A stretch of DNA of 59,711 nucleotides from Microcaldota archaeon (lineage in GTDB: Archaea; Micrarchaeota; Micrarchaeia; Micrarchaeales; CABMGC01), in the NCBI GenBank assembly GCA_021817325.1, contig JAKAVK010000023.1, positions 1 through 59,711 of the forward strand, in the 5' to 3' direction. This document shows, in pieces, positions 1 to 59,711 of this stretch (position 1 is its first letter; each line of letters opens with the position of its first letter). A program made the translations under genes and the position numbers. A model generated the notes under the pieces. The model was not told the origin of the DNA. It was given only the letters and a program-made list of their open reading frames with translations, and did not search any database.

Positions 1-53
1 TCTGAACGCTGTTTCAATAAACCTCTTATACCTGGAGTCTCCTCTCTCTTTCA
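1..53 (-). CDS. Possible transposase N-terminus, cut by the window edge
   Basis: An ATG at 53 on the minus strand opens a frame (MKERGDSRYKRF...) that runs off the left edge, giving 18 visible residues. It lies about 60 nt inside a candidate terminal inverted repeat at 115-133 whose near-copy occurs at the other end of the window, so I read it as the first codons of an IS transposase. The assignment rests on position more than on the short sequence. It is too short to name a family. Confidence 0.3.
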
Positions 54-77
54 TGGTTGTCGCCAAATAACAACCAT

Positions 78-101
78 GCCGAAGGGTTAAAATCCTTCGG
101 C
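78..101. repeat. Perfect 8-bp hairpin, IS200/IS605-like
   Basis: GCCGAAGG and CCTTCGGC pair around an 8-nt loop. On the minus strand the hairpin is followed by CATGGTTG. A similar hairpin with an ATTTT-type loop start is at 13105-13125. Hairpins of this kind mark the ends of IS200/IS605-type elements, but no tnpA or tnpB is recognised beside it, so it could equally be a leader hairpin or a terminator. Confidence 0.4.
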
Positions 102-114
102 TCCTAATGCGAAT

Positions 115-133
115 ATAGGATTTCTACAAAGCC
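115..133 (-). repeat. Candidate IS terminal inverted repeat (left end)
   Basis: The 19-mer ATAGGATTTCTACAAAGCC on the plus strand (minus: GGCTTTGTAGAAATCCTAT) recurs with one mismatch at 59571-59589. The two copies are oriented so that one can be the left and the other the right end of an IS carried on the minus strand. The GGCT start resembles terminal repeats of DDE-type insertion sequences. No second end of the same copy lies inside the window. Confidence 0.45.
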
Positions 134-323
134 CTATTACCATGTTCTGAAATAAGAATTTATCTACATGATTTTGATTTACTCCCTGTTCTAAGCGTTC
201 CTTTAATATCCTAAGATGAGCTAATGATGAAACCTCATATACAAACACTTTTCTTAACCCTCTTTTGGCTTCACGATTGTCTCTGAATACCATCATATCA
301 TTTCATTATTTTGCTGGCTTGAC

Positions 324-527
324 TTAATAAGTCCTAACCATCTGTCGCCCAAGTCCTACCGCTATCCCTGCGCACTGCGCTGGCGTTAGTCCATTAAGCG
401 TTGTGTGAGGTCTTACGAAGTTGTAATAAGCCTGCCAGTTGTCTACGGATCTCTGCGCTGTCTTTTCACTCTTGAAGCCACGAATGGCCTTGCGAACAAG
501 GGCCAGAACATCTAAAATTGAAAGCAA
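324..527 (-). pseudogene. DDE (rve-type) transposase C-terminal remnant
   Basis: The 67-residue frame ends in the typical tail of IS integrase-core transposases: a helix with ...SVDNWQAYYNFVRPHT followed by LNGLTPAQCAGI. In intact family members this stretch holds the last part of the catalytic core, and complete enzymes are 200 residues or more. The residues expected to carry the first two catalytic acids are absent, and nothing upstream on the minus strand supplies them, so this is a dead fragment. It marks the left end of the window as an insertion-sequence graveyard. Confidence 0.6.
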
Positions 528-669
528 CTTATAGCTAATTGTAAGAGTTTGCAGTTGGACATTTCTCTACCATTTGCATAGCTGCGTCCAAAGCTGCAAG
601 CTTACTACGAGTGTCAGAGAGTTACTTCACAAATTGCCTTGCCAGGCAGGTTGCTCTGTCCATTGCACC

Positions 670-2079
670 TTAAAGGCCCATACCCCTACTGCCAGGAGGA
701 TATCTCTGCCCATATCCTCCATCATCGCCATAGGATATATGAGGTTCCCGCTGGCCACCGGATGAAGAAGAGCCCCCCGAGCCCTTTTTACTCCCAGGCC
801 CAGAGATTGATGGCCCAGAGCCAAAGAACATACTGATCCCAATACCAACCACAATAACTACAAGTCCCAACTTAACTAGATCTCCAGCTATAGTAAATAT
901 AGCGCTTGTTGCTTGCTGAATCTGACCTTTCCCGAAGTATTCAGTTCCGCTTTGATTTATAGTAGTGTAGAAGTCGCTCGACACTTCAGATACCTCATTG
1001 CTACTTAATTTATACCCCTTCCCATCTATTGTTTCGTAGGCTGGTATTAAAAACGGAATATCTACAGAGAGACCATATAAGCCCTGTTGCAGTTGATATG
1101 GGCCACTTAGATAGGGTGTGTTGCCATTCGCATTAGGCGCTATGAAAAACTGAACAATACTTCCAGGCTTATAATATCCGCTGCCTAGGCGGAGGCATGT
1201 GGAAGGTGGAAATACAGTAATCTCGCTTTTTGGCGCATTGTAGACTAGGTTAAGATGGTAACATAGGCCTTTTGGGGCTACTGGCATTGCTTTTGGAATG
1301 CTAAGATTAGGATACCAGACAGCCGCAAGGGCGTTGGTGGAAGCATCTGAATTGTATGCTTGGGGCATGGAGACATTCATAGCGTTTAGAGTCTCTATGG
1401 CATTCTGTGTTACCTTTACTTTATAAGTCGTTGTTGTTTCGCCTAGATTCTCTGAAAAACTAGCCAACTTTGCACCTATTGGCCCCCTGATCTTTAATTT
1501 TAAATAGCTCAGACTCATAAAGTTTATATCGATCTCAATGGATGTCCCTGGTTTATAAAAATTCCCGCTCCCTGCAACATATGAATTTCCTACAGGTGCC
1601 GTGCAGTTGGGCGGCGTTTCTACGGATATCTGGTTTGGGTCCTGATTAATTATATCTATCCTGTAACATCCATCGGCCTTTTTAAAGGCTTTATCTGAAT
1701 AACCAGGATATGGAGCAGGTGGTTTTGGCTTGTTTAGAATAGTCGGCGCTGGAGCATTTCCAATGTCGAATCCACTACTAGACAATCCGCCAGCCCATAT
1801 GGCACCTGCCAAGATACCAACCGCAGCTGCAGTACGCAAAGACGACTTCCAAACCGATCTTCGTCTTGCAGCGCTGTAACTCCCTATGCTAGTTTCATTG
1901 TAGCCGGTGGCTTTACGTTTAACTAGTTTGAATGGTATTGTGTCTCCATCATACTCACGCACCAAGGCAGTAAAATTCGCGGCACTGCCTGATTCCAAGT
2001 GCAGTAGTACGTTGCCTCCTCCGCACATGGATGCCACTCTAGCAGGGGCATTGCGCATTATCCTTCTTTGCAGTTCCAT
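670..2079 (-). CDS. Membrane-anchored surface protein of unknown function
   Basis: A 469-residue protein if it starts at ATG 2079 (MELQRRIMRN...); the longer ORF start at 2175 would overlap the preceding gene by 68 nt. A short cytoplasmic-looking N-terminus is followed by one hydrophobic segment (TAAAVGILAGAIWAGGL, about residue 80-97), a long polar region with many N-glycosylation sequons and four scattered cysteines, then a second membrane segment (LVKLGLVVIVVGIGISMFF) and a Gly/Ser-rich tail with SSSSGG runs. It lies 28 nt behind the repeat-rich surface protein at 2108-4546 and is probably cotranscribed with it. I recognise no family; a cell-envelope role is inferred from the topology and the neighbour. 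Confidence 0.65.
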   Translation of the reverse strand: MELQRRIMRNAPARVASMCGGGNVLLHLESGSAANFTALVREYDGDTIPFKLVKRKATGYNETSIGSYSAARRRSVWKSSLRTAAAVGILAGAIWAGGLSSSGFDIGNAPAPTILNKPKPPAPYPGYSDKAFKKADGCYRIDIINQDPNQISVETPPNCTAPVGNSYVAGSGNFYKPGTSIEIDINFMSLSYLKLKIRGPIGAKLASFSENLGETTTTYKVKVTQNAIETLNAMNVSMPQAYNSDASTNALAAVWYPNLSIPKAMPVAPKGLCYHLNLVYNAPKSEITVFPPSTCLRLGSGYYKPGSIVQFFIAPNANGNTPYLSGPYQLQQGLYGLSVDIPFLIPAYETIDGKGYKLSSNEVSEVSSDFYTTINQSGTEYFGKGQIQQATSAIFTIAGDLVKLGLVVIVVGIGISMFFGSGPSISGPGSKKGSGGSSSSGGQREPHISYGDDGGYGQRYPPGSRGMGL

Positions 2080-2107
2080 TGCTTTTGCCACCGTATATGA
2101 AAGAAAT

Positions 2108-4546
2108 TTATCCCTCAGTTGGCCCACTGTACCCTGCTGGGTACACCACCTTACCTGAAGAGGTAAAGATAACATATGCTGTATTCTCGCTGCTATACTC
2201 TCCCTGCGCTGCCAGATTGTAGTTCAACACCGAATTGGCATCGGGAAGGTAGTATTCGCCATATCCTGGTGCCTGGTAGAAGCCAGATCCGTACCACGGT
2301 AGCAGCGCAGGTATGTCACCTTGGGGCACTGTGTATGGCTTGCTAATGCTGCCAGTGCCTTTCCCTTCGAGCTGCTGCTCGGTATTTAGTGCGGACTGGT
2401 ATGTAGCATCATTCGAGCTGTTTATTTGGTTTATCTGAGTCTGGGAAAGAGGCACTGCAGGGGTAACTAACTCAAGTATTGTTGTATATTTGCCGTCTGA
2501 GTAGCTGTAGGTTACACTCACAACCGTATCTGCAGTTGTGCTTGGCGGTGCTACAATTCCCTGCAGTGTCTCTGTTGTTGGGCTTGATGGAAGTGTTGTG
2601 GTAGTAGATGTCGTTGATGTTGTCTGAGGCAATGTAGGCGCAGTTGTAGTTGTAGTTGTAGTTGTTGGCAGGGATGTGCTGCCTGTGAAGGGATCTACTT
2701 TGGTGTACACTACTGCATCCGACGGCGTGACCACAACCCACCATCCTGTATCCGTCTCCTGCGCTAATGATCCTATGGGAGCAGCATTGCTTCCGTATAC
2801 CTTGCCAACATTCTGGGCAGTTACTGTCTGCGGGCTGCCTACGTAACTTCCGTGTCCATTGGTGTTGGCAGGCATGGAAAGTTCCACAGTTGTTGTGGTA
2901 GTAGATGTCGTTGATGTTGTCTGAGGCAATGTAGGCGCAGTTGTAGTTGTAGTTGTTGGCAGGGATGTGCTGCCTGTGAAGGGATCTACTTTGGTGTACA
3001 CTACTGCATCCGACGGTGTGACCACAACCCACCATCCTGTATCCGTCTCCTGCGCTAATGATCCTATGGGAGCAGCATTGCTTCCGTATACCTTGCCAAC
3101 ATTCTGGGCAGTTACTGTCTGCGGGCTGCCTACGTAACTTCCGTGTCCATTGGTGTTGGCAGGCATGGAAAGTTCCACAGTTGTTGTGGTAGTAGATGTC
3201 GTTGATGTTGTCTGAGGCAATGTAGGCGCAGTTGTAGTTGTAGTTGTTGGCAGGGATGTGCTGCCTGTGAAGGGGCTGGAGTTCCTGCGTATAAGGGTGC
3301 GCCAAGGTGTCATTATAAACCACTTATCACCAGTAGTATTCACTGCCAGTGAGCCTGGTGGAGCAGCATCCCTTCCATCTATCTTTGTGACATCGCCTGA
3401 GGTTACCTCATATGCGCTGCCAGAGGATGAGTGGGTTGACATGGCTTTCATAAACGGAATAGGCATTCCACATAGGGCAGCAGGAGCTACGATGCAGGAG
3501 AAATGGGCTGAAGGGACTGTGACTGTTCTGTCTATATTTATGCCATCGCCTTTTAGGATGGCCGTTACCTCTGTACCAGAAAGAGAGCTTTCTGTCCAGG
3601 TTTTGTTGAATATGTTATAATTAAAATAGGCATACTGAGAAGTTAGATTTAATATAGCCGTAGTATTGGAATCCGTATTGCTGTTCCAGTATGATACAGC
3701 AAAAGATCCAGACTTCCCGGCCAACCCTGCAGTGATAGTGCCATTGAGACTAGCTCCTGCATTTATCTCAAAAGCACTTCCCTCTACGTTTAACTGGCGG
3801 CCTGGCAATGCTATATCCAATCCTCCCCCAAGGCCCACATCGACTGCAACACCGGAGTCCTTTGGGTTATTAGTATCAAGCAATAAGTCAACTGAGGCGA
3901 TTAAATTAAACCCTATTACGATATTCCACGTGCCATTGGAGTACATAGCCCCTAGAGGAAGAAGGCTAGTTATAAGACCCTCTGTGGATGGCGGCGGGCA
4001 TGCCTTAGACATGAACGAAGGACTTAAGCTTGCATTGAAATTTTTTTGAAAGTCGTTGTCCAGCGTTTGCGCCTGGGCGCAGGTCATCCCTATCACATAA
4101 GCGGTTGAGTCTGTTCCTTGAGGGGACGTAAAATGGAGCTGGTTAGGCGACGTTGCCAGGTTATACAGACTAAGATTTACATCTACGCTTATTGGCGGCT
4201 TGCCGCTCTGGTTAAGCGTTGCAATGCTAGTGATGGTACTTGTCGGTTCACCACCGACCGTTGTTACTGCGCTTGAAACAGATTTGGGTACGTATACCTT
4301 GGTGTCTGTCACAATGACATCTGCAGTATCTGCTTCTTGCGCATGAAAACCTGTGGAAAACAGCGTATCGACATGCTGGGCTCCGGGTATCATCATTGCA
4401 GCTGCAACAGCCACGCTAGTAGCCCTGTGAAGCGCTCTGTCCGCAACTCTAGCTTCCCATGCCCAATGGCCTGCTGCGTGCTTATTGCTTTCGCCTCGCA
4501 GCAATTCTGCCATCCTGGCGGGATCCTTGAACCTCATGCTCCTCAT
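2108..4546 (-). CDS. Secreted repeat protein with Thr-rich stalks
   Basis: About 812 residues from ATG 4546. The ORF track runs on to 4882, but that overlaps the divergent regulator, and a TATA box at 4567-4577 places a transcript start at about 4546. ATG 4513 is the alternative start. A hydrophobic stretch (ATSVAVAAAMMIPGAQ) looks like a signal or anchor. A beta-rich region with many NxS/T sequons follows, then three copies of a roughly 45-residue module. The first is diverged (DVTKIDGRDAAPPGSLA) and the next two are nearly identical (NVGKVYGSNAAPIGSLA). The modules are separated by stalks of almost pure Thr (LPTTTTTTAPTLPQTT) likely to be O-glycosylated. A non-repeated C-terminal domain ends the protein. 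No anchor is visible at the C-terminus. Family unknown; an extracellular adhesin or S-layer-associated role is inference. Confidence 0.7.
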   Translation of the reverse strand: MRSMRFKDPARMAELLRGESNKHAAGHWAWEARVADRALHRATSVAVAAAMMIPGAQHVDTLFSTGFHAQEADTADVIVTDTKVYVPKSVSSAVTTVGGEPTSTITSIATLNQSGKPPISVDVNLSLYNLATSPNQLHFTSPQGTDSTAYVIGMTCAQAQTLDNDFQKNFNASLSPSFMSKACPPPSTEGLITSLLPLGAMYSNGTWNIVIGFNLIASVDLLLDTNNPKDSGVAVDVGLGGGLDIALPGRQLNVEGSAFEINAGASLNGTITAGLAGKSGSFAVSYWNSNTDSNTTAILNLTSQYAYFNYNIFNKTWTESSLSGTEVTAILKGDGINIDRTVTVPSAHFSCIVAPAALCGMPIPFMKAMSTHSSSGSAYEVTSGDVTKIDGRDAAPPGSLAVNTTGDKWFIMTPWRTLIRRNSSPFTGSTSLPTTTTTTAPTLPQTTSTTSTTTTTVELSMPANTNGHGSYVGSPQTVTAQNVGKVYGSNAAPIGSLAQETDTGWWVVVTPSDAVVYTKVDPFTGSTSLPTTTTTTAPTLPQTTSTTSTTTTTVELSMPANTNGHGSYVGSPQTVTAQNVGKVYGSNAAPIGSLAQETDTGWWVVVTPSDAVVYTKVDPFTGSTSLPTTTTTTTTAPTLPQTTSTTSTTTTLPSSPTTETLQGIVAPPSTTADTVVSVTYSYSDGKYTTILELVTPAVPLSQTQINQINSSNDATYQSALNTEQQLEGKGTGSISKPYTVPQGDIPALLPWYGSGFYQAPGYGEYYLPDANSVLNYNLAAQGEYSSENTAYVIFTSSGKVVYPAGYSGPTEG
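2661..3242. repeat. Two tandem 291-bp in-frame repeats
   Basis: GTTGTTGGCAGGGATGTGCT recurs at 2661, 2952 and 3243, a period of exactly 291 bp (97 codons). The first two units differ at only one obvious position (gacggcgtga against gacggtgtga). The third start runs only into the stalk and then a diverged module. The near-identity at DNA level indicates recent duplication or ongoing homogenisation, and predicts copy-number variation between strains. Confidence 0.9.
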
Positions 4547-4566
4547 GCAACTATATAAGCATTTTG

Positions 4567-4577
4567 TATATTTAAGA
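4567..4577 (-). promoter_or_regulatory. TATA box of the surface-protein operon
   Basis: On the minus strand this reads TCTTAAATATA. Its centre is 26 nt from ATG 4546, giving a leaderless start. A second box (CTTATATAG, 4552-4559) would instead fit ATG 4513 with a leader of about 16 nt. Confidence 0.5.
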
Positions 4578-4611
4578 CCTTTTAGACATTTTTTGCCTAA
4601 AAATAGTAAGA

Positions 4612-4619
4612 ATTTAAAT
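4612..4619 (+). promoter_or_regulatory. TATA box of the Lrp-like gene
   Basis: TTTAAATA centred at about 4615.5 predicts transcription from about 4642, exactly at the second ATG (4643). The first ATG (4628) would then lie upstream of the transcript. Confidence 0.5.
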
Positions 4620-4642
4620 ATTTTTAGATGGATTTGGATAAC

Positions 4643-5716
4643 ATGCGCAACTTGTATGGAAGCGGCAGAGGCCCGGCAGCAAAGCTCGATCTTAAAGACA
4701 GAAAGATACTTGCAGCACTTGGGGAGGATGCCAGGGCTCCACTCAGCCGCATAGCAAAGGAAGTCGGCCTTTCCAGGGATTCCGTAGAGTACAGGATAAA
4801 CAAGTATATGAAGGAAGGCATACTGGGTAATTGCATCACTGTTGTGCGCTCGCAGAGGATGGGATATGGAATGACCCTCCATCTCTATCTAAAGTTAAAC
4901 AACCCATCACCTGATACCGAGAGGTCATTGATAGACATGGTGTCCGAGATGCCCTTTACAGTGGCGGTGTGGAAGTTTTTCGGTGCCTTTGACATGGAGG
5001 TTACCTTTATAGCAAAGGATCCCTCACAGGCCAGTTCTATAATCTCGAATATTCTCTCGATGGCAGGCAAGTCGGTGCAGGATTATGAACTTGCAGTCTG
5101 GACCAAAAACTATCTGAGTGGCTCTTTCCCGCGAAGCTTCCTGAAGGGGTTGGACGATACATATTATATCTCACCGAGAGCACAGGGTTACTACTTTGGC
5201 GGTACTAGTGGAAATCCCCTTAATTTCAATCCTAAGTTATCGCAGGCAAATTATGTGCCCGATAGCAAGGACATGAAGATACTCAAGATAATCGGTGATG
5301 ATGCTCGCACCCCGCTCATAGATATTGCAAGGAAGGTTGGTATGTCCCAAGGCATGGTGAGATACAGACTAGAGGCCATGAAAGAGAATCTGATAGTGGC
5401 CTTCGTGCCTACACTTAACTACGAGGCACTAGGTTACACTATGTATGCACTGCTGCTGAACATCCATGTGTTAAAGGAAGAAGACGATAAACGCTTGCAG
5501 GAGTTCTTTTACAACAACGATTCTATCTTATGGGCCATAGGTGCCATAGGCAGATTCAATGTGCTTGTTAATGTATGCTGTAGGAAGGAATCAGAATTCC
5601 AGAAGATGCTCAACGATATCAGGCATGAGTTCCCTGACAGCATAAAGGAATATGAACTACTCCATGCGGTAGAGGAATACAAGTATACATATACCCCAGA
5701 ATGCATGTTCAGGTGA
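4643..5716 (+). CDS. Double Lrp/AsnC-type transcriptional regulator
   Basis: A 357-residue protein built from two Lrp/AsnC units; the usual length is about 150. The first winged-helix domain (LDLKDRKILAALGEDARAP, then SRIAKEVGLSRDSVEYRI) is near residues 15-60. The second (DSKDMKILKIIGDDARTP, then IARKVGMSQGMVRYRL) is near 210-255. Each is followed by a beta-alpha-beta ligand-type domain. Family members bind DNA and sense amino acids or related effectors. The start at 4643 is chosen from the TATA spacing; ATG 4628 adds five residues. It diverges from the surface-protein operon and may control it (inference). A fused pair would act as a pseudo-dimer within one chain. Confidence 0.8.
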   Translation: MRNLYGSGRGPAAKLDLKDRKILAALGEDARAPLSRIAKEVGLSRDSVEYRINKYMKEGILGNCITVVRSQRMGYGMTLHLYLKLNNPSPDTERSLIDMVSEMPFTVAVWKFFGAFDMEVTFIAKDPSQASSIISNILSMAGKSVQDYELAVWTKNYLSGSFPRSFLKGLDDTYYISPRAQGYYFGGTSGNPLNFNPKLSQANYVPDSKDMKILKIIGDDARTPLIDIARKVGMSQGMVRYRLEAMKENLIVAFVPTLNYEALGYTMYALLLNIHVLKEEDDKRLQEFFYNNDSILWAIGAIGRFNVLVNVCCRKESEFQKMLNDIRHEFPDSIKEYELLHAVEEYKYTYTPECMFR

Positions 5717-5852
5717 AGGATGCATCATAGGCATGTGTAATGCGTGATTTTATGCGCTTCTGCTTAACCGTTTACTATCTTGAATTAAGCACGTTAAGGT
5801 AATAAGGCACTTTTGTCACCGCGAAGCAGTTCTACTAGATTCGTGTTAACTG

Positions 5853-5935
5853 TTATACTGCCAGTCTTATGATGTGGTAGCCGAACTGAGACCTGTCGTC
5901 AGAACAGTCCAAAAGGCCATATATAGTAGTTTGGC
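5853..5935 (-). pseudogene. Relic of a parvulin 3' end
   Basis: Read on the minus strand, the sequence gives YGLLDCSDDRSQFGYHIIRLAV and a stop. This matches the C-terminus of the intact parvulin at 7646-7921 ([16 protein letters not shown]). Only this tail survives, with no start or N-terminal half. It contains a 22-bp perfect direct repeat shared with the intact gene. The copies therefore flank the STT3-like gene between them. Confidence 0.6.
5867..5888. repeat. 22-bp direct repeat, left copy (att-like)
   Basis: TTATGATGTGGTAGCCGAAC and two further bases are identical to 7660-7681. The copies are 1,793 bp apart in the same orientation and enclose the AT-rich gene 6012-7586. Identity stops abruptly on both sides. 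Confidence 0.75.
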
Positions 5936-5980
5936 TTATGCAATGATAATTGGAAGTAACTCGGCTTATTACCTTCACAT

Positions 5981-5988
5981 TTTTAAAT
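5981..5988 (+). promoter_or_regulatory. TATA box of the STT3-like gene
   Basis: TTTTAAAT, centre about 5985, lies about 27 nt before ATG 6012, so the mRNA would be leaderless. Confidence 0.5.
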
Positions 5989-6011
5989 CTTAATAATTAA
6001 TGATTTAGCAT

Positions 6012-7586
6012 ATGAAACCATTATTTTTAGTTGTTATTATAGGAATCTTGTTTATATTAGTAATCCTTTACTATTTTGGTGTACAGCCAACTAAAACAGA
6101 GACATTTTTTAGAAATACAAGTGTCGAGTTGTTGGCAAATTATAGCAGGCAACCACTTAGCATAGGCTATTATGCAATAGGGACCATTAAATTTTTATGT
6201 GTAGCAGGTAAAGTCCAATACTGTTATTTGCCGAATAGGAATAATTATACATATAACAATTTTACAGTAGATGTCAATAATAATTTTAGCGAACTCGTTT
6301 ATCAATATAACATAACTCTGAAGAAAGTACCATTAGTTGTAAATCCACCACAAAAATATATTTTTACAGTTCTGAATTATTCTTATGGTAACTTTAATAT
6401 CGGAATAATTCCTTTAGTCAACATATCAAACATATCATCCTTTGTACAAGATTATGGCGTGTCGAATAGCAAAGTAAATTTTAACTTTAAAAACCAGTTA
6501 CAAGCTGGTAATAGTTACATTGCAACTATACAAGTAAGTAAGAACTTTTTAGAAAACTATCCTGAAGTGTGCATCGACCAAGACTGCCAAATGCTTGGGT
6601 GTATAAGCACAGTTGCAAGCAGTACAAGCTCAGATTTGACCCCATTAAATATGACTATACAAGAAACAGTTACTCCAGAAAAAACGTATGGGGTCTATTG
6701 TTCCCTACCTGCCGATGTAGATTGGCTGAGTGCACTTTCTTGGATAAACCAGAATGTAGGACTAAATGCGCCAAAGGTGCTGGCATGGTGGGATTATGGT
6801 GATTGGATAAATTGGTTTGGAAACAGCAGCAGTGTAATTAGAGGAGAGAATCAAACTCCGCAGAAAGACTATCAAGTTGCAGCTGATCTGGTTTTGACAC
6901 AGGAAGACAATTTCACACCTACAACTTTAGTAAACTTCATGGATCAGAATAAGGCACAATATGTATTATTTGATGACCAACTTGTACAAAAATGGGGTGC
7001 ACTAGATTTCTTAGCATGCACATACATAAATCAAACAAGCGCACAGTATGCAGAACAGGCAGGCACATTAGATGGTAGAGCATATGCGCTAGGAACATCA
7101 AACTGCGAGCAGAGGCACGATCCTGCATATATTTTCGTAGGTACAAATCCCAATTCATATAACCATTGTGTTATTGGAGGAAATGTAACAGCTAACTATA
7201 TAACAGGACAAGTTGTAATAGGCGACGCAGTAAATGGCACGTATTACTGTGTGCCCATATCAGTTCTAACTAATAGGACAGAGGGATATTTACTTAATGA
7301 TAACGGAACAAAATCTAACATCATAATAAATCCATCTATCACTAGTGGCACTGTAGAAGTTCAGGGGCAGCAATATTTGATTTTCCTCTTGCTTTATATG
7401 CCAAATGGACCCAACGACACGATAACTAATGCGCCAACTCAGTTCTATAGCTCAGTATATTATAAGGGATTTTTCCTAGGGACTCTGCCAGGATTCAGAC
7501 AAGTTTACCCTAAAGTGAATGGGACTAATTTTGTTAATTCCACCCAGAAAATAAGGATATATAAACTTGTTAACTATAGCGGTTGA
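6012..7586 (+). CDS. Stand-alone STT3/AglB-like WWDYG-domain protein
   Basis: A 524-residue protein with one N-terminal membrane anchor (LFLVVIIGILFILVILYYF) and a large extracellular part. At residues 259-263 it has WWDYG, in the context VLAWWDYGDWINWFGN. This is the signature of the C-terminal domain of oligosaccharyltransferases STT3/AglB/PglB, where the motif binds the Ser/Thr of the N-glycosylation sequon. The following region (DLVLTQEDNFTPTTLVNFM...YVLFDDQLV) also fits that domain. The roughly 13-helix catalytic half that normally precedes it is missing, so the protein cannot transfer glycan by itself. It is strikingly AT-rich against its neighbours, rich in sequons and contains several cysteines. 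It may help a separate catalytic subunit, bind sequons, or be a decoy; these roles are inference. It lies between 22-bp direct repeats. Confidence 0.7.
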   Translation: MKPLFLVVIIGILFILVILYYFGVQPTKTETFFRNTSVELLANYSRQPLSIGYYAIGTIKFLCVAGKVQYCYLPNRNNYTYNNFTVDVNNNFSELVYQYNITLKKVPLVVNPPQKYIFTVLNYSYGNFNIGIIPLVNISNISSFVQDYGVSNSKVNFNFKNQLQAGNSYIATIQVSKNFLENYPEVCIDQDCQMLGCISTVASSTSSDLTPLNMTIQETVTPEKTYGVYCSLPADVDWLSALSWINQNVGLNAPKVLAWWDYGDWINWFGNSSSVIRGENQTPQKDYQVAADLVLTQEDNFTPTTLVNFMDQNKAQYVLFDDQLVQKWGALDFLACTYINQTSAQYAEQAGTLDGRAYALGTSNCEQRHDPAYIFVGTNPNSYNHCVIGGNVTANYITGQVVIGDAVNGTYYCVPISVLTNRTEGYLLNDNGTKSNIIINPSITSGTVEVQGQQYLIFLLLYMPNGPNDTITNAPTQFYSSVYYKGFFLGTLPGFRQVYPKVNGTNFVNSTQKIRIYKLVNYSG

Positions 7587-7645
7587 CCATTTAATCTGTC
7601 ATTTTACGAAGCACTATCCAAATTTGTTATTCTCAGCTATAATCC

Positions 7646-7921
7646 TTACGAAGTCCTCTTTATGATGTGGTAGCCGAACTGTGTCTTTACTATCCCAGAA
7701 ACTTTGCCTTTTTCCAATGTGAATGCCGCGCTCTCGAACTCCCTGACCATCATGCCCCTGCCGAAGAAGCCAAGGTCCCCTCCCATCTTCCTGGATCCAT
7801 CAATAGAATACTGCTCAGCCAGCTTCGCAAAGCTCTCGCCTTTGTTGAGCTTATCCAGCACCTCTTTTGCAGTTGCCTCGTTGCTGACCAGTATATGCGC
7901 GCATCTTATCCTGCTTGCCAT
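7646..7921 (-). CDS. Parvulin-type peptidyl-prolyl isomerase
   Basis: A 91-residue single-domain PpiC/rotamase. It starts RCAHILVSN (conserved His 9), has the [17 protein letters not shown] core near 48-62 and FESAAFTL, and ends [12 protein letters not shown] with the conserved His at 85. The length matches known small archaeal and human Par10-like parvulins, which catalyse cis/trans isomerisation of Xaa-Pro bonds. There is no signal peptide, so it is cytoplasmic. The ATPase/permease operon lies just upstream on the same strand (8 nt gap to 7930). A fragment of a second copy of its 3' end lies at 5853. Confidence 0.9.
7660..7681. repeat. 22-bp direct repeat, right copy (inside the parvulin gene)
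   Basis: Identical to 5867-5888. It encodes the conserved FGYHII end of the parvulin, so an insertion here would leave the gene intact and create the partial copy, as integrases do at tRNA 3' ends. Confidence 0.75.
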
Positions 7922-7929
7922 ATTATCCC

Positions 7930-8652
7930 TTATTTAGTACGCCACTGCGTAAGCGGCTTTGCTATGATGAAGTATACAATCGTCTCAATTATTAAGACCA
8001 GCGGTGCGTACCACAAAAACGGTGTGAGCTCTGCCATGTTCTGGATCATTATTGCTGCCGATGTCACCGGGGAAAGCATAAATATGTAGAGTAGTGGCGC
8101 GGGCAGCACCGTGTACTTGTAGAATAGCGGCGGCACGAAAGTGAATACAACAGTCAGTATTCCAAGGAAGCCCCAGACGTTGCGCAGATGCTTTGGTATG
8201 GATGCGAGTATGAGCGCCAGCGCAGATATAGAAACCGCGAGGAGTACCAGTATTGGCGCTATCGCGATCAGCCACACTGCAGGGAAGAGGTGCATAAAGA
8301 GTGCTATCGCTATGTAGACAAGTATGCCAGGCAGGGAGAAGATGATGTTGCTAAACGAGATAGCCAGCATGTAGTCAAGCACTGTCACGCTGCTTGCCAC
8401 GAAGAGGTCCTGCAGTTTCAGTTCTATCCTGTTCATTGCTACGTCAGACAGACCATACAGCGCGCCTGTGGCTGTAATTGAGACAAGGCCGCCTATCACC
8501 GCCAGTGGTATCAGCGCACCTCCTGATATTATGCCGAACAGAAATAGCAGGGCAAGCGGAGTTGCCATATATCCAAGCGTATAGGAGAAGCCCCTTTTTA
8601 TGGCTTCGACCCCTGTTGTCCATGCATATAATGCAATGAATCGAAAGTTCAT
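7930..8652 (-). CDS. ABC-2 type transporter permease
   Basis: A 240-residue integral membrane protein with about six hydrophobic segments ([89 protein letters not shown]; a C-terminal [14 protein letters not shown]). The topology and the fourth-segment [12 protein letters not shown] pattern fit the permease of ABC-2 exporters of the DrrB/NatB type. Its ATG overlaps the stop of the ATPase gene by 4 nt (ATGA), so the two are translationally coupled and form one exporter. The substrate is unknown. Confidence 0.8.
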
Positions 8653-9482
8653 TTACCATCACCCTTCATTATGAATAAATCCTCCAGGTCGACCGGCTTT
8701 ACCACATATCCGCTTTGAGCATATCTGCTTGCCTCACGGGCCCTGACATAGGAGATCGAAGTGCCTCCTATGTTGTAGTCTCCTTTTTCCCCACCGGTTG
8801 ACTCCACCCTGACCATCCCTGCGCTCTTCCTGAGCAGCCTCTCCACAGTCCCATGGGCCTTCATCCTGCCTTCGTCTATCATCACTATGTCCTTTGTAAG
8901 CTCCTTGGCCTCCTCTATGTAATGGGTGGTGAGCACCATCTTACTTCCAAGTTTCCTAAGCGCGGACCAGACCTCGAGCCTCGATATCGGGTCGAGGCCT
9001 ACGGTGGGCTCGTCAAGGAAGATGATTTCTGCGTTGGATGCCATCGCCATGCCAACGAAGATCTTTCTCTTCATACCACCTGAGAGCTCGTCGGCTGTCT
9101 TATTCCTCGCCTCCCAGAGTCCTATCTCCTTCATCACTCGCATGGTCTCCTGCCGCGCAGTAGAAAAAGACATGCCCCTTGCTGTAAGGTATATCTTGAT
9201 GTGCTCCTCAGGCGTAAGGTAGCCCAATGGGCCTGCTTCCTGTGGTATGCTTACCATCTTCTTCCTAAGTTTGTCTGCCTCTCTTACTACGTCATAGCCG
9301 TCTATGGTTGCATGGCCGCTCGTAGGCAGAAGCTGTGTCGATAGTATCCTGAGCATGGTCGTCTTTCCAGCACCGTTCCTGCCAAGGACTGCGGTCGCCT
9401 TCTCCTCAAGAGCGAGGTCTATGCCCCTGAGCGCATATGTGCCTCCGGGGTACCTCTTCCTAAGGCCTCTTACCTCTATCAT
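8649..9482 (-). CDS. ABC transporter ATP-binding protein
   Basis: A 277-residue nucleotide-binding subunit. Walker A GRNGAGKTT is at 34-42, the signature LSGGMKRK near 133, Walker B IIFLDEPTVGLDP near 153, and the H-loop LTTHYIEEA near 184. The short C-terminal domain is typical of drug/lipid-export (DrrA-like) ATPases. The Q-loop reads VSIPQEAG. It drives the permease encoded by the overlapping downstream gene. A TATA element in the 57-nt divergent spacer predicts a leaderless start at 9482. Confidence 0.92.
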   Translation of the reverse strand: MIEVRGLRKRYPGGTYALRGIDLALEEKATAVLGRNGAGKTTMLRILSTQLLPTSGHATIDGYDVVREADKLRKKMVSIPQEAGPLGYLTPEEHIKIYLTARGMSFSTARQETMRVMKEIGLWEARNKTADELSGGMKRKIFVGMAMASNAEIIFLDEPTVGLDPISRLEVWSALRKLGSKMVLTTHYIEEAKELTKDIVMIDEGRMKAHGTVERLLRKSAGMVRVESTGGEKGDYNIGGTSISYVRAREASRYAQSGYVVKPVDLEDLFIMKGDGK

Positions 9483-9502
9483 CTTATCTAATACGGATAT
9501 CC

Positions 9503-9518
9503 CATAAATATTAATAAA
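9503..9518. promoter_or_regulatory. AT-rich divergent TATA region
   Basis: CATAAATATTAATAAA lies in the 57-bp gap between divergent starts 9482 and 9540. CATAAATATT read leftward fits a start near 9482, and TATTAATAAA read rightward fits 9540. Overlapping or shared TATA elements would drive both genes. Confidence 0.45.
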
Positions 9519-9539
9519 GCGTTTTGATATCAGTATATC

Positions 9540-10292
9540 ATGGATCTAGTCGAAAGGCTCCGCACCATCATGGGTGTGAGGAAGAGAACCTTCAAAGATG
9601 GGGGGAATGTGATAGAGATAACAGAGAGCGAGTCGGAGAAGACAATGAGATTCAACAATATAGTCTATTCAAGGATAAACAGGAACGTCTATACGCATCA
9701 GTATTGGGATTTCTTCGTGCCGATAGCATCGTTGTATGAGAACCCCCGCATACTCATGATAGGCCTGGGCGCCGGCACGGTGCCGTACCAGTTGGTAAGG
9801 CTCATGGAAGGAGGATACAGCATAGACGTGGTGGAGATAAGCAAACCAATAATCGACGAGTATAACTCTTCAGAGCAGAGCAATGACGCGCATGTGCGCA
9901 TCTTCCAGGGAGATGGTGCAGACTACGTACACAACAACAGAGATGCATACGACGTCATAATACTCGATGCGTTTGTCGATGCAAACATACCTGCCCAGTT
10001 CTTCACGGAGGACTTTATCGCCAATGCGAATGCCTGTCTGAAGCAGGATGGCATACTGGCCATAAACTACCTCAATCCAGCAAACGGTGCCACCAACGTG
10101 GAAGAGTACAGAGCAAAACTCGGGAGGTTCTTCAAAATCTACGAGATACGCATTTCTGGAGTCGCGCTGAATCACATACTTCTCTGCTCAAAGAGGATGG
10201 GGAAGGAGGAGATGGTGTCACTTATAAGGGGAAAGATCAGCGAGACAAGAGAGAATGCATTCATACTCCGGGAGATAGAGCAGATGCAATAA
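9540..10292 (+). CDS. Spermidine-synthase-like protein
   Basis: A 250-residue Rossmann methyltransferase-fold protein of the SpeE-like family. An N-terminal beta domain is followed by motif I ILMIGLGAGTVPYQL (about 70-84), an acidic VVEISKP loop that binds the nucleoside part, and GDGADYVHN then YDVIILDAFVD (about 125-145). The YDxIxxDAF arrangement is typical of spermidine synthase relatives, but the strict polyamine-binding D-x-x-D pocket is not obvious. The donor may be decarboxylated AdoMet or AdoMet; the exact reaction is unsettled. It is transcribed away from the ABC operon. Confidence 0.7.
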   Translation: MDLVERLRTIMGVRKRTFKDGGNVIEITESESEKTMRFNNIVYSRINRNVYTHQYWDFFVPIASLYENPRILMIGLGAGTVPYQLVRLMEGGYSIDVVEISKPIIDEYNSSEQSNDAHVRIFQGDGADYVHNNRDAYDVIILDAFVDANIPAQFFTEDFIANANACLKQDGILAINYLNPANGATNVEEYRAKLGRFFKIYEIRISGVALNHILLCSKRMGKEEMVSLIRGKISETRENAFILREIEQMQ

Positions 10293-10410
10293 GTCGCATG
10301 GACAGGCGCAAGGCGCAGCTTAAGATGCATGCAAAGCTGCCGCAGAACTGCACCAGCGCCCTCCAATTGCACAGTTAAAAAGGCTTGCAGTGTTATATAT
10401 TCCGGTATAG

Positions 10411-11322
10411 ATGGCAAGACAGGGCACGGATTACTCGGACGTGAGCGTGATCATCCCCACAATAGAGGAGGAAGCAGTCTTCAAGCTCATAAACCAGATC
10501 CGCAGCATGCTTAAGGACGCAGAGATAATAGTTGTAGACAAGTCCAGCAACGCCTATTACGGGCGCCTGGAAGATACCGGAGTCAAGGTCATAAGGCAGA
10601 GGACCCGCGGTGTTGAGAATGCCATAATGCTCGGCCTCAGGGCAGCGAAGGGAAAGATACTTGCCAGCATTGATGCCGACGGCACCCACGACCCAGAAGG
10701 GCTTGTGCAGGGAGTGAAGCTCATAAGGGCCGGGGAAGCTGACCTGGTACTCGGCGACAGGCTCGCCCATCTGGAGAAGGGTTCGATGAGCGTATATTTG
10801 AGAATGGGAAACAGCATGCTGAGTGGACTGTTCAGCAGGATATATGGTACCAAGGTACGGGATGTCCTGACCGGCCTGTTTGTGATGGACAGGGTTGCGT
10901 TCGACGAGATAAGGAATAAGGAGCCGTACAGGGCCGGCATAGCCTTCTTTGCCATAGAGTTGGCGCGCAGGGGGTATGTGATCAAGGAGGTCGGTATAAA
11001 ATACTACAAGAGGCCCTACGGGGAATCGAAGCTGACTAGGTCCAAGACTGCATACGGCCTCAATGTTGCATCACACATCATAAGGCAGCTCAGAGACTAC
11101 AGCCCGCTGCTGGTCTTCGGAGGGTTTGGCTTCGTGGTCTTCCTTGTGGGGCTTGCTCTTGGCATAGTGGTCTTGGCTGACTTCGCTAAGACCGGCCTGT
11201 TCACGCTGTCCGGGCGTGCGCTGCTGGCCATAATGCTGATAATAGTGGGCTTCCTCATGGGAGTTGTTGGCCTAATAATAGACATGCTGCTTGAGTTGGA
11301 GAGGAAGCTGGACAGCAGGTAG
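10411..11322 (+). CDS. Family 2 glycosyltransferase with C-terminal membrane anchor
   Basis: A 303-residue GT2 enzyme of the dolichol-phosphate-mannose-synthase type. The nucleotide-sugar site begins SVIIPTIEEE, the DxD-like metal motif is IDADGTHDPEG (about 89-99), LGDRL follows, and RDVLTGLFVMDR is the acceptor-side motif. Two C-terminal membrane helices (LLVFGGFGFVVFLVGLALGIVVL and LLAIMLIIVGFLMGVVGLII) resemble extended DPM synthases that hand sugar to lipid carriers. Start 10411 follows a possible TATA (GTTAAAA, 10374); GTG 10441 would still keep the catalytic core. It plausibly supplies a polyprenol-linked sugar to surface glycosylation, which fits the heavily glycosylated surface proteins nearby (inference). 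Confidence 0.85.
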   Translation: MARQGTDYSDVSVIIPTIEEEAVFKLINQIRSMLKDAEIIVVDKSSNAYYGRLEDTGVKVIRQRTRGVENAIMLGLRAAKGKILASIDADGTHDPEGLVQGVKLIRAGEADLVLGDRLAHLEKGSMSVYLRMGNSMLSGLFSRIYGTKVRDVLTGLFVMDRVAFDEIRNKEPYRAGIAFFAIELARRGYVIKEVGIKYYKRPYGESKLTRSKTAYGLNVASHIIRQLRDYSPLLVFGGFGFVVFLVGLALGIVVLADFAKTGLFTLSGRALLAIMLIIVGFLMGVVGLIIDMLLELERKLDSR

Positions 11323-11398
11323 CTGCCTTGCGCCTGCTCCACATGGTCTTATGCGAATCATGCGCATATTGCTGTGACATAAAGATACAAATCCGCAT

Positions 11399-11797
11399 CT
11401 ATTCCTTGTTCAACAGATTCATGACCGAGAATGCGAAGAGCAGGATCACTAGGACATGGGTCAGTGTGCAGAAGATGCATATTGCGCCAAGCACATATTC
11501 TATGTACAGCAGGTATAGGACAAAGCCTATGCCTATTCCGTTGTAGAGCACCCTCAGATCCTTCTGCTTGAAGTATAGTAGCAGTACTATTTCCACCGCA
11601 AAGAAGACTGCCCCGAAGACCCCTAGCGGAACTCCAAATATTGTAGAATACTGGCTTGAGAGCACCTTCTGGCAGTTTATTATGCCCGTCTCGGGGCACG
11701 CCACCGGAACATTCAGATAATGGGTGACGGTAAGATAGACGCCATCGGCTACGCCGATGAGTGCAAGCAATATAAGGAACTTGTCGGCTATTCTCAT
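11399..11797 (-). CDS. VKOR-family disulfide oxidoreductase
   Basis: A 132-residue four-helix membrane protein. It shows the full vitamin K epoxide reductase homologue pattern: loop cysteines C34 and C42 (ACPETGIINCQKV), a conserved Ser pair (LSSQYS), FGVPLG, and the active-site CIFC at 107-110 at the start of the last helix. In bacteria and archaea these enzymes reoxidise a periplasmic thioredoxin-like partner by passing electrons to a quinone. The partner is almost certainly the CPYC protein encoded 8 nt upstream in the same operon. Confidence 0.92.
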   Translation of the reverse strand: MRIADKFLILLALIGVADGVYLTVTHYLNVPVACPETGIINCQKVLSSQYSTIFGVPLGVFGAVFFAVEIVLLLYFKQKDLRVLYNGIGIGFVLYLLYIEYVLGAICIFCTLTHVLVILLFAFSVMNLLNKE

Positions 11798-11805
11798 GAT
11801 CTGCC

Positions 11806-12672
11806 CTATGCGCTCTCCAGGTCCTGTATGTATGCCTGTCCACAGACATTCTGCGGCTGGTTATTGTCCATATTGCATATCTGTGCGGTGAAGAGGTTTG
11901 CCGAGCCTACTATGCCCTGCGCAACTGCGGAGGACGGGTTGTTAAGCTGATCAGCCACCTGCGTCCAGTTCATCCCCTGCAGCGTGGTCGGAAGGTACAT
12001 CGCCCCTATCTCAACAGTCTTGTTTCCGAAGTCAACGAAAGGTATGGATCCTCCTGAGTTATATGCCGCAAAGGTTACATTCTCGCTTGCATTAGGCATC
12101 TGTAGTGTGGGATAGGTTCCGTTGACGCGTGTATTCGTGGTCGTTTCAATCGGAACAAAAGCTATATATGGGCTAGAATAGGTCGTATTGTGGAATGTGA
12201 ACGTAGGTATGCTTGGCGGATAGTCTGTGGAGCTCGATGTCATATACCTAAGGTTGCTGAAGGTTCCAAACCGGCTGAGCGCTATGTACATGGCCCATCT
12301 CTGCGCCGCGCAGTACGGGCAATATTCTGCGCCTATATACAGCACTTCCGGCTTGCCGTTGGCCATAAGAGGCGATTGGTTATTGAGCTTCTCAAGGCTC
12401 TTCTCATCCGCTGCACCCAGCCCTATGCTCCTGCTGACATTGTTTGGCACGGCCAGCTTTGCCAGCAGCGACACAGGAACTTGCTTATTGTCGCTTGCTG
12501 CAATAGCAGTATTGCCGCTTCCCTGCTGGGTCGAGAACAATACCAGTACAGCAGCAACAGCCACTATAACGACCGCTATGGCAGCATAGAATACCTTCTT
12601 ATTCTTGAACAACATCGAATTCGAGCCGCCGGCCTGCCCGCTAGCGGTCTTGTTTGAGCTCTGATCCTCCAT
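11806..12672 (-). CDS. DUF929 thioredoxin-like membrane-anchored protein
   Basis: About 288 residues from ATG 12672 (the ORF track's 12681 is a TTG). A cytoplasmic tail and one anchor ([21 protein letters not shown]) place the rest outside. [24 protein letters not shown] around residues 115-138 holds the CPYC motif and the flanking sequence typical of archaeal DUF929 proteins. Two further cysteines near the end ([15 protein letters not shown]) may form a structural bond. Downstream by 8 nt is VKOR, so the pair looks like a disulfide-forming system: this protein oxidises secreted substrates and VKOR recharges it. The TATA box at 12703-12714 fits the start. Confidence 0.88.
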
Positions 12673-12702
12673 GTAATCCAACTAAATAGAATTTGCGATA
12701 CT

Positions 12703-12714
12703 AAAATATATAAA
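12703..12714 (-). promoter_or_regulatory. TATA box of the DUF929-VKOR operon
   Basis: AAAATATATAAA (minus TTTATATATTTT), centre 12708, predicts transcription from about 12682, ten nt before ATG 12672. Confidence 0.6.
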
Positions 12715-12720
12715 TGACTT

Positions 12721-13237
12721 ACACTGACATCCTCACACGAATAAATTCGCGGGGTTCCTCTTGCACTTTGCTTCTGTCTTTGTCCATCCTCACATGTTGC
12801 CATCGGAGCGGGGTTCGGAACCGTTTTATTGGGTTCAAGGGCGCAGAGCATCATGCGTTGCCTCTCTGGAGGTATCAGTGCTCTCCTTGCATACATCCCT
12901 GTCTGTATGCAATCTGGATATGCCGTTAGACCTGTTTCTTTGGATGGAAACAGACGCATTCCCTGCTGTGGATTTATGCCACAGCGCATCTCATTTTGGC
13001 ATATCGCACTTAATTCTGGATAGTCCCTTTCAGGACGTATTTCAGATATATGCGAGACCAACATCATTATTTCACCAGCAAAACTTATATGCATCCGCAT
13101 TCATCCCGCGATTGAAAATCGCGGGCTTTCTGCTAGGCATTCTGTAAGTCCACCTGCAATGTTAGAGCCGCACTCTCCGAGTGCGTAAGGCCGCAAATAA
13201 TCAACACTATAAGCAAGTAGCCATGCAATCCATAAAG
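12721..13237. other. Gene-free gap with a hairpin
   Basis: Open frames here on both strands have no recognisable motif and poor coding character, and I support none of them as a gene. The stretch holds a 9-bp hairpin at 13105-13125 and a small GCACTC/GAGTGC hairpin at 13170-13184. The minus strand just ahead of the large hairpin resembles the end of an IS605-type element. The right edge carries the promoter of the next gene (TTTATAATA near 13238-13246). Confidence 0.4.
13105..13125. repeat. Perfect 9-bp hairpin, IS605-end-like
   Basis: CCCGCGATT-GAA-AATCGCGGG. On the minus strand the hairpin is followed by ATGAATGCGG, the arrangement seen at right ends of IS200/IS605 elements, where it forms the last stem of the transposon-encoded guide RNA. 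No tnpB survives beside it. Confidence 0.4.
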
Positions 13238-13275
13238 TTTATAATAGGCGAAAGCCATAGGTCATTTCGAATACA

Positions 13276-13884
13276 ATGAGCTTATTGGACAACCTTCTAG
13301 GGTCCAGCGTTTCCAGCATAGACAAACTGGCCGACGATGCAACCAGGTCGCTTGACAAGTTCTTCTCGGATGCGCAGAAGCTGGGCATAGACCAGTACAC
13401 TGCTAACAGCCCTGAGCTGGATAAATACCTATATGACATGATACTGAGAAATTACTATGCCGCAAAGAAAAAGGACATAGACGAATTCAACAGCGCGATA
13501 TACGAACAGGATCCGCACAGCATAAATGCAAGGGTGGAAGAGTCAGCCAACTGGGCGAAACGATACAGGCGGTCTGCAAATCAGTTGTTCAGTGACTTCA
13601 GGCAAGGTGGACTGTCGATTGAGAAGCTCGAAGCTGCGGGCGAGAAGCTGTATAAGAAAACGACGAGCCAGCCCGACATAAGAAAGCTGGGCGAGATTCT
13701 TGCAGGATTGAGGAATGCATCTACGTTATTCAGGAAGGTGGACAAGACGATAAGCTTGGTCATAGCAAAGGTTGAGCATGACATAACGATAGATGAGAAC
13801 AACGAGGCAGCGATCATGAGAAGCAGCATAACCAACATATCATATGGGGATACCTCCGGGGATGAGGCTGGCTACGATGACTAG
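13276..13884 (+). CDS. Conserved-looking helical protein, unknown
   Basis: A 202-residue, soluble, strongly helical protein without cysteines, signal or membrane segment. Acidic and basic residues alternate through the first 150 residues, suggesting a helical bundle or coiled coil (TRSLDKFFSDAQKLGIDQ; RYRRSANQLFSDFRQGG). The acidic tail ends GDTSGDEAGYDD. A TATA-like TTTATAATA about 34 nt upstream supports ATG 13276. I recognise no family. Confidence 0.65.
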   Translation: MSLLDNLLGSSVSSIDKLADDATRSLDKFFSDAQKLGIDQYTANSPELDKYLYDMILRNYYAAKKKDIDEFNSAIYEQDPHSINARVEESANWAKRYRRSANQLFSDFRQGGLSIEKLEAAGEKLYKKTTSQPDIRKLGEILAGLRNASTLFRKVDKTISLVIAKVEHDITIDENNEAAIMRSSITNISYGDTSGDEAGYDD

Positions 13885-14007
13885 AGGCGGTCCGTGCCAT
13901 TGCAATGGCAGAATGGCCTAAGGAAGCGCAAAGGCGCCTCCCGGCCAGTTGCAAAAGCGCATTGTCGCAGCTAAAGCAGTCTGCTGTAGCAAGGTGCGCG
14001 CAGTCCA

Positions 14008-14253
14008 CTACTCCTGCGTGCTAAGTATCTCCAGCATTGTGATTACTCCTATCCTTTTTACTGCGTGCCTTGCCGCCCTTCCAGGTCCTGTGCCGCGGCA
14101 CCTGTACGCGTAATCGTTTAGCGCAGCGACGATCTCGTCCCTGCTCGCAGGCGACCTCACGGCCATCCTCTCCAACCCGGCTACATCCACTTTGGATGTA
14201 TTCCTAATCGCGGAGAGCACATCCTCTATGCTTTCAACAAAGTCCACTTGCAT
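14008..14253 (-). CDS. Small unknown protein (81 residues)
   Basis: From ATG 14253 (MQVDFVESIEDVLSAIRN...) it is 81 residues. The TATA box GATATTTAAATA at 14286-14297 predicts a transcript from about 14265, so the longer frame from 14466, which overlaps the helicase gene, is not used. ATG 14280 is a less likely alternative. It is mostly helical with an Arg/Gly-rich middle (YRCRGTGPGRAARHAVKR) that could bind nucleic acid. It lies just downstream of the Hef-like helicase on the same strand. Function unknown. Confidence 0.5.
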   Translation of the reverse strand: MQVDFVESIEDVLSAIRNTSKVDVAGLERMAVRSPASRDEIVAALNDYAYRCRGTGPGRAARHAVKRIGVITMLEILSTQE

Positions 14254-14425
14254 CTCAAACCCCCACAATATTCTGTCCATTTCCTGATATTTAAATACGG
14301 CAGTTTTAGTGGAAGCACCGGTATATAAAACGCATGCCCTGTACTGATTTGAGATGCGATTTAAACCGGTGCCCCAGTACAGCATTCGGATCGTTGTATA
14401 CCTTATGCTGGAAGACGAAGTTCGG

Positions 14426-15982
14426 CTAAAGCCGCTGCTGTCCGTACGCAGTGCTGCTCCTTGCATCCAGCGCCCTGTTTATCGATCTTATCGCACTGAG
14501 CATCTTCGTCTCCCTCTGCCTGGAGATGAATAGGTAGACCTGGTCCTTTGTGCCGTTTGCTATCAGGATATAGACTTCTCCCTCGGCGAACCTGCCTGTC
14601 CTCCCTCTCCTCTGTATGTTCCTTATCTCGTTTGGTATGGCCTCGTAGAAGAGGACAAGGTCCACTCCAGGTATGTCTATGCCCTCCTCGCCTATCGAGC
14701 TTGCCACGAGCACTGAAAACAGGCCGTTCCTGAAATCCTCTATGGTCTTCTTCTGCTGCTCCTGCGTGACACCCTCCTTTTTTCCGACGAAGGCCCTGGC
14801 AGAGAATCCGTTATTGTTCAGGAACTCGACTATCATCTTTATCGTTGATCTGTACTGCGCGAAGACTATCATGTGCCTGTCTTTGTAGTTCTTTATAACA
14901 TCGAGCAGAGCGACTATCTTTGGATGTTCCTCGCCGTTCCTGACCGCAGTGCTTGCAGCCGCCCTTGCGGCTACCATCTTCGGACTCTTGAGCAGGCTCT
15001 CGAGGCTCCGTGACTTATCCTGCCTTGTATATAGAGACTCGATGTATGTGTGGAAAGGGTATATCCCTTCGACCACCAGCAGGTCGTATGCATGCGCCAG
15101 GTTCAGGAGCTTAGAGTAGTTGAACATCGCAGCGAACTTGTAGTTGCTGCTGGTCAACCTGCCTATTTGGTTCCCAAGCTCTATCAGCCTGCCTTTTGGT
15201 ATGTTGTCAAAATTCCTAAAATGGAACAGGCCGAGCCTGTGCAGCCCATCAAGGCAGGCATCTATCTCTGGCCTAAGGAGCCTGGCCATTTCATTTATCC
15301 TCTGACTGAGCTCCACAGAAACGATGTGTACATTGTTTGGCATAACGTACTTGACGACATCCGGATCTGTAGATACCCTCATCTCTATATGCCTTATATC
15401 GAGCGTGCGTGCTATGGCGTTGATCTTCTCTGCCTTGCTGCCTGGGGATGCGGTGAGCCCCGCCATAAGAATCCCGCGAACCGTGCACTCGTTTGCTATG
15501 TATGTGTACGCATACTTCCCAACAGCCCTATGGCACTCGTCGAATATCACCGCACCGTATCCGTCAAGGGAGAAGACCCCTCCCTTGAGGTCGTTTGCTA
15601 CCGTCTGCGGCGTTGCGACCACCACCTTCGAGACGGTATGCAGGTCCTTCCTCTTGGCCTTTCCAAGCGAGCCTGTGAGCAGCAACAGCTCCCCCTCGCC
15701 AAGATCGAGCAGCTTGTGCATGGTATTGTAATGCTGCTCGGCAAGCGGCTTTGTAGGCGCCAGGAAGAGCGCCTTGCGCCTGCCTGCAAGTGCTGTGGCT
15801 ATTATCCCTGCCCCTATTATGGTCTTGCCAAGGCCTGTGGGCAGTACTACCATGGTATTGCCATGCCTCCTTACGGCGTTTATTATGTTGAACTGGTACT
15901 CTCTATACTCTATGCCTTCGAGCTTCATGAAGCGCGCGGCATCCCCTAGGGCGTACCAGCGGCCATCGACTGCCATAGCCAT
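14426..15982 (-). CDS. Hef/FANCM-type superfamily 2 helicase
   Basis: A 518-residue DNA helicase. Walker A VVLPTGLGKTI is near 47-56, motif II FDECHR (DECH) near 148-153, motif III GLTASPGS near 177, and a helicase-C half runs VFAQYRSTIKMIVEFL, VLVASSIGEEGIDIPGV and QRRGRTGR (motif VI). The gene order and the insert between the two RecA domains fit archaeal Hef/FANCM, which remodels stalled replication forks. Euryarchaeal Hef also carries a C-terminal XPF-type nuclease (about 750 residues in total); that half is absent here, as in some other archaeal lineages. The ORF track start (TTG 15985) is one codon ahead of ATG 15982. Confidence 0.88.
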   Translation of the reverse strand: MAMAVDGRWYALGDAARFMKLEGIEYREYQFNIINAVRRHGNTMVVLPTGLGKTIIGAGIIATALAGRRKALFLAPTKPLAEQHYNTMHKLLDLGEGELLLLTGSLGKAKRKDLHTVSKVVVATPQTVANDLKGGVFSLDGYGAVIFDECHRAVGKYAYTYIANECTVRGILMAGLTASPGSKAEKINAIARTLDIRHIEMRVSTDPDVVKYVMPNNVHIVSVELSQRINEMARLLRPEIDACLDGLHRLGLFHFRNFDNIPKGRLIELGNQIGRLTSSNYKFAAMFNYSKLLNLAHAYDLLVVEGIYPFHTYIESLYTRQDKSRSLESLLKSPKMVAARAAASTAVRNGEEHPKIVALLDVIKNYKDRHMIVFAQYRSTIKMIVEFLNNNGFSARAFVGKKEGVTQEQQKKTIEDFRNGLFSVLVASSIGEEGIDIPGVDLVLFYEAIPNEIRNIQRRGRTGRFAEGEVYILIANGTKDQVYLFISRQRETKMLSAIRSINRALDARSSTAYGQQRL

Positions 15983-16019
15983 CAATACATATTGTGCTTA
16001 GCCCTTAAAAAGAAGTGGC

Positions 16020-17324
16020 CTACTGCCCGCTAATCTGCTGGCTCTGGACCGGCGCCGGATATGGCTGCTCCTTCCTGCCTCGGCCTTTTGTCAAATGCAG
16101 GATTAGGATTATTGCCCCGATCACTATAAGGAAGAGCGTCATATAAAAGAGGTACTGCACAAGCCCTGGGCCGCTGGACCGTGTGCCGCTGTTCGCATTA
16201 CCCCCGGAACCGATGCCTGTAGCACTGGAAGAGTTGGTAGACGGGGTCTGGTTCTGCTGCAGTTTCTTATACAGGTCAAGCGAGATCACAGTGCTATTTC
16301 CCACCTGGGTCGTGTTGAGCAGCTCCACATAGTATTCTTGATAACTTATGTTGAGTGGCACGCTGGTTCCGCTCCTTAGTTCATAGGGAGTGTCGTCAAT
16401 AAGCACGTTAGCGTATCCTGCATAGGCATTCAGATAGACCACCTCGAAACCGATGCCGCCTACCGTGGTCGAAATCGATCCGTTGCCGAATCCCAGTATA
16501 TCTACTCCTTCCTGCGCGGTGCTGTTTGCCGATACCACTGATGTAACATAGGCCGTGGTCGTAGTGTTGGATTCTGAAGTCGTATTCGCTGCATTGGTGC
16601 TGTTGCTTGGGTTGCTCTCTGTAGAGTTTGTAATGTTTACCGCAGGGGTGTTTGAAGGCGCACTTCCACGGCCCTTCAGGGCTATTACAGTGATTGTGGA
16701 AGTGCCAGTCGCACTCTCATTTGCCGAGTCCGTTACATTGCCTAGGAACGAATATACGCACCCGACTTCCGACGGGCTTGGCGTGAATACGGCAACCTGG
16801 ACGTTGCCTATCGAAGACGTCGAAGGGATAGGGCACGCAAATGTATTCGAGGTTACAGTCCACGTGTAATTGTAAGGCGATGCGCCATTCTGCGGTATCA
16901 GCTCGGCGTAGGTAGAGTTTCCAACGCTTACTGTGCTGCTGCTCGGCGTGACACTGGCCGTAAGCGTCGGATTGGCATACACCTCAATCGCCGCGCTTCC
17001 AGTGTCGCCCTGAGTGTCTGATACGTCAAACGATATGTCATAGGCGCCTACGGTAGTCGGGGTGAAAGTGCAGACTGATGAGTTGTCAAGGCAGCCAGGC
17101 ATGTAGAAGAGGCCCGATTGGCCAGGACCCTGCAGGTACCACGAGTACTTATAAGGCGGTGCCCCACCCCCCACAGTGAAATGCAGGGTTATGGCCCTGC
17201 CGACATCCGCCTGTATCGTATAATCCTGCTGCGGGGTAACGTATATGACCGCATTCTGCGCTATTGCCAGCATGGGCACGAGCAGTAAGGCCAGCAAAAT
17301 GGCAATCAGCGGGACTTTGTGCAT
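16020..17324 (-). CDS. Cell-surface protein with Ig-like domains and C-terminal anchor
   Basis: A 434-residue protein with a cleavable-looking signal (PLIAILLALLLVPMLAIAQNA). Two PKD/Ig-like repeats follow: GGGAPPYKYSWYL...TVGAYDISFDVSDTQGD and NGASPYNYTWTV...SEVGCVYSFLGNVTDS. Next come a Ser/Thr/Asn-rich stalk with many sequons, a small beta domain (DTPYELRSGTSVPL, a PEGA-like pattern), and a membrane helix near the end (YLFYMTLFLIVIGAIILIL) with a basic cytoplasmic tail. Such proteins display binding domains at the archaeal surface. The ligand is unknown. Confidence 0.75.
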   Translation of the reverse strand: MHKVPLIAILLALLLVPMLAIAQNAVIYVTPQQDYTIQADVGRAITLHFTVGGGAPPYKYSWYLQGPGQSGLFYMPGCLDNSSVCTFTPTTVGAYDISFDVSDTQGDTGSAAIEVYANPTLTASVTPSSSTVSVGNSTYAELIPQNGASPYNYTWTVTSNTFACPIPSTSSIGNVQVAVFTPSPSEVGCVYSFLGNVTDSANESATGTSTITVIALKGRGSAPSNTPAVNITNSTESNPSNSTNAANTTSESNTTTTAYVTSVVSANSTAQEGVDILGFGNGSISTTVGGIGFEVVYLNAYAGYANVLIDDTPYELRSGTSVPLNISYQEYYVELLNTTQVGNSTVISLDLYKKLQQNQTPSTNSSSATGIGSGGNANSGTRSSGPGLVQYLFYMTLFLIVIGAIILILHLTKGRGRKEQPYPAPVQSQQISGQ

Positions 17325-17425
17325 ATAGATTCACATCGCTACGCATGTTCATATACCTTACTTGCCACCCATTTGTGGTGGTCGATACCATTATAAAGTT
17401 TAGAAAGATATGTTTAAGCACAGGC

Positions 17426-17499
17426 GCCGCAATAACTCAGTCCGGGAGAGTGTCCCGCTGAAGACGGGAATGTCGTCGGTTCAAATCCGACTTGCGGCA
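17426..17499 (+). tRNA. tRNA-Phe (GAA)
   Basis: The acceptor GCCGCAA pairs with TTGCGGC and the discriminator is A. The anticodon arm is TCCCG-CTGAAGA-CGGGA, anticodon GAA. The T-arm is GTCGG-TTCAAAT-CCGAC. There is no encoded CCA and no intron. A TATA-like TTATAAAG lies at about 17391-17398. Confidence 0.95.
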
Positions 17500-17581
17500 T
17501 GCCATACCTTTAAGCCAGATAGGAAGAAGGCAACAGGGTACAGATGGGATATCGTCAAGCCTCATTAGGCTGTGATCGCGC

Positions 17582-18586
17582 ATGGAAGACAAGAATGCTG
17601 TCGTTGTAAAGAATGTGACCAAGAAGTACGGCAGCTTCAAGGCAGTGGACGGCATCTCATTCAACGTTGGGGAGGGCGAGATATTCGGGCTGCTAGGACC
17701 CAACGGTGCCGGGAAGACAACAACCATCAAGATGCTTACAACAATATTGCCGCCGACATCAGGGGAGGCAAATGTGGCAGGCTATGACATACGCAGAAAC
17801 CAGAACGATGTAAGGAGGAGTGTGGGCATCATCTTCCAGGACCCATCGCTGGATGATGAGCTGACAGGGAGGGAGAACCTAGAGTTCCATGCAATACTCT
17901 ACAAGATAGGCAAGGAGCAGAGGGAGAGGAAGATAGCAGAGGTGCTCAAGCTTGTGGAGCTTGAGGACAAGGCAGATACCATTGTCAAGTTCTATTCAGG
18001 CGGCATGAAAAGAAGGCTTGAGATAGCAAGGGGCCTGGTCCACGAACCAAAGATACTCTTCCTTGACGAGCCTACAATCGGCCTTGACCCGCAGACAAGA
18101 AGGCACATCTGGGATTACATCAAAGGGCTGAACGAGCTGAGCAGGACTACAATAATACTCACCACCCATTACATAGAGGAGGCCGACTATCTTTGCAACA
18201 GGGTGGCAATAGTGGATCACGGAAAGATGGTGGTCCTCGACACCCCAAAGGCACTCAAGGACCGGCTTGGGGGAGACGTCATATCTGTCGAGGTCAAGGA
18301 AGCTGACTCGCTGAAGGCAAGGCTAGCTGGTCAGCGCTGGATAAAGCATGTCTCAAAGCGCGAAGGATTCCTCGAACTGACTGTCAAGGAGGGCGAGAAG
18401 CGCATACCTGCGATAGTAACCCTGGCCACAAAGAATGGAATAGGGATAGGATCGGTCAGCCTCCACAAGCCCAGCCTTGAGGATGTTTTCATACACTTTA
18501 CCGGCAAGACGATAAGGGAGGAGGAAGGGAGCGGGATCGATGCGATGAGGTTGCACAGGATGGCAAGAAGCAATGCAAGGCACTGA
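17582..18586 (+). CDS. ABC transporter ATP-binding protein (DrrA family)
   Basis: A 334-residue nucleotide-binding subunit with Walker A GPNGAGKTTT (about 39-48), Q-loop IIFQDPSLDDELT, signature YSGGMKRRLEIARGL, Walker B ILFLDEPTIGLDPQ and H-loop LTTHYIEEADYL. A C-terminal domain of about 100 residues (VEVKEADSLKARL...LEDVFIHFTGKTIREEE) is the hallmark of daunorubicin-resistance-type (DrrA) exporters. It is coupled to the permease 16 nt downstream. This is the second such exporter in the window and is not closely similar to the first. Substrate unknown. Confidence 0.92.
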   Translation: MEDKNAVVVKNVTKKYGSFKAVDGISFNVGEGEIFGLLGPNGAGKTTTIKMLTTILPPTSGEANVAGYDIRRNQNDVRRSVGIIFQDPSLDDELTGRENLEFHAILYKIGKEQRERKIAEVLKLVELEDKADTIVKFYSGGMKRRLEIARGLVHEPKILFLDEPTIGLDPQTRRHIWDYIKGLNELSRTTIILTTHYIEEADYLCNRVAIVDHGKMVVLDTPKALKDRLGGDVISVEVKEADSLKARLAGQRWIKHVSKREGFLELTVKEGEKRIPAIVTLATKNGIGIGSVSLHKPSLEDVFIHFTGKTIREEEGSGIDAMRLHRMARSNARH

Positions 18587-18602
18587 ATTGACGGGTTGTG
18601 GC

Positions 18603-19364
18603 ATGGATTCAAACGCTATATATGTTCTCTGGCTCAGGGATGTCATAAGGTTCATCAGGGCCAGGTCCAGGATAATAGGGGTACTCATGATGCCTGTCTT
18701 CTTCCTTGCCGGCCTTGGCCTTGGGCTGGGCAGCCTGATACACCTTCCAGGAGGCGGTGATTATCTCAACTTCATAGTTCCAGGGATAATAGGCATGTCC
18801 CTTCTGTTCACCTCGATCTTCACCGGAAGTGCGGTGATGTGGGACAGGCAGTTCGGCTTCCTTAAGGAGATACTTGTGACCCCAAATTCCAGGCTATCAA
18901 TAGTGCTTGGCAGGGTTGCCGGGGGAGCCACGACCGCAGTGCTTCAGAGCATACTGGTTCTGATAATAGCGCTGCTGATAGGCTTCAACATATCCTTCGG
19001 CGCGGCAAACCTGATGGCGCTTGTCTTCATGATACTGATCTCTACAACCTTCATAGGCCTGGGCCTGACGCTGGGGTCGGTGATAAACGACTTCCAGGGC
19101 TTCCAACTGGTGACAAGCTTCTTTACGATGCCGCTCTTCTTCCTCTCAAACAGCATCTTCCCGATAGCAGTGCTGCCTTCGTACATACAATTCATAATGT
19201 ACCTCAACCCGCTCACATACGGTGTCGACGGTCTAAGGAACGCGCTGCTTCCAGCTGGGTCAGCCGCTCTGCCCATGTGGATCGACCTCGTGGCGCTGCT
19301 CATATCGAGTGCAATCATGCTCTCAATTGCCGTGTATGCATTCAGCAAGACCGAGGCAGGCTGA
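18603..19364 (+). CDS. ABC-2 type transporter permease (DrrB family)
   Basis: A 254-residue membrane protein from ATG 18603, which follows the ATPase stop; the ORF-track start would overlap it. Six membrane segments include VLMMPVFFLAGLGLGLG, FIVPGIIGMSLLFTSIFTG, LIIALLIGFNISFG and the conserved family motif FFLSNSIFPIAVLP before PLTYGVDGLRNALL. These are typical of the ABC-2 permease that pairs with DrrA ATPases to export lipids or drugs. Confidence 0.9.
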   Translation: MDSNAIYVLWLRDVIRFIRARSRIIGVLMMPVFFLAGLGLGLGSLIHLPGGGDYLNFIVPGIIGMSLLFTSIFTGSAVMWDRQFGFLKEILVTPNSRLSIVLGRVAGGATTAVLQSILVLIIALLIGFNISFGAANLMALVFMILISTTFIGLGLTLGSVINDFQGFQLVTSFFTMPLFFLSNSIFPIAVLPSYIQFIMYLNPLTYGVDGLRNALLPAGSAALPMWIDLVALLISSAIMLSIAVYAFSKTEAG

Positions 19365-19426
19365 GAGTTCATTGTGCCGGCTGCAAAGGCTTTTATTCCT
19401 AGACTAAGGATACCTCCAGTGGTGTG

Positions 19427-20362
19427 ATGCAATCCAATTATGCCGACAGGCTCATAGAGGCGGTACTCAAGAAGGGCAATCCATGCATAGTAGGCCTGGA
19501 TCCTAGGATGGACCAGATGCCAGACTTCGCCGTCTCTTCGCCCAGAGGCGACCAGGAGTCCGCGGTGCGCAGCAGCATCGCCGCGTATCACCGCTGCGTG
19601 ATAGATGCGGTTGCCGACCTGATTCCCGGGGTGAAGCTCCAGAGCGCCTTCTACGAGCAATACGGGATGGGCGGCATGGCGGCGTTCCATGATACTGTGG
19701 AATATGCAAAGCGCATGGGGCTTGTAGTAATAGTAGATGCCAAGCGCAATGACATAGCCTCGACAGCAGAGGCGTATGCGAATACCTTCCTCGGAAGGAC
19801 CCGAATCTTCGGCGAACTGAAACCGATAGTCGATGCGGATTGTATCACCGTGTCCCCATATCTCGGGCGTGATAGCATAGAACCCTTCGTGAAGGCGTGT
19901 GCACAGTACGGCAAGGGGATATTTGTACTGGTAAAGACCTCAAATCCCGGATCGGCCGACCTGCAGGACATCAAGCTTGGGGACGGGATGGCGATGTACC
20001 GGAGGGTGATCGAGATGGTGAACAGTTGCGGCGCAGGCCTTATCGGTAGGCACGGTTATAGCTCCATAGGTGCGGTTGTCGGTGCGCCGTTTCCTGAAGA
20101 AGCCAGGGTAATTAGGAGGCTCATGCCCAGATCAATCTTCTTGGTCCCAGGCTATGGGGCTCAGGGCGCAACAGCCGCAGATGCCGCGGCATGCTTCAAC
20201 GCCGACGGGTTGGGTGCCGTAGTCAACGCCTCGCGCAGCCTAACATATGGTCTGGAATCAAGATCGGCACCTGAGGAGAAGGTAGGGGAGGAGATCAGGA
20301 AGAGGACAGAGACTATGGCAAGAGAGATAACAGAGGCAATAGCGTTGAGCGTTTCAAAATGA
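19427..20362 (+). CDS. pyrF: Orotidine 5'-phosphate decarboxylase, long (type 2) form
   Basis: A 311-residue TIM barrel; GTG 19424 is the ORF-track start and ATG 19427 is preferred. CIVGLDPRMDQMP opens the active site. VVIVDAKRNDIASTA carries the catalytic Lys-Asp pair (DxKxxD-type). VKTSNPGSADLQ and FLVPGYGAQGATAAD form the phosphate end. The length and motifs match the PyrF subfamily of about 280-310 residues rather than the short archaeal type. It makes UMP from OMP, the last step of pyrimidine synthesis, and stands 38 nt before the probable pyrE. Confidence 0.92.
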   Translation: MQSNYADRLIEAVLKKGNPCIVGLDPRMDQMPDFAVSSPRGDQESAVRSSIAAYHRCVIDAVADLIPGVKLQSAFYEQYGMGGMAAFHDTVEYAKRMGLVVIVDAKRNDIASTAEAYANTFLGRTRIFGELKPIVDADCITVSPYLGRDSIEPFVKACAQYGKGIFVLVKTSNPGSADLQDIKLGDGMAMYRRVIEMVNSCGAGLIGRHGYSSIGAVVGAPFPEEARVIRRLMPRSIFLVPGYGAQGATAADAAACFNADGLGAVVNASRSLTYGLESRSAPEEKVGEEIRKRTETMAREITEAIALSVSK

Positions 20363-20400
20363 GGCACCGCAGGCGGCCTTGAAAAGCGTTGGTGTGAGAT

Positions 20401-21162
20401 ATGACTAACAGGAAAGAAGAACTGGGGAAGGAGATCCTGGCCGGGCTGTACGATACCCATATGATACTTACTTGGCACAGGGATAAGCCTGATGGGTGGG
20501 TCATGGCAAGCGGGCTGTGGACTCCGTTCTACATAAACCTGCGCCTGATATCCAGCGCCAGCCCGGACCTGTACAGGAAGGTTGCAGACGGCTTTTCCCT
20601 GCTTCTCGAGGAAGCTGACTTCAAGCCGGACGGCAGGACGAGGGTGGTGGGAATAGCGATGGCAGGCGTTCCACTGGCCAATGCCATAACCCTGCAGTAT
20701 GGCATCCCCTCCCTTTATACAAGGAAGCTGCCCGAGACGATCAGGACAAGAGAGGCAATAGCCGAGTACACCGAGTCCCATGGTCACCATGCGCTTGTGG
20801 AAGGAGACATGAGATCCTGGGATAAGCTTGGCATAATCGACGATCTGGTCACAAGATTCGATAGCAAGGTGCTTGCGCATACTCAGCTGGAGCTGGAGAT
20901 CGAGAGAAGGGGGCTCACAGGCATACGCGCGGAAGATTTCTTTGTGCTGCTCGACAGGGAACAGGGCGGCTCGCAGAGGGCTAAAGAGCTGGGATACAGG
21001 ATGCACTCCCTAATACCGTTTGCTTCAAAAGGGCTCGGGTGGCTCAGGGGTACGCTGAGCGATATCGAATACGAGACAATCAGCGACTATCTAAACAATC
21101 CGCAGAAATACCAGCCGCCCGGAATCCGTAAGGAACTGAAGGAAAGGGCAAAGCCACGATGA
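20401..21162 (+). CDS. pyrE: Orotate phosphoribosyltransferase (probable)
   Basis: A 253-residue type I PRTase. MASGLWTPFYINLRL is the orotate-site motif, VGIAMAGVPLANAI and YTRKLPET follow, and the PRPP-binding loop reads LGIIDDLVTRFDSKV in place of the usual VVVDDVxTTGxS. Two adjacent acids are kept but the TTG of the loop is changed to TRF, and the C-terminal 60 residues (LDREQGGSQRAKELG onward) fit OPRTs. It starts after a GGTGTGA Shine-Dalgarno sequence. It forms OMP, the substrate of the preceding pyrF product, so the pair converts orotate to UMP. Confidence 0.8.
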   Translation: MTNRKEELGKEILAGLYDTHMILTWHRDKPDGWVMASGLWTPFYINLRLISSASPDLYRKVADGFSLLLEEADFKPDGRTRVVGIAMAGVPLANAITLQYGIPSLYTRKLPETIRTREAIAEYTESHGHHALVEGDMRSWDKLGIIDDLVTRFDSKVLAHTQLELEIERRGLTGIRAEDFFVLLDREQGGSQRAKELGYRMHSLIPFASKGLGWLRGTLSDIEYETISDYLNNPQKYQPPGIRKELKERAKPR

Positions 21163-21273
21163 GAATGTATTGTCCCGCGTAGGTGCCGCTTGCAATACGC
21201 ATGGCGCGTGTGCTACTACCTAAATACACGGGACTGCTCTCAACAAATAAATAGGCTTACCGATGTAAACGAT

Positions 21274-22056
21274 ATGATGGCAAGAATACGGACACGGCCA
21301 AGCAAGTTCGAGGAAGAATGCATAATCAGGGCTGCCAACGCCGTAGCAGGGATATCAAGGCTCGCTGGCACTGGGAGGGCCAAGGCTGCCGTTGAGCCTC
21401 TGGCGCAGGCGGCTGCGGCCGATATGGCATCCAGGATACTCAAGTGGTCCGCGATCTCAAAGCTGGAGCTGGTTGCGAACTCTACGAGGAACATCGATGC
21501 TGTTGAGGCAGTCGCCCAGGCAATGGCCTCAATGTTTAATGCCGGGGTAAGGGATGCAGACATCGCTCTGAGGTACATGCTCTCACTTTCCAAGCGCCCT
21601 GACGGAGGAGATACGCTCATACTGTTTGCGCAGTCAGCAAAGCTGCACCCCGAGATGGCGAGTTCGCTGAGCAATATATCCGGACTTAGCGGAGGCCCAG
21701 CATCTCTGTCCTTAGGCCTGCGTGTCGCAGAGAGCGGGAGATTCAGTGCAATGGTACAGAGGCTGGCGCACAAGCCGGACCAAGACGACGAAGTACGCCA
21801 GATATGGATTGCCATAGTGGGAATAGGCGCATCTACGCGATCAGAGCATGCTGCAAGCGCTGCACTCGCTGCGCTCGAGAAGCAGGCAGAGGCTGGGGCC
21901 AGCGCTGTCAAAGTCAAGGATGCCGCATGGGAAATATACAATACGGCATCAGAAACCGGGGATGTGGAGAAGACAATACGCAAAGCAAAAGCATTCAGGC
22001 CATCTTCCACTGAAGGCATAAGGCCACTGCTGCGCAAAAGTGGCAGCCGGATCTAG
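21274..22056 (+). CDS. Alanine-rich helical protein, unknown
   Basis: About 260 residues from ATG 21274. A TATA-like ACAAATAAATAGG about 26 nt upstream supports a leaderless start there, and the longer ORF start at 21190 is not needed. The protein is Ala-rich and almost wholly helical, with repeated helix pairs (AVEPLAQAAAADMASRIL; AVEAVAQAMASMFNAG; SAALAALEKQAEAG) reminiscent of alpha-solenoid or HEAT-like folds, but I cannot define a repeat period. There are no cysteines, signal or membrane segment in this form. Function unknown. Confidence 0.6.
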   Translation: MMARIRTRPSKFEEECIIRAANAVAGISRLAGTGRAKAAVEPLAQAAAADMASRILKWSAISKLELVANSTRNIDAVEAVAQAMASMFNAGVRDADIALRYMLSLSKRPDGGDTLILFAQSAKLHPEMASSLSNISGLSGGPASLSLGLRVAESGRFSAMVQRLAHKPDQDDEVRQIWIAIVGIGASTRSEHAASAALAALEKQAEAGASAVKVKDAAWEIYNTASETGDVEKTIRKAKAFRPSSTEGIRPLLRKSGSRI

Positions 22057-22144
22057 GACTACTATTTATAAGTTGTTACCCGCCAGAGCAGCAAGCTATA
22101 AATATGAGCAGGTGAGGGAAAGAAATAAGAGGTTGGTGGGAACG

Positions 22145-22303
22145 ATGGGGAGAGAACTTGCTAGATACGGACGACTGGACAGGTATATAGATGCCGCAGG
22201 GTCGTCATCCAAAGCCGCGTTTATGGAGGCGCCGGATGAGATAAGCAGTATAAATGCACAGGTTGAGAAGCACTTCCGCAAGGCATCTAAGGGTGCGCGA
22301 TAA
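22145..22303 (+). CDS. Very small unknown protein
   Basis: Fifty-two residues from ATG 22145 (MGRELARYGRLDRYIDAAGSS...). An upstream GTG (22113) and the ORF-track start (22040) are alternatives. A TATA-like CTATAAATATG at about 22097-22107 places transcription near 22125, favouring 22145. It is basic and helical, with no motif. Its reading frame is the best-composed one in the gap between the helical protein and the ankyrin protein, but it may not be a gene. Confidence 0.4.
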   Translation: MGRELARYGRLDRYIDAAGSSSKAAFMEAPDEISSINAQVEKHFRKASKGAR

Positions 22304-22354
22304 AGGCGCGCATCTGCATAGTGATAAAAATTCCGCGGTTTCATAGTCAGGCAT

Positions 22355-23251
22355 ATGCCAAATACCGATCCCGCGCAGATCCACAAGTTCATCGAGGCGG
22401 CGCACAACGGCGACGTCAAGGAGGTAAGGAAGCTCGCTGACAACGGGATGGATGTAAACGAGAGAGGCGCTAACGGGCTCACCGCACTCATGGTGGCTGC
22501 CGGAGAGGGCCACATGCTTGTGCTAGAGTACCTAATAAGCCGCAGCGCGAACCCGAATGCCAAGAGCGCTAACGGGCTCACCGCTCTGAACTTTGCGGTA
22601 AAGTGGGGCAGCAACGACGCCGTTGCATACCTTGTCGATCACGGTGCCGAGGTAAATTCATCCAACAACGATGGCATAACGGTGCTGATGGATGCCGCAA
22701 TAGACAGTAAGATAGACGCGGTCAGATATCTGCTCAAGGAAGGCGCGGATATTAATGCCAAGGACAAGTTCGGGAGGACTGCCCTGATGTATGCAGACAA
22801 CATCAGGATAATAGAACAGCTGGTCGATCACGGTGCAGATGTGAACGAGGCAGACAAGGACGGAAGGACAGCGCTGATGAGGGTTTCCAGCCTTGGCAGG
22901 TTGGATTCGATAGAATATCTTCTCAAGAACGGCGCGAGGCCAGGCGCAGAGGACAGAAACGGATGGAGTGCGGCGATGTTCGCGGCCTTCAAGGGACATC
23001 TCGAAGCGCTGCAACTCTTGGTCAAGGCCGGCGCCGAGATCAAATCCACCAGCGGAAACGGGATAACCGCCCTTGCAGTTGCGTCAGGGGAGGGCCGTCT
23101 TCACATAGTAAAGTGGCTGATAGACAACAACATGGTTGATCCAAAGACCGGGGCGAAGGATGCGATCACCGCCCTCATGTTCGCACTGGCCAATGAGCAC
23201 TACGAAACCGCACGGTACCTAGAAGAGAAGTTCGGAAAACCCCAATTCTAA
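22355..23251 (+). CDS. Ankyrin-repeat protein
   Basis: A 298-residue protein made entirely of about nine ankyrin repeats, each carrying the NGLTALMVAAGEGH and VEYLLKxGADxN pattern, from residue 5 to the end. The fifth repeat is short by three residues (RTALMYADNIRIIEQLV). There is no signal, membrane segment or enzymatic domain. Ankyrin stacks bind protein partners; the partner is unknown. Such repeat proteins are frequent in host-associated microbes, which would fit an episymbiotic lifestyle, but that is only suggestive. Confidence 0.93.
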   Translation: MPNTDPAQIHKFIEAAHNGDVKEVRKLADNGMDVNERGANGLTALMVAAGEGHMLVLEYLISRSANPNAKSANGLTALNFAVKWGSNDAVAYLVDHGAEVNSSNNDGITVLMDAAIDSKIDAVRYLLKEGADINAKDKFGRTALMYADNIRIIEQLVDHGADVNEADKDGRTALMRVSSLGRLDSIEYLLKNGARPGAEDRNGWSAAMFAAFKGHLEALQLLVKAGAEIKSTSGNGITALAVASGEGRLHIVKWLIDNNMVDPKTGAKDAITALMFALANEHYETARYLEEKFGKPQF

Positions 23252-23268
23252 AACGGCCTTCCGCACCT

Positions 23269-23439
23269 TCAGAGAGTAGCCATCTGCAATCGGATTGCGC
23301 AGTTTGGGCAGTCCCAGCTGTTCTCCCCTCCCTGCCCCTGTACCGCACAGGTAAGGTGATAGTACTGTGCGCAAGATTCGCAGTATCCACAAGGTCCGCT
23401 CAACTGCTCCCCGCAAGCACCACATTTATATGTAGCCAT
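23269..23439 (-). CDS. 56-residue PHD-finger-like zinc protein
   Basis: A gene below the ORF-track cutoff. From ATG 23439 the protein reads MATYKCGACGEQ... and ends at TGA 23269. Eight ligands follow the PHD order and spacing: C6-x2-C9, C20-x2-C23, then x4-H28-x2-C31, then C44-x2-C47, with Trp two residues before the last pair (SWDCPNC) as in PHD fingers. C17 is a ninth cysteine. A TATA box (minus ATTTATAATAA at 23461-23471) is centred 26-27 nt from the ATG, giving a leaderless mRNA. PHD fingers are eukaryotic chromatin readers; RING, treble-clef or rubredoxin-like folds remain possible. It lies beside tRNA-Gly, divergently. Confidence 0.7.
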   Translation of the reverse strand: MATYKCGACGEQLSGPCGYCESCAQYYHLTCAVQGQGGENSWDCPNCAIRLQMATL

Positions 23440-23460
23440 GCCTAAGCTATTATTGCAGCC

Positions 23461-23471
23461 TTATTATAAAT
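23461..23471. promoter_or_regulatory. Shared TATA box, zinc-protein gene and tRNA-Gly
   Basis: TTATTATAAAT lies 61 bp between the divergent ATG 23439 and tRNA 5' end 23500. Read leftward its centre predicts a start at about 23440, and read rightward at about 23493, a few nt before the tRNA. No other TATA is visible in the gap. Confidence 0.55.
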
Positions 23472-23499
23472 CTTGGCGATATAATCCGTATTCATGCAT

Positions 23500-23572
23500 G
23501 CGAGTGTAGTCTAGCCTGGTAGGACTTTGCCTTGCCAAGGCAAGAACCCGGGTTCAAATCCCGGCACTCGCA
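23500..23572 (+). tRNA. tRNA-Gly (GCC)
   Basis: The acceptor GCGAGTG pairs with CACTCGC and the discriminator is A. The anticodon arm is TTGCC-TTGCCAA-GGCAA, anticodon GCC. The T-arm is CCGGG-TTCAAAT-CCCGG. No intron and no encoded CCA. Confidence 0.95.
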
Positions 23573-23774
23573 CGTTGGCATATTGCGCTGTACTTAACAA
23601 TATTCAGGATGCTAGAACTGATATTGGATGGGAAGCACTATCAGACACCGGTTCATGGAAAGAGGGATTGCCAGGGCCGCGGCTGTTTACACACATTCCG
23701 CTGCCTTTTCGTAAGTCTAGATGCCGTGCAGCGGCAGGTCTTCTCCGTCACACTATGCGTTGATCTCCAGTGCC

Positions 23775-24461
23775 TCATTTACCTGTTGCCTGCTTCAACC
23801 CTTCGTTGTAGATGGTTGCGGCAAGCTTATAACGGGAGATGCTGTGCGTTATGACCCTGCCCTTTCCGCTGAACGTTGCGAGAAAGAGACCTGTTCCTCC
23901 CCAGAGGGCAGTCCTAATATTATCTACAAACCTAATCTTGTAGGAGATCCCATAATCGAAAGCCGCGATGTGGCCCGGCTCAAGCTCTATCGCCCTATCC
24001 CCGTCAAGGTTGTACACGATGTTGTCTCCCGCCGTGTGTATGAAGACGGTCCCCGGCCCGGTGAACTCCTGCAGCAGCAGCCCCGCGCCGCCGAAGAAAG
24101 CGGCACCTATGCTGACAGTTGTTATCGTGAACTTCATTCCGTCCGTGTGCATTAGGAAGGCGTCATGCTCCGCTATGAACTTCTCGCCTTCCTTGAGCGG
24201 TATTGACATTATCTTGCCTGGAAAGACGCCGGCGATCTCCATATGACCCCCCTTATCGTGTGCCCTGAATTCGGTAAGCAGCGCAGAGGCGCCTACAGCC
24301 TTCCTCTCAAGCATACCCACTATCCCTCCCATCACCCTGGGTGTCATTATGACGTTCTCATCCTTGCTTATGAGCTTTCCCGAATCCGCGTGTACTGCCT
24401 CCCCAGCATCCAGGATTATCTTCAGCGACTGAAAGTTGTCCCCTGCTATCTCGTAATCCAT
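23775..24461 (-). CDS. AIM24/TIGR00266-family protein
   Basis: A 228-residue beta-barrel-type protein from ATG 24461, preceded by a clear GGTGA Shine-Dalgarno sequence; the ORF track starts at an upstream GTG. Glycine patterns GGIVGMLERKAVG, SIGAAFFGGAGLLLQEFTGPG and ALWGGTGLFLATFSGKG are the hallmark of the AIM24/TIGR00266 (YbfA-like) family. Its biochemical role is unknown; the yeast AIM24 relative is mitochondrial. It is coupled to gatE: the SD lies at the gatE stop. The functional link is unclear. Confidence 0.88.
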   Translation of the reverse strand: MDYEIAGDNFQSLKIILDAGEAVHADSGKLISKDENVIMTPRVMGGIVGMLERKAVGASALLTEFRAHDKGGHMEIAGVFPGKIMSIPLKEGEKFIAEHDAFLMHTDGMKFTITTVSIGAAFFGGAGLLLQEFTGPGTVFIHTAGDNIVYNLDGDRAIELEPGHIAAFDYGISYKIRFVDNIRTALWGGTGLFLATFSGKGRVITHSISRYKLAATIYNEGLKQATGK

Positions 24462-24466
24462 GTGTT

Positions 24467-26320
24467 TCACCTATTTGCAATATTATTCAGCTCCTCCCCA
24501 TCTATATTCAGTCTGTACTTCAGCATGACTTCGCGTACAAGCTCGCCACGCGTCTTGCCGTGGAATTCCCTCTCGATCAGCGAATGCAGCTCCTTCCCGC
24601 TTATCCTGCCAAGTCCTCGCCTCTTTATTATGCCGTCAACGCTTCCGCCGCCCTGCGCCAGCTCCTTGAGCACCTCCTCAACGCCGTTCTTTGTTATCTC
24701 GCCCTTTGCATACGCGCCGAATGCGGCAACAAGGCTGCCATCATCTATATCGTCCACCGCAAAGCCGTTCCTCTTGAGTTCTGTGAACTTCTGGAGAATC
24801 ACGTTTGCGATGAACTCCTTGTCCGCCTCGGTCTCCCTTGATATCATGATGTAGTCCTGCAGCCTTGGCGAGAGGATCAGCCGGTCAACCAGCTGCCCAT
24901 TCCCAAGTTCCGAGACCAGCTGCGACTGCAATTTATCAAGGCTCCGGGCCGAGCTCCGGGCCTTCTTGAGCATCGGACCTGTTATCGGCACTGGCACTGC
25001 ATCGGTCTCCGGATACATCCTAGAGCCGCCAGGCAGCGGCCTCATGAACCTCGTCACGAAGGAATCGTTATTGCTTATGGCAGCCCTGGTCTCAAGCGGC
25101 ACTCCGACAAGGGCGTATTTGGCTCTGTCTATTGCAAACGCTGCCGCCTTCATTGCGCTTGCCCGGTCCCCGGCGATCATAATGAATGCATCACCGTCAT
25201 TCGTCGCGCCTAGCGCCTTCTTCACCGCCCCGATCTCGTGCGCCGAGAAGCCATATCCATCGAGCTTCTCGTCGCTGTGGAATATACCGTTTACTCCGCC
25301 CATTTTTGCGTAATCGCTTATCTCGGTTCCCAGTCTCCTTCCTGGATTGATCTCCCTACCAAGGAACCCTGCGAATCCACGGAGTGCAAATCCGATTACT
25401 ACGCCCTTCCTCTCAAGCGCTCCCTTCACTATCTTGACTTCACATGATCCAAGTAGCCTTGTGATATCCCTAGCTTCCTCCACCTCCACGCCACTCCGCT
25501 TTCCCAGCTCCGCCTTTATTTTGAGTAGTTCCTGTTGCCTGGCTACCTCATTCTCAACATACCTGTCCAGCATCTCAAGATCCTGCAGGCCTTTTATCTC
25601 CACCCTGGCCCCTCCCCTTATGGATACGTTGACATCCTGCCTTATCGAGCCTATGCCTCTCTGCACCTTGCCTGATACCCTCAGCAGCGTGCCAAGCCTG
25701 AGCGCTATCTGCTTGGCCTGCTCAGGGGAGCTGATGTATGGGTCTGTGTCTATCTCTATGAGCGGTATGCCTATCCTCGCGGTGTTGTACACAATCTCCG
25801 ACTGCCCTGACTTCTCTATGCCTGCGGATTCCTCCTCGAGGAAGATTGAAGGTATGCTTATCCTGCGCTTGCCAACTTCCAGGTGGCCGTCCATGCCTAT
25901 CTTAATGGTCCTTTGAAACGCGCTGGGATTGGATCCATCAACAACCTCCTTCCTCATTGGCTGAAGCTCGTCAACAATCCGCATCTTCATCGAGCTTGCA
26001 ATCAAGAGGGCTATTTCAAGCGCTTCCATGTCCAGCAAATGGGGCGGCTCCTCATCGAGTTCTACCAGGCATGCCTGTCGTTCATCTATCCTGTACATGA
26101 ACTTCCTGTTCTTCAGTGCTTCGAACCTGGCAGATCTATCCACATCGCCAAGCTCACCAGCAACGGCTCTCTGGTATCTGACAAGGCGCTCCTCACGTGC
26201 CTCTCCATCTGCAAGCTTCGCAGGGCAGGCGCAGAAGAGCTTCTTCTCGGTTGCAAGGCGCTGGTGTATCTCAAGGCCGCACATGAATCCAAGTTTTTCA
26301 TAATAAGATTCGTCGTGCAA
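24467..26320 (-). CDS. gatE: Glutamyl-tRNA(Gln) amidotransferase subunit E
   Basis: About 617 residues. It transfers ammonia to Glu-tRNA(Gln) in the archaeal GatDE complex. The N-terminal kinase-like core begins GFMCGLEIHQRL and has the Cys motif LFCACPA. IEIDTDPYISSPEQA and GTEISDYAKMGGVNGIFHSDEKLDGYG are characteristic, and the latter belongs to the GatE-specific AspRS-type insertion. The C-terminal YqeY-like tail (EFIANVILQKFTELK...) binds the tRNA. No ATG fits the start: TTG 26320 lies 4 nt after a GGTGA that overlaps the gatD stop. GatE is archaea-specific, the best single proof of domain here. Confidence 0.95.
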   Translation of the reverse strand: MHDESYYEKLGFMCGLEIHQRLATEKKLFCACPAKLADGEAREERLVRYQRAVAGELGDVDRSARFEALKNRKFMYRIDERQACLVELDEEPPHLLDMEALEIALLIASSMKMRIVDELQPMRKEVVDGSNPSAFQRTIKIGMDGHLEVGKRRISIPSIFLEEESAGIEKSGQSEIVYNTARIGIPLIEIDTDPYISSPEQAKQIALRLGTLLRVSGKVQRGIGSIRQDVNVSIRGGARVEIKGLQDLEMLDRYVENEVARQQELLKIKAELGKRSGVEVEEARDITRLLGSCEVKIVKGALERKGVVIGFALRGFAGFLGREINPGRRLGTEISDYAKMGGVNGIFHSDEKLDGYGFSAHEIGAVKKALGATNDGDAFIMIAGDRASAMKAAAFAIDRAKYALVGVPLETRAAISNNDSFVTRFMRPLPGGSRMYPETDAVPVPITGPMLKKARSSARSLDKLQSQLVSELGNGQLVDRLILSPRLQDYIMISRETEADKEFIANVILQKFTELKRNGFAVDDIDDGSLVAAFGAYAKGEITKNGVEEVLKELAQGGGSVDGIIKRRGLGRISGKELHSLIEREFHGKTRGELVREVMLKYRLNIDGEELNNIANR

Positions 26321-26324
26321 GCTC

Positions 26325-27659
26325 TCACCTAAGAAAATAATCGTACTCAAGCCTTTCCGTAATCTCTCCAGCTATGTCCTTGGCCAGCATCTCCCGCGCC
26401 TCCTTTTCGCTGTGGTTGCCAAGGAGCCAACCAAGCTTGACATAAGCCGTTTCCGGCAGCATATCCTCACAGTATATGGCGCCAGCCGCAGCCGCAAGTC
26501 TCAGATTGGCATAAACACGCGGATTCACCCGGCCATAGAGGCACTGCGAGGTCATCCCTATTATCATACCCTTGTCGCACGCCCTCTCAATGCTGCCAAG
26601 CCACGAGCCTTCCTTCTTTGCAGGCGAGCTCGGCACATGCCCAAGGCCGGTGCCTTCTATGATTATTCCGCGGTAGCCCTTACTTAAATAATAGTCGATA
26701 ATACCCGGGTCTGAATTCGGGTATGCCTTGACCAGAGCAACCTTCTCCTCGAATCCGGTAGCGGAATCCATCTTGCGCGCATGCGTACCTGCCTTCCTAT
26801 AAGCCGACCGGTATCTTATCTCACCATCCGTTCCGACATCTGCAATCTGCATATTGTTGATCGGCCTGAACGCATCGCGCCTGGAGGTATGCATCTTCCT
26901 TGCTTTTGTGCCCCTGATGAGCATGCAACCCTCGTCCGAAGAGTGCGAATGCATGCATATGCAGACTTCCGCAACGTCTGACTTCGCGGCTACGTTGGCC
27001 GCGCATACAAGGTTCACGAAGGCATCGCTGGAACCCCTGTCGCTGCTTCTTTGCGCTCCTGTTATGACCACAGGACCTTTCAGATTCCCGAGCATGAATG
27101 AGAGTGCGGCAGCAGTGTAGTGCATTGTGTCTGTACCCATCGTTATTACGACGCCACGCGCCCCATCCTCGAATGCCTTTAGCACGCCGGTGGCAATCCT
27201 CCTCCACTCTTCAGCTGTCATATCCTCGCTCATTATGCCCATAAGGTTCTGAAGCTCTATGTTTGCTATGTCTGAAAGCTCAGGAACCTCGTAGAGCAGC
27301 TCCTCAGGCTTTGTGAGTATGTAGACACCTCCTGTAGTGTAGTCTACTTTGCTGCCTATCGTGCCGCCGGTGTACAGCAGTGCAATCTTGGGCAATGACG
27401 GATTCCTTCTCACTGAGACTTTTGGGAACTCGAACTTCTGTCTAGACGAGTCCAGCTTCTCTATCTTCACCTCCCTGTCAAACAGCAATCCAACATTGTA
27501 GCCGTCCTTCTGCTTTATCACAATAATATCGCGGTTTCCTATCTCTGGCCTGGGCATCAGCACCCCCTCGAACGTGTCTGGGCCGGAGGATACCCTAACA
27601 GAATCGCCTGCCTTGATTCCCTTTCTATCAAATTCCTTTACAAGAGCGTCGCTGTACAC
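26325..27659 (-). CDS. gatD: Glutamyl-tRNA(Gln) amidotransferase subunit D
   Basis: A 444-residue L-asparaginase-like subunit that releases ammonia from glutamine for GatE. The N-terminal GatD-specific beta barrel (KAGDSVRVSSG...NRDIIVIKQKDGYNVGLLF) precedes the asparaginase domain with TGGTIGSKVDY (first catalytic Thr), VITMGTDTMHYTAAAL (the TDT motif) and the later Lys of TGAQRSSDRGSSD. I start it at GTG 27659 because homology begins just there (VYSDALVKEF). A TATA-like TTTTAATAC at about 27700-27710 fits, and the longer ORF runs into the divergent promoter. It overlaps no gene and is coupled to gatE. Confidence 0.93.
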   Translation of the reverse strand: MYSDALVKEFDRKGIKAGDSVRVSSGPDTFEGVLMPRPEIGNRDIIVIKQKDGYNVGLLFDREVKIEKLDSSRQKFEFPKVSVRRNPSLPKIALLYTGGTIGSKVDYTTGGVYILTKPEELLYEVPELSDIANIELQNLMGIMSEDMTAEEWRRIATGVLKAFEDGARGVVITMGTDTMHYTAAALSFMLGNLKGPVVITGAQRSSDRGSSDAFVNLVCAANVAAKSDVAEVCICMHSHSSDEGCMLIRGTKARKMHTSRRDAFRPINNMQIADVGTDGEIRYRSAYRKAGTHARKMDSATGFEEKVALVKAYPNSDPGIIDYYLSKGYRGIIIEGTGLGHVPSSPAKKEGSWLGSIERACDKGMIIGMTSQCLYGRVNPRVYANLRLAAAAGAIYCEDMLPETAYVKLGWLLGNHSEKEAREMLAKDIAGEITERLEYDYFLR

Positions 27660-27765
27660 GAAATGGCCAATGCAATAAGGATATGATATCGCATCATGTA
27701 TTAAAATGCATTCTGATTGGCACAACCCCCTCAGCCGCGCAAAGTTTAAATAATTTGCACGAGCC

Positions 27766-28938
27766 ATGCACCATCTGTTGCTATCAAAATGGATACCATG
27801 CAGTTTGGCATCGGACGGTGGAACAATGCTAAGGACCCAATACCATACCGCAGTCAATGCGCATCATCTGTCATCAAACCTCAGGGGCGAGCAGGCGATG
27901 CACGCAGGTCTGCATGGCCCCGCCAAGGCCTGCCTGCCGGCCGATAGGCAGTCGAGTAGGAAGACCACAGAGGCAGCCTGGGAAAAGCAGGAGCGTGAGT
28001 GGGGCATGTTTGTGCAGGCTATCATTGGGCAGAGGGTCACCGCAACAAACGGGGAAGAAGTAATGAAGATAGCCCTTGTCAGCTTCCCGTTGCCCCCCGG
28101 AGTGGAACAGAAGGGCATTGAGATAATAAAGAGTGCGATGAGAGGGCGTTTCTTAGAATCAGATCTACGGACATTCAACGATGAAGGCACCCTAATCGGC
28201 TACTTCTCAACGGCACACGGCGGGATTGGGGAATCACGTAAGATAATATCCGACCTGTACGGTGCTGCTGGCGTAAACGTGGCCAAGTTCCACCCGGATC
28301 TCTCGGCTTCTAACGTCAGGAACTTCTATCTCTTCCAGGAGTCCCGCAGGTCGCGCCTGGGCATTCTGGAAGCTGATATAGCGGCCGTGCTCTCATCGCC
28401 TGCACACATCGGTTCTTCGGCATGGGATACGCGCTTTGGGGGCGGCTTCAGGCAGGAGTGGATATACAAAGGCGGAAAGATTTATGCACCCAATGCAAAG
28501 GACGAACTGATAGAACTCACCGTGGGTCTTGCGAACAAGGATGCGGATTTCGGGCACAGTAAATGGCTCGCATGGCTGATACAATCGATAAGCAGCGCAT
28601 ATTCAAACGGCGCCAATTCGTTCGTAGGCTTCCATTCGGACAGTACTATAACGGTAAACATGTGCGCAGGCTCTGACGGCTGTGCAACCTTCTACAGGCA
28701 AACAATGGTGCTACCGTATGATGCTCCGTTCCAGTACACTACTGCTGTGGATCCTTACGCTGCGATTGCTAACCGGGAGGTGAATGGCAATAGTAAATCA
28801 AGTGCCAGTTCAGGAAGCGGAAATGCATCATCCGGCGGAGGACAGGACAGCGGCAACTCCTCAATCTGTCCCGGCTGCAAGAAGGACAAGGGGGTATGCT
28901 CGTGCAAATACCATTCCGCAGTAAGGGTCAGAAGGTAG
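27766..28938 (+). CDS. Unknown protein with C-terminal zinc-type Cys cluster
   Basis: Up to 390 residues; ATG 27766 or 27826 may be the start, since the N-terminal 90 residues are low-complexity and poorly constrained. The middle (MKIALVSFPLPPGVEQKGIEII onward) is an alpha/beta domain with no motif I recognise. Near the end a Ser/Gly linker (SASSGSGNASSGGGQDSG) leads to CPGCKKDKGVCSCKYH, four cysteines and a histidine that could bind one zinc. It shares the divergent spacer with gatD. Confidence 0.6.
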   Translation: MHHLLLSKWIPCSLASDGGTMLRTQYHTAVNAHHLSSNLRGEQAMHAGLHGPAKACLPADRQSSRKTTEAAWEKQEREWGMFVQAIIGQRVTATNGEEVMKIALVSFPLPPGVEQKGIEIIKSAMRGRFLESDLRTFNDEGTLIGYFSTAHGGIGESRKIISDLYGAAGVNVAKFHPDLSASNVRNFYLFQESRRSRLGILEADIAAVLSSPAHIGSSAWDTRFGGGFRQEWIYKGGKIYAPNAKDELIELTVGLANKDADFGHSKWLAWLIQSISSAYSNGANSFVGFHSDSTITVNMCAGSDGCATFYRQTMVLPYDAPFQYTTAVDPYAAIANREVNGNSKSSASSGSGNASSGGGQDSGNSSICPGCKKDKGVCSCKYHSAVRVRR

Positions 28939-29051
28939 GTGGTTGACTGTCATCCGAAATCGTCCGCTTTAGGTCCGCAGCCTGCGAGCCGTTGGCAAAT
29001 GTTCTTAAACAAAGCCATAGGAGGGATACAGATGCGCCAAGCGGAAGCCAC

Positions 29052-30464
29052 ATGGCGCTGCCAACAGATTCAAGATTCACGTTCCTTGCAATATCAGTGC
29101 CTTCGACATTTCAGCAGGGAGTAATACCGGATGGAGAGGAGCCTCCATGGGGGATGCTGCGTGTCGTCGCGTCTGCAAGGGAACAGTATGGCATCGATGC
29201 GGGCATACTCGACGCACACAGGCTGAAGCTGGATCAGCGCGGACTCCGAGAGCAGTTAAAAACAATCACGCCTGGAGTGGTAGGACTAAACCCAACATCA
29301 GTCAACGTGCGCGAAGCACAGCATATAGCAGGAATATGCGACGATCTTGGCATCCCCTATTTACTGGGCGGGGTGCATGCCACAATAGACCCTGCAGTCG
29401 CGCGCTCGGATTTCCCGAACGCAGCCGCGATAATCAGAGGAAATGCCGAGGTTGCAATAGGGCCCTCGGTCAGGGCGATCATCGATGACGTAGGCGTCGA
29501 GATACAGGGTGTCTATTTTAGGGGGCATAGTGGTCCTATGCATGCATACGCGCAGAGGATGCCTGCCGATGAACTGCCATTTGTAAACCAGAAAAAGCTA
29601 GTGGTGCAACCGATATACACGCATACAGTGACCATCAATGGTAGGCAGTCAAGAATTGACGAAGCCACTCTATTCGTGACGCAAGGCTGTCCATACAAAT
29701 GCACGTTCTGTGCGTCGCCTGTTATGACAAACAGGACCGGAAGATCGGGCAGGCCTTATGACAGGCCTACAACAGACCGGATAGTTGCAGAAGTCGCCCA
29801 TGTCGTCGACGAACTCGGTGCCAATGCAGTCCACTTCCTTGACGATATGGCCTTTCCCCAAGCGCCGCACATAAAGGAATTCCACGACCAAATATCTCGA
29901 GCAGGACTACTCGGCAAATTCGTGTGGAGGGGGCTTGGCCGGGCAAGCCTGATCGAGAGATTCGACGACAGGACACTTGAGCTTATGAAGGAAAGTGGTG
30001 CGTGGAGAGTGACACTCGGAATAGAAAGCGGGAGTGAAGAGATCCTGCGGCAGATAGACAAGCGTGTAACTGCCCGGCAGGCAGCCGCCGCGGTAGACAG
30101 GCTATCAAGGCATGGGATACAAACAAAAGGATACTTCATAATGGGGTTTCCCACAGAGACCGAAAGGCAGATGTTGGAGACCCGCGATCTTATGATGAGA
30201 CTAAGGGACGCTGGGATGGCCGAGGCATCCGTCTTCCAGTTCCACCCATATCCTGGCACAGGCGAGTACAGCAGGCTCGCAGAATCGAAACCAGATATAA
30301 TCGCGCAGCTACCGTACCTTCGCGGCGGCGATCCAAAAAACCAGGCCGGACATAACACGTGGCTACCGCCTGACCTTGAGATAGCCGACGTACCAAGTAG
30401 CGTAGTCCAACGCCATGTGATTGCCGCAATGGCCGATTTTTACGGAGGAGAAAACACAAGTTGA
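29052..30464 (+). CDS. Radical SAM protein with B12-binding domain
   Basis: A 470-residue enzyme of the B12-binding radical SAM class (BchE/P-methylase-like). The N-terminal half has a cobalamin-binding fold (GVVGLNPTSVNVREAQHIA...PYLLGGVHATIDP) but no clear DxHxxG. The radical SAM core begins at FVTQGCPYKCTFCASP with the CxxxCxxC cluster. Downstream GIESGSEEILRQIDKR and GYFIMGFPTETERQM are typical barrel motifs. The ORF start at 28992 is a TTG; ATG 29052 with a TATA-like TTCTTAAAC near 29005 is preferred. The substrate is unknown, and methylation or ring rearrangement are both possible. Confidence 0.88.
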   Translation: MALPTDSRFTFLAISVPSTFQQGVIPDGEEPPWGMLRVVASAREQYGIDAGILDAHRLKLDQRGLREQLKTITPGVVGLNPTSVNVREAQHIAGICDDLGIPYLLGGVHATIDPAVARSDFPNAAAIIRGNAEVAIGPSVRAIIDDVGVEIQGVYFRGHSGPMHAYAQRMPADELPFVNQKKLVVQPIYTHTVTINGRQSRIDEATLFVTQGCPYKCTFCASPVMTNRTGRSGRPYDRPTTDRIVAEVAHVVDELGANAVHFLDDMAFPQAPHIKEFHDQISRAGLLGKFVWRGLGRASLIERFDDRTLELMKESGAWRVTLGIESGSEEILRQIDKRVTARQAAAAVDRLSRHGIQTKGYFIMGFPTETERQMLETRDLMMRLRDAGMAEASVFQFHPYPGTGEYSRLAESKPDIIAQLPYLRGGDPKNQAGHNTWLPPDLEIADVPSSVVQRHVIAAMADFYGGENTS

Positions 30465-30537
30465 TATAACTGTTTTTAAATTCAGATACCTTTTAATATT
30501 CAGGCAACACATATTATGGTACTAACCTGCTGATGAG

Positions 30538-30996
30538 ATGGACAAGACCATAGTATATGTATCGGTTGCACTGGCGGCACTTGGCATAGTGGGGGTCCTT
30601 GCAGTATCATCCCTATCAGGTCACACTGCCCATCTTCCGGCAAGCAGCCAGCAGGCTGCATCATCAGGCGCAGCCGCACACAAAAATACCTCTGCTGTAT
30701 TATTCTCAAGCACACCGTATGCACAATATGCGTATCTCATATCCACAACGCCGCTCTCGCAGCAGGCATCAGCCGCGCTTGCGGGATTTGACATGAACAG
30801 CACTGTCCTGCCAAACAACACGCAGAAGATAACAGTGACGCTGCACGGGACAGGCCAGAGCCAGACGATCCTTCTAGCGCCAGGCAACAAGCTCTACATA
30901 GTCGAGGCCGCCTTCGGAGACGATGGCTACGGGTATGATGCCTCGCTTGGAGATGATGGTTTTGTCGTAGTGAACCAGAGCGGCTACATGGTCTGA
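30538..30996 (+). CDS. Small membrane-anchored exported protein
   Basis: A 152-residue protein with an N-terminal anchor (IVYVSVALAALGIVGVLAVSSL) and an exported Ser/Ala-rich part, ending in an acidic glycine patch (FGDDGYGYDASLGDDGF). There are no cysteines and no recognised domain. It precedes the NqrB/RnfD-like gene by 19 nt and is probably in the same operon, so it might be an accessory of that membrane protein (inference). Confidence 0.7.
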   Translation: MDKTIVYVSVALAALGIVGVLAVSSLSGHTAHLPASSQQAASSGAAAHKNTSAVLFSSTPYAQYAYLISTTPLSQQASAALAGFDMNSTVLPNNTQKITVTLHGTGQSQTILLAPGNKLYIVEAAFGDDGYGYDASLGDDGFVVVNQSGYMV

Positions 30997-31015
30997 CCAA
31001 GGTGCCACTGATACG

Positions 31016-31837
31016 ATGAAGATCCTAAACCAGCACATTGCTGCAATGTACCTTTGGGCCATAGCATTGCTAGTGGCAGTTGCCGCGATCTCCAGCTATA
31101 CAATGCACACCATTCCCTTCCCGCTGCTGGTCGCCGTTGCAATAGCCGCAGCATCAGAACTATTTCTGACCACGTTTTACCTAAAGAGGCCGCTAAAGAT
31201 ACCGATCTCAGGGGTCATAACAGGGCTTATAGTCGGCTCCGTTGCGCAGATCAACGCACCCTTGGCTGCAGCCGCTGTTGCCGCTGCAGTTGCCATAGCA
31301 TCCAAGATCTTCATAAGGAGCAAGGGGGTGAACGTCTTCAACCCTGCGGCATTCGGTATTGTGGTGGCAATGCTAATATTCTCTATAAGCGATGAATGGT
31401 GGGCTGCGGGAACCTACAACATTGCCGGATTAACTCTCTCAATAGCACCAGTGCTACTCATACTGGCATATCTGGCCAAGCGCCTTACTGCCTCTGCCTC
31501 TTTCATAATCACATCTATGGTGATCAGTGTTATACTTGCGCCAGCAGCATACTCCCTCTCCATTTCCGGGATAGATGCACTTGTCTTCGGGATCAATTAT
31601 TACCTTGCCTTCGTGATGATCGCAGAGCCGAAGACCTCGCCATCAAAGAGGCTGCACCAGGTGGCGTTTGGGGTTGCCATAGCCGCACTCATAACCGCGC
31701 TTGCGTTACTCCGCCTGCCCTCATCGCCCATCCTTCTTGCGCTTCTGATCGGAAATGCTGCATACTCAGTATCGAGGCGCCTGTCCATACGCATGCATCG
31801 CCCTTCAGCACAGCAGGTATCATCCACTGCGGCCTAG
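31016..31837 (+). CDS. NqrB/RnfD-like integral membrane protein
   Basis: A 273-residue protein of about nine membrane helices. SKIFIRSKGVNVFNPAAFGIV and FVMIAEPKTSPSKR are the two signature loops of NqrB/RnfD, membrane subunits of ion-translocating NADH:quinone or ferredoxin oxidoreductases. The flavin-attachment SGAT motif of those proteins is not seen. No other Nqr or Rnf subunit is present in the window, so it may be a stand-alone relative (small archaeal members exist) with an unknown role. It ends at its stop exactly where the slipin gene ends on the other strand. Confidence 0.72.
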   Translation: MKILNQHIAAMYLWAIALLVAVAAISSYTMHTIPFPLLVAVAIAAASELFLTTFYLKRPLKIPISGVITGLIVGSVAQINAPLAAAAVAAAVAIASKIFIRSKGVNVFNPAAFGIVVAMLIFSISDEWWAAGTYNIAGLTLSIAPVLLILAYLAKRLTASASFIITSMVISVILAPAAYSLSISGIDALVFGINYYLAFVMIAEPKTSPSKRLHQVAFGVAIAALITALALLRLPSSPILLALLIGNAAYSVSRRLSIRMHRPSAQQVSSTAA

Positions 31838-32761
31838 TCACTGCTCGTTATCGGTCTCCGCCTTCTTCTGCTTCTTGGCAGGCGCGGCCTGCGGCGCCCC
31901 CTGCCCGATCTTCTCGACCCCCAGGACTCCTATCGGAGTCGGAAGGCTGAAGCCCTTGCTTTCAGTCGGAATGAATACTATCTGGTTGCTGGCACTGTTC
32001 ATACTTATCTCATACATCATGTTGAGCGAACGCAGCTGCATTGCATAGGGATCACTCTCGTACTTCTTTGCGGCATCGAGCATCTTGTCCGCAGCTAGCG
32101 ACTCGCTCTCGGCCAGCGCAACCCTCGCCATCTTCTCCCTCTCTGCGGTCGCAACCTTTGCCATCGCATCCTGCAGGTCCTGCGGGATCTTGACATCCTT
32201 TATCTCCACGGATGTCGCCTTTATGCCCCAGTCACCAACCCTTTCCTGGATCACTGAGTCGATGTCATTGCCTATGGTGTTTCTGCCGGCCAGCATGTCG
32301 GAGAGCGTATTCCTCCCTATGATATCCCTGAGTGCAGTCTGCGCCGCAAGCTGCACCGAATTGTAGTATGATTGGACATTCAAAGTGGCCTTCTCAGGAT
32401 CCGCCACCTGCCAGAAGAGTATTGCCTCTACGTTCACGGGCACATTGTCCTTAGTGAGCGTCTGCTCGGCGCTGAACGAGGTATTGATAACCCTCAAATC
32501 GATCAGTATAGGCGTTTTCTCGATGAATGGTATTATCAGGACAAAGCCCGGCCCAATGATGCCCTTGTAAGACCCTAGTCTTAGCACAGGCATCCTGTTC
32601 CACTGGCTTATTATGCGCACAGACATTGCAATAAGTACGAGGAAGACTAGAACGCCGCCTATAAACCCAATGACGATACTTATGGTGCTGAAGATAAGGC
32701 CTGCCACAACGCCGCCCAGCACGTCCAACACTACGGCAGTAACGCCGCTATAGCTTCTCAT
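31838..32761 (-). CDS. Slipin/stomatin-like SPFH (band 7) membrane protein
   Basis: A 307-residue protein with an N-terminal hydrophobic hairpin (VVAGLIFSTISIVIGFIGGVLVFLVLIAM), then an SPFH domain: GPGFVLIIPFIEKTPILIDLRV, NVPVNVEAILFWQVADPEKA, LRDIIGRNTLSDMLAGRN, WGIKATSVEIKDVKIP. The C-terminal helix (ATAEREKMARVALAESESLAADKML) is the usual coiled coil that drives oligomer rings. Stomatin homologues organise membrane microdomains and often pair with an NfeD protease, which is not found here. Stops of this gene and the NqrB/RnfD-like gene abut. Confidence 0.92.
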   Translation of the reverse strand: MRSYSGVTAVVLDVLGGVVAGLIFSTISIVIGFIGGVLVFLVLIAMSVRIISQWNRMPVLRLGSYKGIIGPGFVLIIPFIEKTPILIDLRVINTSFSAEQTLTKDNVPVNVEAILFWQVADPEKATLNVQSYYNSVQLAAQTALRDIIGRNTLSDMLAGRNTIGNDIDSVIQERVGDWGIKATSVEIKDVKIPQDLQDAMAKVATAEREKMARVALAESESLAADKMLDAAKKYESDPYAMQLRSLNMMYEISMNSASNQIVFIPTESKGFSLPTPIGVLGVEKIGQGAPQAAPAKKQKKAETDNEQ

Positions 32762-32895
32762 GCGCTAGACACCTCCCGATTCTATAGATGGCTCGCCCGC
32801 TTAATAAACATTCGTCCCATCCCTGCGGCGTAGGCTGCCAAGAGAAACATTATATAGCTTTTTACCTCATGGATAGTGAGGCAAAAGGCGATCTG

Positions 32896-33309
32896 ATGGG
32901 AATATTCGACTTATTTGGAAAGAAGGATGTAAAGGAGAACCTGGGAATGAAAGGCCCTTATTCGATAAGTACCTCATTCACACCGTTCCATCTGCAGGCA
33001 AACGTAAGGAGCAGGTCAACGCTCACGATGCGCATAAAGAACATGACCAGTGAGGCGGTGATGGGCTCTGTTGTGGTAGAGGTGCCGGACAGGCTGAGTC
33101 TCGATGAGACTGGGTTCACCAAGCAGAAGGAGGTCAGGTTCGGCAATCTGTCAGCCAACGAGGAGAAGGAGGCAAACGTCGAAGTCTACAGCAGCACAAA
33201 TACCGATAAGGGGGAGTACACGCTAGGCGTGACGGCATTCGTGCACTACCGGGACTATGCGCACGTGCTCAATGCCGTGAAGAAGAGGGCGATCCTGCAG
33301 GTCGTCTGA
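32896..33309 (+). CDS. Small beta-sandwich protein, unknown
   Basis: A 137-residue protein from ATG 32896; ATG 32869 is the other option. The TATA box TTATATAG at 32850-32857 predicts transcription near 32880, which favours 32896. After a short helix (MGIFDLFGKKDVKENLG) the sequence is beta-rich with Ig/CARDB-like spacing (STLTMRIKNMTSEAVMGSVVVEVPD; ANEEKEANVEVYSS; GEYTLGVTAFVHY). No signal or anchor. Function unknown. Confidence 0.65.
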   Translation: MGIFDLFGKKDVKENLGMKGPYSISTSFTPFHLQANVRSRSTLTMRIKNMTSEAVMGSVVVEVPDRLSLDETGFTKQKEVRFGNLSANEEKEANVEVYSSTNTDKGEYTLGVTAFVHYRDYAHVLNAVKKRAILQVV

Positions 33310-33590
33310 ATATAATTAAAATCCGCAGTAAGAAACCGGCAAGCAGGCACCGCTACCCATGGCCTAGTATGCGCTGCCAACATTGTGGCAAAGGGGCCGT
33401 AAGGTGCTTGCACGGTCTTGCCAAAACGGTAAAAAGTCGGCCGCAAACCAGCGATTCAAATACCTAGCTAGACATCGGGGTGCCTTGCCTTGGCCACGGA
33501 TCCCGCAAGCTCATCCAGGCTGACAACCACGTCCTTAATTACCGCAACGCAAACCGGATCAGGGCAGCGCATCTGTCTCGTGTCATGGCC

Positions 33591-33917
33591 TTACTTCTCC
33601 ACGGCCTCCTTGGTCTGCTGAGTAGCCGGCTTTGCCTGCGGTGTAGGAGCCTGCATCCTGCCAATCACATCGGCAAGGCCACGTGCTACATCTATGCCCT
33701 TTTCCGTAAGGAAGATCCTCTTCATCCTGCCGTGCTTCTCGCTGCGCACCATGCCGGCCTCTTCGCACCTCCCAAGGAACCTGCTGGTGTGTATGTAGGT
33801 CACGTTTGCGGCTTTTGCAAGGTCCGCAATGTACCACTCCCTGCCGGAGTCTGAGAGCATGAGCAGCAATCTGGCCTGCTTATCCTTGAAAAGGAGCATG
33901 CCAACGGAATCGGCCAT
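33591..33917 (-). CDS. Winged-helix regulator (ArsR/MarR type)
   Basis: A 108-residue wHTH protein: KDKQARLLLMLSDSGREWYIADLAKAANVTYIHTSRFLGRCEEAGMV, then the wing RSEKHGRMKRIFLTEKG. The Lys/Gln-rich tail may be disordered. It is preceded by a divergent spacer of 100 nt from the PRC-barrel gene. Targets are unknown; family members sense metals, lipids or redox, but no ligand residues are evident. Confidence 0.82.
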   Translation of the reverse strand: MADSVGMLLFKDKQARLLLMLSDSGREWYIADLAKAANVTYIHTSRFLGRCEEAGMVRSEKHGRMKRIFLTEKGIDVARGLADVIGRMQAPTPQAKPATQQTKEAVEK

Positions 33918-34017
33918 AAGGATCCTTTTTCATCTATGAGTAAGTTTAGACGAGGGCAACGTATATAAATGTAAAGTATTCAATAAGAATGGGAATTATA
34001 GAGGAAAAGGCGAGAAA

Positions 34018-34269
34018 ATGGTAAAATATGTGATTGCTGAGCAACTGGTAGGCAAGGAAGTCGTTACTGCGGACGGATTCGACCTGGGCAAGTTCGTCGA
34101 CGCCGAGATGAATGAGTCAAGCGGCAAGCTGAGCGCCCTTATCGTCGAGCCAAACGTGGACAGTGAGTATGTCAACAAGCTTAACGTGAAGGGAGGCAAG
34201 CTCAAGGTGCCCTACTCAAGCGTGCAGGCAGTCAATGATTTTATTGTTGTAGAGAAGAAGGGCCTGTGA
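34018..34269 (+). CDS. PRC-barrel domain protein
   Basis: An 83-residue single PRC-barrel (VGKEVVTADGFDLGKFVDAEMN...LIVEPNV...KVPYSSVQAVNDFIVV). Stand-alone archaeal members of this family are related to the RimM C-terminus and photosynthetic reaction centre H subunit. They were recently linked to archaeal cell division (CdpB-type proteins); whether this one has that role is open. It overlaps the RNase HII translation start region. Confidence 0.85.
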   Translation: MVKYVIAEQLVGKEVVTADGFDLGKFVDAEMNESSGKLSALIVEPNVDSEYVNKLNVKGGKLKVPYSSVQAVNDFIVVEKKGL

Positions 34270-34282
34270 CAAAGGTGATCTA

Positions 34283-34987
34283 ATCATAATTGCTGGCGGC
34301 GACGAAGCGGGCCGCGGCGCAGTCATAGGTCCACTTGTTGTCGGCATGGTAAGCGTGCAAAAGGGCCGCGAACAGAAGCTGGCAAGGATAGGGGTAAGGG
34401 ACTCGAAGATGCTGACCCGCAGAAGGCGCGAGTTCCTCTATGACGAAATATACGCCGTGGCTGACGATGTCAGGGTCTACAAGATAAGCGGTCTTGAGAT
34501 AAACAAGGCCATGGCTGCAGGAATATCGATAAACGAGCTGGAGGCGATGCACTTCGCAAAGCTTATAGACGGCTTGAAATCCAGCCCGTCGCGTGTCTTT
34601 GTTGATTCCCCAGATGTGATATCAACAAGGTTTGGGGCCAGGATAAGCATATTCTCAACAAGGCCGATGGTGGTGGCCGGTGTAAAGGGCAAGAGGCAGA
34701 GCGATGGCGTGGATAGGATCAGGATAGTATCAGAGCACAAGGCGGATTCAAGATATCCTGTCGTCTCAAGCGCAAGCATAATAGCCAAGGTTGTCAGGGA
34801 CAACGAGATGGACAGGATAGAAGAGGAGGTGGGCATGGAGATAGGATCCGGATATCCGTCTGACAGGCACACTGTCGATGCGATAAGGGCAAATCTGGAG
34901 AACGTGGAGTTGCATCAGTACATAAGGGAGCGCTGGAAGACGATGCTGCACATCCGCCAATCAAAGATAGCGGACTTTTTCGGCTGA
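34283..34987 (+). CDS. rnhB: Ribonuclease HII with a non-canonical start
   Basis: The ORF track begins at ATG 34346, but the same frame upstream encodes IIIAGGDEAGRGAVIGPLVV. That is the DEAGRG motif with the first catalytic acid, so the real protein starts earlier. Upstream in frame a TAG lies at 34250, with no ATG, GTG or TTG between. A GGTGA Shine-Dalgarno sequence (34274-34278) points to ATC 34283 (spacing 4), ATA 34286 or ATT 34289. With ATC the protein has 234 residues. Other active-site features are kept (IGVRDSKMLTRRRR; VFVDSPD; SRYPVVSSASIIAKVVRD; GSGYPSDRHT), as is the PCNA-binding tail KIADFFG. It removes ribonucleotides and RNA primers from DNA. Confidence 0.85.
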   Translation: MIIAGGDEAGRGAVIGPLVVGMVSVQKGREQKLARIGVRDSKMLTRRRREFLYDEIYAVADDVRVYKISGLEINKAMAAGISINELEAMHFAKLIDGLKSSPSRVFVDSPDVISTRFGARISIFSTRPMVVAGVKGKRQSDGVDRIRIVSEHKADSRYPVVSSASIIAKVVRDNEMDRIEEEVGMEIGSGYPSDRHTVDAIRANLENVELHQYIRERWKTMLHIRQSKIADFFG

Positions 34988-34993
34988 AGGGAT

Positions 34994-35809
34994 ATGAGAG
35001 TCGCATTCTATGGGGAGAGGGGCGCATACAGCGAACAGGCCGCATACGAACTTTTCGGTGCAAGCGCGCATCTCATTCCCTGCAGATTCCTAACAGACGT
35101 ATTCAGCACAGCCTCAGGCAAGGCAGACTACGGGGTAGTTCCAATAGAGAACTCGATAGAGGGTGCTGTTACGCAGACTTATGACCTCCTCCTAAACTCC
35201 AAGCTGCAGATAACTGCTGAGCACGTGCTGCGCATATCCCACTGCCTGATCGCGGCCCCAGGAACGGACAGGTCATCGATAAAGAGAATATACTCGCACC
35301 CGCAGGCACTTGCCCAGTGTAGGGAATACATAGAGAAGCTTGGGGCTGATCCGGTGCCGTTCTACGATACAGCAGGCAGTGTCAAGATGCTCAGCAGCGA
35401 GAAGCCGGCAGACGCGGCTGCCATAGCCAGCGAGAGGGCAGCCAAGCTATACGGTATGGATGTGCTTGCGAAGGGAATAGAGACCGACAAGCACAATTAT
35501 ACCCGCTTCTTCGCGGTATCGTCGCGCGCCGCAAAGGCAGGTAATAAAACTTCAATAGTCTTCACTGTGAAGGATGCTCCGGCTTCCCTCTTCCATGCCC
35601 TAAACTGCTTTGCGCAGAACGGGGTCAACCTGGACTACATACAATCAAGGCCCGTTCTCGGCAAGCCATGGAGATACAACTTCTACATCGACTGCGAAGG
35701 AGAGAGCGCAAAGGGCAACCTGAAGGAGGCGATAGCCAGGTTGAAGGAGGAGACCGCATACGTAAAGGTGCTTGGCACGTACATGAAGGCCAGGCACGGG
35801 GTAGTGTGA
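34994..35809 (+). CDS. pheA: Prephenate dehydratase
   Basis: A 271-residue enzyme that turns prephenate into phenylpyruvate. It opens VAFYGERGAYSEQAA and has DYGVVPIENSIEGAV and the catalytic-site NYTRFFAVS (TRF motif). A C-terminal ACT domain (KTSIVFTVKDAPASLFHALNCFAQNGVNLDYIQSRP) is the phenylalanine-sensing regulatory part. It begins 6 nt after the rnhB stop and is followed 41 nt later by the prephenate dehydrogenase gene, so the two branch enzymes of Phe and Tyr synthesis are encoded together. Confidence 0.94.
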   Translation: MRVAFYGERGAYSEQAAYELFGASAHLIPCRFLTDVFSTASGKADYGVVPIENSIEGAVTQTYDLLLNSKLQITAEHVLRISHCLIAAPGTDRSSIKRIYSHPQALAQCREYIEKLGADPVPFYDTAGSVKMLSSEKPADAAAIASERAAKLYGMDVLAKGIETDKHNYTRFFAVSSRAAKAGNKTSIVFTVKDAPASLFHALNCFAQNGVNLDYIQSRPVLGKPWRYNFYIDCEGESAKGNLKEAIARLKEETAYVKVLGTYMKARHGVV

Positions 35810-35850
35810 GGATATATGGCAAGAGCCGCGAAGGAATTGGTGAAGCGAAT

Positions 35851-36705
35851 ATGGCAAACAGATACGGCTTAGGCAGAAGGATAGCAATAATAGGGGGCTA
35901 CGGGCAGATGGGCGAGTGGTTCTCCGGGTTCTTCAAGGGCGAAGGCTACGAAGTTGTCATATCCGGCAGGGATTACAGGAGGACTGCCGCCATGTCAAGG
36001 AAACTGGGCGTAAAGGCTGCAAAAAGCAATCCAGAGGCCGTCAGGGGCGCGGACATAGTAATGATATCGGTACTGCCGTATTCATTTGAGCATGTGCTCC
36101 GCGAGATAGCACCGCATATCAGAAAGGGACAGAAGGTGATCGATGTTACCTCTGTCAAAGTGCTCCCCGTGAGACTGATGCACAAGTACATCAAGAATGC
36201 GCTCGTGCTGGGCACTCATCCAATGTTCGGCCCAAGCGCCGATAGGAGGGGCCAGAATTTCATCCTTACCCCAACCAATCCAAAAGAGAGGAGATACGCT
36301 AACGAGCTGGGCAAATTCCTGCGCAAGAGAGGGTTCAATATAAGCATAATGTCACCGCAGGAACACGACTCGATGATAGGTGCGGTGCTCTCCCTTACGC
36401 ATTTCATAGGCCTTGTAACCGCGGATTCATGGAGGAAGATGGGGGTCGAGAAGCACATGAGGACAAGCAGCACGAGCTTCAGGTTCCTCTCCGATTTTGT
36501 CAGGAGCGTTGTCGACTCCAATCCAGATCTCTATTCATACCTCCAGATGGATGTGCGCGATGCAAGCAAGGCCGAGAGGCTCTTCATAAGCACAGCAGAG
36601 TATTGGACGGCCATGATCGCGAAGAGAAGGAGGAGGGACTTCTCACGCAGGATGAAAGCACTGAGCAGGTACGTTGGTGACATACAAAGCAACTGGAAGC
36701 GGTAG
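35851..36705 (+). CDS. tyrA: Prephenate dehydrogenase-family protein
   Basis: A 284-residue protein from ATG 35851, which has a GGTGA Shine-Dalgarno sequence; the ORF-track start lies inside pheA in another frame. A Rossmann motif RIAIIGGYGQMGEWFSGFF binds NAD(P). GTHPMFGPSADRRG and the catalytic-type EHDSMIGAVLSLTHFIG follow. It converts prephenate (or arogenate) to the tyrosine precursor with NAD(P). Gene order pheA-tyrA supports this. Confidence 0.88.
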   Translation: MANRYGLGRRIAIIGGYGQMGEWFSGFFKGEGYEVVISGRDYRRTAAMSRKLGVKAAKSNPEAVRGADIVMISVLPYSFEHVLREIAPHIRKGQKVIDVTSVKVLPVRLMHKYIKNALVLGTHPMFGPSADRRGQNFILTPTNPKERRYANELGKFLRKRGFNISIMSPQEHDSMIGAVLSLTHFIGLVTADSWRKMGVEKHMRTSSTSFRFLSDFVRSVVDSNPDLYSYLQMDVRDASKAERLFISTAEYWTAMIAKRRRRDFSRRMKALSRYVGDIQSNWKR

Positions 36706-36723
36706 GCCATGCAGACACCGCTT

Positions 36724-37371
36724 CTACAACAAACCGAACCAGGCCCGCGAAGAATGCCCTACGATGTAAACCAGGTAGACGATATTAGCAAGTATCGCAA
36801 ACCCAAACCATAAATAAAGCGCATTTGCAAGTATGAGTGCGTACCCTCCATGAGCTGCGAGGCCCAGGTTCAACGCCTGATCCCCTGCGAGGCTGCTGAC
36901 ACCGCTCTTGACGGTAGCTATCGATACGGCGTCGGCCAGTATGCCATAGCAGTAGAATGCGATGCCCAGGTACCAGCCCCATCTCTTGCCAGCCAGCAGT
37001 CCATAGGCGACCATGATGCCAGCGAGTACATCCAGCGCTATTGCAATGATCTCAGGAACCCCGCTTAAAACAAAGCCGAGTACCGGCATTGAGCTTCTCT
37101 GCAGATTCAGTATGGTTACAAATACACCAAGCCCAGCGAATTCGGCAAGGATGGTTATGCCCACTGGCCGCGTGCCAGGCGCAGCAGCATCCCGCCCCGC
37201 AGCTGCATCCTTGCCCTCCGCAGATGCGGCGTCCTTGTCCTTGCTTACGGTATATAGGGCGCCGTAGCTCTCTGTTGCCGACCCCCCATGCACTGCCTCT
37301 ATGTGCCTGTCGATATCCTCCAAGCTCTTCGACTGGTGGCCGCAGATCCTGCATGTGTATACATTGGCCAT
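36724..37371 (-). CDS. C2H2 zinc finger fused to a four-helix membrane domain
   Basis: A 215-residue protein from ATG 37371; a TATA box ATTAAATAATTTT (37394-37406) fits a leaderless start, and the ORF-track start at 37470 is not needed. The N-terminus is one classical C2H2 finger: YTCRICGHQSKSLEDIDRHIEAVH (C-x2-C-x12-H-x4-H). After an acidic Ala-rich linker come about four membrane segments (ITILAEFAGLGVFVTIL; GVPEIIAIALDVLAGIMVAYGLL; WYLGIAFYCYGILADAV; ALILANALYLWFGFAILANIVYLVY). The combination suggests a membrane-tethered nucleic-acid or protein binder. Function unknown. Confidence 0.75.
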   Translation of the reverse strand: MANVYTCRICGHQSKSLEDIDRHIEAVHGGSATESYGALYTVSKDKDAASAEGKDAAAGRDAAAPGTRPVGITILAEFAGLGVFVTILNLQRSSMPVLGFVLSGVPEIIAIALDVLAGIMVAYGLLAGKRWGWYLGIAFYCYGILADAVSIATVKSGVSSLAGDQALNLGLAAHGGYALILANALYLWFGFAILANIVYLVYIVGHSSRAWFGLL

Positions 37372-37535
37372 GATGACAATATCGCATTCCACCATTAAAT
37401 AATTTTTGCACCGCTTCCATCTTCTCGGCAAAAAAGCCTGAAAAGTCATATATTTAAATACGCCACGCATGCGAAAATGGTCTTTGCTTCCACTATTCCA
37501 CTACTAAGCGTTTAAATACTTTTGGTGGGCAGGTT

Positions 37536-37587
37536 ACTATAAATAGTGGTTGCAGACGTCGCGCTGCACTACATGTTGTATATAGAC
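37536..37587 (+). promoter_or_regulatory. Candidate NrdR boxes and promoter of nrdJ
   Basis: ACTATAAATAGT (37536-37547) and TTGTATATAGAC (37576-37587) each resemble the bacterial NrdR box (ACACTATATATAGTGT). They stand 40 bp apart ahead of nrdJ, whose downstream neighbour is nrdR. A TATA (TTTAAATA, about 37511-37518) would start transcription near 37540, so bound NrdR would block it. The first box could itself serve as a TATA. Confidence 0.4.
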
Positions 37588-37601
37588 GACTGGGTGTTCT
37601 C

Positions 37602-40001
37602 ATGGTGGATATAGAGAAAAAGGCCGAAGTGATTGGGGAGACAAAGACTCTTTTTGAGGAAAAGCTTGTTGAATTGCCAAAGGAAACTCTTGATTTTTTC
37701 GGGGGGGATGAGATACGCGCACGCGTCTTCTACGAAAAGTATGCACTCAAGGATCAGAGCGGCAAGACTGTGGAGAAGACACCATATGAGCTCTGGGCCA
37801 GGGTTGCCAAGGAGATAGCAAGCGTCGAGATGACGGAGGCCAAGCGTAGCGAGTGGCTCGGGAAGTTCAAGTGGCTGCTTTCCGACTTCAAGTTCCTTCC
37901 CGGCGGGAGGATAATGTTCGGCGCAGGGCAGCAGAGAAAGAACACGCTGCTCAACTGTTACGTGATCCCGATCAGGGAGGACAGCATCGAGGCCATATTC
38001 GACTGGTGCAAGGAGGCTGCGAGGACATACAGCTACGGCGGCGGAGTCGGTACCGACATAAGCACGCTGCGGCCAAAAGGCGCGCCTGTGAACAACTCGG
38101 CAGTATACTCTACAGGCTCCACGTCATTCATGAACATATTCAGCGAGACCACCCATACGATAGGCCAGTCAGGCAGGCGCGGCGCGCTGATGATAACACT
38201 CAGCGTAGACCATCCTGATATCATGAACTTCATAAACATAAAGAAGGACATGAAGAATGTCAGGTATGCGAACATAAGTGTCAGGATGACTGACGAGTTC
38301 ATGAAGGCTGTCGAGGAGGACAAAGATTTCACGCTCAGATACGAGAACAGTGTGGTGGGCAGGTACGAGAGGACGGTCAGGGCCAGAGACGTATGGAAGG
38401 AGCTGGTCTCCTCAGCTAGGGACTGGGCTGAGCCAGGTCTCATCTTCTGGGATCAAGTGAAGAGGTACTCGCCTAGCGAGTACAATGGGATGGAGGTCAT
38501 AAGTACCAACCCGTGCAGCGAACAGCCCCTCCAGGGATACGGCGCATGCGACCTGGGCAACATCAACCTTTCAGCATTCGTGCTGGACGCATTCACTGAC
38601 AGGGCAAGGCTTGACTGGGTGAACCTGGAGAAGTCTGCCAGGTACGCGGTCAGATTCCTGGACGACGTGCTCGACTACAACGACAGCAAGCACCCGCTCA
38701 AGCAGCAGAGCGACGCCGCGCGCAACAGCAGGAGGATAGGGGTTGGAGTCACCGGACTGGGGGACATGTTCATCAAGCTGAAGATAAAGTACGACACCGA
38801 CAAAGCGCTGGCATTCGTTGACGACCTCTTCAACAAGATAAAGCACACAGCATACGACGAGAGCATAGAGATAGCCAAGGAGAAGGGGTCGTTCCCGCTT
38901 TTCGACAAGGAGAAGCACCTCTCCATGCCTTTCATAAAGACACTTTCTCCTGAGACCAGGCAGAAGATATACAACTTCGGCCTGAGGAACGTGGCAATAC
39001 TTACCATACCGCCTGTAGGCAGCGGATCGGTCCTGGCTGGCACATCCAGCGGGGTAGAGCCCGTCTTCGCATTCAGCTACACTCGCAGATCCGAGTCCCT
39101 CAGCAAATCGGTGTTCAAGGTCTATCATCCCCTGGTGATGGAGTACATGAGGATAGCGAATTTAAAGGACGATGAGCTGCCCGATTTCTTCGTTCCGGCC
39201 CACAAGATACAGCCGGAGTTCAGGGTCAAGATGCAGGGGGTGATCCAGAGGCACATCGACAGTGCGATCTCATCAACCGTCAACCTTCCCAGGGAGACTA
39301 CCGTACAGCAGGTCGAGCAGATATATATGCAGGCCTGGAAGGCCGGGTGCAAGGGCATAACGGTCTACAGGGAGGGCTCCAGGGAGGGCATACTGATAAC
39401 AGACGAGCAGGCCGATGCGGCAAATGGCGAGAGGAAGAAGGAGCTCCAGCTTCCTGCGCAGCAAACAGTCGAAGAATGGGAGAGGCCGCACATGATGTCC
39501 GGGCAGACGATAAAGATAAGGACCCAACAGGGCCCTCTATACGTCACCGCCAACTTTGACAACGACTCAATAAGAGAGGTATTTGTCAACCTGGGCAAGA
39601 CCGGGAGTGAGGAGAAGTCGTACTGCGAGGCCATAGGGAGGCTGGTCAGCAAATACCTTCAGCTCGGCGGCAACGTCAAGGAGGTAATAGACTGCATGAA
39701 GGGGATAAAGTCCAACTCTTCAATCTCCTGGGACAACGGCATGAAGATATACAGCATACCGGATTCGATAGCCAAGGCGCTGGAGATCGTATCCGGACTC
39801 ACAACACCGATGTATGCCGCAAGCCTTACACAGACGAGCACAGAGAGCCCAATACAGGTGGCAGGGCAGCAGCTTCCGATAACCGGTGCAAAGGACGGCT
39901 GGCTTAATGCCGAGGTCTGCGTCGCGTGCGGAGAGAAGGGAGTCGTGCACGAGAACGGGTGCTACACATGCAGGATCTGCGGATACACCAAATGCGATTG
40001 A
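37602..40001 (+). CDS. nrdJ: Class II (B12-dependent) ribonucleoside reductase
   Basis: A 799-residue adenosylcobalamin-type reductase that makes deoxynucleotides without oxygen. Core motifs are LLNCYVIPI (first redox Cys), YSYGGGVGTDISTLRPKGAPV, ISTNPCSEQPL carrying the active-site NxCxE pattern, GSGSVLAGTSSGVEPVFAF and ESFS-like repeats. The length and the C-terminal Cys-rich tail VCVACGEKGVVHENGCYTCRICGY (used for reduction and zinc binding) are typical of the large archaeal/bacterial NrdJ group. It has an N-terminal extension instead of an ATP-cone. nrdR follows after 9 nt, so the pair forms an operon. Confidence 0.95.
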   Translation: MVDIEKKAEVIGETKTLFEEKLVELPKETLDFFGGDEIRARVFYEKYALKDQSGKTVEKTPYELWARVAKEIASVEMTEAKRSEWLGKFKWLLSDFKFLPGGRIMFGAGQQRKNTLLNCYVIPIREDSIEAIFDWCKEAARTYSYGGGVGTDISTLRPKGAPVNNSAVYSTGSTSFMNIFSETTHTIGQSGRRGALMITLSVDHPDIMNFINIKKDMKNVRYANISVRMTDEFMKAVEEDKDFTLRYENSVVGRYERTVRARDVWKELVSSARDWAEPGLIFWDQVKRYSPSEYNGMEVISTNPCSEQPLQGYGACDLGNINLSAFVLDAFTDRARLDWVNLEKSARYAVRFLDDVLDYNDSKHPLKQQSDAARNSRRIGVGVTGLGDMFIKLKIKYDTDKALAFVDDLFNKIKHTAYDESIEIAKEKGSFPLFDKEKHLSMPFIKTLSPETRQKIYNFGLRNVAILTIPPVGSGSVLAGTSSGVEPVFAFSYTRRSESLSKSVFKVYHPLVMEYMRIANLKDDELPDFFVPAHKIQPEFRVKMQGVIQRHIDSAISSTVNLPRETTVQQVEQIYMQAWKAGCKGITVYREGSREGILITDEQADAANGERKKELQLPAQQTVEEWERPHMMSGQTIKIRTQQGPLYVTANFDNDSIREVFVNLGKTGSEEKSYCEAIGRLVSKYLQLGGNVKEVIDCMKGIKSNSSISWDNGMKIYSIPDSIAKALEIVSGLTTPMYAASLTQTSTESPIQVAGQQLPITGAKDGWLNAEVCVACGEKGVVHENGCYTCRICGYTKCD

Positions 40002-40010
40002 CGTATTAAC

Positions 40011-40520
40011 ATGAAATGCCCATACTGCGGATTCAATAATACTGACGTTCTTGATTCCAGGGAGACCGTAGGGGGGGACAGCATAAGGCGTAGAAGGGAG
40101 TGCGCTTCGTGCAAGAAGCGTTTCACCACCTACGAGCGCGTTGACCTGGCCGACATAACCGTGATAAAGAAGGACAACACTAGGGAGCCGTTCGACCGCA
40201 GCAAGATACTCACCGGGATGACGCGAGCCTGCGAGAAGAGGCAGATAAGCAGGGAGCGCATAGAGGCGGTAGTAGACAAGATGGAGATGAGGATAAGGGC
40301 GCGGGGGGTCAGGGAGATAAGATCCAGGGAGATAGGGGACATGGTGGTAAGGGAGCTATTCAAGCTAGACCCGGTCGCCTACATAAGATTCGCCAGCGTA
40401 TACAACAACTTCGACTCGCCTGAGGAGTTCAAGAAGGCAGTAACCCTGTTCAAGAACAGGACAAGAAAGATAAGGAGGAGCATAAAGGCGGATGGCAGGA
40501 TTATGCCCGGCAGCAAGTAG
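40011..40520 (+). CDS. nrdR: Transcriptional repressor NrdR
   Basis: A 169-residue regulator of ribonucleotide reductase genes. A zinc ribbon (KCPYCGFNNTDVLDSRETVGGDSIRRRRECASCKKRFTTYERVD) is followed by an ATP-cone domain (VIKKDNTREPFDRSKILTGMTRACEKRQI...VYNNFDSPEEF) that senses ATP/dATP. In bacteria NrdR binds paired boxes when loaded with dATP. It is scarce in archaea, so transfer from bacteria is possible. It is cotranscribed with nrdJ, and boxes resembling its target lie upstream. Confidence 0.95.
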   Translation: MKCPYCGFNNTDVLDSRETVGGDSIRRRRECASCKKRFTTYERVDLADITVIKKDNTREPFDRSKILTGMTRACEKRQISRERIEAVVDKMEMRIRARGVREIRSREIGDMVVRELFKLDPVAYIRFASVYNNFDSPEEFKKAVTLFKNRTRKIRRSIKADGRIMPGSK

Positions 40521-40528
40521 CCAAGTAG

Positions 40529-41008
40529 CTATGAGACCGGCACAACCACCGTGCCGTACAGCGAATGCTGAAAACCCGAATCCTGGTCGGTGTAGTTCAC
40601 GATGAGCGCGCCGCGGTACACTGCTCCTGGCACTGCATTGAACGGCGCACCGGAGTAATAGCACTGTATCGAAGGAAATGTATAGTTGCTGTCCATCTGG
40701 ATTGTCACTTGGTTTGAAGGCGGGTTGTCTGGTTGCTGCATGTACGCGCCGAGTATGGTGTCATTGGAGTTGCATTCTATGCCGGTCACGTTTATCGCCT
40801 GCGTTGTTGTCTGGAAGATATCCACAAGGAGCATTCCGTTCTGAGACATGTAGATGTTCTCGCACGTGAACCCCGCCGGCATCACGCACTCTGTCTGAGG
40901 CGCAGGGCTGAACACCCGCAGGGCGAAGAGCGCGGCCACCACTATGGCTATGATTATTATAGCCCACGAGTATGTTGTAAGGTACTCTATGGCATTCTGC
41001 AGCCTCAT
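40529..41008 (-). CDS. Pilin-like exported protein
   Basis: A 159-residue protein starting MRLQNAIEYLTTYSWAIIIIAIVVAALFAL, the archaeal pilin-like pattern of a Q-x-A-x-E-Y-L segment leading straight into one hydrophobic helix. The exported part has four cysteines in two pairs (ECVMPAGFTCENI; GIECN...IQCYY), likely two disulfides. It is paralogous to the next gene upstream on the same strand (41058-41540). The pair would form filament or surface subunits. Whether a peptidase cleaves before the hydrophobic part is not visible. Confidence 0.78.
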   Translation of the reverse strand: MRLQNAIEYLTTYSWAIIIIAIVVAALFALRVFSPAPQTECVMPAGFTCENIYMSQNGMLLVDIFQTTTQAINVTGIECNSNDTILGAYMQQPDNPPSNQVTIQMDSNYTFPSIQCYYSGAPFNAVPGAVYRGALIVNYTDQDSGFQHSLYGTVVVPVS

Positions 41009-41057
41009 CTCAGCACGCTATGATATGCACAGTAAGATATAAAGATGGCGTGTATGC

Positions 41058-41540
41058 TTACGTTATCTTTACGCTCACCCTGCCATATGCCAGTGAAATG
41101 GAGCTTGTGACGTCATCCTCATACTCAATCGAGACGTATCCTGAGAAGACGTCTCCGACCTGCCCTCCCTGGAATGCGGTTGTAGGGCTGACTAGGCACT
41201 GCATGCTTGTCGTTACGTTATCTCCCACGGGAAGATAGTATTGCTGCGGGAGTGAGTTTTTATATTGCAGCATTGCGTTGGACTGGTTGGTGCCGCAGCC
41301 AAAGCCTATAACGTTAACAGGGTCTGCCGTATTGTCCGTTATGGTGTACGTGATCAGACCGTTCGCCGCCATCGACACGTTGGTGCACGAAAAACCGCCG
41401 CCCATGGCGCACTCTGCGCTAGCCTGGTAGTTTGCCGTATTAAATACGCCTAGGAAGAAGAGGACTCCTATGACTATCATTATCAACAGCACTGCCCACC
41501 CATAGGTGGTCAGGTACTCCATCGCACTCTGCAGCTTCAT
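41058..41540 (-). CDS. Pilin-like exported protein, paralogue
   Basis: A 160-residue protein beginning MKLQSAMEYLTTYGWAVLLIMIVIGVLFFLG, a very common start among small-genome archaea. Like its downstream paralogue it has two Cys pairs (ECAMGGGFSCTNV; GFGCG...SMQCLV) and ends in a beta strand with VSVKIT. The 49-nt gap to the paralogue suggests one transcript. Disulfides could be formed by the VKOR/DUF929 pair at 11399-12672 (inference). Confidence 0.8.
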   Translation of the reverse strand: MKLQSAMEYLTTYGWAVLLIMIVIGVLFFLGVFNTANYQASAECAMGGGFSCTNVSMAANGLITYTITDNTADPVNVIGFGCGTNQSNAMLQYKNSLPQQYYLPVGDNVTTSMQCLVSPTTAFQGGQVGDVFSGYVSIEYEDDVTSSISLAYGRVSVKIT

Positions 41541-41647
41541 ACGGATCAGATGATGTTTGAACGGAAAAACTTAAATTGGATTCCCCGGCAGGTTAAACAC
41601 CAGTGGTCGGGTCCATACTTGGCGTTGCGCATGATGCTGAATGCGGC

Positions 41648-42553
41648 TCAGGCGGTTATCACAGAGCAGCCATCCTTCTCAACAATCATCTCCTTCTCAG
41701 CCTGTGCCACCATGCCGCCCCTCCTCTCAACCAGGACTGGGAACCGGTCAAGCGCATCAGCCGCTGAGAGGTCCGCTATAGCCCTGAGCACTGTGAATTC
41801 GGTCTGCCCTCCAATATCCCTAAAGAGCCATCTGAGCGCGAACGGATACGTTGAATACTTGGCGTCTATGAAATCGGCAATGACCCTTGTGCTTGCCAGC
41901 CTGGCAGCAGGCGATCCTACCTTCTGATATATCTGCAGCGAAGCGCCATCCTTCACCCGTCCCTCTCCGTCGGTCATAAACGGCTCTATAGCAATGACCT
42001 CTCCCTCTTCAAGCGCGGTCTCGTCTCCGTTATCATAATTGGGTATGAAGATGCGTGCGTGGAGGTCCTCCCTGCTGACTCCATGGCCCCCAAGGTTGCG
42101 TATCGGCCTAAATCCCTTCGCCCCCGCAACCTTCTCCACAGCAGCCCCTATCTCGCATACCTTCCTGCCCGCCTTTACCATGCTTATCGCCTCCTCCAGC
42201 GCCTCCTCCGAAGCCTCTATGAGCTTTGCCTGCCCGCCTGTCAGATCGATGGTCATCGCGCAGTCTCCAAGATATGCTCCCTTCCTTGCGCCTAAATCAA
42301 CCTTCACCACGTCGTTATCGGTGAACACCGCGGTGTCATCTATGGCAGGCGTGTAATGCGCGGCCTGGCTGTTGAGAGAGAGGTTCACCGGGAAGGCCAT
42401 CCCAAACCCTCTCTCCATTATGAATGCCTCTATCACCCGGGCTGCATCAAGCAGCTTGACACCTGGCTTGACCACGCTTCTTGCGTGTTGCAGCGCCTCA
42501 TAAGAGACCTTGCCCACCTCCTTCATCGCATCATAGTCATACTCGTCTTCCAT
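41648..42553 (-). CDS. map: Methionine aminopeptidase, type II
   Basis: A 301-residue metallopeptidase that removes initiator Met. Metal ligands fit NDVVKVDLGARKGAYLGDCAMTIDL (two Asp), GGHGVSRE (His), IAIEPFMTDG (Glu), and a final Glu in QTEFTVLRAI. The insert between them marks the archaeal/eukaryotic type II. It begins 1 nt after the stop of polB, so the two genes are coupled on the minus strand. Confidence 0.95.
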   Translation of the reverse strand: MEDEYDYDAMKEVGKVSYEALQHARSVVKPGVKLLDAARVIEAFIMERGFGMAFPVNLSLNSQAAHYTPAIDDTAVFTDNDVVKVDLGARKGAYLGDCAMTIDLTGGQAKLIEASEEALEEAISMVKAGRKVCEIGAAVEKVAGAKGFRPIRNLGGHGVSREDLHARIFIPNYDNGDETALEEGEVIAIEPFMTDGEGRVKDGASLQIYQKVGSPAARLASTRVIADFIDAKYSTYPFALRWLFRDIGGQTEFTVLRAIADLSAADALDRFPVLVERRGGMVAQAEKEMIVEKDGCSVITA

Positions 42554-42554
42554 A

Positions 42555-44969
42555 TCACAACCTCTTCTGGGAGCCTCCGGCCTTAAGCTCGTTCTCGCTA
42601 AAGCCCAGCTCCTTGAGTATCTTGAGTGTCGATGGCAGTATCTGGTGGTTTATGTAGTAGTCGGGATCATAGTCCCTTGCCATATCCTCAAGCTCAGCCT
42701 TCTCAGATATGGAGTCACCATGCCTGGTTATCACATAACCTATGGTTGCGCCCTCCACCTGGTCCCGCCTCCTGAATCCAGTCGCTATTGCCTTCCTAGC
42801 CGCGGCAAGTTCAGGCGACGTGGCATCGTAGCTCTCTATCCTCTTCCTCAGCTGTGTATATATGGTCAGCTCCTTTAGCGGCACCTTCCCCTCCTTGAGC
42901 CTCGCTACAACATCCTTGACTATCGCAACAGCCTTCTCCTTGCTGCCGTCCTTGAGTATGGCCTCTAGCACCCTCTTCTGCGTGTCCTTTGCTATGAAGG
43001 ACCAGTCCCTCCTGACCAGTTCAAAGCCGCGTATCTTTATGCGGCCGGATTCTGAGAGCAGTGCATACTTCTTCTTTGCGCCAGCCCCCTCGCCGCCCCT
43101 CTTGCCTACAAAGACGCCGCGGGTGTAGAAGTCCTCAAGCTCAAGCTCCATCGATTGCGGCAGCGTACCGTTCACCTTTTTTAGCAGTGCCAGGGCGTCG
43201 TCCTTGGTCTTGCTTCCCATCTGCAGGAACTGGCTGTCTGTGTCTCCGTAGATCACCCTGAAGCCGGCAGCTTCGGCCTCTGTCATGGTCTTGGTCAGGT
43301 AGGCCCTTCCGAATGCGGTCACTGCCGCGGCACAGTCTCTGGAGTACCATCTCGACCTGGCGTAGCCGAGGTATCCATAAAATGAGTTCGCAAGTATCTT
43401 GAGCGCACTGGACCTTGCCGCCAGCGTCTGGTTGTCAGGATCCTTCTTGTATGCCTTCTTCACCTCCGCCCTCTCGGCAATCAGCACCTTAAGCGCCTGC
43501 GGGATTATCCCAGCGGGGCTCTTCCTGAACCTGGTCCCGTCCGGTGCCTCGTAATAATCATCGCATCCCTTGCACAGCGCCGACGGGTCTATATTGTGCG
43601 CTATGATGATCGACGGGTACAGTCCACGGAAGTCGAAGACCACAATCCTGTCATATATGCCAGCCTCAGGAGTCTTGACATACGCCCCCTCTATCGGGTT
43701 AGCGAGCCGCAAGCCGATCTCGTTCTCTTCCGGCTTGTCCGGTATGAGTTCGTTGTTGCTGCACGCATACCTCATCAGGAAGTACTCAACCAATTGCCCT
43801 GCCGTTGAGATCGTGGCCTCTCCCAACGATGAGCCGCTTATCTTGGCTATCTCTATCTCAAGGGGCATGAAGAACTCGTAGAGCTTGGAGAGAGCTATTG
43901 AATCGCTTAGCGAGTAATCCGCAAACTCCTCAAGCTCCCTGCCTCCCCTGTCCCATATCTGCCATATATTGGGCTTCTCAACCATTATCTTGGTATCCCC
44001 TGTTATGGACCTGTAGACCTCGCTAAGGGTGAACCTGTTTATCTTGAGCAGCTTCTCAGAAGCGCCTACCACAGAAACGAACTTGGTTACGTTGTATATG
44101 TCCGCATTGGTCCTGCCGGGGATCCTGAATGCCTCTATCAGGCCGTGATGCTCTCCCTTGGGCTCCTCGCCGTACCTCGTTATGTCGAATGGAACCCTGT
44201 TCTTCTGAGCCCTTTTCTGCAGGTAAGGCAGGTCGAAGTTGGAGGAGTTGTAGCCTGCTATGACATCCGCATCCGTCTTCTTCACCACGTCTATGAATGC
44301 CTGTATCAACTCCCTCTCATCCTTTAGCTGCACCACAAAGTCCCTGTCTATCTTCTTCGTGGTGAGCACCTTGTGCTCGCCGCCGCTGGTCACGTAGCTT
44401 ATCATGATTACCGGATCGACCTCTGGCCTTGGCACGCCAAGCGGGTTGTAGGTCTCTATGTCAAAGCAGATGTAGCTGGGCTCCCCGCCGCTTACCTTGG
44501 CCGGCTTTATTTCGTCAACCACAAGCTTTCCGTCCTGGTCATGCGCCTGTACCTGCACGCCTGCCAGCGGGGAGATGCCCTTGTCTATAAGATAGCGCTT
44601 CCAGAAGACTATGTCATACTCATAGACCGCCCCAAACTCGCGCATCTTGTCACTAAGTTTTGGCACGTGTCTGGAGTTATATACTTCGATCCTGAACACG
44701 GTCTCATCCCTTCCCGCAAGGCTCATCGTCCTCCTGGAGACGCCATGAACCTCAATAACATCGTTGTTATCAAGTATGCGTATGCCCGCAACGGCAGACT
44801 CATCCAGCTTCTTGTTGCTGGGCAGGAGGTAGAAGTAGGGGTAGAATGAGTAGTCGTACAGGGTGTGGATCTCGCTGCCCTGCCTAAGCGTTATCCTGAT
44901 AACGCTCCTGCCCTCTGCAGTGACATAATTTATGTCGATTATAATTCCTTCTAGAGCTATGCCGGCCAC
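42555..44969 (-). CDS. polB: Family B DNA polymerase
   Basis: An 804-residue replicative polymerase. The exonuclease domain has FDIETYNP (Exo I) and AGYNSSNFDLPYL (Exo II). The polymerase domain has motif A VFDFRGLYPSIIIAHN, motif B KILANSFYGYLGY and motif C YGDTDS. KKKYALLSESGRIKIRGFE and the C-terminal thumb are intact. The start is GTG 44969 with a GGGGGAAGG Shine-Dalgarno sequence. The N-terminal uracil-sensing pocket typical of archaeal PolB is in the region of LEGIIIDINYVTAEG. It ends in ENELKAGGSQKRL, without an obvious strong PIP box. Confidence 0.96.
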   Translation of the reverse strand: MAGIALEGIIIDINYVTAEGRSVIRITLRQGSEIHTLYDYSFYPYFYLLPSNKKLDESAVAGIRILDNNDVIEVHGVSRRTMSLAGRDETVFRIEVYNSRHVPKLSDKMREFGAVYEYDIVFWKRYLIDKGISPLAGVQVQAHDQDGKLVVDEIKPAKVSGGEPSYICFDIETYNPLGVPRPEVDPVIMISYVTSGGEHKVLTTKKIDRDFVVQLKDERELIQAFIDVVKKTDADVIAGYNSSNFDLPYLQKRAQKNRVPFDITRYGEEPKGEHHGLIEAFRIPGRTNADIYNVTKFVSVVGASEKLLKINRFTLSEVYRSITGDTKIMVEKPNIWQIWDRGGRELEEFADYSLSDSIALSKLYEFFMPLEIEIAKISGSSLGEATISTAGQLVEYFLMRYACSNNELIPDKPEENEIGLRLANPIEGAYVKTPEAGIYDRIVVFDFRGLYPSIIIAHNIDPSALCKGCDDYYEAPDGTRFRKSPAGIIPQALKVLIAERAEVKKAYKKDPDNQTLAARSSALKILANSFYGYLGYARSRWYSRDCAAAVTAFGRAYLTKTMTEAEAAGFRVIYGDTDSQFLQMGSKTKDDALALLKKVNGTLPQSMELELEDFYTRGVFVGKRGGEGAGAKKKYALLSESGRIKIRGFELVRRDWSFIAKDTQKRVLEAILKDGSKEKAVAIVKDVVARLKEGKVPLKELTIYTQLRKRIESYDATSPELAAARKAIATGFRRRDQVEGATIGYVITRHGDSISEKAELEDMARDYDPDYYINHQILPSTLKILKELGFSENELKAGGSQKRL

Positions 44970-45008
44970 TGCCTTCCCCCGATGAATAGGTGAGATGGTC
45001 CTTGCCGC

Positions 45009-45431
45009 TCAGCCGCTGCTGACTGCCTTGCCGTCCGTTTCCTGCAGCCTGGCCCTCGATAGCGGTATCGGAGCAACGAATCCTATGGAATATGCAACGA
45101 GCGTGCCCCTTGCGCCGCACTCGAAATTGAGCAGGTTTATCACATCCTCTGCGAATCTGAGGGGCAGGGTCTTCTTCTCCTTCCAGGTTGTGCTTATCTC
45201 CTCAGCATCCTTCTTGTTCTCCCTCGAGGTTATCATGCCTATTATCTTCAGCTGTCCTACCTGCGTCGTGCTCTGCGTACCCTCGTACACCGCGGTGAAC
45301 GTGAATGCTACCTCGACGTTCTCTTTATCAACCTTAACGTTGTCAAAATTGATGTTGAACTTCATGTTGGCTATGGGGTCTTTTACGTCTCTGTTTGCCT
45401 CAATCTTATTTACCTCTAAGGCGGTTATCAT
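45009..45431 (-). CDS. SecB-like protein (MJ0357-type), probable
   Basis: A 140-residue alpha/beta protein: an N-terminal antiparallel sheet (MKFNINFDNVKVDKENVEVAFTFTAVYEG) and a C-terminal helix leading to GFVAPIPLSR. This pattern matches archaeal SecB-like proteins such as the MJ0357 group, whose members bind unfolded protein, but identity is low and the family call is tentative. A TATA-like TTTATAAAA (near 45466) precedes ATG 45431 by about 35 nt. Confidence 0.5.
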   Translation of the reverse strand: MITALEVNKIEANRDVKDPIANMKFNINFDNVKVDKENVEVAFTFTAVYEGTQSTTQVGQLKIIGMITSRENKKDAEEISTTWKEKKTLPLRFAEDVINLLNFECGARGTLVAYSIGFVAPIPLSRARLQETDGKAVSSG

Positions 45432-45649
45432 ACAATCAACTATAACTTTATCAACATCAACATTTATAAAATACCTCGTTCCATATAACTAAATGTTGAG
45501 GGAAACGGGATAAGGCGATCTGGGAAATACAAGCGGTAGATTGCTTCATATTCTGTGACCGGGTGGATGATTAGTTGCCAAGCAGGACATCTCTGAACAG
45601 ATATGGGTTGTTCGTGTCTCAAGTGCACAAGTTGACCAAGGACAGGGAA

Positions 45650-45994
45650 ATGTGCAAGTGCGATTCAGAGATCAGGAGGAAGGCTGCTCTGATAGCTGCC
45701 ATGTCATCTAACCATTCCTGGAGAACGTTCGAGTATCTTAGCGAAGGCCGGAACCTTGACAGGGGAGCCATCGCAGAGGAGACCAGGCTTGCGCTGGACA
45801 AGGGCTGGATGAATGTGACGGAGAGGGACGTCGAGGAGGTGATGACGTTGGACGTCGACGAGTACGCGTTCTCAATGTGGCTCTTTTATGCGGTGAGCAA
45901 AGACGACAGGCACAAATACAAATGCCTTTATGACGAACTCAAAAAAGAGTTCTCGATGGGCCTCGAACCTATCGAGAACAGATCCGATTACTAA
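45650..45994 (+). CDS. Small unknown protein
   Basis: A 114-residue protein from ATG 45650 (MCKCDSEIRRKAALI...). The ORF-track start 45575 is a TTG without supporting promoter. It is mainly helical with a highly charged C-terminus (VSKDDRHKYKCLYDELKKEF) and two N-terminal cysteines. No family recognised. It precedes tRNA-Arg(TCG). Confidence 0.55.
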   Translation: MCKCDSEIRRKAALIAAMSSNHSWRTFEYLSEGRNLDRGAIAEETRLALDKGWMNVTERDVEEVMTLDVDEYAFSMWLFYAVSKDDRHKYKCLYDELKKEFSMGLEPIENRSDY

Positions 45995-46054
45995 TCCTGA
46001 AAACAGCCGAATAATCAAAACAATCTTATAGGGGTTAGAGTCAAGTAGGTATGC

Positions 46055-46129
46055 GGGCGTGTGGCGTAACTTGGATAGCGCATCGGGCTTCGGACCCGGC
46101 GGTTGCGGGTTCAAATCCCGTCACGCCCG
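46055..46129 (+). tRNA. tRNA-Arg (TCG)
   Basis: The acceptor GGGCGTG pairs with CACGCCC and the discriminator is G. The anticodon arm is TCGGG-CTTCGGA-CCCGG, anticodon TCG. The T-arm is GCGGG-TTCAAAT-CCCGT. A TATA-like AATCTTATAG at about 46022-46031 is correctly placed. The minus-strand ORF here that reads GVTGFEPATA is the usual antisense artefact. Confidence 0.95.
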
Positions 46130-46152
46130 AATTAGCATTTTGGTAATTGGCC

Positions 46153-46360
46153 ATGAAACCGGAGTTGGTGATCCGCGGGAACAGGCAGATCCTTGACAGG
46201 CTGCCGCTTGCCGTCGTCAAACTTCTTGCAGCGGGAGATGCGGCCGTGGACGGGATCGGCAAAGCCAAGAGGAGACCAGGGGGTCAGTGTAGTGGACAGG
46301 CACAGGGAGGGAGTCGTGCTGGAAGGTGTAGCACGCCTTGCGGCAAGATGCAAGGTTTGA
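46153..46360 (+). pseudogene. Possible broken small gene
   Basis: ATG 46153 opens MKPELVIRGNRQILDRLPLAVVKLLAAGDAAVDGIGKAK. Shifting frame there continues sensibly as PRGDQGVSVVDRHREGVVLEGVARLAARCKV to TGA 46358. The composition changes smoothly across one shift, so a single-base indel in an otherwise plausible gene of about 70 residues is possible. It could also be noise. No family recognised; the 391-nt stretch between tRNA-Arg and 46522 holds nothing else I can name. Confidence 0.3.
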
Positions 46361-46521
46361 TAAAAAGGTCGTTTTGGGAATACTCAAGATACCGATCAGG
46401 CATGCAAGGGAAATACAGTAACCTGCCCTGACCTCGCAACAACCGGCCGGTGCGCGGCTGTGGCACTGCCAGGCCTAAATAAAAGCGAAAGTGTTAATAA
46501 AGTCTAGACAGTTACCAAAGT

Positions 46522-46929
46522 ATGGCAGGCAAGGAATTTGTATGGGATGATAGGGTAAGGATATACGACACTGATTCCCAGGGAATCGTGCACTACGCCG
46601 GTTACTATCGCTTCTTTACAAACGCATTTGAGCAGTTCTCAAGGGAGAGGCTGGGATCCGAGTTCCCACTTGTAAGCGAGAGGGTTTGGTTTGTGGTGGT
46701 TGAATCAAACGCAAAGTACTATAAGCCAGCACGGCTTGGAGACAAGCTGCGCACCCACGTGCATGCAAGCATCCTTGGAAAAAAGGCAATGCGCTTCGAT
46801 TTCCGGATACATAGGGGCAACGATGTGCTGTGCGATGGATACGTGGTGCAGGTTGCAATAGACAGAAGGAGATGGAAAGCGGTGGCGATACCGCAGGGCA
46901 TCACGCGCCGGCTGGAGAAGCTGCGATAG
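46522..46929 (+). CDS. Hot-dog fold acyl-CoA thioesterase (YbgC/4HBT type)
   Basis: A 135-residue thioesterase. RVRIYDTDSQGIVHYAGYYRFFTNAFEQF carries the family's YxxTDxxGhV signature with the catalytic Asp. The beta core (RLGDKLRTHVHASILGKKAMRFDFRIHR) follows. Relatives hydrolyse 4-hydroxybenzoyl-CoA or short acyl-CoA. The substrate here is unknown. ATG 46522 fits a TATA-like TGTTAATAAAG about 26 nt upstream. Confidence 0.9.
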   Translation: MAGKEFVWDDRVRIYDTDSQGIVHYAGYYRFFTNAFEQFSRERLGSEFPLVSERVWFVVVESNAKYYKPARLGDKLRTHVHASILGKKAMRFDFRIHRGNDVLCDGYVVQVAIDRRRWKAVAIPQGITRRLEKLR

Positions 46930-46938
46930 CAAATAGGG

Positions 46939-47268
46939 GTGGAAATCACGGAGTACAGGATAGTGACCGACTGCCCTGACAGGAAGGGGGTCATAGACAA
47001 GCTAATCGACGCGGCTGCCAGAGCAGGGGCCGGCGGATACGGAAATTACAGCAGGTGCGCGATAATAACAAGGGGCTACGGTACATGGAGGCCGCAGCGC
47101 GGAGCCAGGCCGAACATAGGCAGGGTCGGAAGGATCTCTAAAGTGCCATCGGTAAGGATCGAGATGTCATGCCCAAAGGGAAGGATAGATGCCGTATGCA
47201 AAGCAATTAGAAAAGCGCACCCTTATGAGGAACCTGTAATATACTCAATAATGGTCAAGTACGGTTAA
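46939..47268 (+). CDS. Stand-alone YqfO/NIF3-insert domain protein
   Basis: A 109-residue protein from GTG 46939. The sequence GAGGYGNYSRCAIITRGYGTWRPQRGARPNIGRVGR and the C-terminal KAHPYEEPVIYSI are the signature of the domain inserted in bacterial YqfO/NIF3 proteins, which also occurs alone. That domain is CutA/PII-like and trimeric; its ligand is uncertain. It is in an apparent operon with the thioesterase (9 nt) and ends 4 nt before tRNA-Arg(CCG). Confidence 0.85.
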   Translation: MEITEYRIVTDCPDRKGVIDKLIDAAARAGAGGYGNYSRCAIITRGYGTWRPQRGARPNIGRVGRISKVPSVRIEMSCPKGRIDAVCKAIRKAHPYEEPVIYSIMVKYG

Positions 47269-47272
47269 TGAA

Positions 47273-47347
47273 GGGCATGTAGTGTAACCTGGATAGCACG
47301 GCAGCTTCCGGAGCTGTTGGTTGCGGGTTCAAATCCCGTCATGCCCG
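47273..47347 (+). tRNA. tRNA-Arg (CCG), integration site
   Basis: The acceptor GGGCATG pairs with CATGCCC and the discriminator is G. The anticodon arm is GCAGC-TTCCGGA-GCTGT, anticodon CCG. The T-arm is GCGGG-TTCAAAT-CCCGT. The integrase gene lies directly downstream on the same strand, a classic arrangement for an element integrated at a tRNA 3' end. The tRNA itself is complete. Confidence 0.93.
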
Positions 47348-47363
47348 TTTTTGCTAATGCTGG

Positions 47364-47395
47364 GGATAGGAGTTCAACTCTCCTCGGGCCCACCA
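47364..47395 (+). other. tRNA/tmRNA-like 3' end with encoded CCA
   Basis: GGAT-AGGAG-TTCAACT-CTCCT-CGGGCCC-A-CCA: a perfect 5-bp T-stem, a TTCAACT loop, seven acceptor nucleotides, a discriminator and CCA. The GGA before the T-stem and TTCAACT loop are usual for bacterial tmRNA 3' ends. Host tRNAs here do not encode CCA. No 5' half is present. It is probably an att-site vestige brought by an element. Confidence 0.5.
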
Positions 47396-47439
47396 AAAAC
47401 AAGCCTCTAGGCCTGCGGGTTCGGTTCCGCAGGACGGGC

Positions 47440-48336
47440 ATGACTGGAAGCAACGGAAAGGCGGGTTCGGGGTGCGTTTCCGATATGCTTCCGAACGGTC
47501 GAAAGTCCGAAAAACAGGGTTCGGGGTTGGCTTTTCAGGACTTTCTAAAACAGGCAGAGCTGCTCAGCGGCAGCGTTTCAAAGCATCAGTTAGAGCAGGT
47601 GCGCGCGATAATATCGCAGGCGCACGAACGCCGCTTTAGAAGGCGAAGAGAGCCGAGGTACGGAACGATAAACAAAGGCTTCACTGAGCCTGAGCTGCAA
47701 CGCTTCTTTAGAGCGATTGCCAGCGAGAAGTTCGCTCTTCTTTTCAAATATCAGGCATACATGGGTCTCCGAGTGGGCGAAGTCAGCAAGTTGCACATAA
47801 GCAACATCGACTTCGACAAACGAGAGCTAACATTGAAGAGCGAAAAGTCGGCGCAGCTCGACGCGCTGATAATTCCGCTTGAATTGTTCAAAGAAACAGT
47901 GGAATTTATGAATAAACATTCTGCTGAGATTAAGTTGGCCGACGGCTACATTTTCTATAAGGAAAATGATTACGGCCATACTGGAAATCTCCACATAGAC
48001 GTGAATTATATAAGAAACGTCTTCCGTGAAATAATACAGAATGCGAGTCTGGATCAGACCTACGCCACAACAGAAGAGGCGTATTCAGACCATCAGCCTA
48101 GAAGCCTGCATAGGCTTACGACTCATAGCCTGCGCCACTATGCCATTACGCACTTTGCGAAATCAACTAATGGCAACATAGTCCTAGCTTCTAGGTTTGC
48201 TAGGCATTCCAGTCCGTCAACTACGATGCGCTACATAGCGAAAGACAAGGATGAGCTATACAAAAATATAGACTTCGCCTTTAGCGACAAGATAACGCCG
48301 TTAAAGCGTCTGTCCAAGTCTATTCAGCAAAAATAG
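47440..48336 (+). CDS. Tyrosine recombinase/integrase
   Basis: About 298 residues from ATG 47440; the ORF-track start lies inside the tRNA. The catalytic domain shows the Arg box YQAYMGLRVGEVSKLHISNIDF, a Lys in TLKSEKSAQ, the H-x-x-R box HSLRHYAITHFAKS, the second His in SRFARHSS and the nucleophile Tyr in TTMRYIAKD. The N-terminal part is a short SAM-like arm domain. Such enzymes integrate archaeal plasmids and viruses at tRNA genes, which is just where it sits. It appears intact. Confidence 0.9.
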   Translation: MTGSNGKAGSGCVSDMLPNGRKSEKQGSGLAFQDFLKQAELLSGSVSKHQLEQVRAIISQAHERRFRRRREPRYGTINKGFTEPELQRFFRAIASEKFALLFKYQAYMGLRVGEVSKLHISNIDFDKRELTLKSEKSAQLDALIIPLELFKETVEFMNKHSAEIKLADGYIFYKENDYGHTGNLHIDVNYIRNVFREIIQNASLDQTYATTEEAYSDHQPRSLHRLTTHSLRHYAITHFAKSTNGNIVLASRFARHSSPSTTMRYIAKDKDELYKNIDFAFSDKITPLKRLSKSIQQK

Positions 48337-48338
48337 CT

Positions 48339-49565
48339 TTAATCAGAAAACATTTTCTTTTCTTCTGATTCGATGATGTCATCCTGCGACTGTTTTGTTG
48401 TTTCTTTTGTTTCTATAAACTTCTTTATAGCCTTTGCAAGATATTCTCTAATGGATTTGTTAGTTTCTTTTAATTTTTGCTCCGTTTGACTATTAGAGCC
48501 GTGCGCCAGTTTACTTCTTAAGTCGTACGCTTCTCTAACTTTCCCAAGAATTTCATATTTCTCGTTCTTCTCATTCCCAATAAACTGCGCCGTCCTCGCC
48601 GCCACTCCATACCCTGTAATCTTAAACAATGATTCCAGTGCTATTACATTATCAAGTAGTTTATCTTCTTCATTTTCTCGTTCATTTGCATAGTTGAATC
48701 TGCGCATAGCAATAGAAAATTCATTCCAATGGTTCTTTATAAGAGGCCAAAGTCTGACGATTTCATTAATATCCTCTTGATTAATAGCAACGACAGGTGC
48801 TTCAGGTCTCAAATTATGAGCAGGCCCTATAGACCAGTTCTGCCATTCGTCAGGCCATCCCTTTGTTTCCAATATTATTGAATTAAATCCTAAATTCCCA
48901 CTTTTAACCAGTCTAAAAGCCAAAGTAACCATATCAAATGTCTTCTTTACTTCAAGCCAGTTTATATCGGTTTTATTATCGTATAGTTTTTCTATTATAA
49001 AATTTATGCTTGATAGCTCTATGGTAGATATTGTTCTTGTGAAATTTTGTTCTGCCATTAGAAAAAGTTTGTTGAAGTCATTTTCAGAGACCCTCCTAAT
49101 TATCAATCCGTCCTCCAAATCTATTTTCTCCACTTTACAGTCAGCCTTCAGATTTAGTATGGGCACACTCGCCTTTGCCATATTGCTTGGCATGAAATAG
49201 AAATCGACTAGTCTGTAATATAGTTCATCAAATAGCTGCTCTTCAAACTCAAAATCTTCTTTCCTATCTAGGTAATTATATAGAAATGTAAATACAAAAT
49301 TTGCGCTAAACACTTCGGTAAACTGATGGTTTGCCTCTAGTTTAGGACTTTTCTTTTTTCTAATAAGTTCTATAAAGGTATTAAGGCATTCATCATGCTC
49401 TTTTAGAGGCCTAATCTGCAAATACTTTATTTGAGCGAATATAGTTATTTCAGGCAATAGTTGACTCCTTCCAAAAGAAGTTATATTTCCATATTGGTCT
49501 CTATTGGTAACCATTTTCTCCTTTTCATTTGGTATTCTCTCCTTAGATGCCGCCTCCTTAAGCAA
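48339..49565 (-). CDS. HEPN-domain protein (Apea-like), probable defence RNase
   Basis: 408 residues by the ORF track (TTG 49565; ATG 49514 is the first ATG). The C-terminal third matches Apea-like HEPN domains: NVIALESLF...GYGVAARTAQFIGN, then AYDLRSKLAHGSN, which holds the R-x4-H ribonuclease motif (R and H of RSKLAH). HEPN proteins of this type cut RNA in abortive-infection and toxin systems. The N-terminal 250 residues are unknown and AT-rich. The frame stays open about 130 nt further upstream without ATG, GTG or TTG, encoding plausible sequence (NGSERYKDYLELREKYLAF), so the true start is uncertain. Its stop faces the integrase stop across 2 nt. Confidence 0.72.
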   Translation of the reverse strand: MLKEAASKERIPNEKEKMVTNRDQYGNITSFGRSQLLPEITIFAQIKYLQIRPLKEHDECLNTFIELIRKKKSPKLEANHQFTEVFSANFVFTFLYNYLDRKEDFEFEEQLFDELYYRLVDFYFMPSNMAKASVPILNLKADCKVEKIDLEDGLIIRRVSENDFNKLFLMAEQNFTRTISTIELSSINFIIEKLYDNKTDINWLEVKKTFDMVTLAFRLVKSGNLGFNSIILETKGWPDEWQNWSIGPAHNLRPEAPVVAINQEDINEIVRLWPLIKNHWNEFSIAMRRFNYANERENEEDKLLDNVIALESLFKITGYGVAARTAQFIGNEKNEKYEILGKVREAYDLRSKLAHGSNSQTEQKLKETNKSIREYLAKAIKKFIETKETTKQSQDDIIESEEKKMFSD

Positions 49566-49662
49566 ACTAAGCGACTTTTTGATAAAAGCTAGATACTTCT
49601 CTCTAAGCTCTAAGTAATCTTTATACCTCTCACTCCCATTTGCAGCCAGAAAATAACCTCTG

Positions 49663-50094
49663 CTATACTTGTATTGACACCTTCTTATAAGCTCTCTGCG
49701 TCAACGACATGACATATACTGGGCAACTCATAATCTCTCTAAACTTCCAAGCTCTCTTTACATTAGGCTCTAGCTCACCGCTCCCAGCTATGGCAATAGC
49801 CACATCTGGCTTTATCTGAATAATCTTCTGAAAGCTTTTCCACTTTACTAGCTTATGGTGGTCGTATTCTATGGCTACTCTGAACTTTCCTTTCCTAGCC
49901 ACGAGGTCTATCCTTCCAGTCCTCTCTGGCTTATCCTTCATCTTAAAAATAGGGTATTCCCTAGTTGTGTAATAGCCGTTCTTCCTGAATATCATCTCTA
50001 ATTGATTGATTGTATCATTATGCTTTATTTCAGGACTAACTACTTTTGTTATCTGTTCCACAATCCCTTCAATCTCGCTATATGTCATTGGCAT
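49663..50094 (-). CDS. PD-(D/E)XK nuclease-like protein
   Basis: A 143-residue AT-rich protein. TGRIDLVARKGKFRVAIEYDHH shows the D-x(n)-E strand-loop-strand of PD-(D/E)XK restriction-type nucleases (the final Lys is replaced by Asp/His, as in some variants), followed by VKWKSFQKIIQIKPDVAIAI, a second typical strand. It overlaps the DUF6602-like gene by 17 nt, so both are translationally coupled. The target is unknown. A role with the HEPN and DUF6602-like proteins against mobile DNA is inference. Confidence 0.6.
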   Translation of the reverse strand: MPMTYSEIEGIVEQITKVVSPEIKHNDTINQLEMIFRKNGYYTTREYPIFKMKDKPERTGRIDLVARKGKFRVAIEYDHHKLVKWKSFQKIIQIKPDVAIAIAGSGELEPNVKRAWKFREIMSCPVYVMSLTQRAYKKVSIQV

Positions 50095-50833
50095 TCCATC
50101 TATTTATCGGTTCAAAATATCCGCCAATATTCAAACTCCTTCCAACGAATGTCGAACTGTATTGAACAAGATAATAATACAAAAATCCAAGCGCAGCAGG
50201 CTTTCCGTTTGCAAGCGCAAAGACATCATCATTCTCCCAATTCAGCAGAAGTCCTTTCTTAATCAATATTCCTCTATTAAGAATTACAATGAGGTCAAAA
50301 ACATCAGCCCAACCACTGGTATTTATTTCGTTTTTAATAGTATCCCAAGTTGCGCCTTCATACGCAAAAACAATTCTCAATGGCCTGTTCAAAACTGGCC
50401 CAGAAGCAATAACCGCCCCTCCATTGATAGTCAAATCTTTCACTCTGGATAGAGTTCTCGCCGCCTTCCCTAATTCAGCAGAAGTCAGATTTGATTTTAC
50501 TTCAATCACGCTAAACACGCCTTCTGCTAAGTAAGTTTCTATCTCACCGTATGTAATAGCCGGTGCATCATCTCTTATTATCACAACATCCAGTTGCCCT
50601 GTCGAATTATTTCTCGTATCTATTATCTCTCCTTTCGTAACTTTTAGTTTTAATGGCAGCACCTTTGCCAAGAAATTTCTGCAAAAATGCTCTCTGTTTG
50701 TACCTATATCTGTAGAATTTTCCTGTCCTCGCGACCTTTCATACTCAGCCCACAGAACAGTTGCCGTATTCTTAAAATATTCTTTCAATATCGGCTCGCC
50801 TTGTGAACCATAAGTAATATTTACATCGGGCAT
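50078..50833 (-). CDS. DUF6602-like nuclease-fold protein
   Basis: About 251 residues from ATG 50833 (the ORF track uses GTG 50839). GTNREHFCRNFLAKVLPLKLKVTKGEIIDTRNNSTGQLDVVIIRDDAP...GVFSVIEVKSNLT matches DUF6602 proteins and contains a D...EVK pair of the PD-(D/E)XK fold (LDVVII and IEVKSNL). Such proteins recur in defence islands beside other effectors. It follows the wHTH-like gene with overlapping stop and start, so the cassette is one operon. Confidence 0.62.
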   Translation of the reverse strand: MPDVNITYGSQGEPILKEYFKNTATVLWAEYERSRGQENSTDIGTNREHFCRNFLAKVLPLKLKVTKGEIIDTRNNSTGQLDVVIIRDDAPAITYGEIETYLAEGVFSVIEVKSNLTSAELGKAARTLSRVKDLTINGGAVIASGPVLNRPLRIVFAYEGATWDTIKNEINTSGWADVFDLIVILNRGILIKKGLLLNWENDDVFALANGKPAALGFLYYYLVQYSSTFVGRSLNIGGYFEPINRWNANDI

Positions 50834-50835
50834 TT

Positions 50836-51276
50836 TCACACCTTTACCAGCATATAGTCATCTTTATCCGTAGTTAATTCCTTTATACTTTCCATTATCT
50901 CTTTGTTATAAGTTACCCAAGTTACAGGCAAGCCATATTTCTCCTTCTTCTCTGAATTAGCTTCAATGGCATCTTTTCTAGCCGACGTTTGTATCTCATA
51001 AGCTCGGATAGCCTTGTCACCCCATAGATACTTCTTCCGCTTATCCACAGGGTAAGCTATCAAGTCGTGAGCCTCCCGCTCCCTAGGCGCGATAACAAGC
51101 ATGTTGCTTTCGTGCAATTTCTCTATGGCTTTCGTTAGAATCTGCTTGTGCAAGTCCGAGCCTGCGTTTAGCTCGTCCTTTAGGATGGCCGCAGGATCAA
51201 CCCAGCGTCGTCCCGCCTCGGTAAGAGCGTAGCTCTTCTTGGCCTTCCTCCCCGGCCTATAAATCCTAAAACCCAA
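50836..51276 (-). CDS. wHTH-like protein, possibly the C-terminal part of a split gene
   Basis: A 146-residue frame from TTG 51276. It opens with a wing-like hairpin FRIYRPGRKAKKSYALTEAGRRWVDP of winged-helix proteins. Helices and a strand pair follow (ESNMLVIAPREREAHDLIAYPVDKRKKYLWGDKAIRAYEIQT). The expected recognition helix is missing from this frame but may be encoded just upstream in another frame (51266-51481), so a frameshift or a programmed slip is possible. It is the first gene of the defence-like operon and may regulate it. Confidence 0.5.
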   Translation of the reverse strand: MGFRIYRPGRKAKKSYALTEAGRRWVDPAAILKDELNAGSDLHKQILTKAIEKLHESNMLVIAPREREAHDLIAYPVDKRKKYLWGDKAIRAYEIQTSARKDAIEANSEKKEKYGLPVTWVTYNKEIMESIKELTTDKDDYMLVKV

Positions 51277-51481
51277 AGGAATATCGTATCAAGCGTGAAG
51301 AAAACAACCTGGTGATAGCAAGTAGCGCTATTACTATCCTTATCTTATCGTTCCGATGTAGCTCAGGCATGATAAATCCCATATGCTTTAGCTGTCCGAT
51401 GAGAACGCTGATCTTCGGACTGGCAATAAAGGGATAGCCAGGGGCAAGTAACTGGCAAGCAGCCTCATAGAATTCCGGCAT
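51266..51481 (-). pseudogene. Likely 5' part of the wHTH gene, frameshifted
   Basis: ATG 51481 opens MPEFYEAACQLLAPGYPFIASPKISVLIGQLKHMGFIM, which has helix-turn-helix character. It ends in ALLAITRLFSSRLIRYSFGF. The neighbouring frame resumes with the wing YDIPLGFRIYRPG after an internal TGA. One indel near 51280-51290 would join the two. Sequencing error and genuine decay cannot be told apart. Confidence 0.4.
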
Positions 51482-51607
51482 ACTGCAGGCAATTTCCTTT
51501 CAGTGCTGCGGTATCGAGCCTGCAGATTTGCAGCTCAACACAAATACAACTGCTATACCATTGGATTAAATAAAACTTTTATGTGTTGGGGAGACAAAAG
51601 CCTTAAC

Positions 51608-53812
51608 ATGGCCAAGGAAAAGAGTGCAAGGTACATAATTGCCTCAAACAGGCTGCCACTCTCATTTGCGAGAGACGAGGAGGGCATGATAAAGGGCAGC
51701 GAAAGCGCAGGCGGGCTGGTCTCTGGAATGATGTCATACCTGGAGGCCATAGGCAATGACAATTATATATGGATCGGATGGCCTGGTGGTATATTTGATG
51801 ACGAAAAGGATAAGGAGGAGGTAACCAAGCAGGCAGCACGGATGAAGTGCATACCTGTCTTCCTTGACGAAGCAACATACAACGGTTTCTACAATGGCTT
51901 CTGCAACAGCACCATCTATCCCCTCTTCCACTACTTCACCAACTATGTGAAGTATGATGCAGTGAACTGGGAGGCCTACAAGAGAGCCAACGAGATGTTC
52001 ACAAGCGCAATACTGAAGGTGGCGAGACCCGGTGACACCATCTGGATACATGACTACCAGTTGATGCTTGCACCGGCGATGCTCAGGGCCGCGAACCAGG
52101 AGATCAACATCGGATTCTTCCTCCACATACCATTCCCTTCTTACGAGGTCTTCCGTCTCCTGCCGACCGCATGGGGCAAGGAGCTGCTGAACGGGACGCT
52201 GGGTGCCGACCTGATAGGCTTCCATACATACGACTACATGCAGGATTTCCTTACGTGCGCATCCAGGATGTTGGGATACGAGAACAAGATTGGCTACATC
52301 GAGGGGCAGGACGGCAGGCTCAAACGCATCGACACCTTCCCTATGGGAATAGACTTCAAGAAATTCCAGGAGATGGCCACTGCTCCTGCAGTCAAAGAGG
52401 AGAAAAAGAAGCTCCTGGAGACATTCGGCGAACTCAGGATAATATTCTCAATCGACCGGCTGGATTATACCAAAGGCATACTTAAAAGGCTGGAAGGGTA
52501 CCAGCTTTTCCTCGAGCGCAATCCTGCCATGCGCGGCAAGGTCCTGCTAGTGCTTGTCGCTGTTCCTTCCCGCGGGGACATAAAGGAGTACCAGAAGATG
52601 AAGGTTGCAGTTGATGAGAAAGTAGGCTTCATAAACGGGAAATATGGTGCCATAGGCTGGACTCCGATACTATACCAGAACAGGTTCATAGCCGCAAACA
52701 TGCTTATCGCACTCTATGACATAGCCCAGGTTGCGCTAATCACCCCGCTGCGTGACGGGATGAACCTTGTGGCCAAGGAATACGTTGCCAGCAAGGTCAA
52801 TTCACCCGGCATACTTGTGCTGAGCGACATGGCAGGAGCTGCAAAGGAGCTTGGCGACGCGATTATAGTGAATCCAAACCATCCCGAAGAGATATGCGCT
52901 GCGCTCGAGAGGGCATTTGCGATGCCGCGGGAGGAGCAGATGCAACGCATAGCGGCCATGCAGGATAGGATAAGATCATACGATATAATAAGATGGGGCA
53001 ACGATTTCCTCAAGGAACTCTCCGGGCTAAAGGTGGCGCAGGAGATCTTCAATGCAAAGCTGCTAGGAAAGGCCGAGAATGCTCTTGTTTCCGATTTCAA
53101 GAAGTCCAAGAAGGCGCTGCTATTGCTGGACTATGACGGGGTGCTCTCGCCACTGATGAACGATCCATCCAAGGCTACCCCGACAAAACAGGTAATAGAG
53201 CTGCTGAAATCGCTCAGCGGCGACAAAAGGAACGAGGTTGTGGTAATAAGCGGCAGGAGCAAAGCAGTCCTTGACAAGTGGTTTGGCAGCCTGGGGATCT
53301 CCCTTGTTGCCGAACACGGCGCACTGGTGAAGGAGAGCGGATCCGATTGGAGATTCCTAAGGCCTTTGACTTCGGAATGGAAATCGAGGATACTGCCGAT
53401 ACTCAAGGACTATGCCGACAGGCTGCCAGGCTCGTACGTGGAGGAAAAGGAGTTCTCGCTTGCCTGGCATTACAGGCGGGCAGAGTCGGAATTCGCCTCG
53501 ATAAGGGCCGAGGAGCTGTTTGACAGCCTTAGCAAATTCACATCCAATGCGGATGTCCAGGTCTACAAGGGTAACAAGATCATAGAGATAAAAAACTCCG
53601 GCTCGGGCAAGGGAGTTGCGGCTACCCACTTCATAAACAAGTTCAGCCCCGATTTCATACTGGCGATAGGAGACGATTACACAGACGAGGACATGTTCAG
53701 GCTTCTACCCAAGGAAGCCTATACGATAAGGGTGGGCATGGTGCAGTCATACGCCAGATACAATCTGCGCGACAGCGCAGATGCGCTGCGTCTGCTGGAC
53801 AAGCTGGCATGA
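51608..53812 (+). CDS. Trehalose-6-phosphate synthase/phosphatase fusion (OtsA-OtsB)
   Basis: About 734 residues from ATG 51608; the TATA ATTAAATAAA at 51565-51574 predicts a start near 51595, so earlier starts are excluded. Residues 1-480 are a GT20 trehalose-6-phosphate synthase: IIASNRLPLSF, WIGWPGG, WIHDYQLMLAPAML, FFLHIPFPSYEVF, SIDRLDYTKGI, LRDGMNLVAKEYVA. The C-terminal 240 residues are a HAD-type trehalose phosphatase: LLLDYDGVLSPL with the catalytic Asp, VVVISGR, and GDDYTDEDMF. One chain makes trehalose from UDP-glucose and glucose-6-phosphate, a compatible solute. Bacteria usually keep these as two genes; the fusion is found in archaea and eukaryotes. Confidence 0.95.
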   Translation: MAKEKSARYIIASNRLPLSFARDEEGMIKGSESAGGLVSGMMSYLEAIGNDNYIWIGWPGGIFDDEKDKEEVTKQAARMKCIPVFLDEATYNGFYNGFCNSTIYPLFHYFTNYVKYDAVNWEAYKRANEMFTSAILKVARPGDTIWIHDYQLMLAPAMLRAANQEINIGFFLHIPFPSYEVFRLLPTAWGKELLNGTLGADLIGFHTYDYMQDFLTCASRMLGYENKIGYIEGQDGRLKRIDTFPMGIDFKKFQEMATAPAVKEEKKKLLETFGELRIIFSIDRLDYTKGILKRLEGYQLFLERNPAMRGKVLLVLVAVPSRGDIKEYQKMKVAVDEKVGFINGKYGAIGWTPILYQNRFIAANMLIALYDIAQVALITPLRDGMNLVAKEYVASKVNSPGILVLSDMAGAAKELGDAIIVNPNHPEEICAALERAFAMPREEQMQRIAAMQDRIRSYDIIRWGNDFLKELSGLKVAQEIFNAKLLGKAENALVSDFKKSKKALLLLDYDGVLSPLMNDPSKATPTKQVIELLKSLSGDKRNEVVVISGRSKAVLDKWFGSLGISLVAEHGALVKESGSDWRFLRPLTSEWKSRILPILKDYADRLPGSYVEEKEFSLAWHYRRAESEFASIRAEELFDSLSKFTSNADVQVYKGNKIIEIKNSGSGKGVAATHFINKFSPDFILAIGDDYTDEDMFRLLPKEAYTIRVGMVQSYARYNLRDSADALRLLDKLA

Positions 53813-53881
53813 TCCTTTTCTACCTGTCCAGAAGCCGAATAACTATTTATCCTTATCCATAGATAATCCATTGGCCAGAGC

Positions 53882-54994
53882 ATGGATCATGTACTCGTAT
53901 GCACCAGATGCGGGAGAGAGGCCGATGCAGCAGCATTCAGATGCGGCAGGTGCAAGTCTGTACTGGAAGTGAAATACGACTATTCTACCCTCAAGCTACC
54001 ACGGGGCTTTAAAAAGAAGCGCATAACGAGCGGCAAGTACGCGCCGTTCATGCCTTATAAGAGGCTGACGTGCAGCCTGGGGGAGGGCAACACAAGGCTT
54101 GCAAAGGCGCGCATACCAGATTTCGAAGATGTCAACCTATACCTCAAGATGGAGATGGGCAATCCCACCAAGACTTTCAAGGACAGGGGATCGGCGGTGG
54201 AGCTGACAAAAGCAAAGGAGCTGGGTTTCGACCACGTATGCTGCGCATCGACAGGAAACATGGGCCTATCCGTAGCGCACTACGCACGCAGGGCAGGGGT
54301 GAAAGCAACAATATTCGTGAGCCGTAATGCCAACGCAGCAAAGATCAGGAAGATCAGGGCCCAGGGTGCAAGGCTGGTCGAGATAGAGGGGGACTTCAAC
54401 AAGGCAATGGATGCGGCGGAGAGGTTTGCAAGGAGGTCTGGCGCATTCGTCTGCGGTGATTACCACTACCGCAAGGAGGGGCAGAAGACGGTCGCATTTG
54501 AAATAATGGAGCAGCTGCGCTACCGGCCACACGATGTAATCTTCTCCCCGGTAGGAAACGGCACGCTGCTCTCTGCCCTATATAAGGGAATATCAGAGTT
54601 CAGGCGCTCCGGGCTGATAAGTGCAGGAATGCCAAAACTCGTTGCAGTGCAGTCAGATGGATGCTCGCCTCTGGTCGATGCATACGAGAGAAACAGGGAG
54701 GTAAGGTATGTTACACCCCACACAGAGGCCGATGCCATCGCAGTCGGCTACCCGACATTCGGGTTCGAGTCTCTGAAGGCATTAAAGATGACCGGCGGCA
54801 GGGCAATAAGGGTGTCTGATCGGGAGATAGAGGATGCGGCAAGATTCCTGGAGAGGAAGAGGATCTATGTAGAATTGGGGGGCGCTAGCGCATTTGCGGG
54901 ATTCATAAAGAGTTATTACGGCGACCACAAGCTTGTATCAGGTAAGAATGTTGTAGTTATATTAACGGGCAACAACGAGGGTATATTCCATTAG
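53882..54994 (+). CDS. thrC: Threonine synthase
   Basis: A 370-residue PLP enzyme that turns O-phosphohomoserine into threonine. The N-terminal zinc ribbon is CTRCGREADAAAFRCGRCKS. The PLP Lys sits in NPTKTFKDRGSAVE, and the phosphate-binding CCASTGNMGLSVAHYARRAGV and SPVGNGTLLSALYKG loops are present. The C-terminal GGASAFAGFIKSY is typical. ATG 53882 is supported by the TATA-like ATAACTATTTATCC. It is followed after 8 nt by a zinc/wHTH protein. Confidence 0.93.
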   Translation: MDHVLVCTRCGREADAAAFRCGRCKSVLEVKYDYSTLKLPRGFKKKRITSGKYAPFMPYKRLTCSLGEGNTRLAKARIPDFEDVNLYLKMEMGNPTKTFKDRGSAVELTKAKELGFDHVCCASTGNMGLSVAHYARRAGVKATIFVSRNANAAKIRKIRAQGARLVEIEGDFNKAMDAAERFARRSGAFVCGDYHYRKEGQKTVAFEIMEQLRYRPHDVIFSPVGNGTLLSALYKGISEFRRSGLISAGMPKLVAVQSDGCSPLVDAYERNREVRYVTPHTEADAIAVGYPTFGFESLKALKMTGGRAIRVSDREIEDAARFLERKRIYVELGGASAFAGFIKSYYGDHKLVSGKNVVVILTGNNEGIFH

Positions 54995-55002
54995 ATGATG
55001 CC

Positions 55003-55770
55003 GTGGTCGTTGCCAGCGCTGTAAAGCAGATGGAGCTAAGGGAGTTCGAGCCGGTGATAAGGAGATGCCCGGTGTGCATTGTTGACACCGAACAGAGGGC
55101 ATTCTACGCTTACAAGCCAGACTTCACTGTAAGGGTCGAATCGCCTACAAACCCTCCATTCCCAATAATACTAGAGCCCAGGCAGGCGCACCCGTTCAAT
55201 TGGTACGTGGTTGCGCTCTGCAAGAAGTGCAACTACCTCTACAGCGTCTTTGGCATAGAGCAGTATAGGATAAAGAACCTGCCTCAGCAGTCCAAGCAGT
55301 GGAATGTCAGGCTGGCTACGCTGTGCTGCGACATCTGCTACAATGAGGACTACAACTACAGGATTGCTGATATCTTCATAAACCTGAGCAGTGGAAGGCC
55401 GGTCTACCTATGCGAGGCCCATTCGAACGAGGTTGAGTCGAAAAAGAGGCCGGGCAATTACGAGGAGCTTAACAGGCGTATCGATTCGTGGCCAAGGCAG
55501 AGAGTGACGCCGAAAGGGATGCTTATAACAGGAGAGCTTATCGCGCTGGACGACGACAGGCAGGCTCTGCTCACTGCGGTATACGAGGAGGGGGCATCAT
55601 CCGCAGATTCGCTTACAGGCAATTCCGCAGCCAAGGCGAGAAGTCTTGCATATCTGTTGAAAAAGGGCCTGCTCCTCAAGCGGTCAGAAGGGCTCCTGCT
55701 GAAGAGATCAAGGCTTACCGTGACAGAGAAGGGCAAGGAGGTAATAGAGAACCTTCAGCGCATGTTCTGA
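55003..55770 (+). CDS. Zinc-finger and winged-helix protein, unknown
   Basis: About 255 residues from GTG 55003 (ATG 55030 is an alternative). The N-terminal half has three CxxC pairs (CPVC; CKKC; CDIC with an adjacent CC), suggesting two zinc sites. The C-terminal 90 residues are a wHTH (ALLTAVYEEGASSADSLTGNSAAKARSLAYLLKKGLLLKRSEG, wing RLTVTEKGKEV). It resembles a regulatory or transcription-factor-like protein. It is cotranscribed with thrC, but the link to threonine synthesis is only positional. Confidence 0.65.
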   Translation: MVVASAVKQMELREFEPVIRRCPVCIVDTEQRAFYAYKPDFTVRVESPTNPPFPIILEPRQAHPFNWYVVALCKKCNYLYSVFGIEQYRIKNLPQQSKQWNVRLATLCCDICYNEDYNYRIADIFINLSSGRPVYLCEAHSNEVESKKRPGNYEELNRRIDSWPRQRVTPKGMLITGELIALDDDRQALLTAVYEEGASSADSLTGNSAAKARSLAYLLKKGLLLKRSEGLLLKRSRLTVTEKGKEVIENLQRMF

Positions 55771-55773
55771 GGT

Positions 55774-56520
55774 TCATCTGTTGTTCGTATTCTCAAAGGC
55801 CTTGTCAAGCTCGTTCCTAGATGCGTTTACCCATCCCCTAGCGGTTCCGGCGGCTATCTCGTACTGGTCATTTCCAAGCCCCTCCAATACGGCATCCGCC
55901 ATCTCCTTTGCCGAGATGCTCCAATCGCTCTTTGGCATAGGCTTTCCCTTGAGCTCGGTGTCGTAGACCCCAGGCGGTATGACCTCGAACACCTTGATGC
56001 GGGTATCCTTCAGCTGCTGCCTTAGGGACTTTGTGAACGAGTGTATGGCTGCCTTTGTCGCCGAGTATACTGGAAATGCCGCAATCGGAACGAAGCCAAG
56101 CCCTGAAGAGACATTGATTATCGCGGATTCATCCTTGTCAATAAGCATGGGGACGAACCTTGCGGCGAGATAAATCTGCGACCTCAGGTTTATCTCTATC
56201 TCATCCTCGTTACTAAGGAGCTCGTCAGCGCCCCTGCTCAGGTCTATCCTGCGCTGTATGCCGGCATTATTGACCAGCACATTTATTCCGCTGAAGTTGG
56301 CCGCTATCTGCTTGCACAGCTCCTGCCTCTCAGCGTCTTTTGAGATATCGCACTTAATTGTGTGCAGGGCCGGTATTCTCGCCTTGGCTTCCTCAAGCTT
56401 GTTCTCCCTTCTTCCGCAGATTATCACTTCGTTTCCAAGGCCGGCAAACTTCTCGGCAAGCGCGTACCCTATTCCAGTTCCCCCTCCAGTTACAAGTATC
56501 GTGTTGCCGCTGATCTTCAT
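55774..56520 (-). CDS. Short-chain dehydrogenase/reductase (DltE-like)
   Basis: About 248 residues from ATG 56520. ILVTGGGTGIGYALAEKF is the NAD(P) site, VLVNNAGIQ and the catalytic INVSSGLGFVPIAAFPVYSATKAAIHSF (S...YxxxK) follow. The latter stretch and the C-terminal KVFEVIPPGVYDTELKG match the DltE-like SDR subgroup. The substrate is unknown. The TATA box at 56551-56562 is shared with the divergent membrane-protein gene. Confidence 0.9.
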   Translation of the reverse strand: MKISGNTILVTGGGTGIGYALAEKFAGLGNEVIICGRRENKLEEAKARIPALHTIKCDISKDAERQELCKQIAANFSGINVLVNNAGIQRRIDLSRGADELLSNEDEIEINLRSQIYLAARFVPMLIDKDESAIINVSSGLGFVPIAAFPVYSATKAAIHSFTKSLRQQLKDTRIKVFEVIPPGVYDTELKGKPMPKSDWSISAKEMADAVLEGLGNDQYEIAAGTARGWVNASRNELDKAFENTNNR

Positions 56521-56550
56521 CTTGCCACCAATCCAAATATGCGCAGCCAA

Positions 56551-56562
56551 CGTATAAATATG
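56551..56562. promoter_or_regulatory. Shared TATA box for divergent genes
   Basis: CGTATAAATATG, centre 56556, lies 26 nt ahead of ATG 56583 in one direction (leaderless) and predicts a start 10 nt before ATG 56520 in the other. No second TATA is seen in the 62-bp gap. Confidence 0.55.
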
Positions 56563-56582
56563 TAGAGAGCATATTAAGAGAT

Positions 56583-57119
56583 ATGGCAGAGTTCCTTGGC
56601 CGCCTTTACATGCTGCTTTGGTCTATCTACAGGCCAGCATATATCACGCTTAACGTGGTTATCGCCATTGCGTACTACTACGTGTTCACATATATTGTGA
56701 GATTTCAGAACAATGGTATACTGCTGCTGAGCATACCACAGTGGATACTCTATCTTCTAGTAGCTACCTCATCTGTCCTCTTCACGATATCGATATATTC
56801 AATAAGGAATACGAGGAGGAACAATGCAAGGATCTCTGCAAGCGCCCTGGGCACCGCCACAACGCTCGCAGGTGGCATCATAGGCGGCTGCGGCTGCTCA
56901 GCGCCGCTAGTCTTCAGCCTTACCGCGTTGGGCATCAGCGCGGCATCCATCACTCCGCTCTACCTCTTCCTGGCAGACAACTCGACGCTGCTGTTCTCCA
57001 CGATGGTGCTCATAAACCTGGCAGTGATCCTATACTATCTTGCAAAGCTCTCCAGTCCTTCATGCAGGGTGGGCCACGCTGCGCGCAACAAGAAGGTCGC
57101 GGTCGGCAGAAAGAGATAA
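56583..57119 (+). CDS. Four- to five-helix membrane protein with GGCGCS motif
   Basis: A 178-residue integral membrane protein (LNVVIAIAYYYVFTYIV; WILYLLVATSSVLFTISIY; GTATTLAGGIIGGCGCSAPLVFSLTALGI; LLFSTMVLINLAVILYYLAKL). A conserved-looking GGIIGGCGCSAPL segment sits inside a helix pair, and the C-terminal tail is basic with a cysteine. I do not recognise a family; redox or metal handling by the CGC is only a guess. Divergent from the SDR gene. Confidence 0.65.
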   Translation: MAEFLGRLYMLLWSIYRPAYITLNVVIAIAYYYVFTYIVRFQNNGILLLSIPQWILYLLVATSSVLFTISIYSIRNTRRNNARISASALGTATTLAGGIIGGCGCSAPLVFSLTALGISAASITPLYLFLADNSTLLFSTMVLINLAVILYYLAKLSSPSCRVGHAARNKKVAVGRKR

Positions 57120-57174
57120 GCACATACTGCCCGGAAAGCTTTTATATGGCGTCATCATAGTATGAGAGATATCC

Positions 57175-58125
57175 ATGGAGTCTGGTTCAAAGGGACCCGG
57201 ATCGCTTTTTAACAGGAATCTTGTCTCAATAAAGCAGCTTGATAAGGGCGTGATAGAGGAGATACTAGCAGAATCGGAAAGGATGCTGGAAATCTACAAA
57301 AGCAACTCAAGGCCTAACCTTCTCGCCGGCAGGATAATGGCCTCGATGTTCTTCGAGCCGAGTACAAGGACCAGGCTCAGCTTCGAGAGCGCGATGCACA
57401 GGCTTGGCGGCAGCGTGATAGGCTTTGCGGATCCCCTTTCGACATCCAGCGCCAAAGGGGAGACGCTCTCTGATACGGTGCGCATCATGTCGGCGTATGC
57501 GGACATACTCGTGATAAGGCATCCAACAGAAGGTGCGATAACCGGCGCTCTTGACAGCGCGTCTGTGCCGCTGGTAAATGCGGGAGACGGGACTGGACAG
57601 CACCCGACCCAGGCGCTCTACGATCTGTTCGCCATAAAGAAGGAGAAGGGAAGGCTAACCAACCTAAACGTGGCGCTTGTCGGCGACCTGAAGCACGGGA
57701 GGGCGATACACTCCCTGGCATATGCACTGGCAATATTCGGCAACAGCCTTACCCTTATATCTCCCCAGTCGCTGAAGATGCCTGCAAGTATGGTGGCGGA
57801 TCTGGAAAGGAGCTATGGCATAAGGATAATACAGCATGACTCGCTGGACCAGGCACTCAATGCAGATGCGGTATACATACCGCGCATGCAGAAGGAGCGG
57901 TTCTCCGACCAGAAGGAATACGAGAGGGTCGCAGCATACTATGTGATAGACAAGAGATTCATGGCAATGGCAGGCAGCGATACTATAATCCTGAGCCCCC
58001 TGCCAAGGACCATGGAGATTAATCCAGAGGTGGACACGATGAAGAACGCAGCATACTTCAGACAGGCTGCATACGGTGTGCCTGTGCGCATGGCGGTGCT
58101 CAAGATGATACTAAAAGGGAGATGA
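57175..58125 (+). CDS. pyrB: Aspartate carbamoyltransferase, catalytic chain
   Basis: A 316-residue enzyme for the first committed step of pyrimidine synthesis. The carbamoyl-phosphate site FFEPSTRTRLSFESA is near 58-72. GDGTGQHPTQALYDLF and VGDLKHGRAIHSLAYALAIFG form the aspartate side. The length matches PyrB. PyrI, the regulatory chain, is not present in the window. It is followed by a dihydroorotate dehydrogenase gene 9 nt downstream, making a pyrB-pyrD operon. Confidence 0.94.
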   Translation: MESGSKGPGSLFNRNLVSIKQLDKGVIEEILAESERMLEIYKSNSRPNLLAGRIMASMFFEPSTRTRLSFESAMHRLGGSVIGFADPLSTSSAKGETLSDTVRIMSAYADILVIRHPTEGAITGALDSASVPLVNAGDGTGQHPTQALYDLFAIKKEKGRLTNLNVALVGDLKHGRAIHSLAYALAIFGNSLTLISPQSLKMPASMVADLERSYGIRIIQHDSLDQALNADAVYIPRMQKERFSDQKEYERVAAYYVIDKRFMAMAGSDTIILSPLPRTMEINPEVDTMKNAAYFRQAAYGVPVRMAVLKMILKGR

Positions 58126-58134
58126 GGCCTGCTT

Positions 58135-59322
58135 ATGGTCAATTATGCCCCTCCTGAAGATACTGACTCCAGCCCGCAGGATGAGCCTGCTATAGGTATG
58201 GCTGACAAGTTCCACATGGTCCGCGGGCTCTTTAGCTCCGCCTACTTCAGGAAGATCGTCAGGCCCAGGCTATACAGGAAGGCAGGAAACGATCCCGAGC
58301 GTATGCACGAGCTGACTACGAGACTGCTAAGCGAGAATCACTCCGTCCTCAGGATGATATCCGGCATATTCAGGCATCCAAGGGAGCTGTACGTTAGCGT
58401 TAAGGGAAAGCCTCTCGCGCCTTTTGGAACCGCGGCAGGATTGGACAAGAATGGGGATGCACTCAAGGCATTCTCGTACTTCTTCGGGTTCATGGAGCCT
58501 GGGACAGTGGTTGCAAGCCCAAGGAAGGGGAATGATAGGCCAAGGGTTGCTGTCGACGAGCAGGCGCTTGACGTGTACAACGCCCAGGGTTTCCCTAGCA
58601 AGGGGCTTGCGCATTTCAAGGAGCGCATGATTGATTACAGGAAGTCCGGGGGAAGGACGCCTGTGTACGTAAGCATATGCGGGCTGCCGATATCCGAGGA
58701 GAAGGCCATAGACGTGGCAATGGGGGAGATGGCGGTGCTGCTCAGGGAGCTGAACGAGTACGCCGACGGTTTCGTCTGGAACCCATTCTCTCCAAACACC
58801 GCAGCTCTCAAGCTGCTCATGGAGCCTGAGCTCTTCAAGCAGACGTCGGAGCTGATGAAGCGCCATGCTCCTGACAAGCTGAGGCTCGTCAAGATGGGTC
58901 CCTACGAAGAGCATGAGCGGCCAGTCTCGATGAAGCTGGCGGGCAGCTTCATAGATGGAGGCGGCGACGGGATTGTAACCACAAATACAAAGATGCATCC
59001 AAGGGAGCAGGTGCCCCACCCTGCCTGGGGCTACAAGTCGGCAGGGCGCAGCGGCAGTTTCCTGAGGCCATACCGCCTCAGGGCTGTCAGGCAGACAAGG
59101 GAGGAGTTCCCTGACAGCCTAATAATAGCCACAGGCGGCATATACGATGGCGACGATGCATACGAAACGTTCAAGTCGGGGGCAAACCTGCTGGAAGGCT
59201 ACACGCCCTATACCTTCTACGGGCTAGGCCTGCTCAGGGATATAGAGAAGAGGGTTGCAAGAAGGCTCAAGCAGGATGGATATGCAGGTATGGAGGAGAT
59301 GCAGGCATCGGCCAAGAGATGA
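58135..59322 (+). CDS. pyrD: Dihydroorotate dehydrogenase (class 2-like)
   Basis: A 395-residue FMN TIM-barrel enzyme. PLAPFGTAAGLDKNGDALKAF, FGFMEPGTVVASPRKGNDRPR and VYNAQGFPSKG follow the class 2 (quinone-linked) pattern, and IATGGIYDGDDAYETFKSGANLLEGYTP the C-terminal FMN-phosphate loops. The N-terminal 65 residues could form the helical membrane-associated cap of class 2 enzymes, though it is not strongly hydrophobic. The operon with pyrB supports the assignment. A quinone-linked enzyme would imply a respiratory chain. Confidence 0.88.
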   Translation: MVNYAPPEDTDSSPQDEPAIGMADKFHMVRGLFSSAYFRKIVRPRLYRKAGNDPERMHELTTRLLSENHSVLRMISGIFRHPRELYVSVKGKPLAPFGTAAGLDKNGDALKAFSYFFGFMEPGTVVASPRKGNDRPRVAVDEQALDVYNAQGFPSKGLAHFKERMIDYRKSGGRTPVYVSICGLPISEEKAIDVAMGEMAVLLRELNEYADGFVWNPFSPNTAALKLLMEPELFKQTSELMKRHAPDKLRLVKMGPYEEHERPVSMKLAGSFIDGGGDGIVTTNTKMHPREQVPHPAWGYKSAGRSGSFLRPYRLRAVRQTREEFPDSLIIATGGIYDGDDAYETFKSGANLLEGYTPYTFYGLGLLRDIEKRVARRLKQDGYAGMEEMQASAKR

Positions 59323-59377
59323 GCAGCTCCTATCTACGCAGATCCCGGCCAAGCGACCGCGGCACCATCTTGTCTGC

Positions 59378-59569
59378 AAAGCTACCGACTGCGCCATTAT
59401 ATAGATGTCAGCGCCAAGTTTCTTCTCGTTTATAGCGCCAAGCAGGCGTCCGGAATGTGCCTGCCGTGCCAGCAATCCTCTAGTTGCCAGATGTACCCTC
59501 GCCAATGAAGCCTATCGACACCCTCATGCCTCTGCGGTTGAAACCCTTTGCCAAGCTTACGGCATCATC
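59378..59569 (-). pseudogene. Proline dehydrogenase relic
   Basis: Read on the minus strand: DDAVSLAKGFNRRGMRVSIGFIGEGTSGN, stop, then in a shifted frame RLLGAINEKKLGADIYIMAQSVAL. Together they match a conserved stretch of proline dehydrogenases (AxxxNxxGxxVSIxxLGE... and LLxAIxEKxLxADI). Stops and a frameshift, and truncation at the IS end at 59571, mark it as dead. It is the last host sequence before the IS. Confidence 0.55.
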
Positions 59570-59711
59570 CGGCTCTGTAGAAATCCTATCATAACCGACA
59601 CAATATAATTGAGGTATCGGTGGATATTGTATACCACATCGATTACTTTCATTTCGCGTCTCTGCATCTTCAGGAGTTTGCTCCTCAACTCATCGCCAAA
59701 CTTCCTCTTCT
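59557..59711 (-). CDS. Transposase C-terminus, cut by the window edge
   Basis: A partial frame on the minus strand (KRKFGDELRSKLLKMQRREMKVIDVVYNIHRY...) enters from the right edge and reads out of the element a few codons past its terminal repeat. The charged helix and NIHRY tail look like the C-terminus of an archaeal transposase, but the family is not certain. It belongs with the repeat at 59571-59589, whose partner lies at 115-133. Confidence 0.4.
   Translation of the reverse strand, partial: KRKFGDELRSKLLKMQRREMKVIDVVYNIHRYLNYIVSVMIGFLQSRMMP
59571..59589 (+). repeat. Candidate IS terminal inverted repeat (right end)
   Basis: GGCTCTGTAGAAATCCTAT matches the minus-strand reading of 115-133 with one mismatch. 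The IS would run from here beyond the window edge. The left-edge copy has the same orientation. Confidence 0.45.

Follow-up and report, generated by a model that had tools for sequence, protein, structure and literature searches.

The N-glycosylation enzymes of archaea and bacteria are described as single-subunit oligosaccharyltransferases (OSTs), with a membrane half and a globular half on one chain. According to two papers (PMC3703281; PMC8342417), the WWDYG and DK motifs make up a pocket for the Ser or Thr at position +2 of the sequon, while TIXE, a motif of EL5 in the membrane half, contributes main-chain contacts with the sequon and participates in catalysis. In some AglBs this pocket is already formed in the isolated globular domain (PMC3703281); the DGGK/DNXT motif of other OSTs is presumed to bind the lipid-linked oligosaccharide (PMC8342417). 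A full-text literature search, in which subscription papers and preprints were largely absent, returned no report of lone, split or stand-alone AglB/STT3 domains.

The window analysed here (the whole stretch of 59,711 nt, contig JAKAVK010000023.1) comes from the genome of a Microcaldota archaeon (GCA_021817325.1, here G000; 991 kb in 32 contigs, completeness 90, contamination 0.05). One of its genes, an intact frame of 524 codons (Table 1), encodes an AglB globular domain by itself; its product is called here the lone protein. Both the AlphaFold model and hydropathy give it a single hydrophobic helix, at the N-terminus, and with Lys2 ahead of this predicted anchor an N-in/C-out orientation would be expected. 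A search of 301 phylum genomes with the first 227 residues gave no strong match, and the weak matches to this region proved on reading to be unrelated proteins for the most part. Residues ~135-194 have a weak likeness to a segment at the C-terminus of a protein that is probably exported (locus L119), from another Micrarchaeaceae genome, G054: the pairwise E is 6e-4, which is no independent test because the sequence was chosen after a search, and the reverse search, of genome G000, gave E 0.004. A TATA-like sequence ahead of the gene is weakly consistent with a leaderless promoter of its own.

Table 1. Features of the lone gene and its product (window positions), and of other lone or split WWDYG proteins (locus:positions).
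Feature	Position	Strand	Basis
Lone AglB C-terminal-domain protein, 524 aa	6012..7586	+	Frame and homology
TATA-like TTTTTAAAT, 32 bases 5' of ATG	5980..5988	+	Sequence
Predicted N-terminal membrane anchor, helix residues 4-21	6021..6074	+	AlphaFold helix and hydropathy
Residues 22-224, presumed extracytoplasmic, without clear relative	6075..6683	+	Sequence searches; low-confidence model
AglB globular-domain homology, residues 225-524	6684..7583	+	Sequence, profile and structure comparison
WWDYG motif, residues 259-263	6786..6800	+	Sequence, alignment
GEN, residues 278-280 (D279 to E)	6843..6851	+	Aligned to GDN of 43/43 compared AglBs
D321...K327-W328, probable variant-type DK motif with insertion, Lys-type Ser/Thr pocket	6972..6995	+	Alignment
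Lone WWDYG lipoprotein, ~490 aa, genome G101	L166:901-2394	+	
Lone WWDYG lipoprotein, 447 aa, genome G129	L163:174-1517	-	
AglB membrane half, 771 aa, with DxD and TVAE, without WWDYG, genome G190	L142:801-3113	+	
AglB second half, 409 aa (last helix, WWDYG domain and tail), genome G190	L135:5076-6302	-	

Directly upstream is a gene for an Lrp/AsnC-type regulator with two HTH parts (window 4628-5716, forward strand), which has no close relative among the 77 other genomes of the family. On the reverse strand, 2108-4882 encodes a large protein in which Thr-rich linkers are repeated and blocks are duplicated; no Pfam model matches it. The lone gene is also adjoined by genes for a PpiC prolyl isomerase, a family 2 glycosyltransferase, VKOR and a DUF929 protein (7646-12681), some of which suggest a role in export and folding. 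Further along, 47317-51276 is AT-rich (GC ~0.38 at 48-51 kb) and lies beside a gene resembling a tyrosine recombinase; it is possibly an integrated element.

The homology of the lone protein to the AglB domain is not due to chance. The model of the STT3/PglB/AglB core (PF21436, STT3-PglB_core) matches it with 25.8 bits (E 1.7e-5), above the 23-bit gathering cut-off; in the PDB, the top phmmer match is an AglB globular domain (3vu0, E 0.0023), and a profile search also reaches such domains (E 8.7e-6). Identity to the AglB of its own genome is 53% across residues 225-524 (E 3e-100). The AlphaFold model of the whole protein has a mean pLDDT of 62 and is confident only in the C-terminal domain, with values below 50 at residues 23-175 and 182-233 and low confidence near residues 262-281; residues 225-524 modelled alone reach pLDDT 83.5 and pTM 0.85. 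Foldseek comparison with the PDB puts AglB/STT3 on top for both models (best E 3.9e-4 for the whole protein and 5e-5 for residues 225-524; probability 1.00), with modest TM-scores (at most 0.38), so that it is the core that carries the agreement in fold, and sequence gives the stronger evidence of the two. A first-pass annotation of this DNA had proposed a lone WWDYG sequon-binding domain with a one-helix anchor: sequence, profile and fold comparison all bear this out, the motif is at the residues it gave, and the predicted fold is AglB-like, not an unrelated one.

Other motifs of the domain are less certain. D321 and K327, both at invariant positions of the alignment, probably form a variant DK motif, as defined in PMC3703281 and not from a solved structure of this clade. 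GEN may be the equivalent of the DGGK/DNXT motif, following the definition in PMC8342417, and the change to Glu would suit a domain that no longer has a part in catalysis.

What the lone protein lacks is the membrane half of ~13 helices, and hence the DxD motifs and the TIXE/SVSE motif of EL5. A full-length AglB is encoded on another contig (C2), as an open frame of 1138 aa with FEFDPYFDM, GEQLLEPWG and MTVQE in its membrane half (DxD, second acidic motif and TVQE) and WWDYG in its globular half, so the lone gene is not a broken AglB. The STT3 model PF02516 finds this AglB only below its cut-off; family models are thus weak for this clade. When it was compared with window positions 1-9000 by tblastn, only 6687-7583 matched, apart from a chance-level match of 18 residues, and there was no relic of a membrane half. 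The absence of the catalytic half, claimed at first inspection, therefore holds.

Selection has maintained the lone domain. Of 92 columns with at least 90% conservation across 43 AglBs, it retains 83; at states common to the two closest AglBs, 81 of 90 conserved positions are kept as against 27 of 69 variable ones (p 9e-12), which indicates that AglB-type constraint acted on the copy's own branch. Two residues invariant among the 43 AglBs have changed (R255K and D279E), and the C-terminal tail carried by all 80 inspected distinct AglB ends (64 by a strict pattern, the other 16 as judged by eye) is missing; together these may mark a loss of contact with the membrane half. A tree built from 54 globular domains places the copy among AglBs of genus g18 (95/93), apart from its own genus, on a branch of 0.94 (median 0.16). 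An AU test does not reject a position within its own genus (p 0.12), so that transfer from g18 is only favoured, by the free tree, over duplication of its own AglB. The copy is AT-rich: its GC3 is 0.30, whereas most of its neighbours and the genome's own AglB have ~0.60. It is present in 1 of 79 genomes of the family, and none of the other 78 has a lone copy beside AglB; for synteny of the insertion site within the genus, the best relative contig is only 3 kb long. A viral, phage or plasmid origin was considered and set aside, the domain having no relative in IMG/VR, INPHARED or PLSDB.

The first-pass annotation had also proposed a search of related genomes for other lone copies, and these exist. 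Among 301 Micrarchaeota genomes, searched with this domain, a second lone protein and a six-sequence profile, there are at least three further intact lone WWDYG proteins (in G101, G129 and G190), making at least four in all. Those of G101 and G129 (family f4) have a lipobox and a Cys-rich N-terminal region, with a 34% match to each other over residues 5-357, and both genomes also encode a full-length AglB. Among the best 80 relatives in named genomes, every frame with WWDYG is an AglB, either whole or truncated at a contig end or gap, and none is a lone copy. Split or lone candidates in G006, G007, G057, G216, G234, G139, G149, G153, G284 and G300 were rejected as contig-edge or N-gap pieces. 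The AglB of G240 (L137:5926-11040, reverse strand; 1705 aa) has several Ig-like-looking repeats inserted within its globular domain.

In G190 (family f2, a single-contig genome) AglB itself is encoded in two separate parts, ~4.5 kb apart on opposite strands; the membrane-half gene comes directly after a gene read as rps3 and overlaps its end. Against full-length AglB, the two halves align over residues 18-108, 202-691 and 757-1135, with ~109-201 and 691-757 uncovered. As they jointly cover most of AglB, they probably work in trans there, and the split hints that the two halves of an AglB can function as separate parts. The same genome encodes an 827-aa STT3-like protein (L217:969-3449, forward strand), which was not counted as a missing AglB because WPDG replaces WWDYG.

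The reading that we favour, with a probability of about 0.4, is that the lone protein is an acceptor-side accessory beside the full-length AglB; it is preferred to domain swapping, co-option as a surface module and functionless capture. The gene product would be membrane-anchored, with an outer domain that corresponds to the acceptor-recognising part of AglB and is no longer joined to a catalytic half. Its WWDYG/Lys pocket would bind Asn-X-Ser/Thr stretches as proteins emerge on the outer side of the membrane and, presumably in contact with AglB, would either hold these sequons for it or, at chosen sites, withhold them from it. Sugar transfer by the lone protein itself is not expected, as it has neither DxD nor EL5/TIXE. 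With WWDYG and the probable DK motif kept and TIXE absent it could at most bind acceptors, perhaps weakly, given the main-chain contacts attributed to TIXE (PMC8342417). Of the roles first suggested for this protein, regulating or assisting N-glycosylation is plausible, with indirect support from the pocket residues retained under selection and from the split AglB of G190; the idea that it recognises glycoproteins of another cell is without specific support.

The domain might instead have been co-opted into an exported glycoprotein, where it would serve structure or adhesion and would no longer have a role in glycosylation. It is fused to an unrelated outer region, its branch is long, two probable surface proteins are encoded nearby (670-4882; one has repeated Thr-rich blocks), and the protein has 22 sequons in 524 aa, where 7.3 are expected from composition, the highest density in the window. 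The density within the domain is normal, though (4.2 per 100 aa; AglB globular domains have 2.6-4.5), and the pocket residues are retained with the AglB pattern of constraint, making this reading rather unlikely. It seems decidedly unlikely that the domain docks on the membrane half of AglB in place of the latter's own globular domain and changes which acceptors are chosen, in the manner of a modular enzyme. The split AglB of G190 does suggest that the parts can be separate polypeptides, but the AglB here already has a globular domain, the anchor lies 200 aa from the domain whereas the last helix of AglB adjoins it, the C-terminal tail is lost and the GDN motif is altered.

A piece of AglB gained by transfer or duplication and now drifting would account for a gene known in one genome only, for its low GC3 and for its place among the g18 AglBs. 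One argument against such a functionless capture is that the frame has stayed open over 524 codons and carries a new anchor; another is the preferential retention of conserved positions, and an own-genus origin is in any case not rejected, so that we regard it as unlikely. Least probable by far is an artefact of assembly or binning (a chimeric contig or a broken AglB), which had been raised at the outset to explain the missing half. The sharp change of composition at the lone gene and its position 6 kb from the contig end could be read in this way, but there is a full-length AglB elsewhere and no membrane-half relic nearby; the ABC permease downstream shares 62% identity with a protein from the same genus, so that the contig fits the genome, and other genomes have lone WWDYG proteins too.

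If the accessory reading is extended to the phylum, the OST of Micrarchaeota might be modular, with acceptor recognition that can be supplied in trans. Membrane half and WWDYG domain would be separable, as the split in G190 suggests, and the extra anchored WWDYG proteins of G000, G101 and G129 would then serve as alternative subunits for acceptor recognition or for shielding of sites, altering the set of glycosylated sequons. This is conceivable but doubtful. Lone anchored WWDYG proteins and a naturally split AglB would offer separate, testable parts for the share of the globular domain in sequon binding, and would signal accessory acceptor-side factors of a prokaryotic OST in a lineage with very small archaeal genomes.

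Among known systems, the lone protein has in common with AglB, STT3 and PglB (PDB 3vu0, 3vu1, 2zag, 3wov) a homologous globular domain with WWDYG, a probable DK motif of variant type and an expected location of the domain outside the membrane. It differs from them in having no 13-helix membrane half, DxD, EL5/TIXE or C-terminal tail, and in its one anchor, at the N-terminus, and its unrelated region of 200 aa. The split AglB of G190 likewise has a separately encoded anchor and WWDYG domain, but that piece retains the last helix and tail of AglB and has a separately encoded membrane half as its counterpart; in G000 the lone protein comes in addition to a complete AglB. In the lipoproteins of G101 and G129, too, a lone WWDYG domain is tethered to the membrane (lipobox), and each genome has a full-length AglB as well; their Cys-rich N-terminal region is unlike that of the G000 protein, and the two, related to each other, need not be orthologues of the G000 gene. 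Eukaryotic OST-A, with the GRP94 pre-N segment and CCDC134 (PMC12804085), bears no sequence relation to the lone protein, and there a substrate segment occupies the acceptor site of STT3A itself; it is an analogy of working only, as a case in which the use of acceptor sites is controlled.
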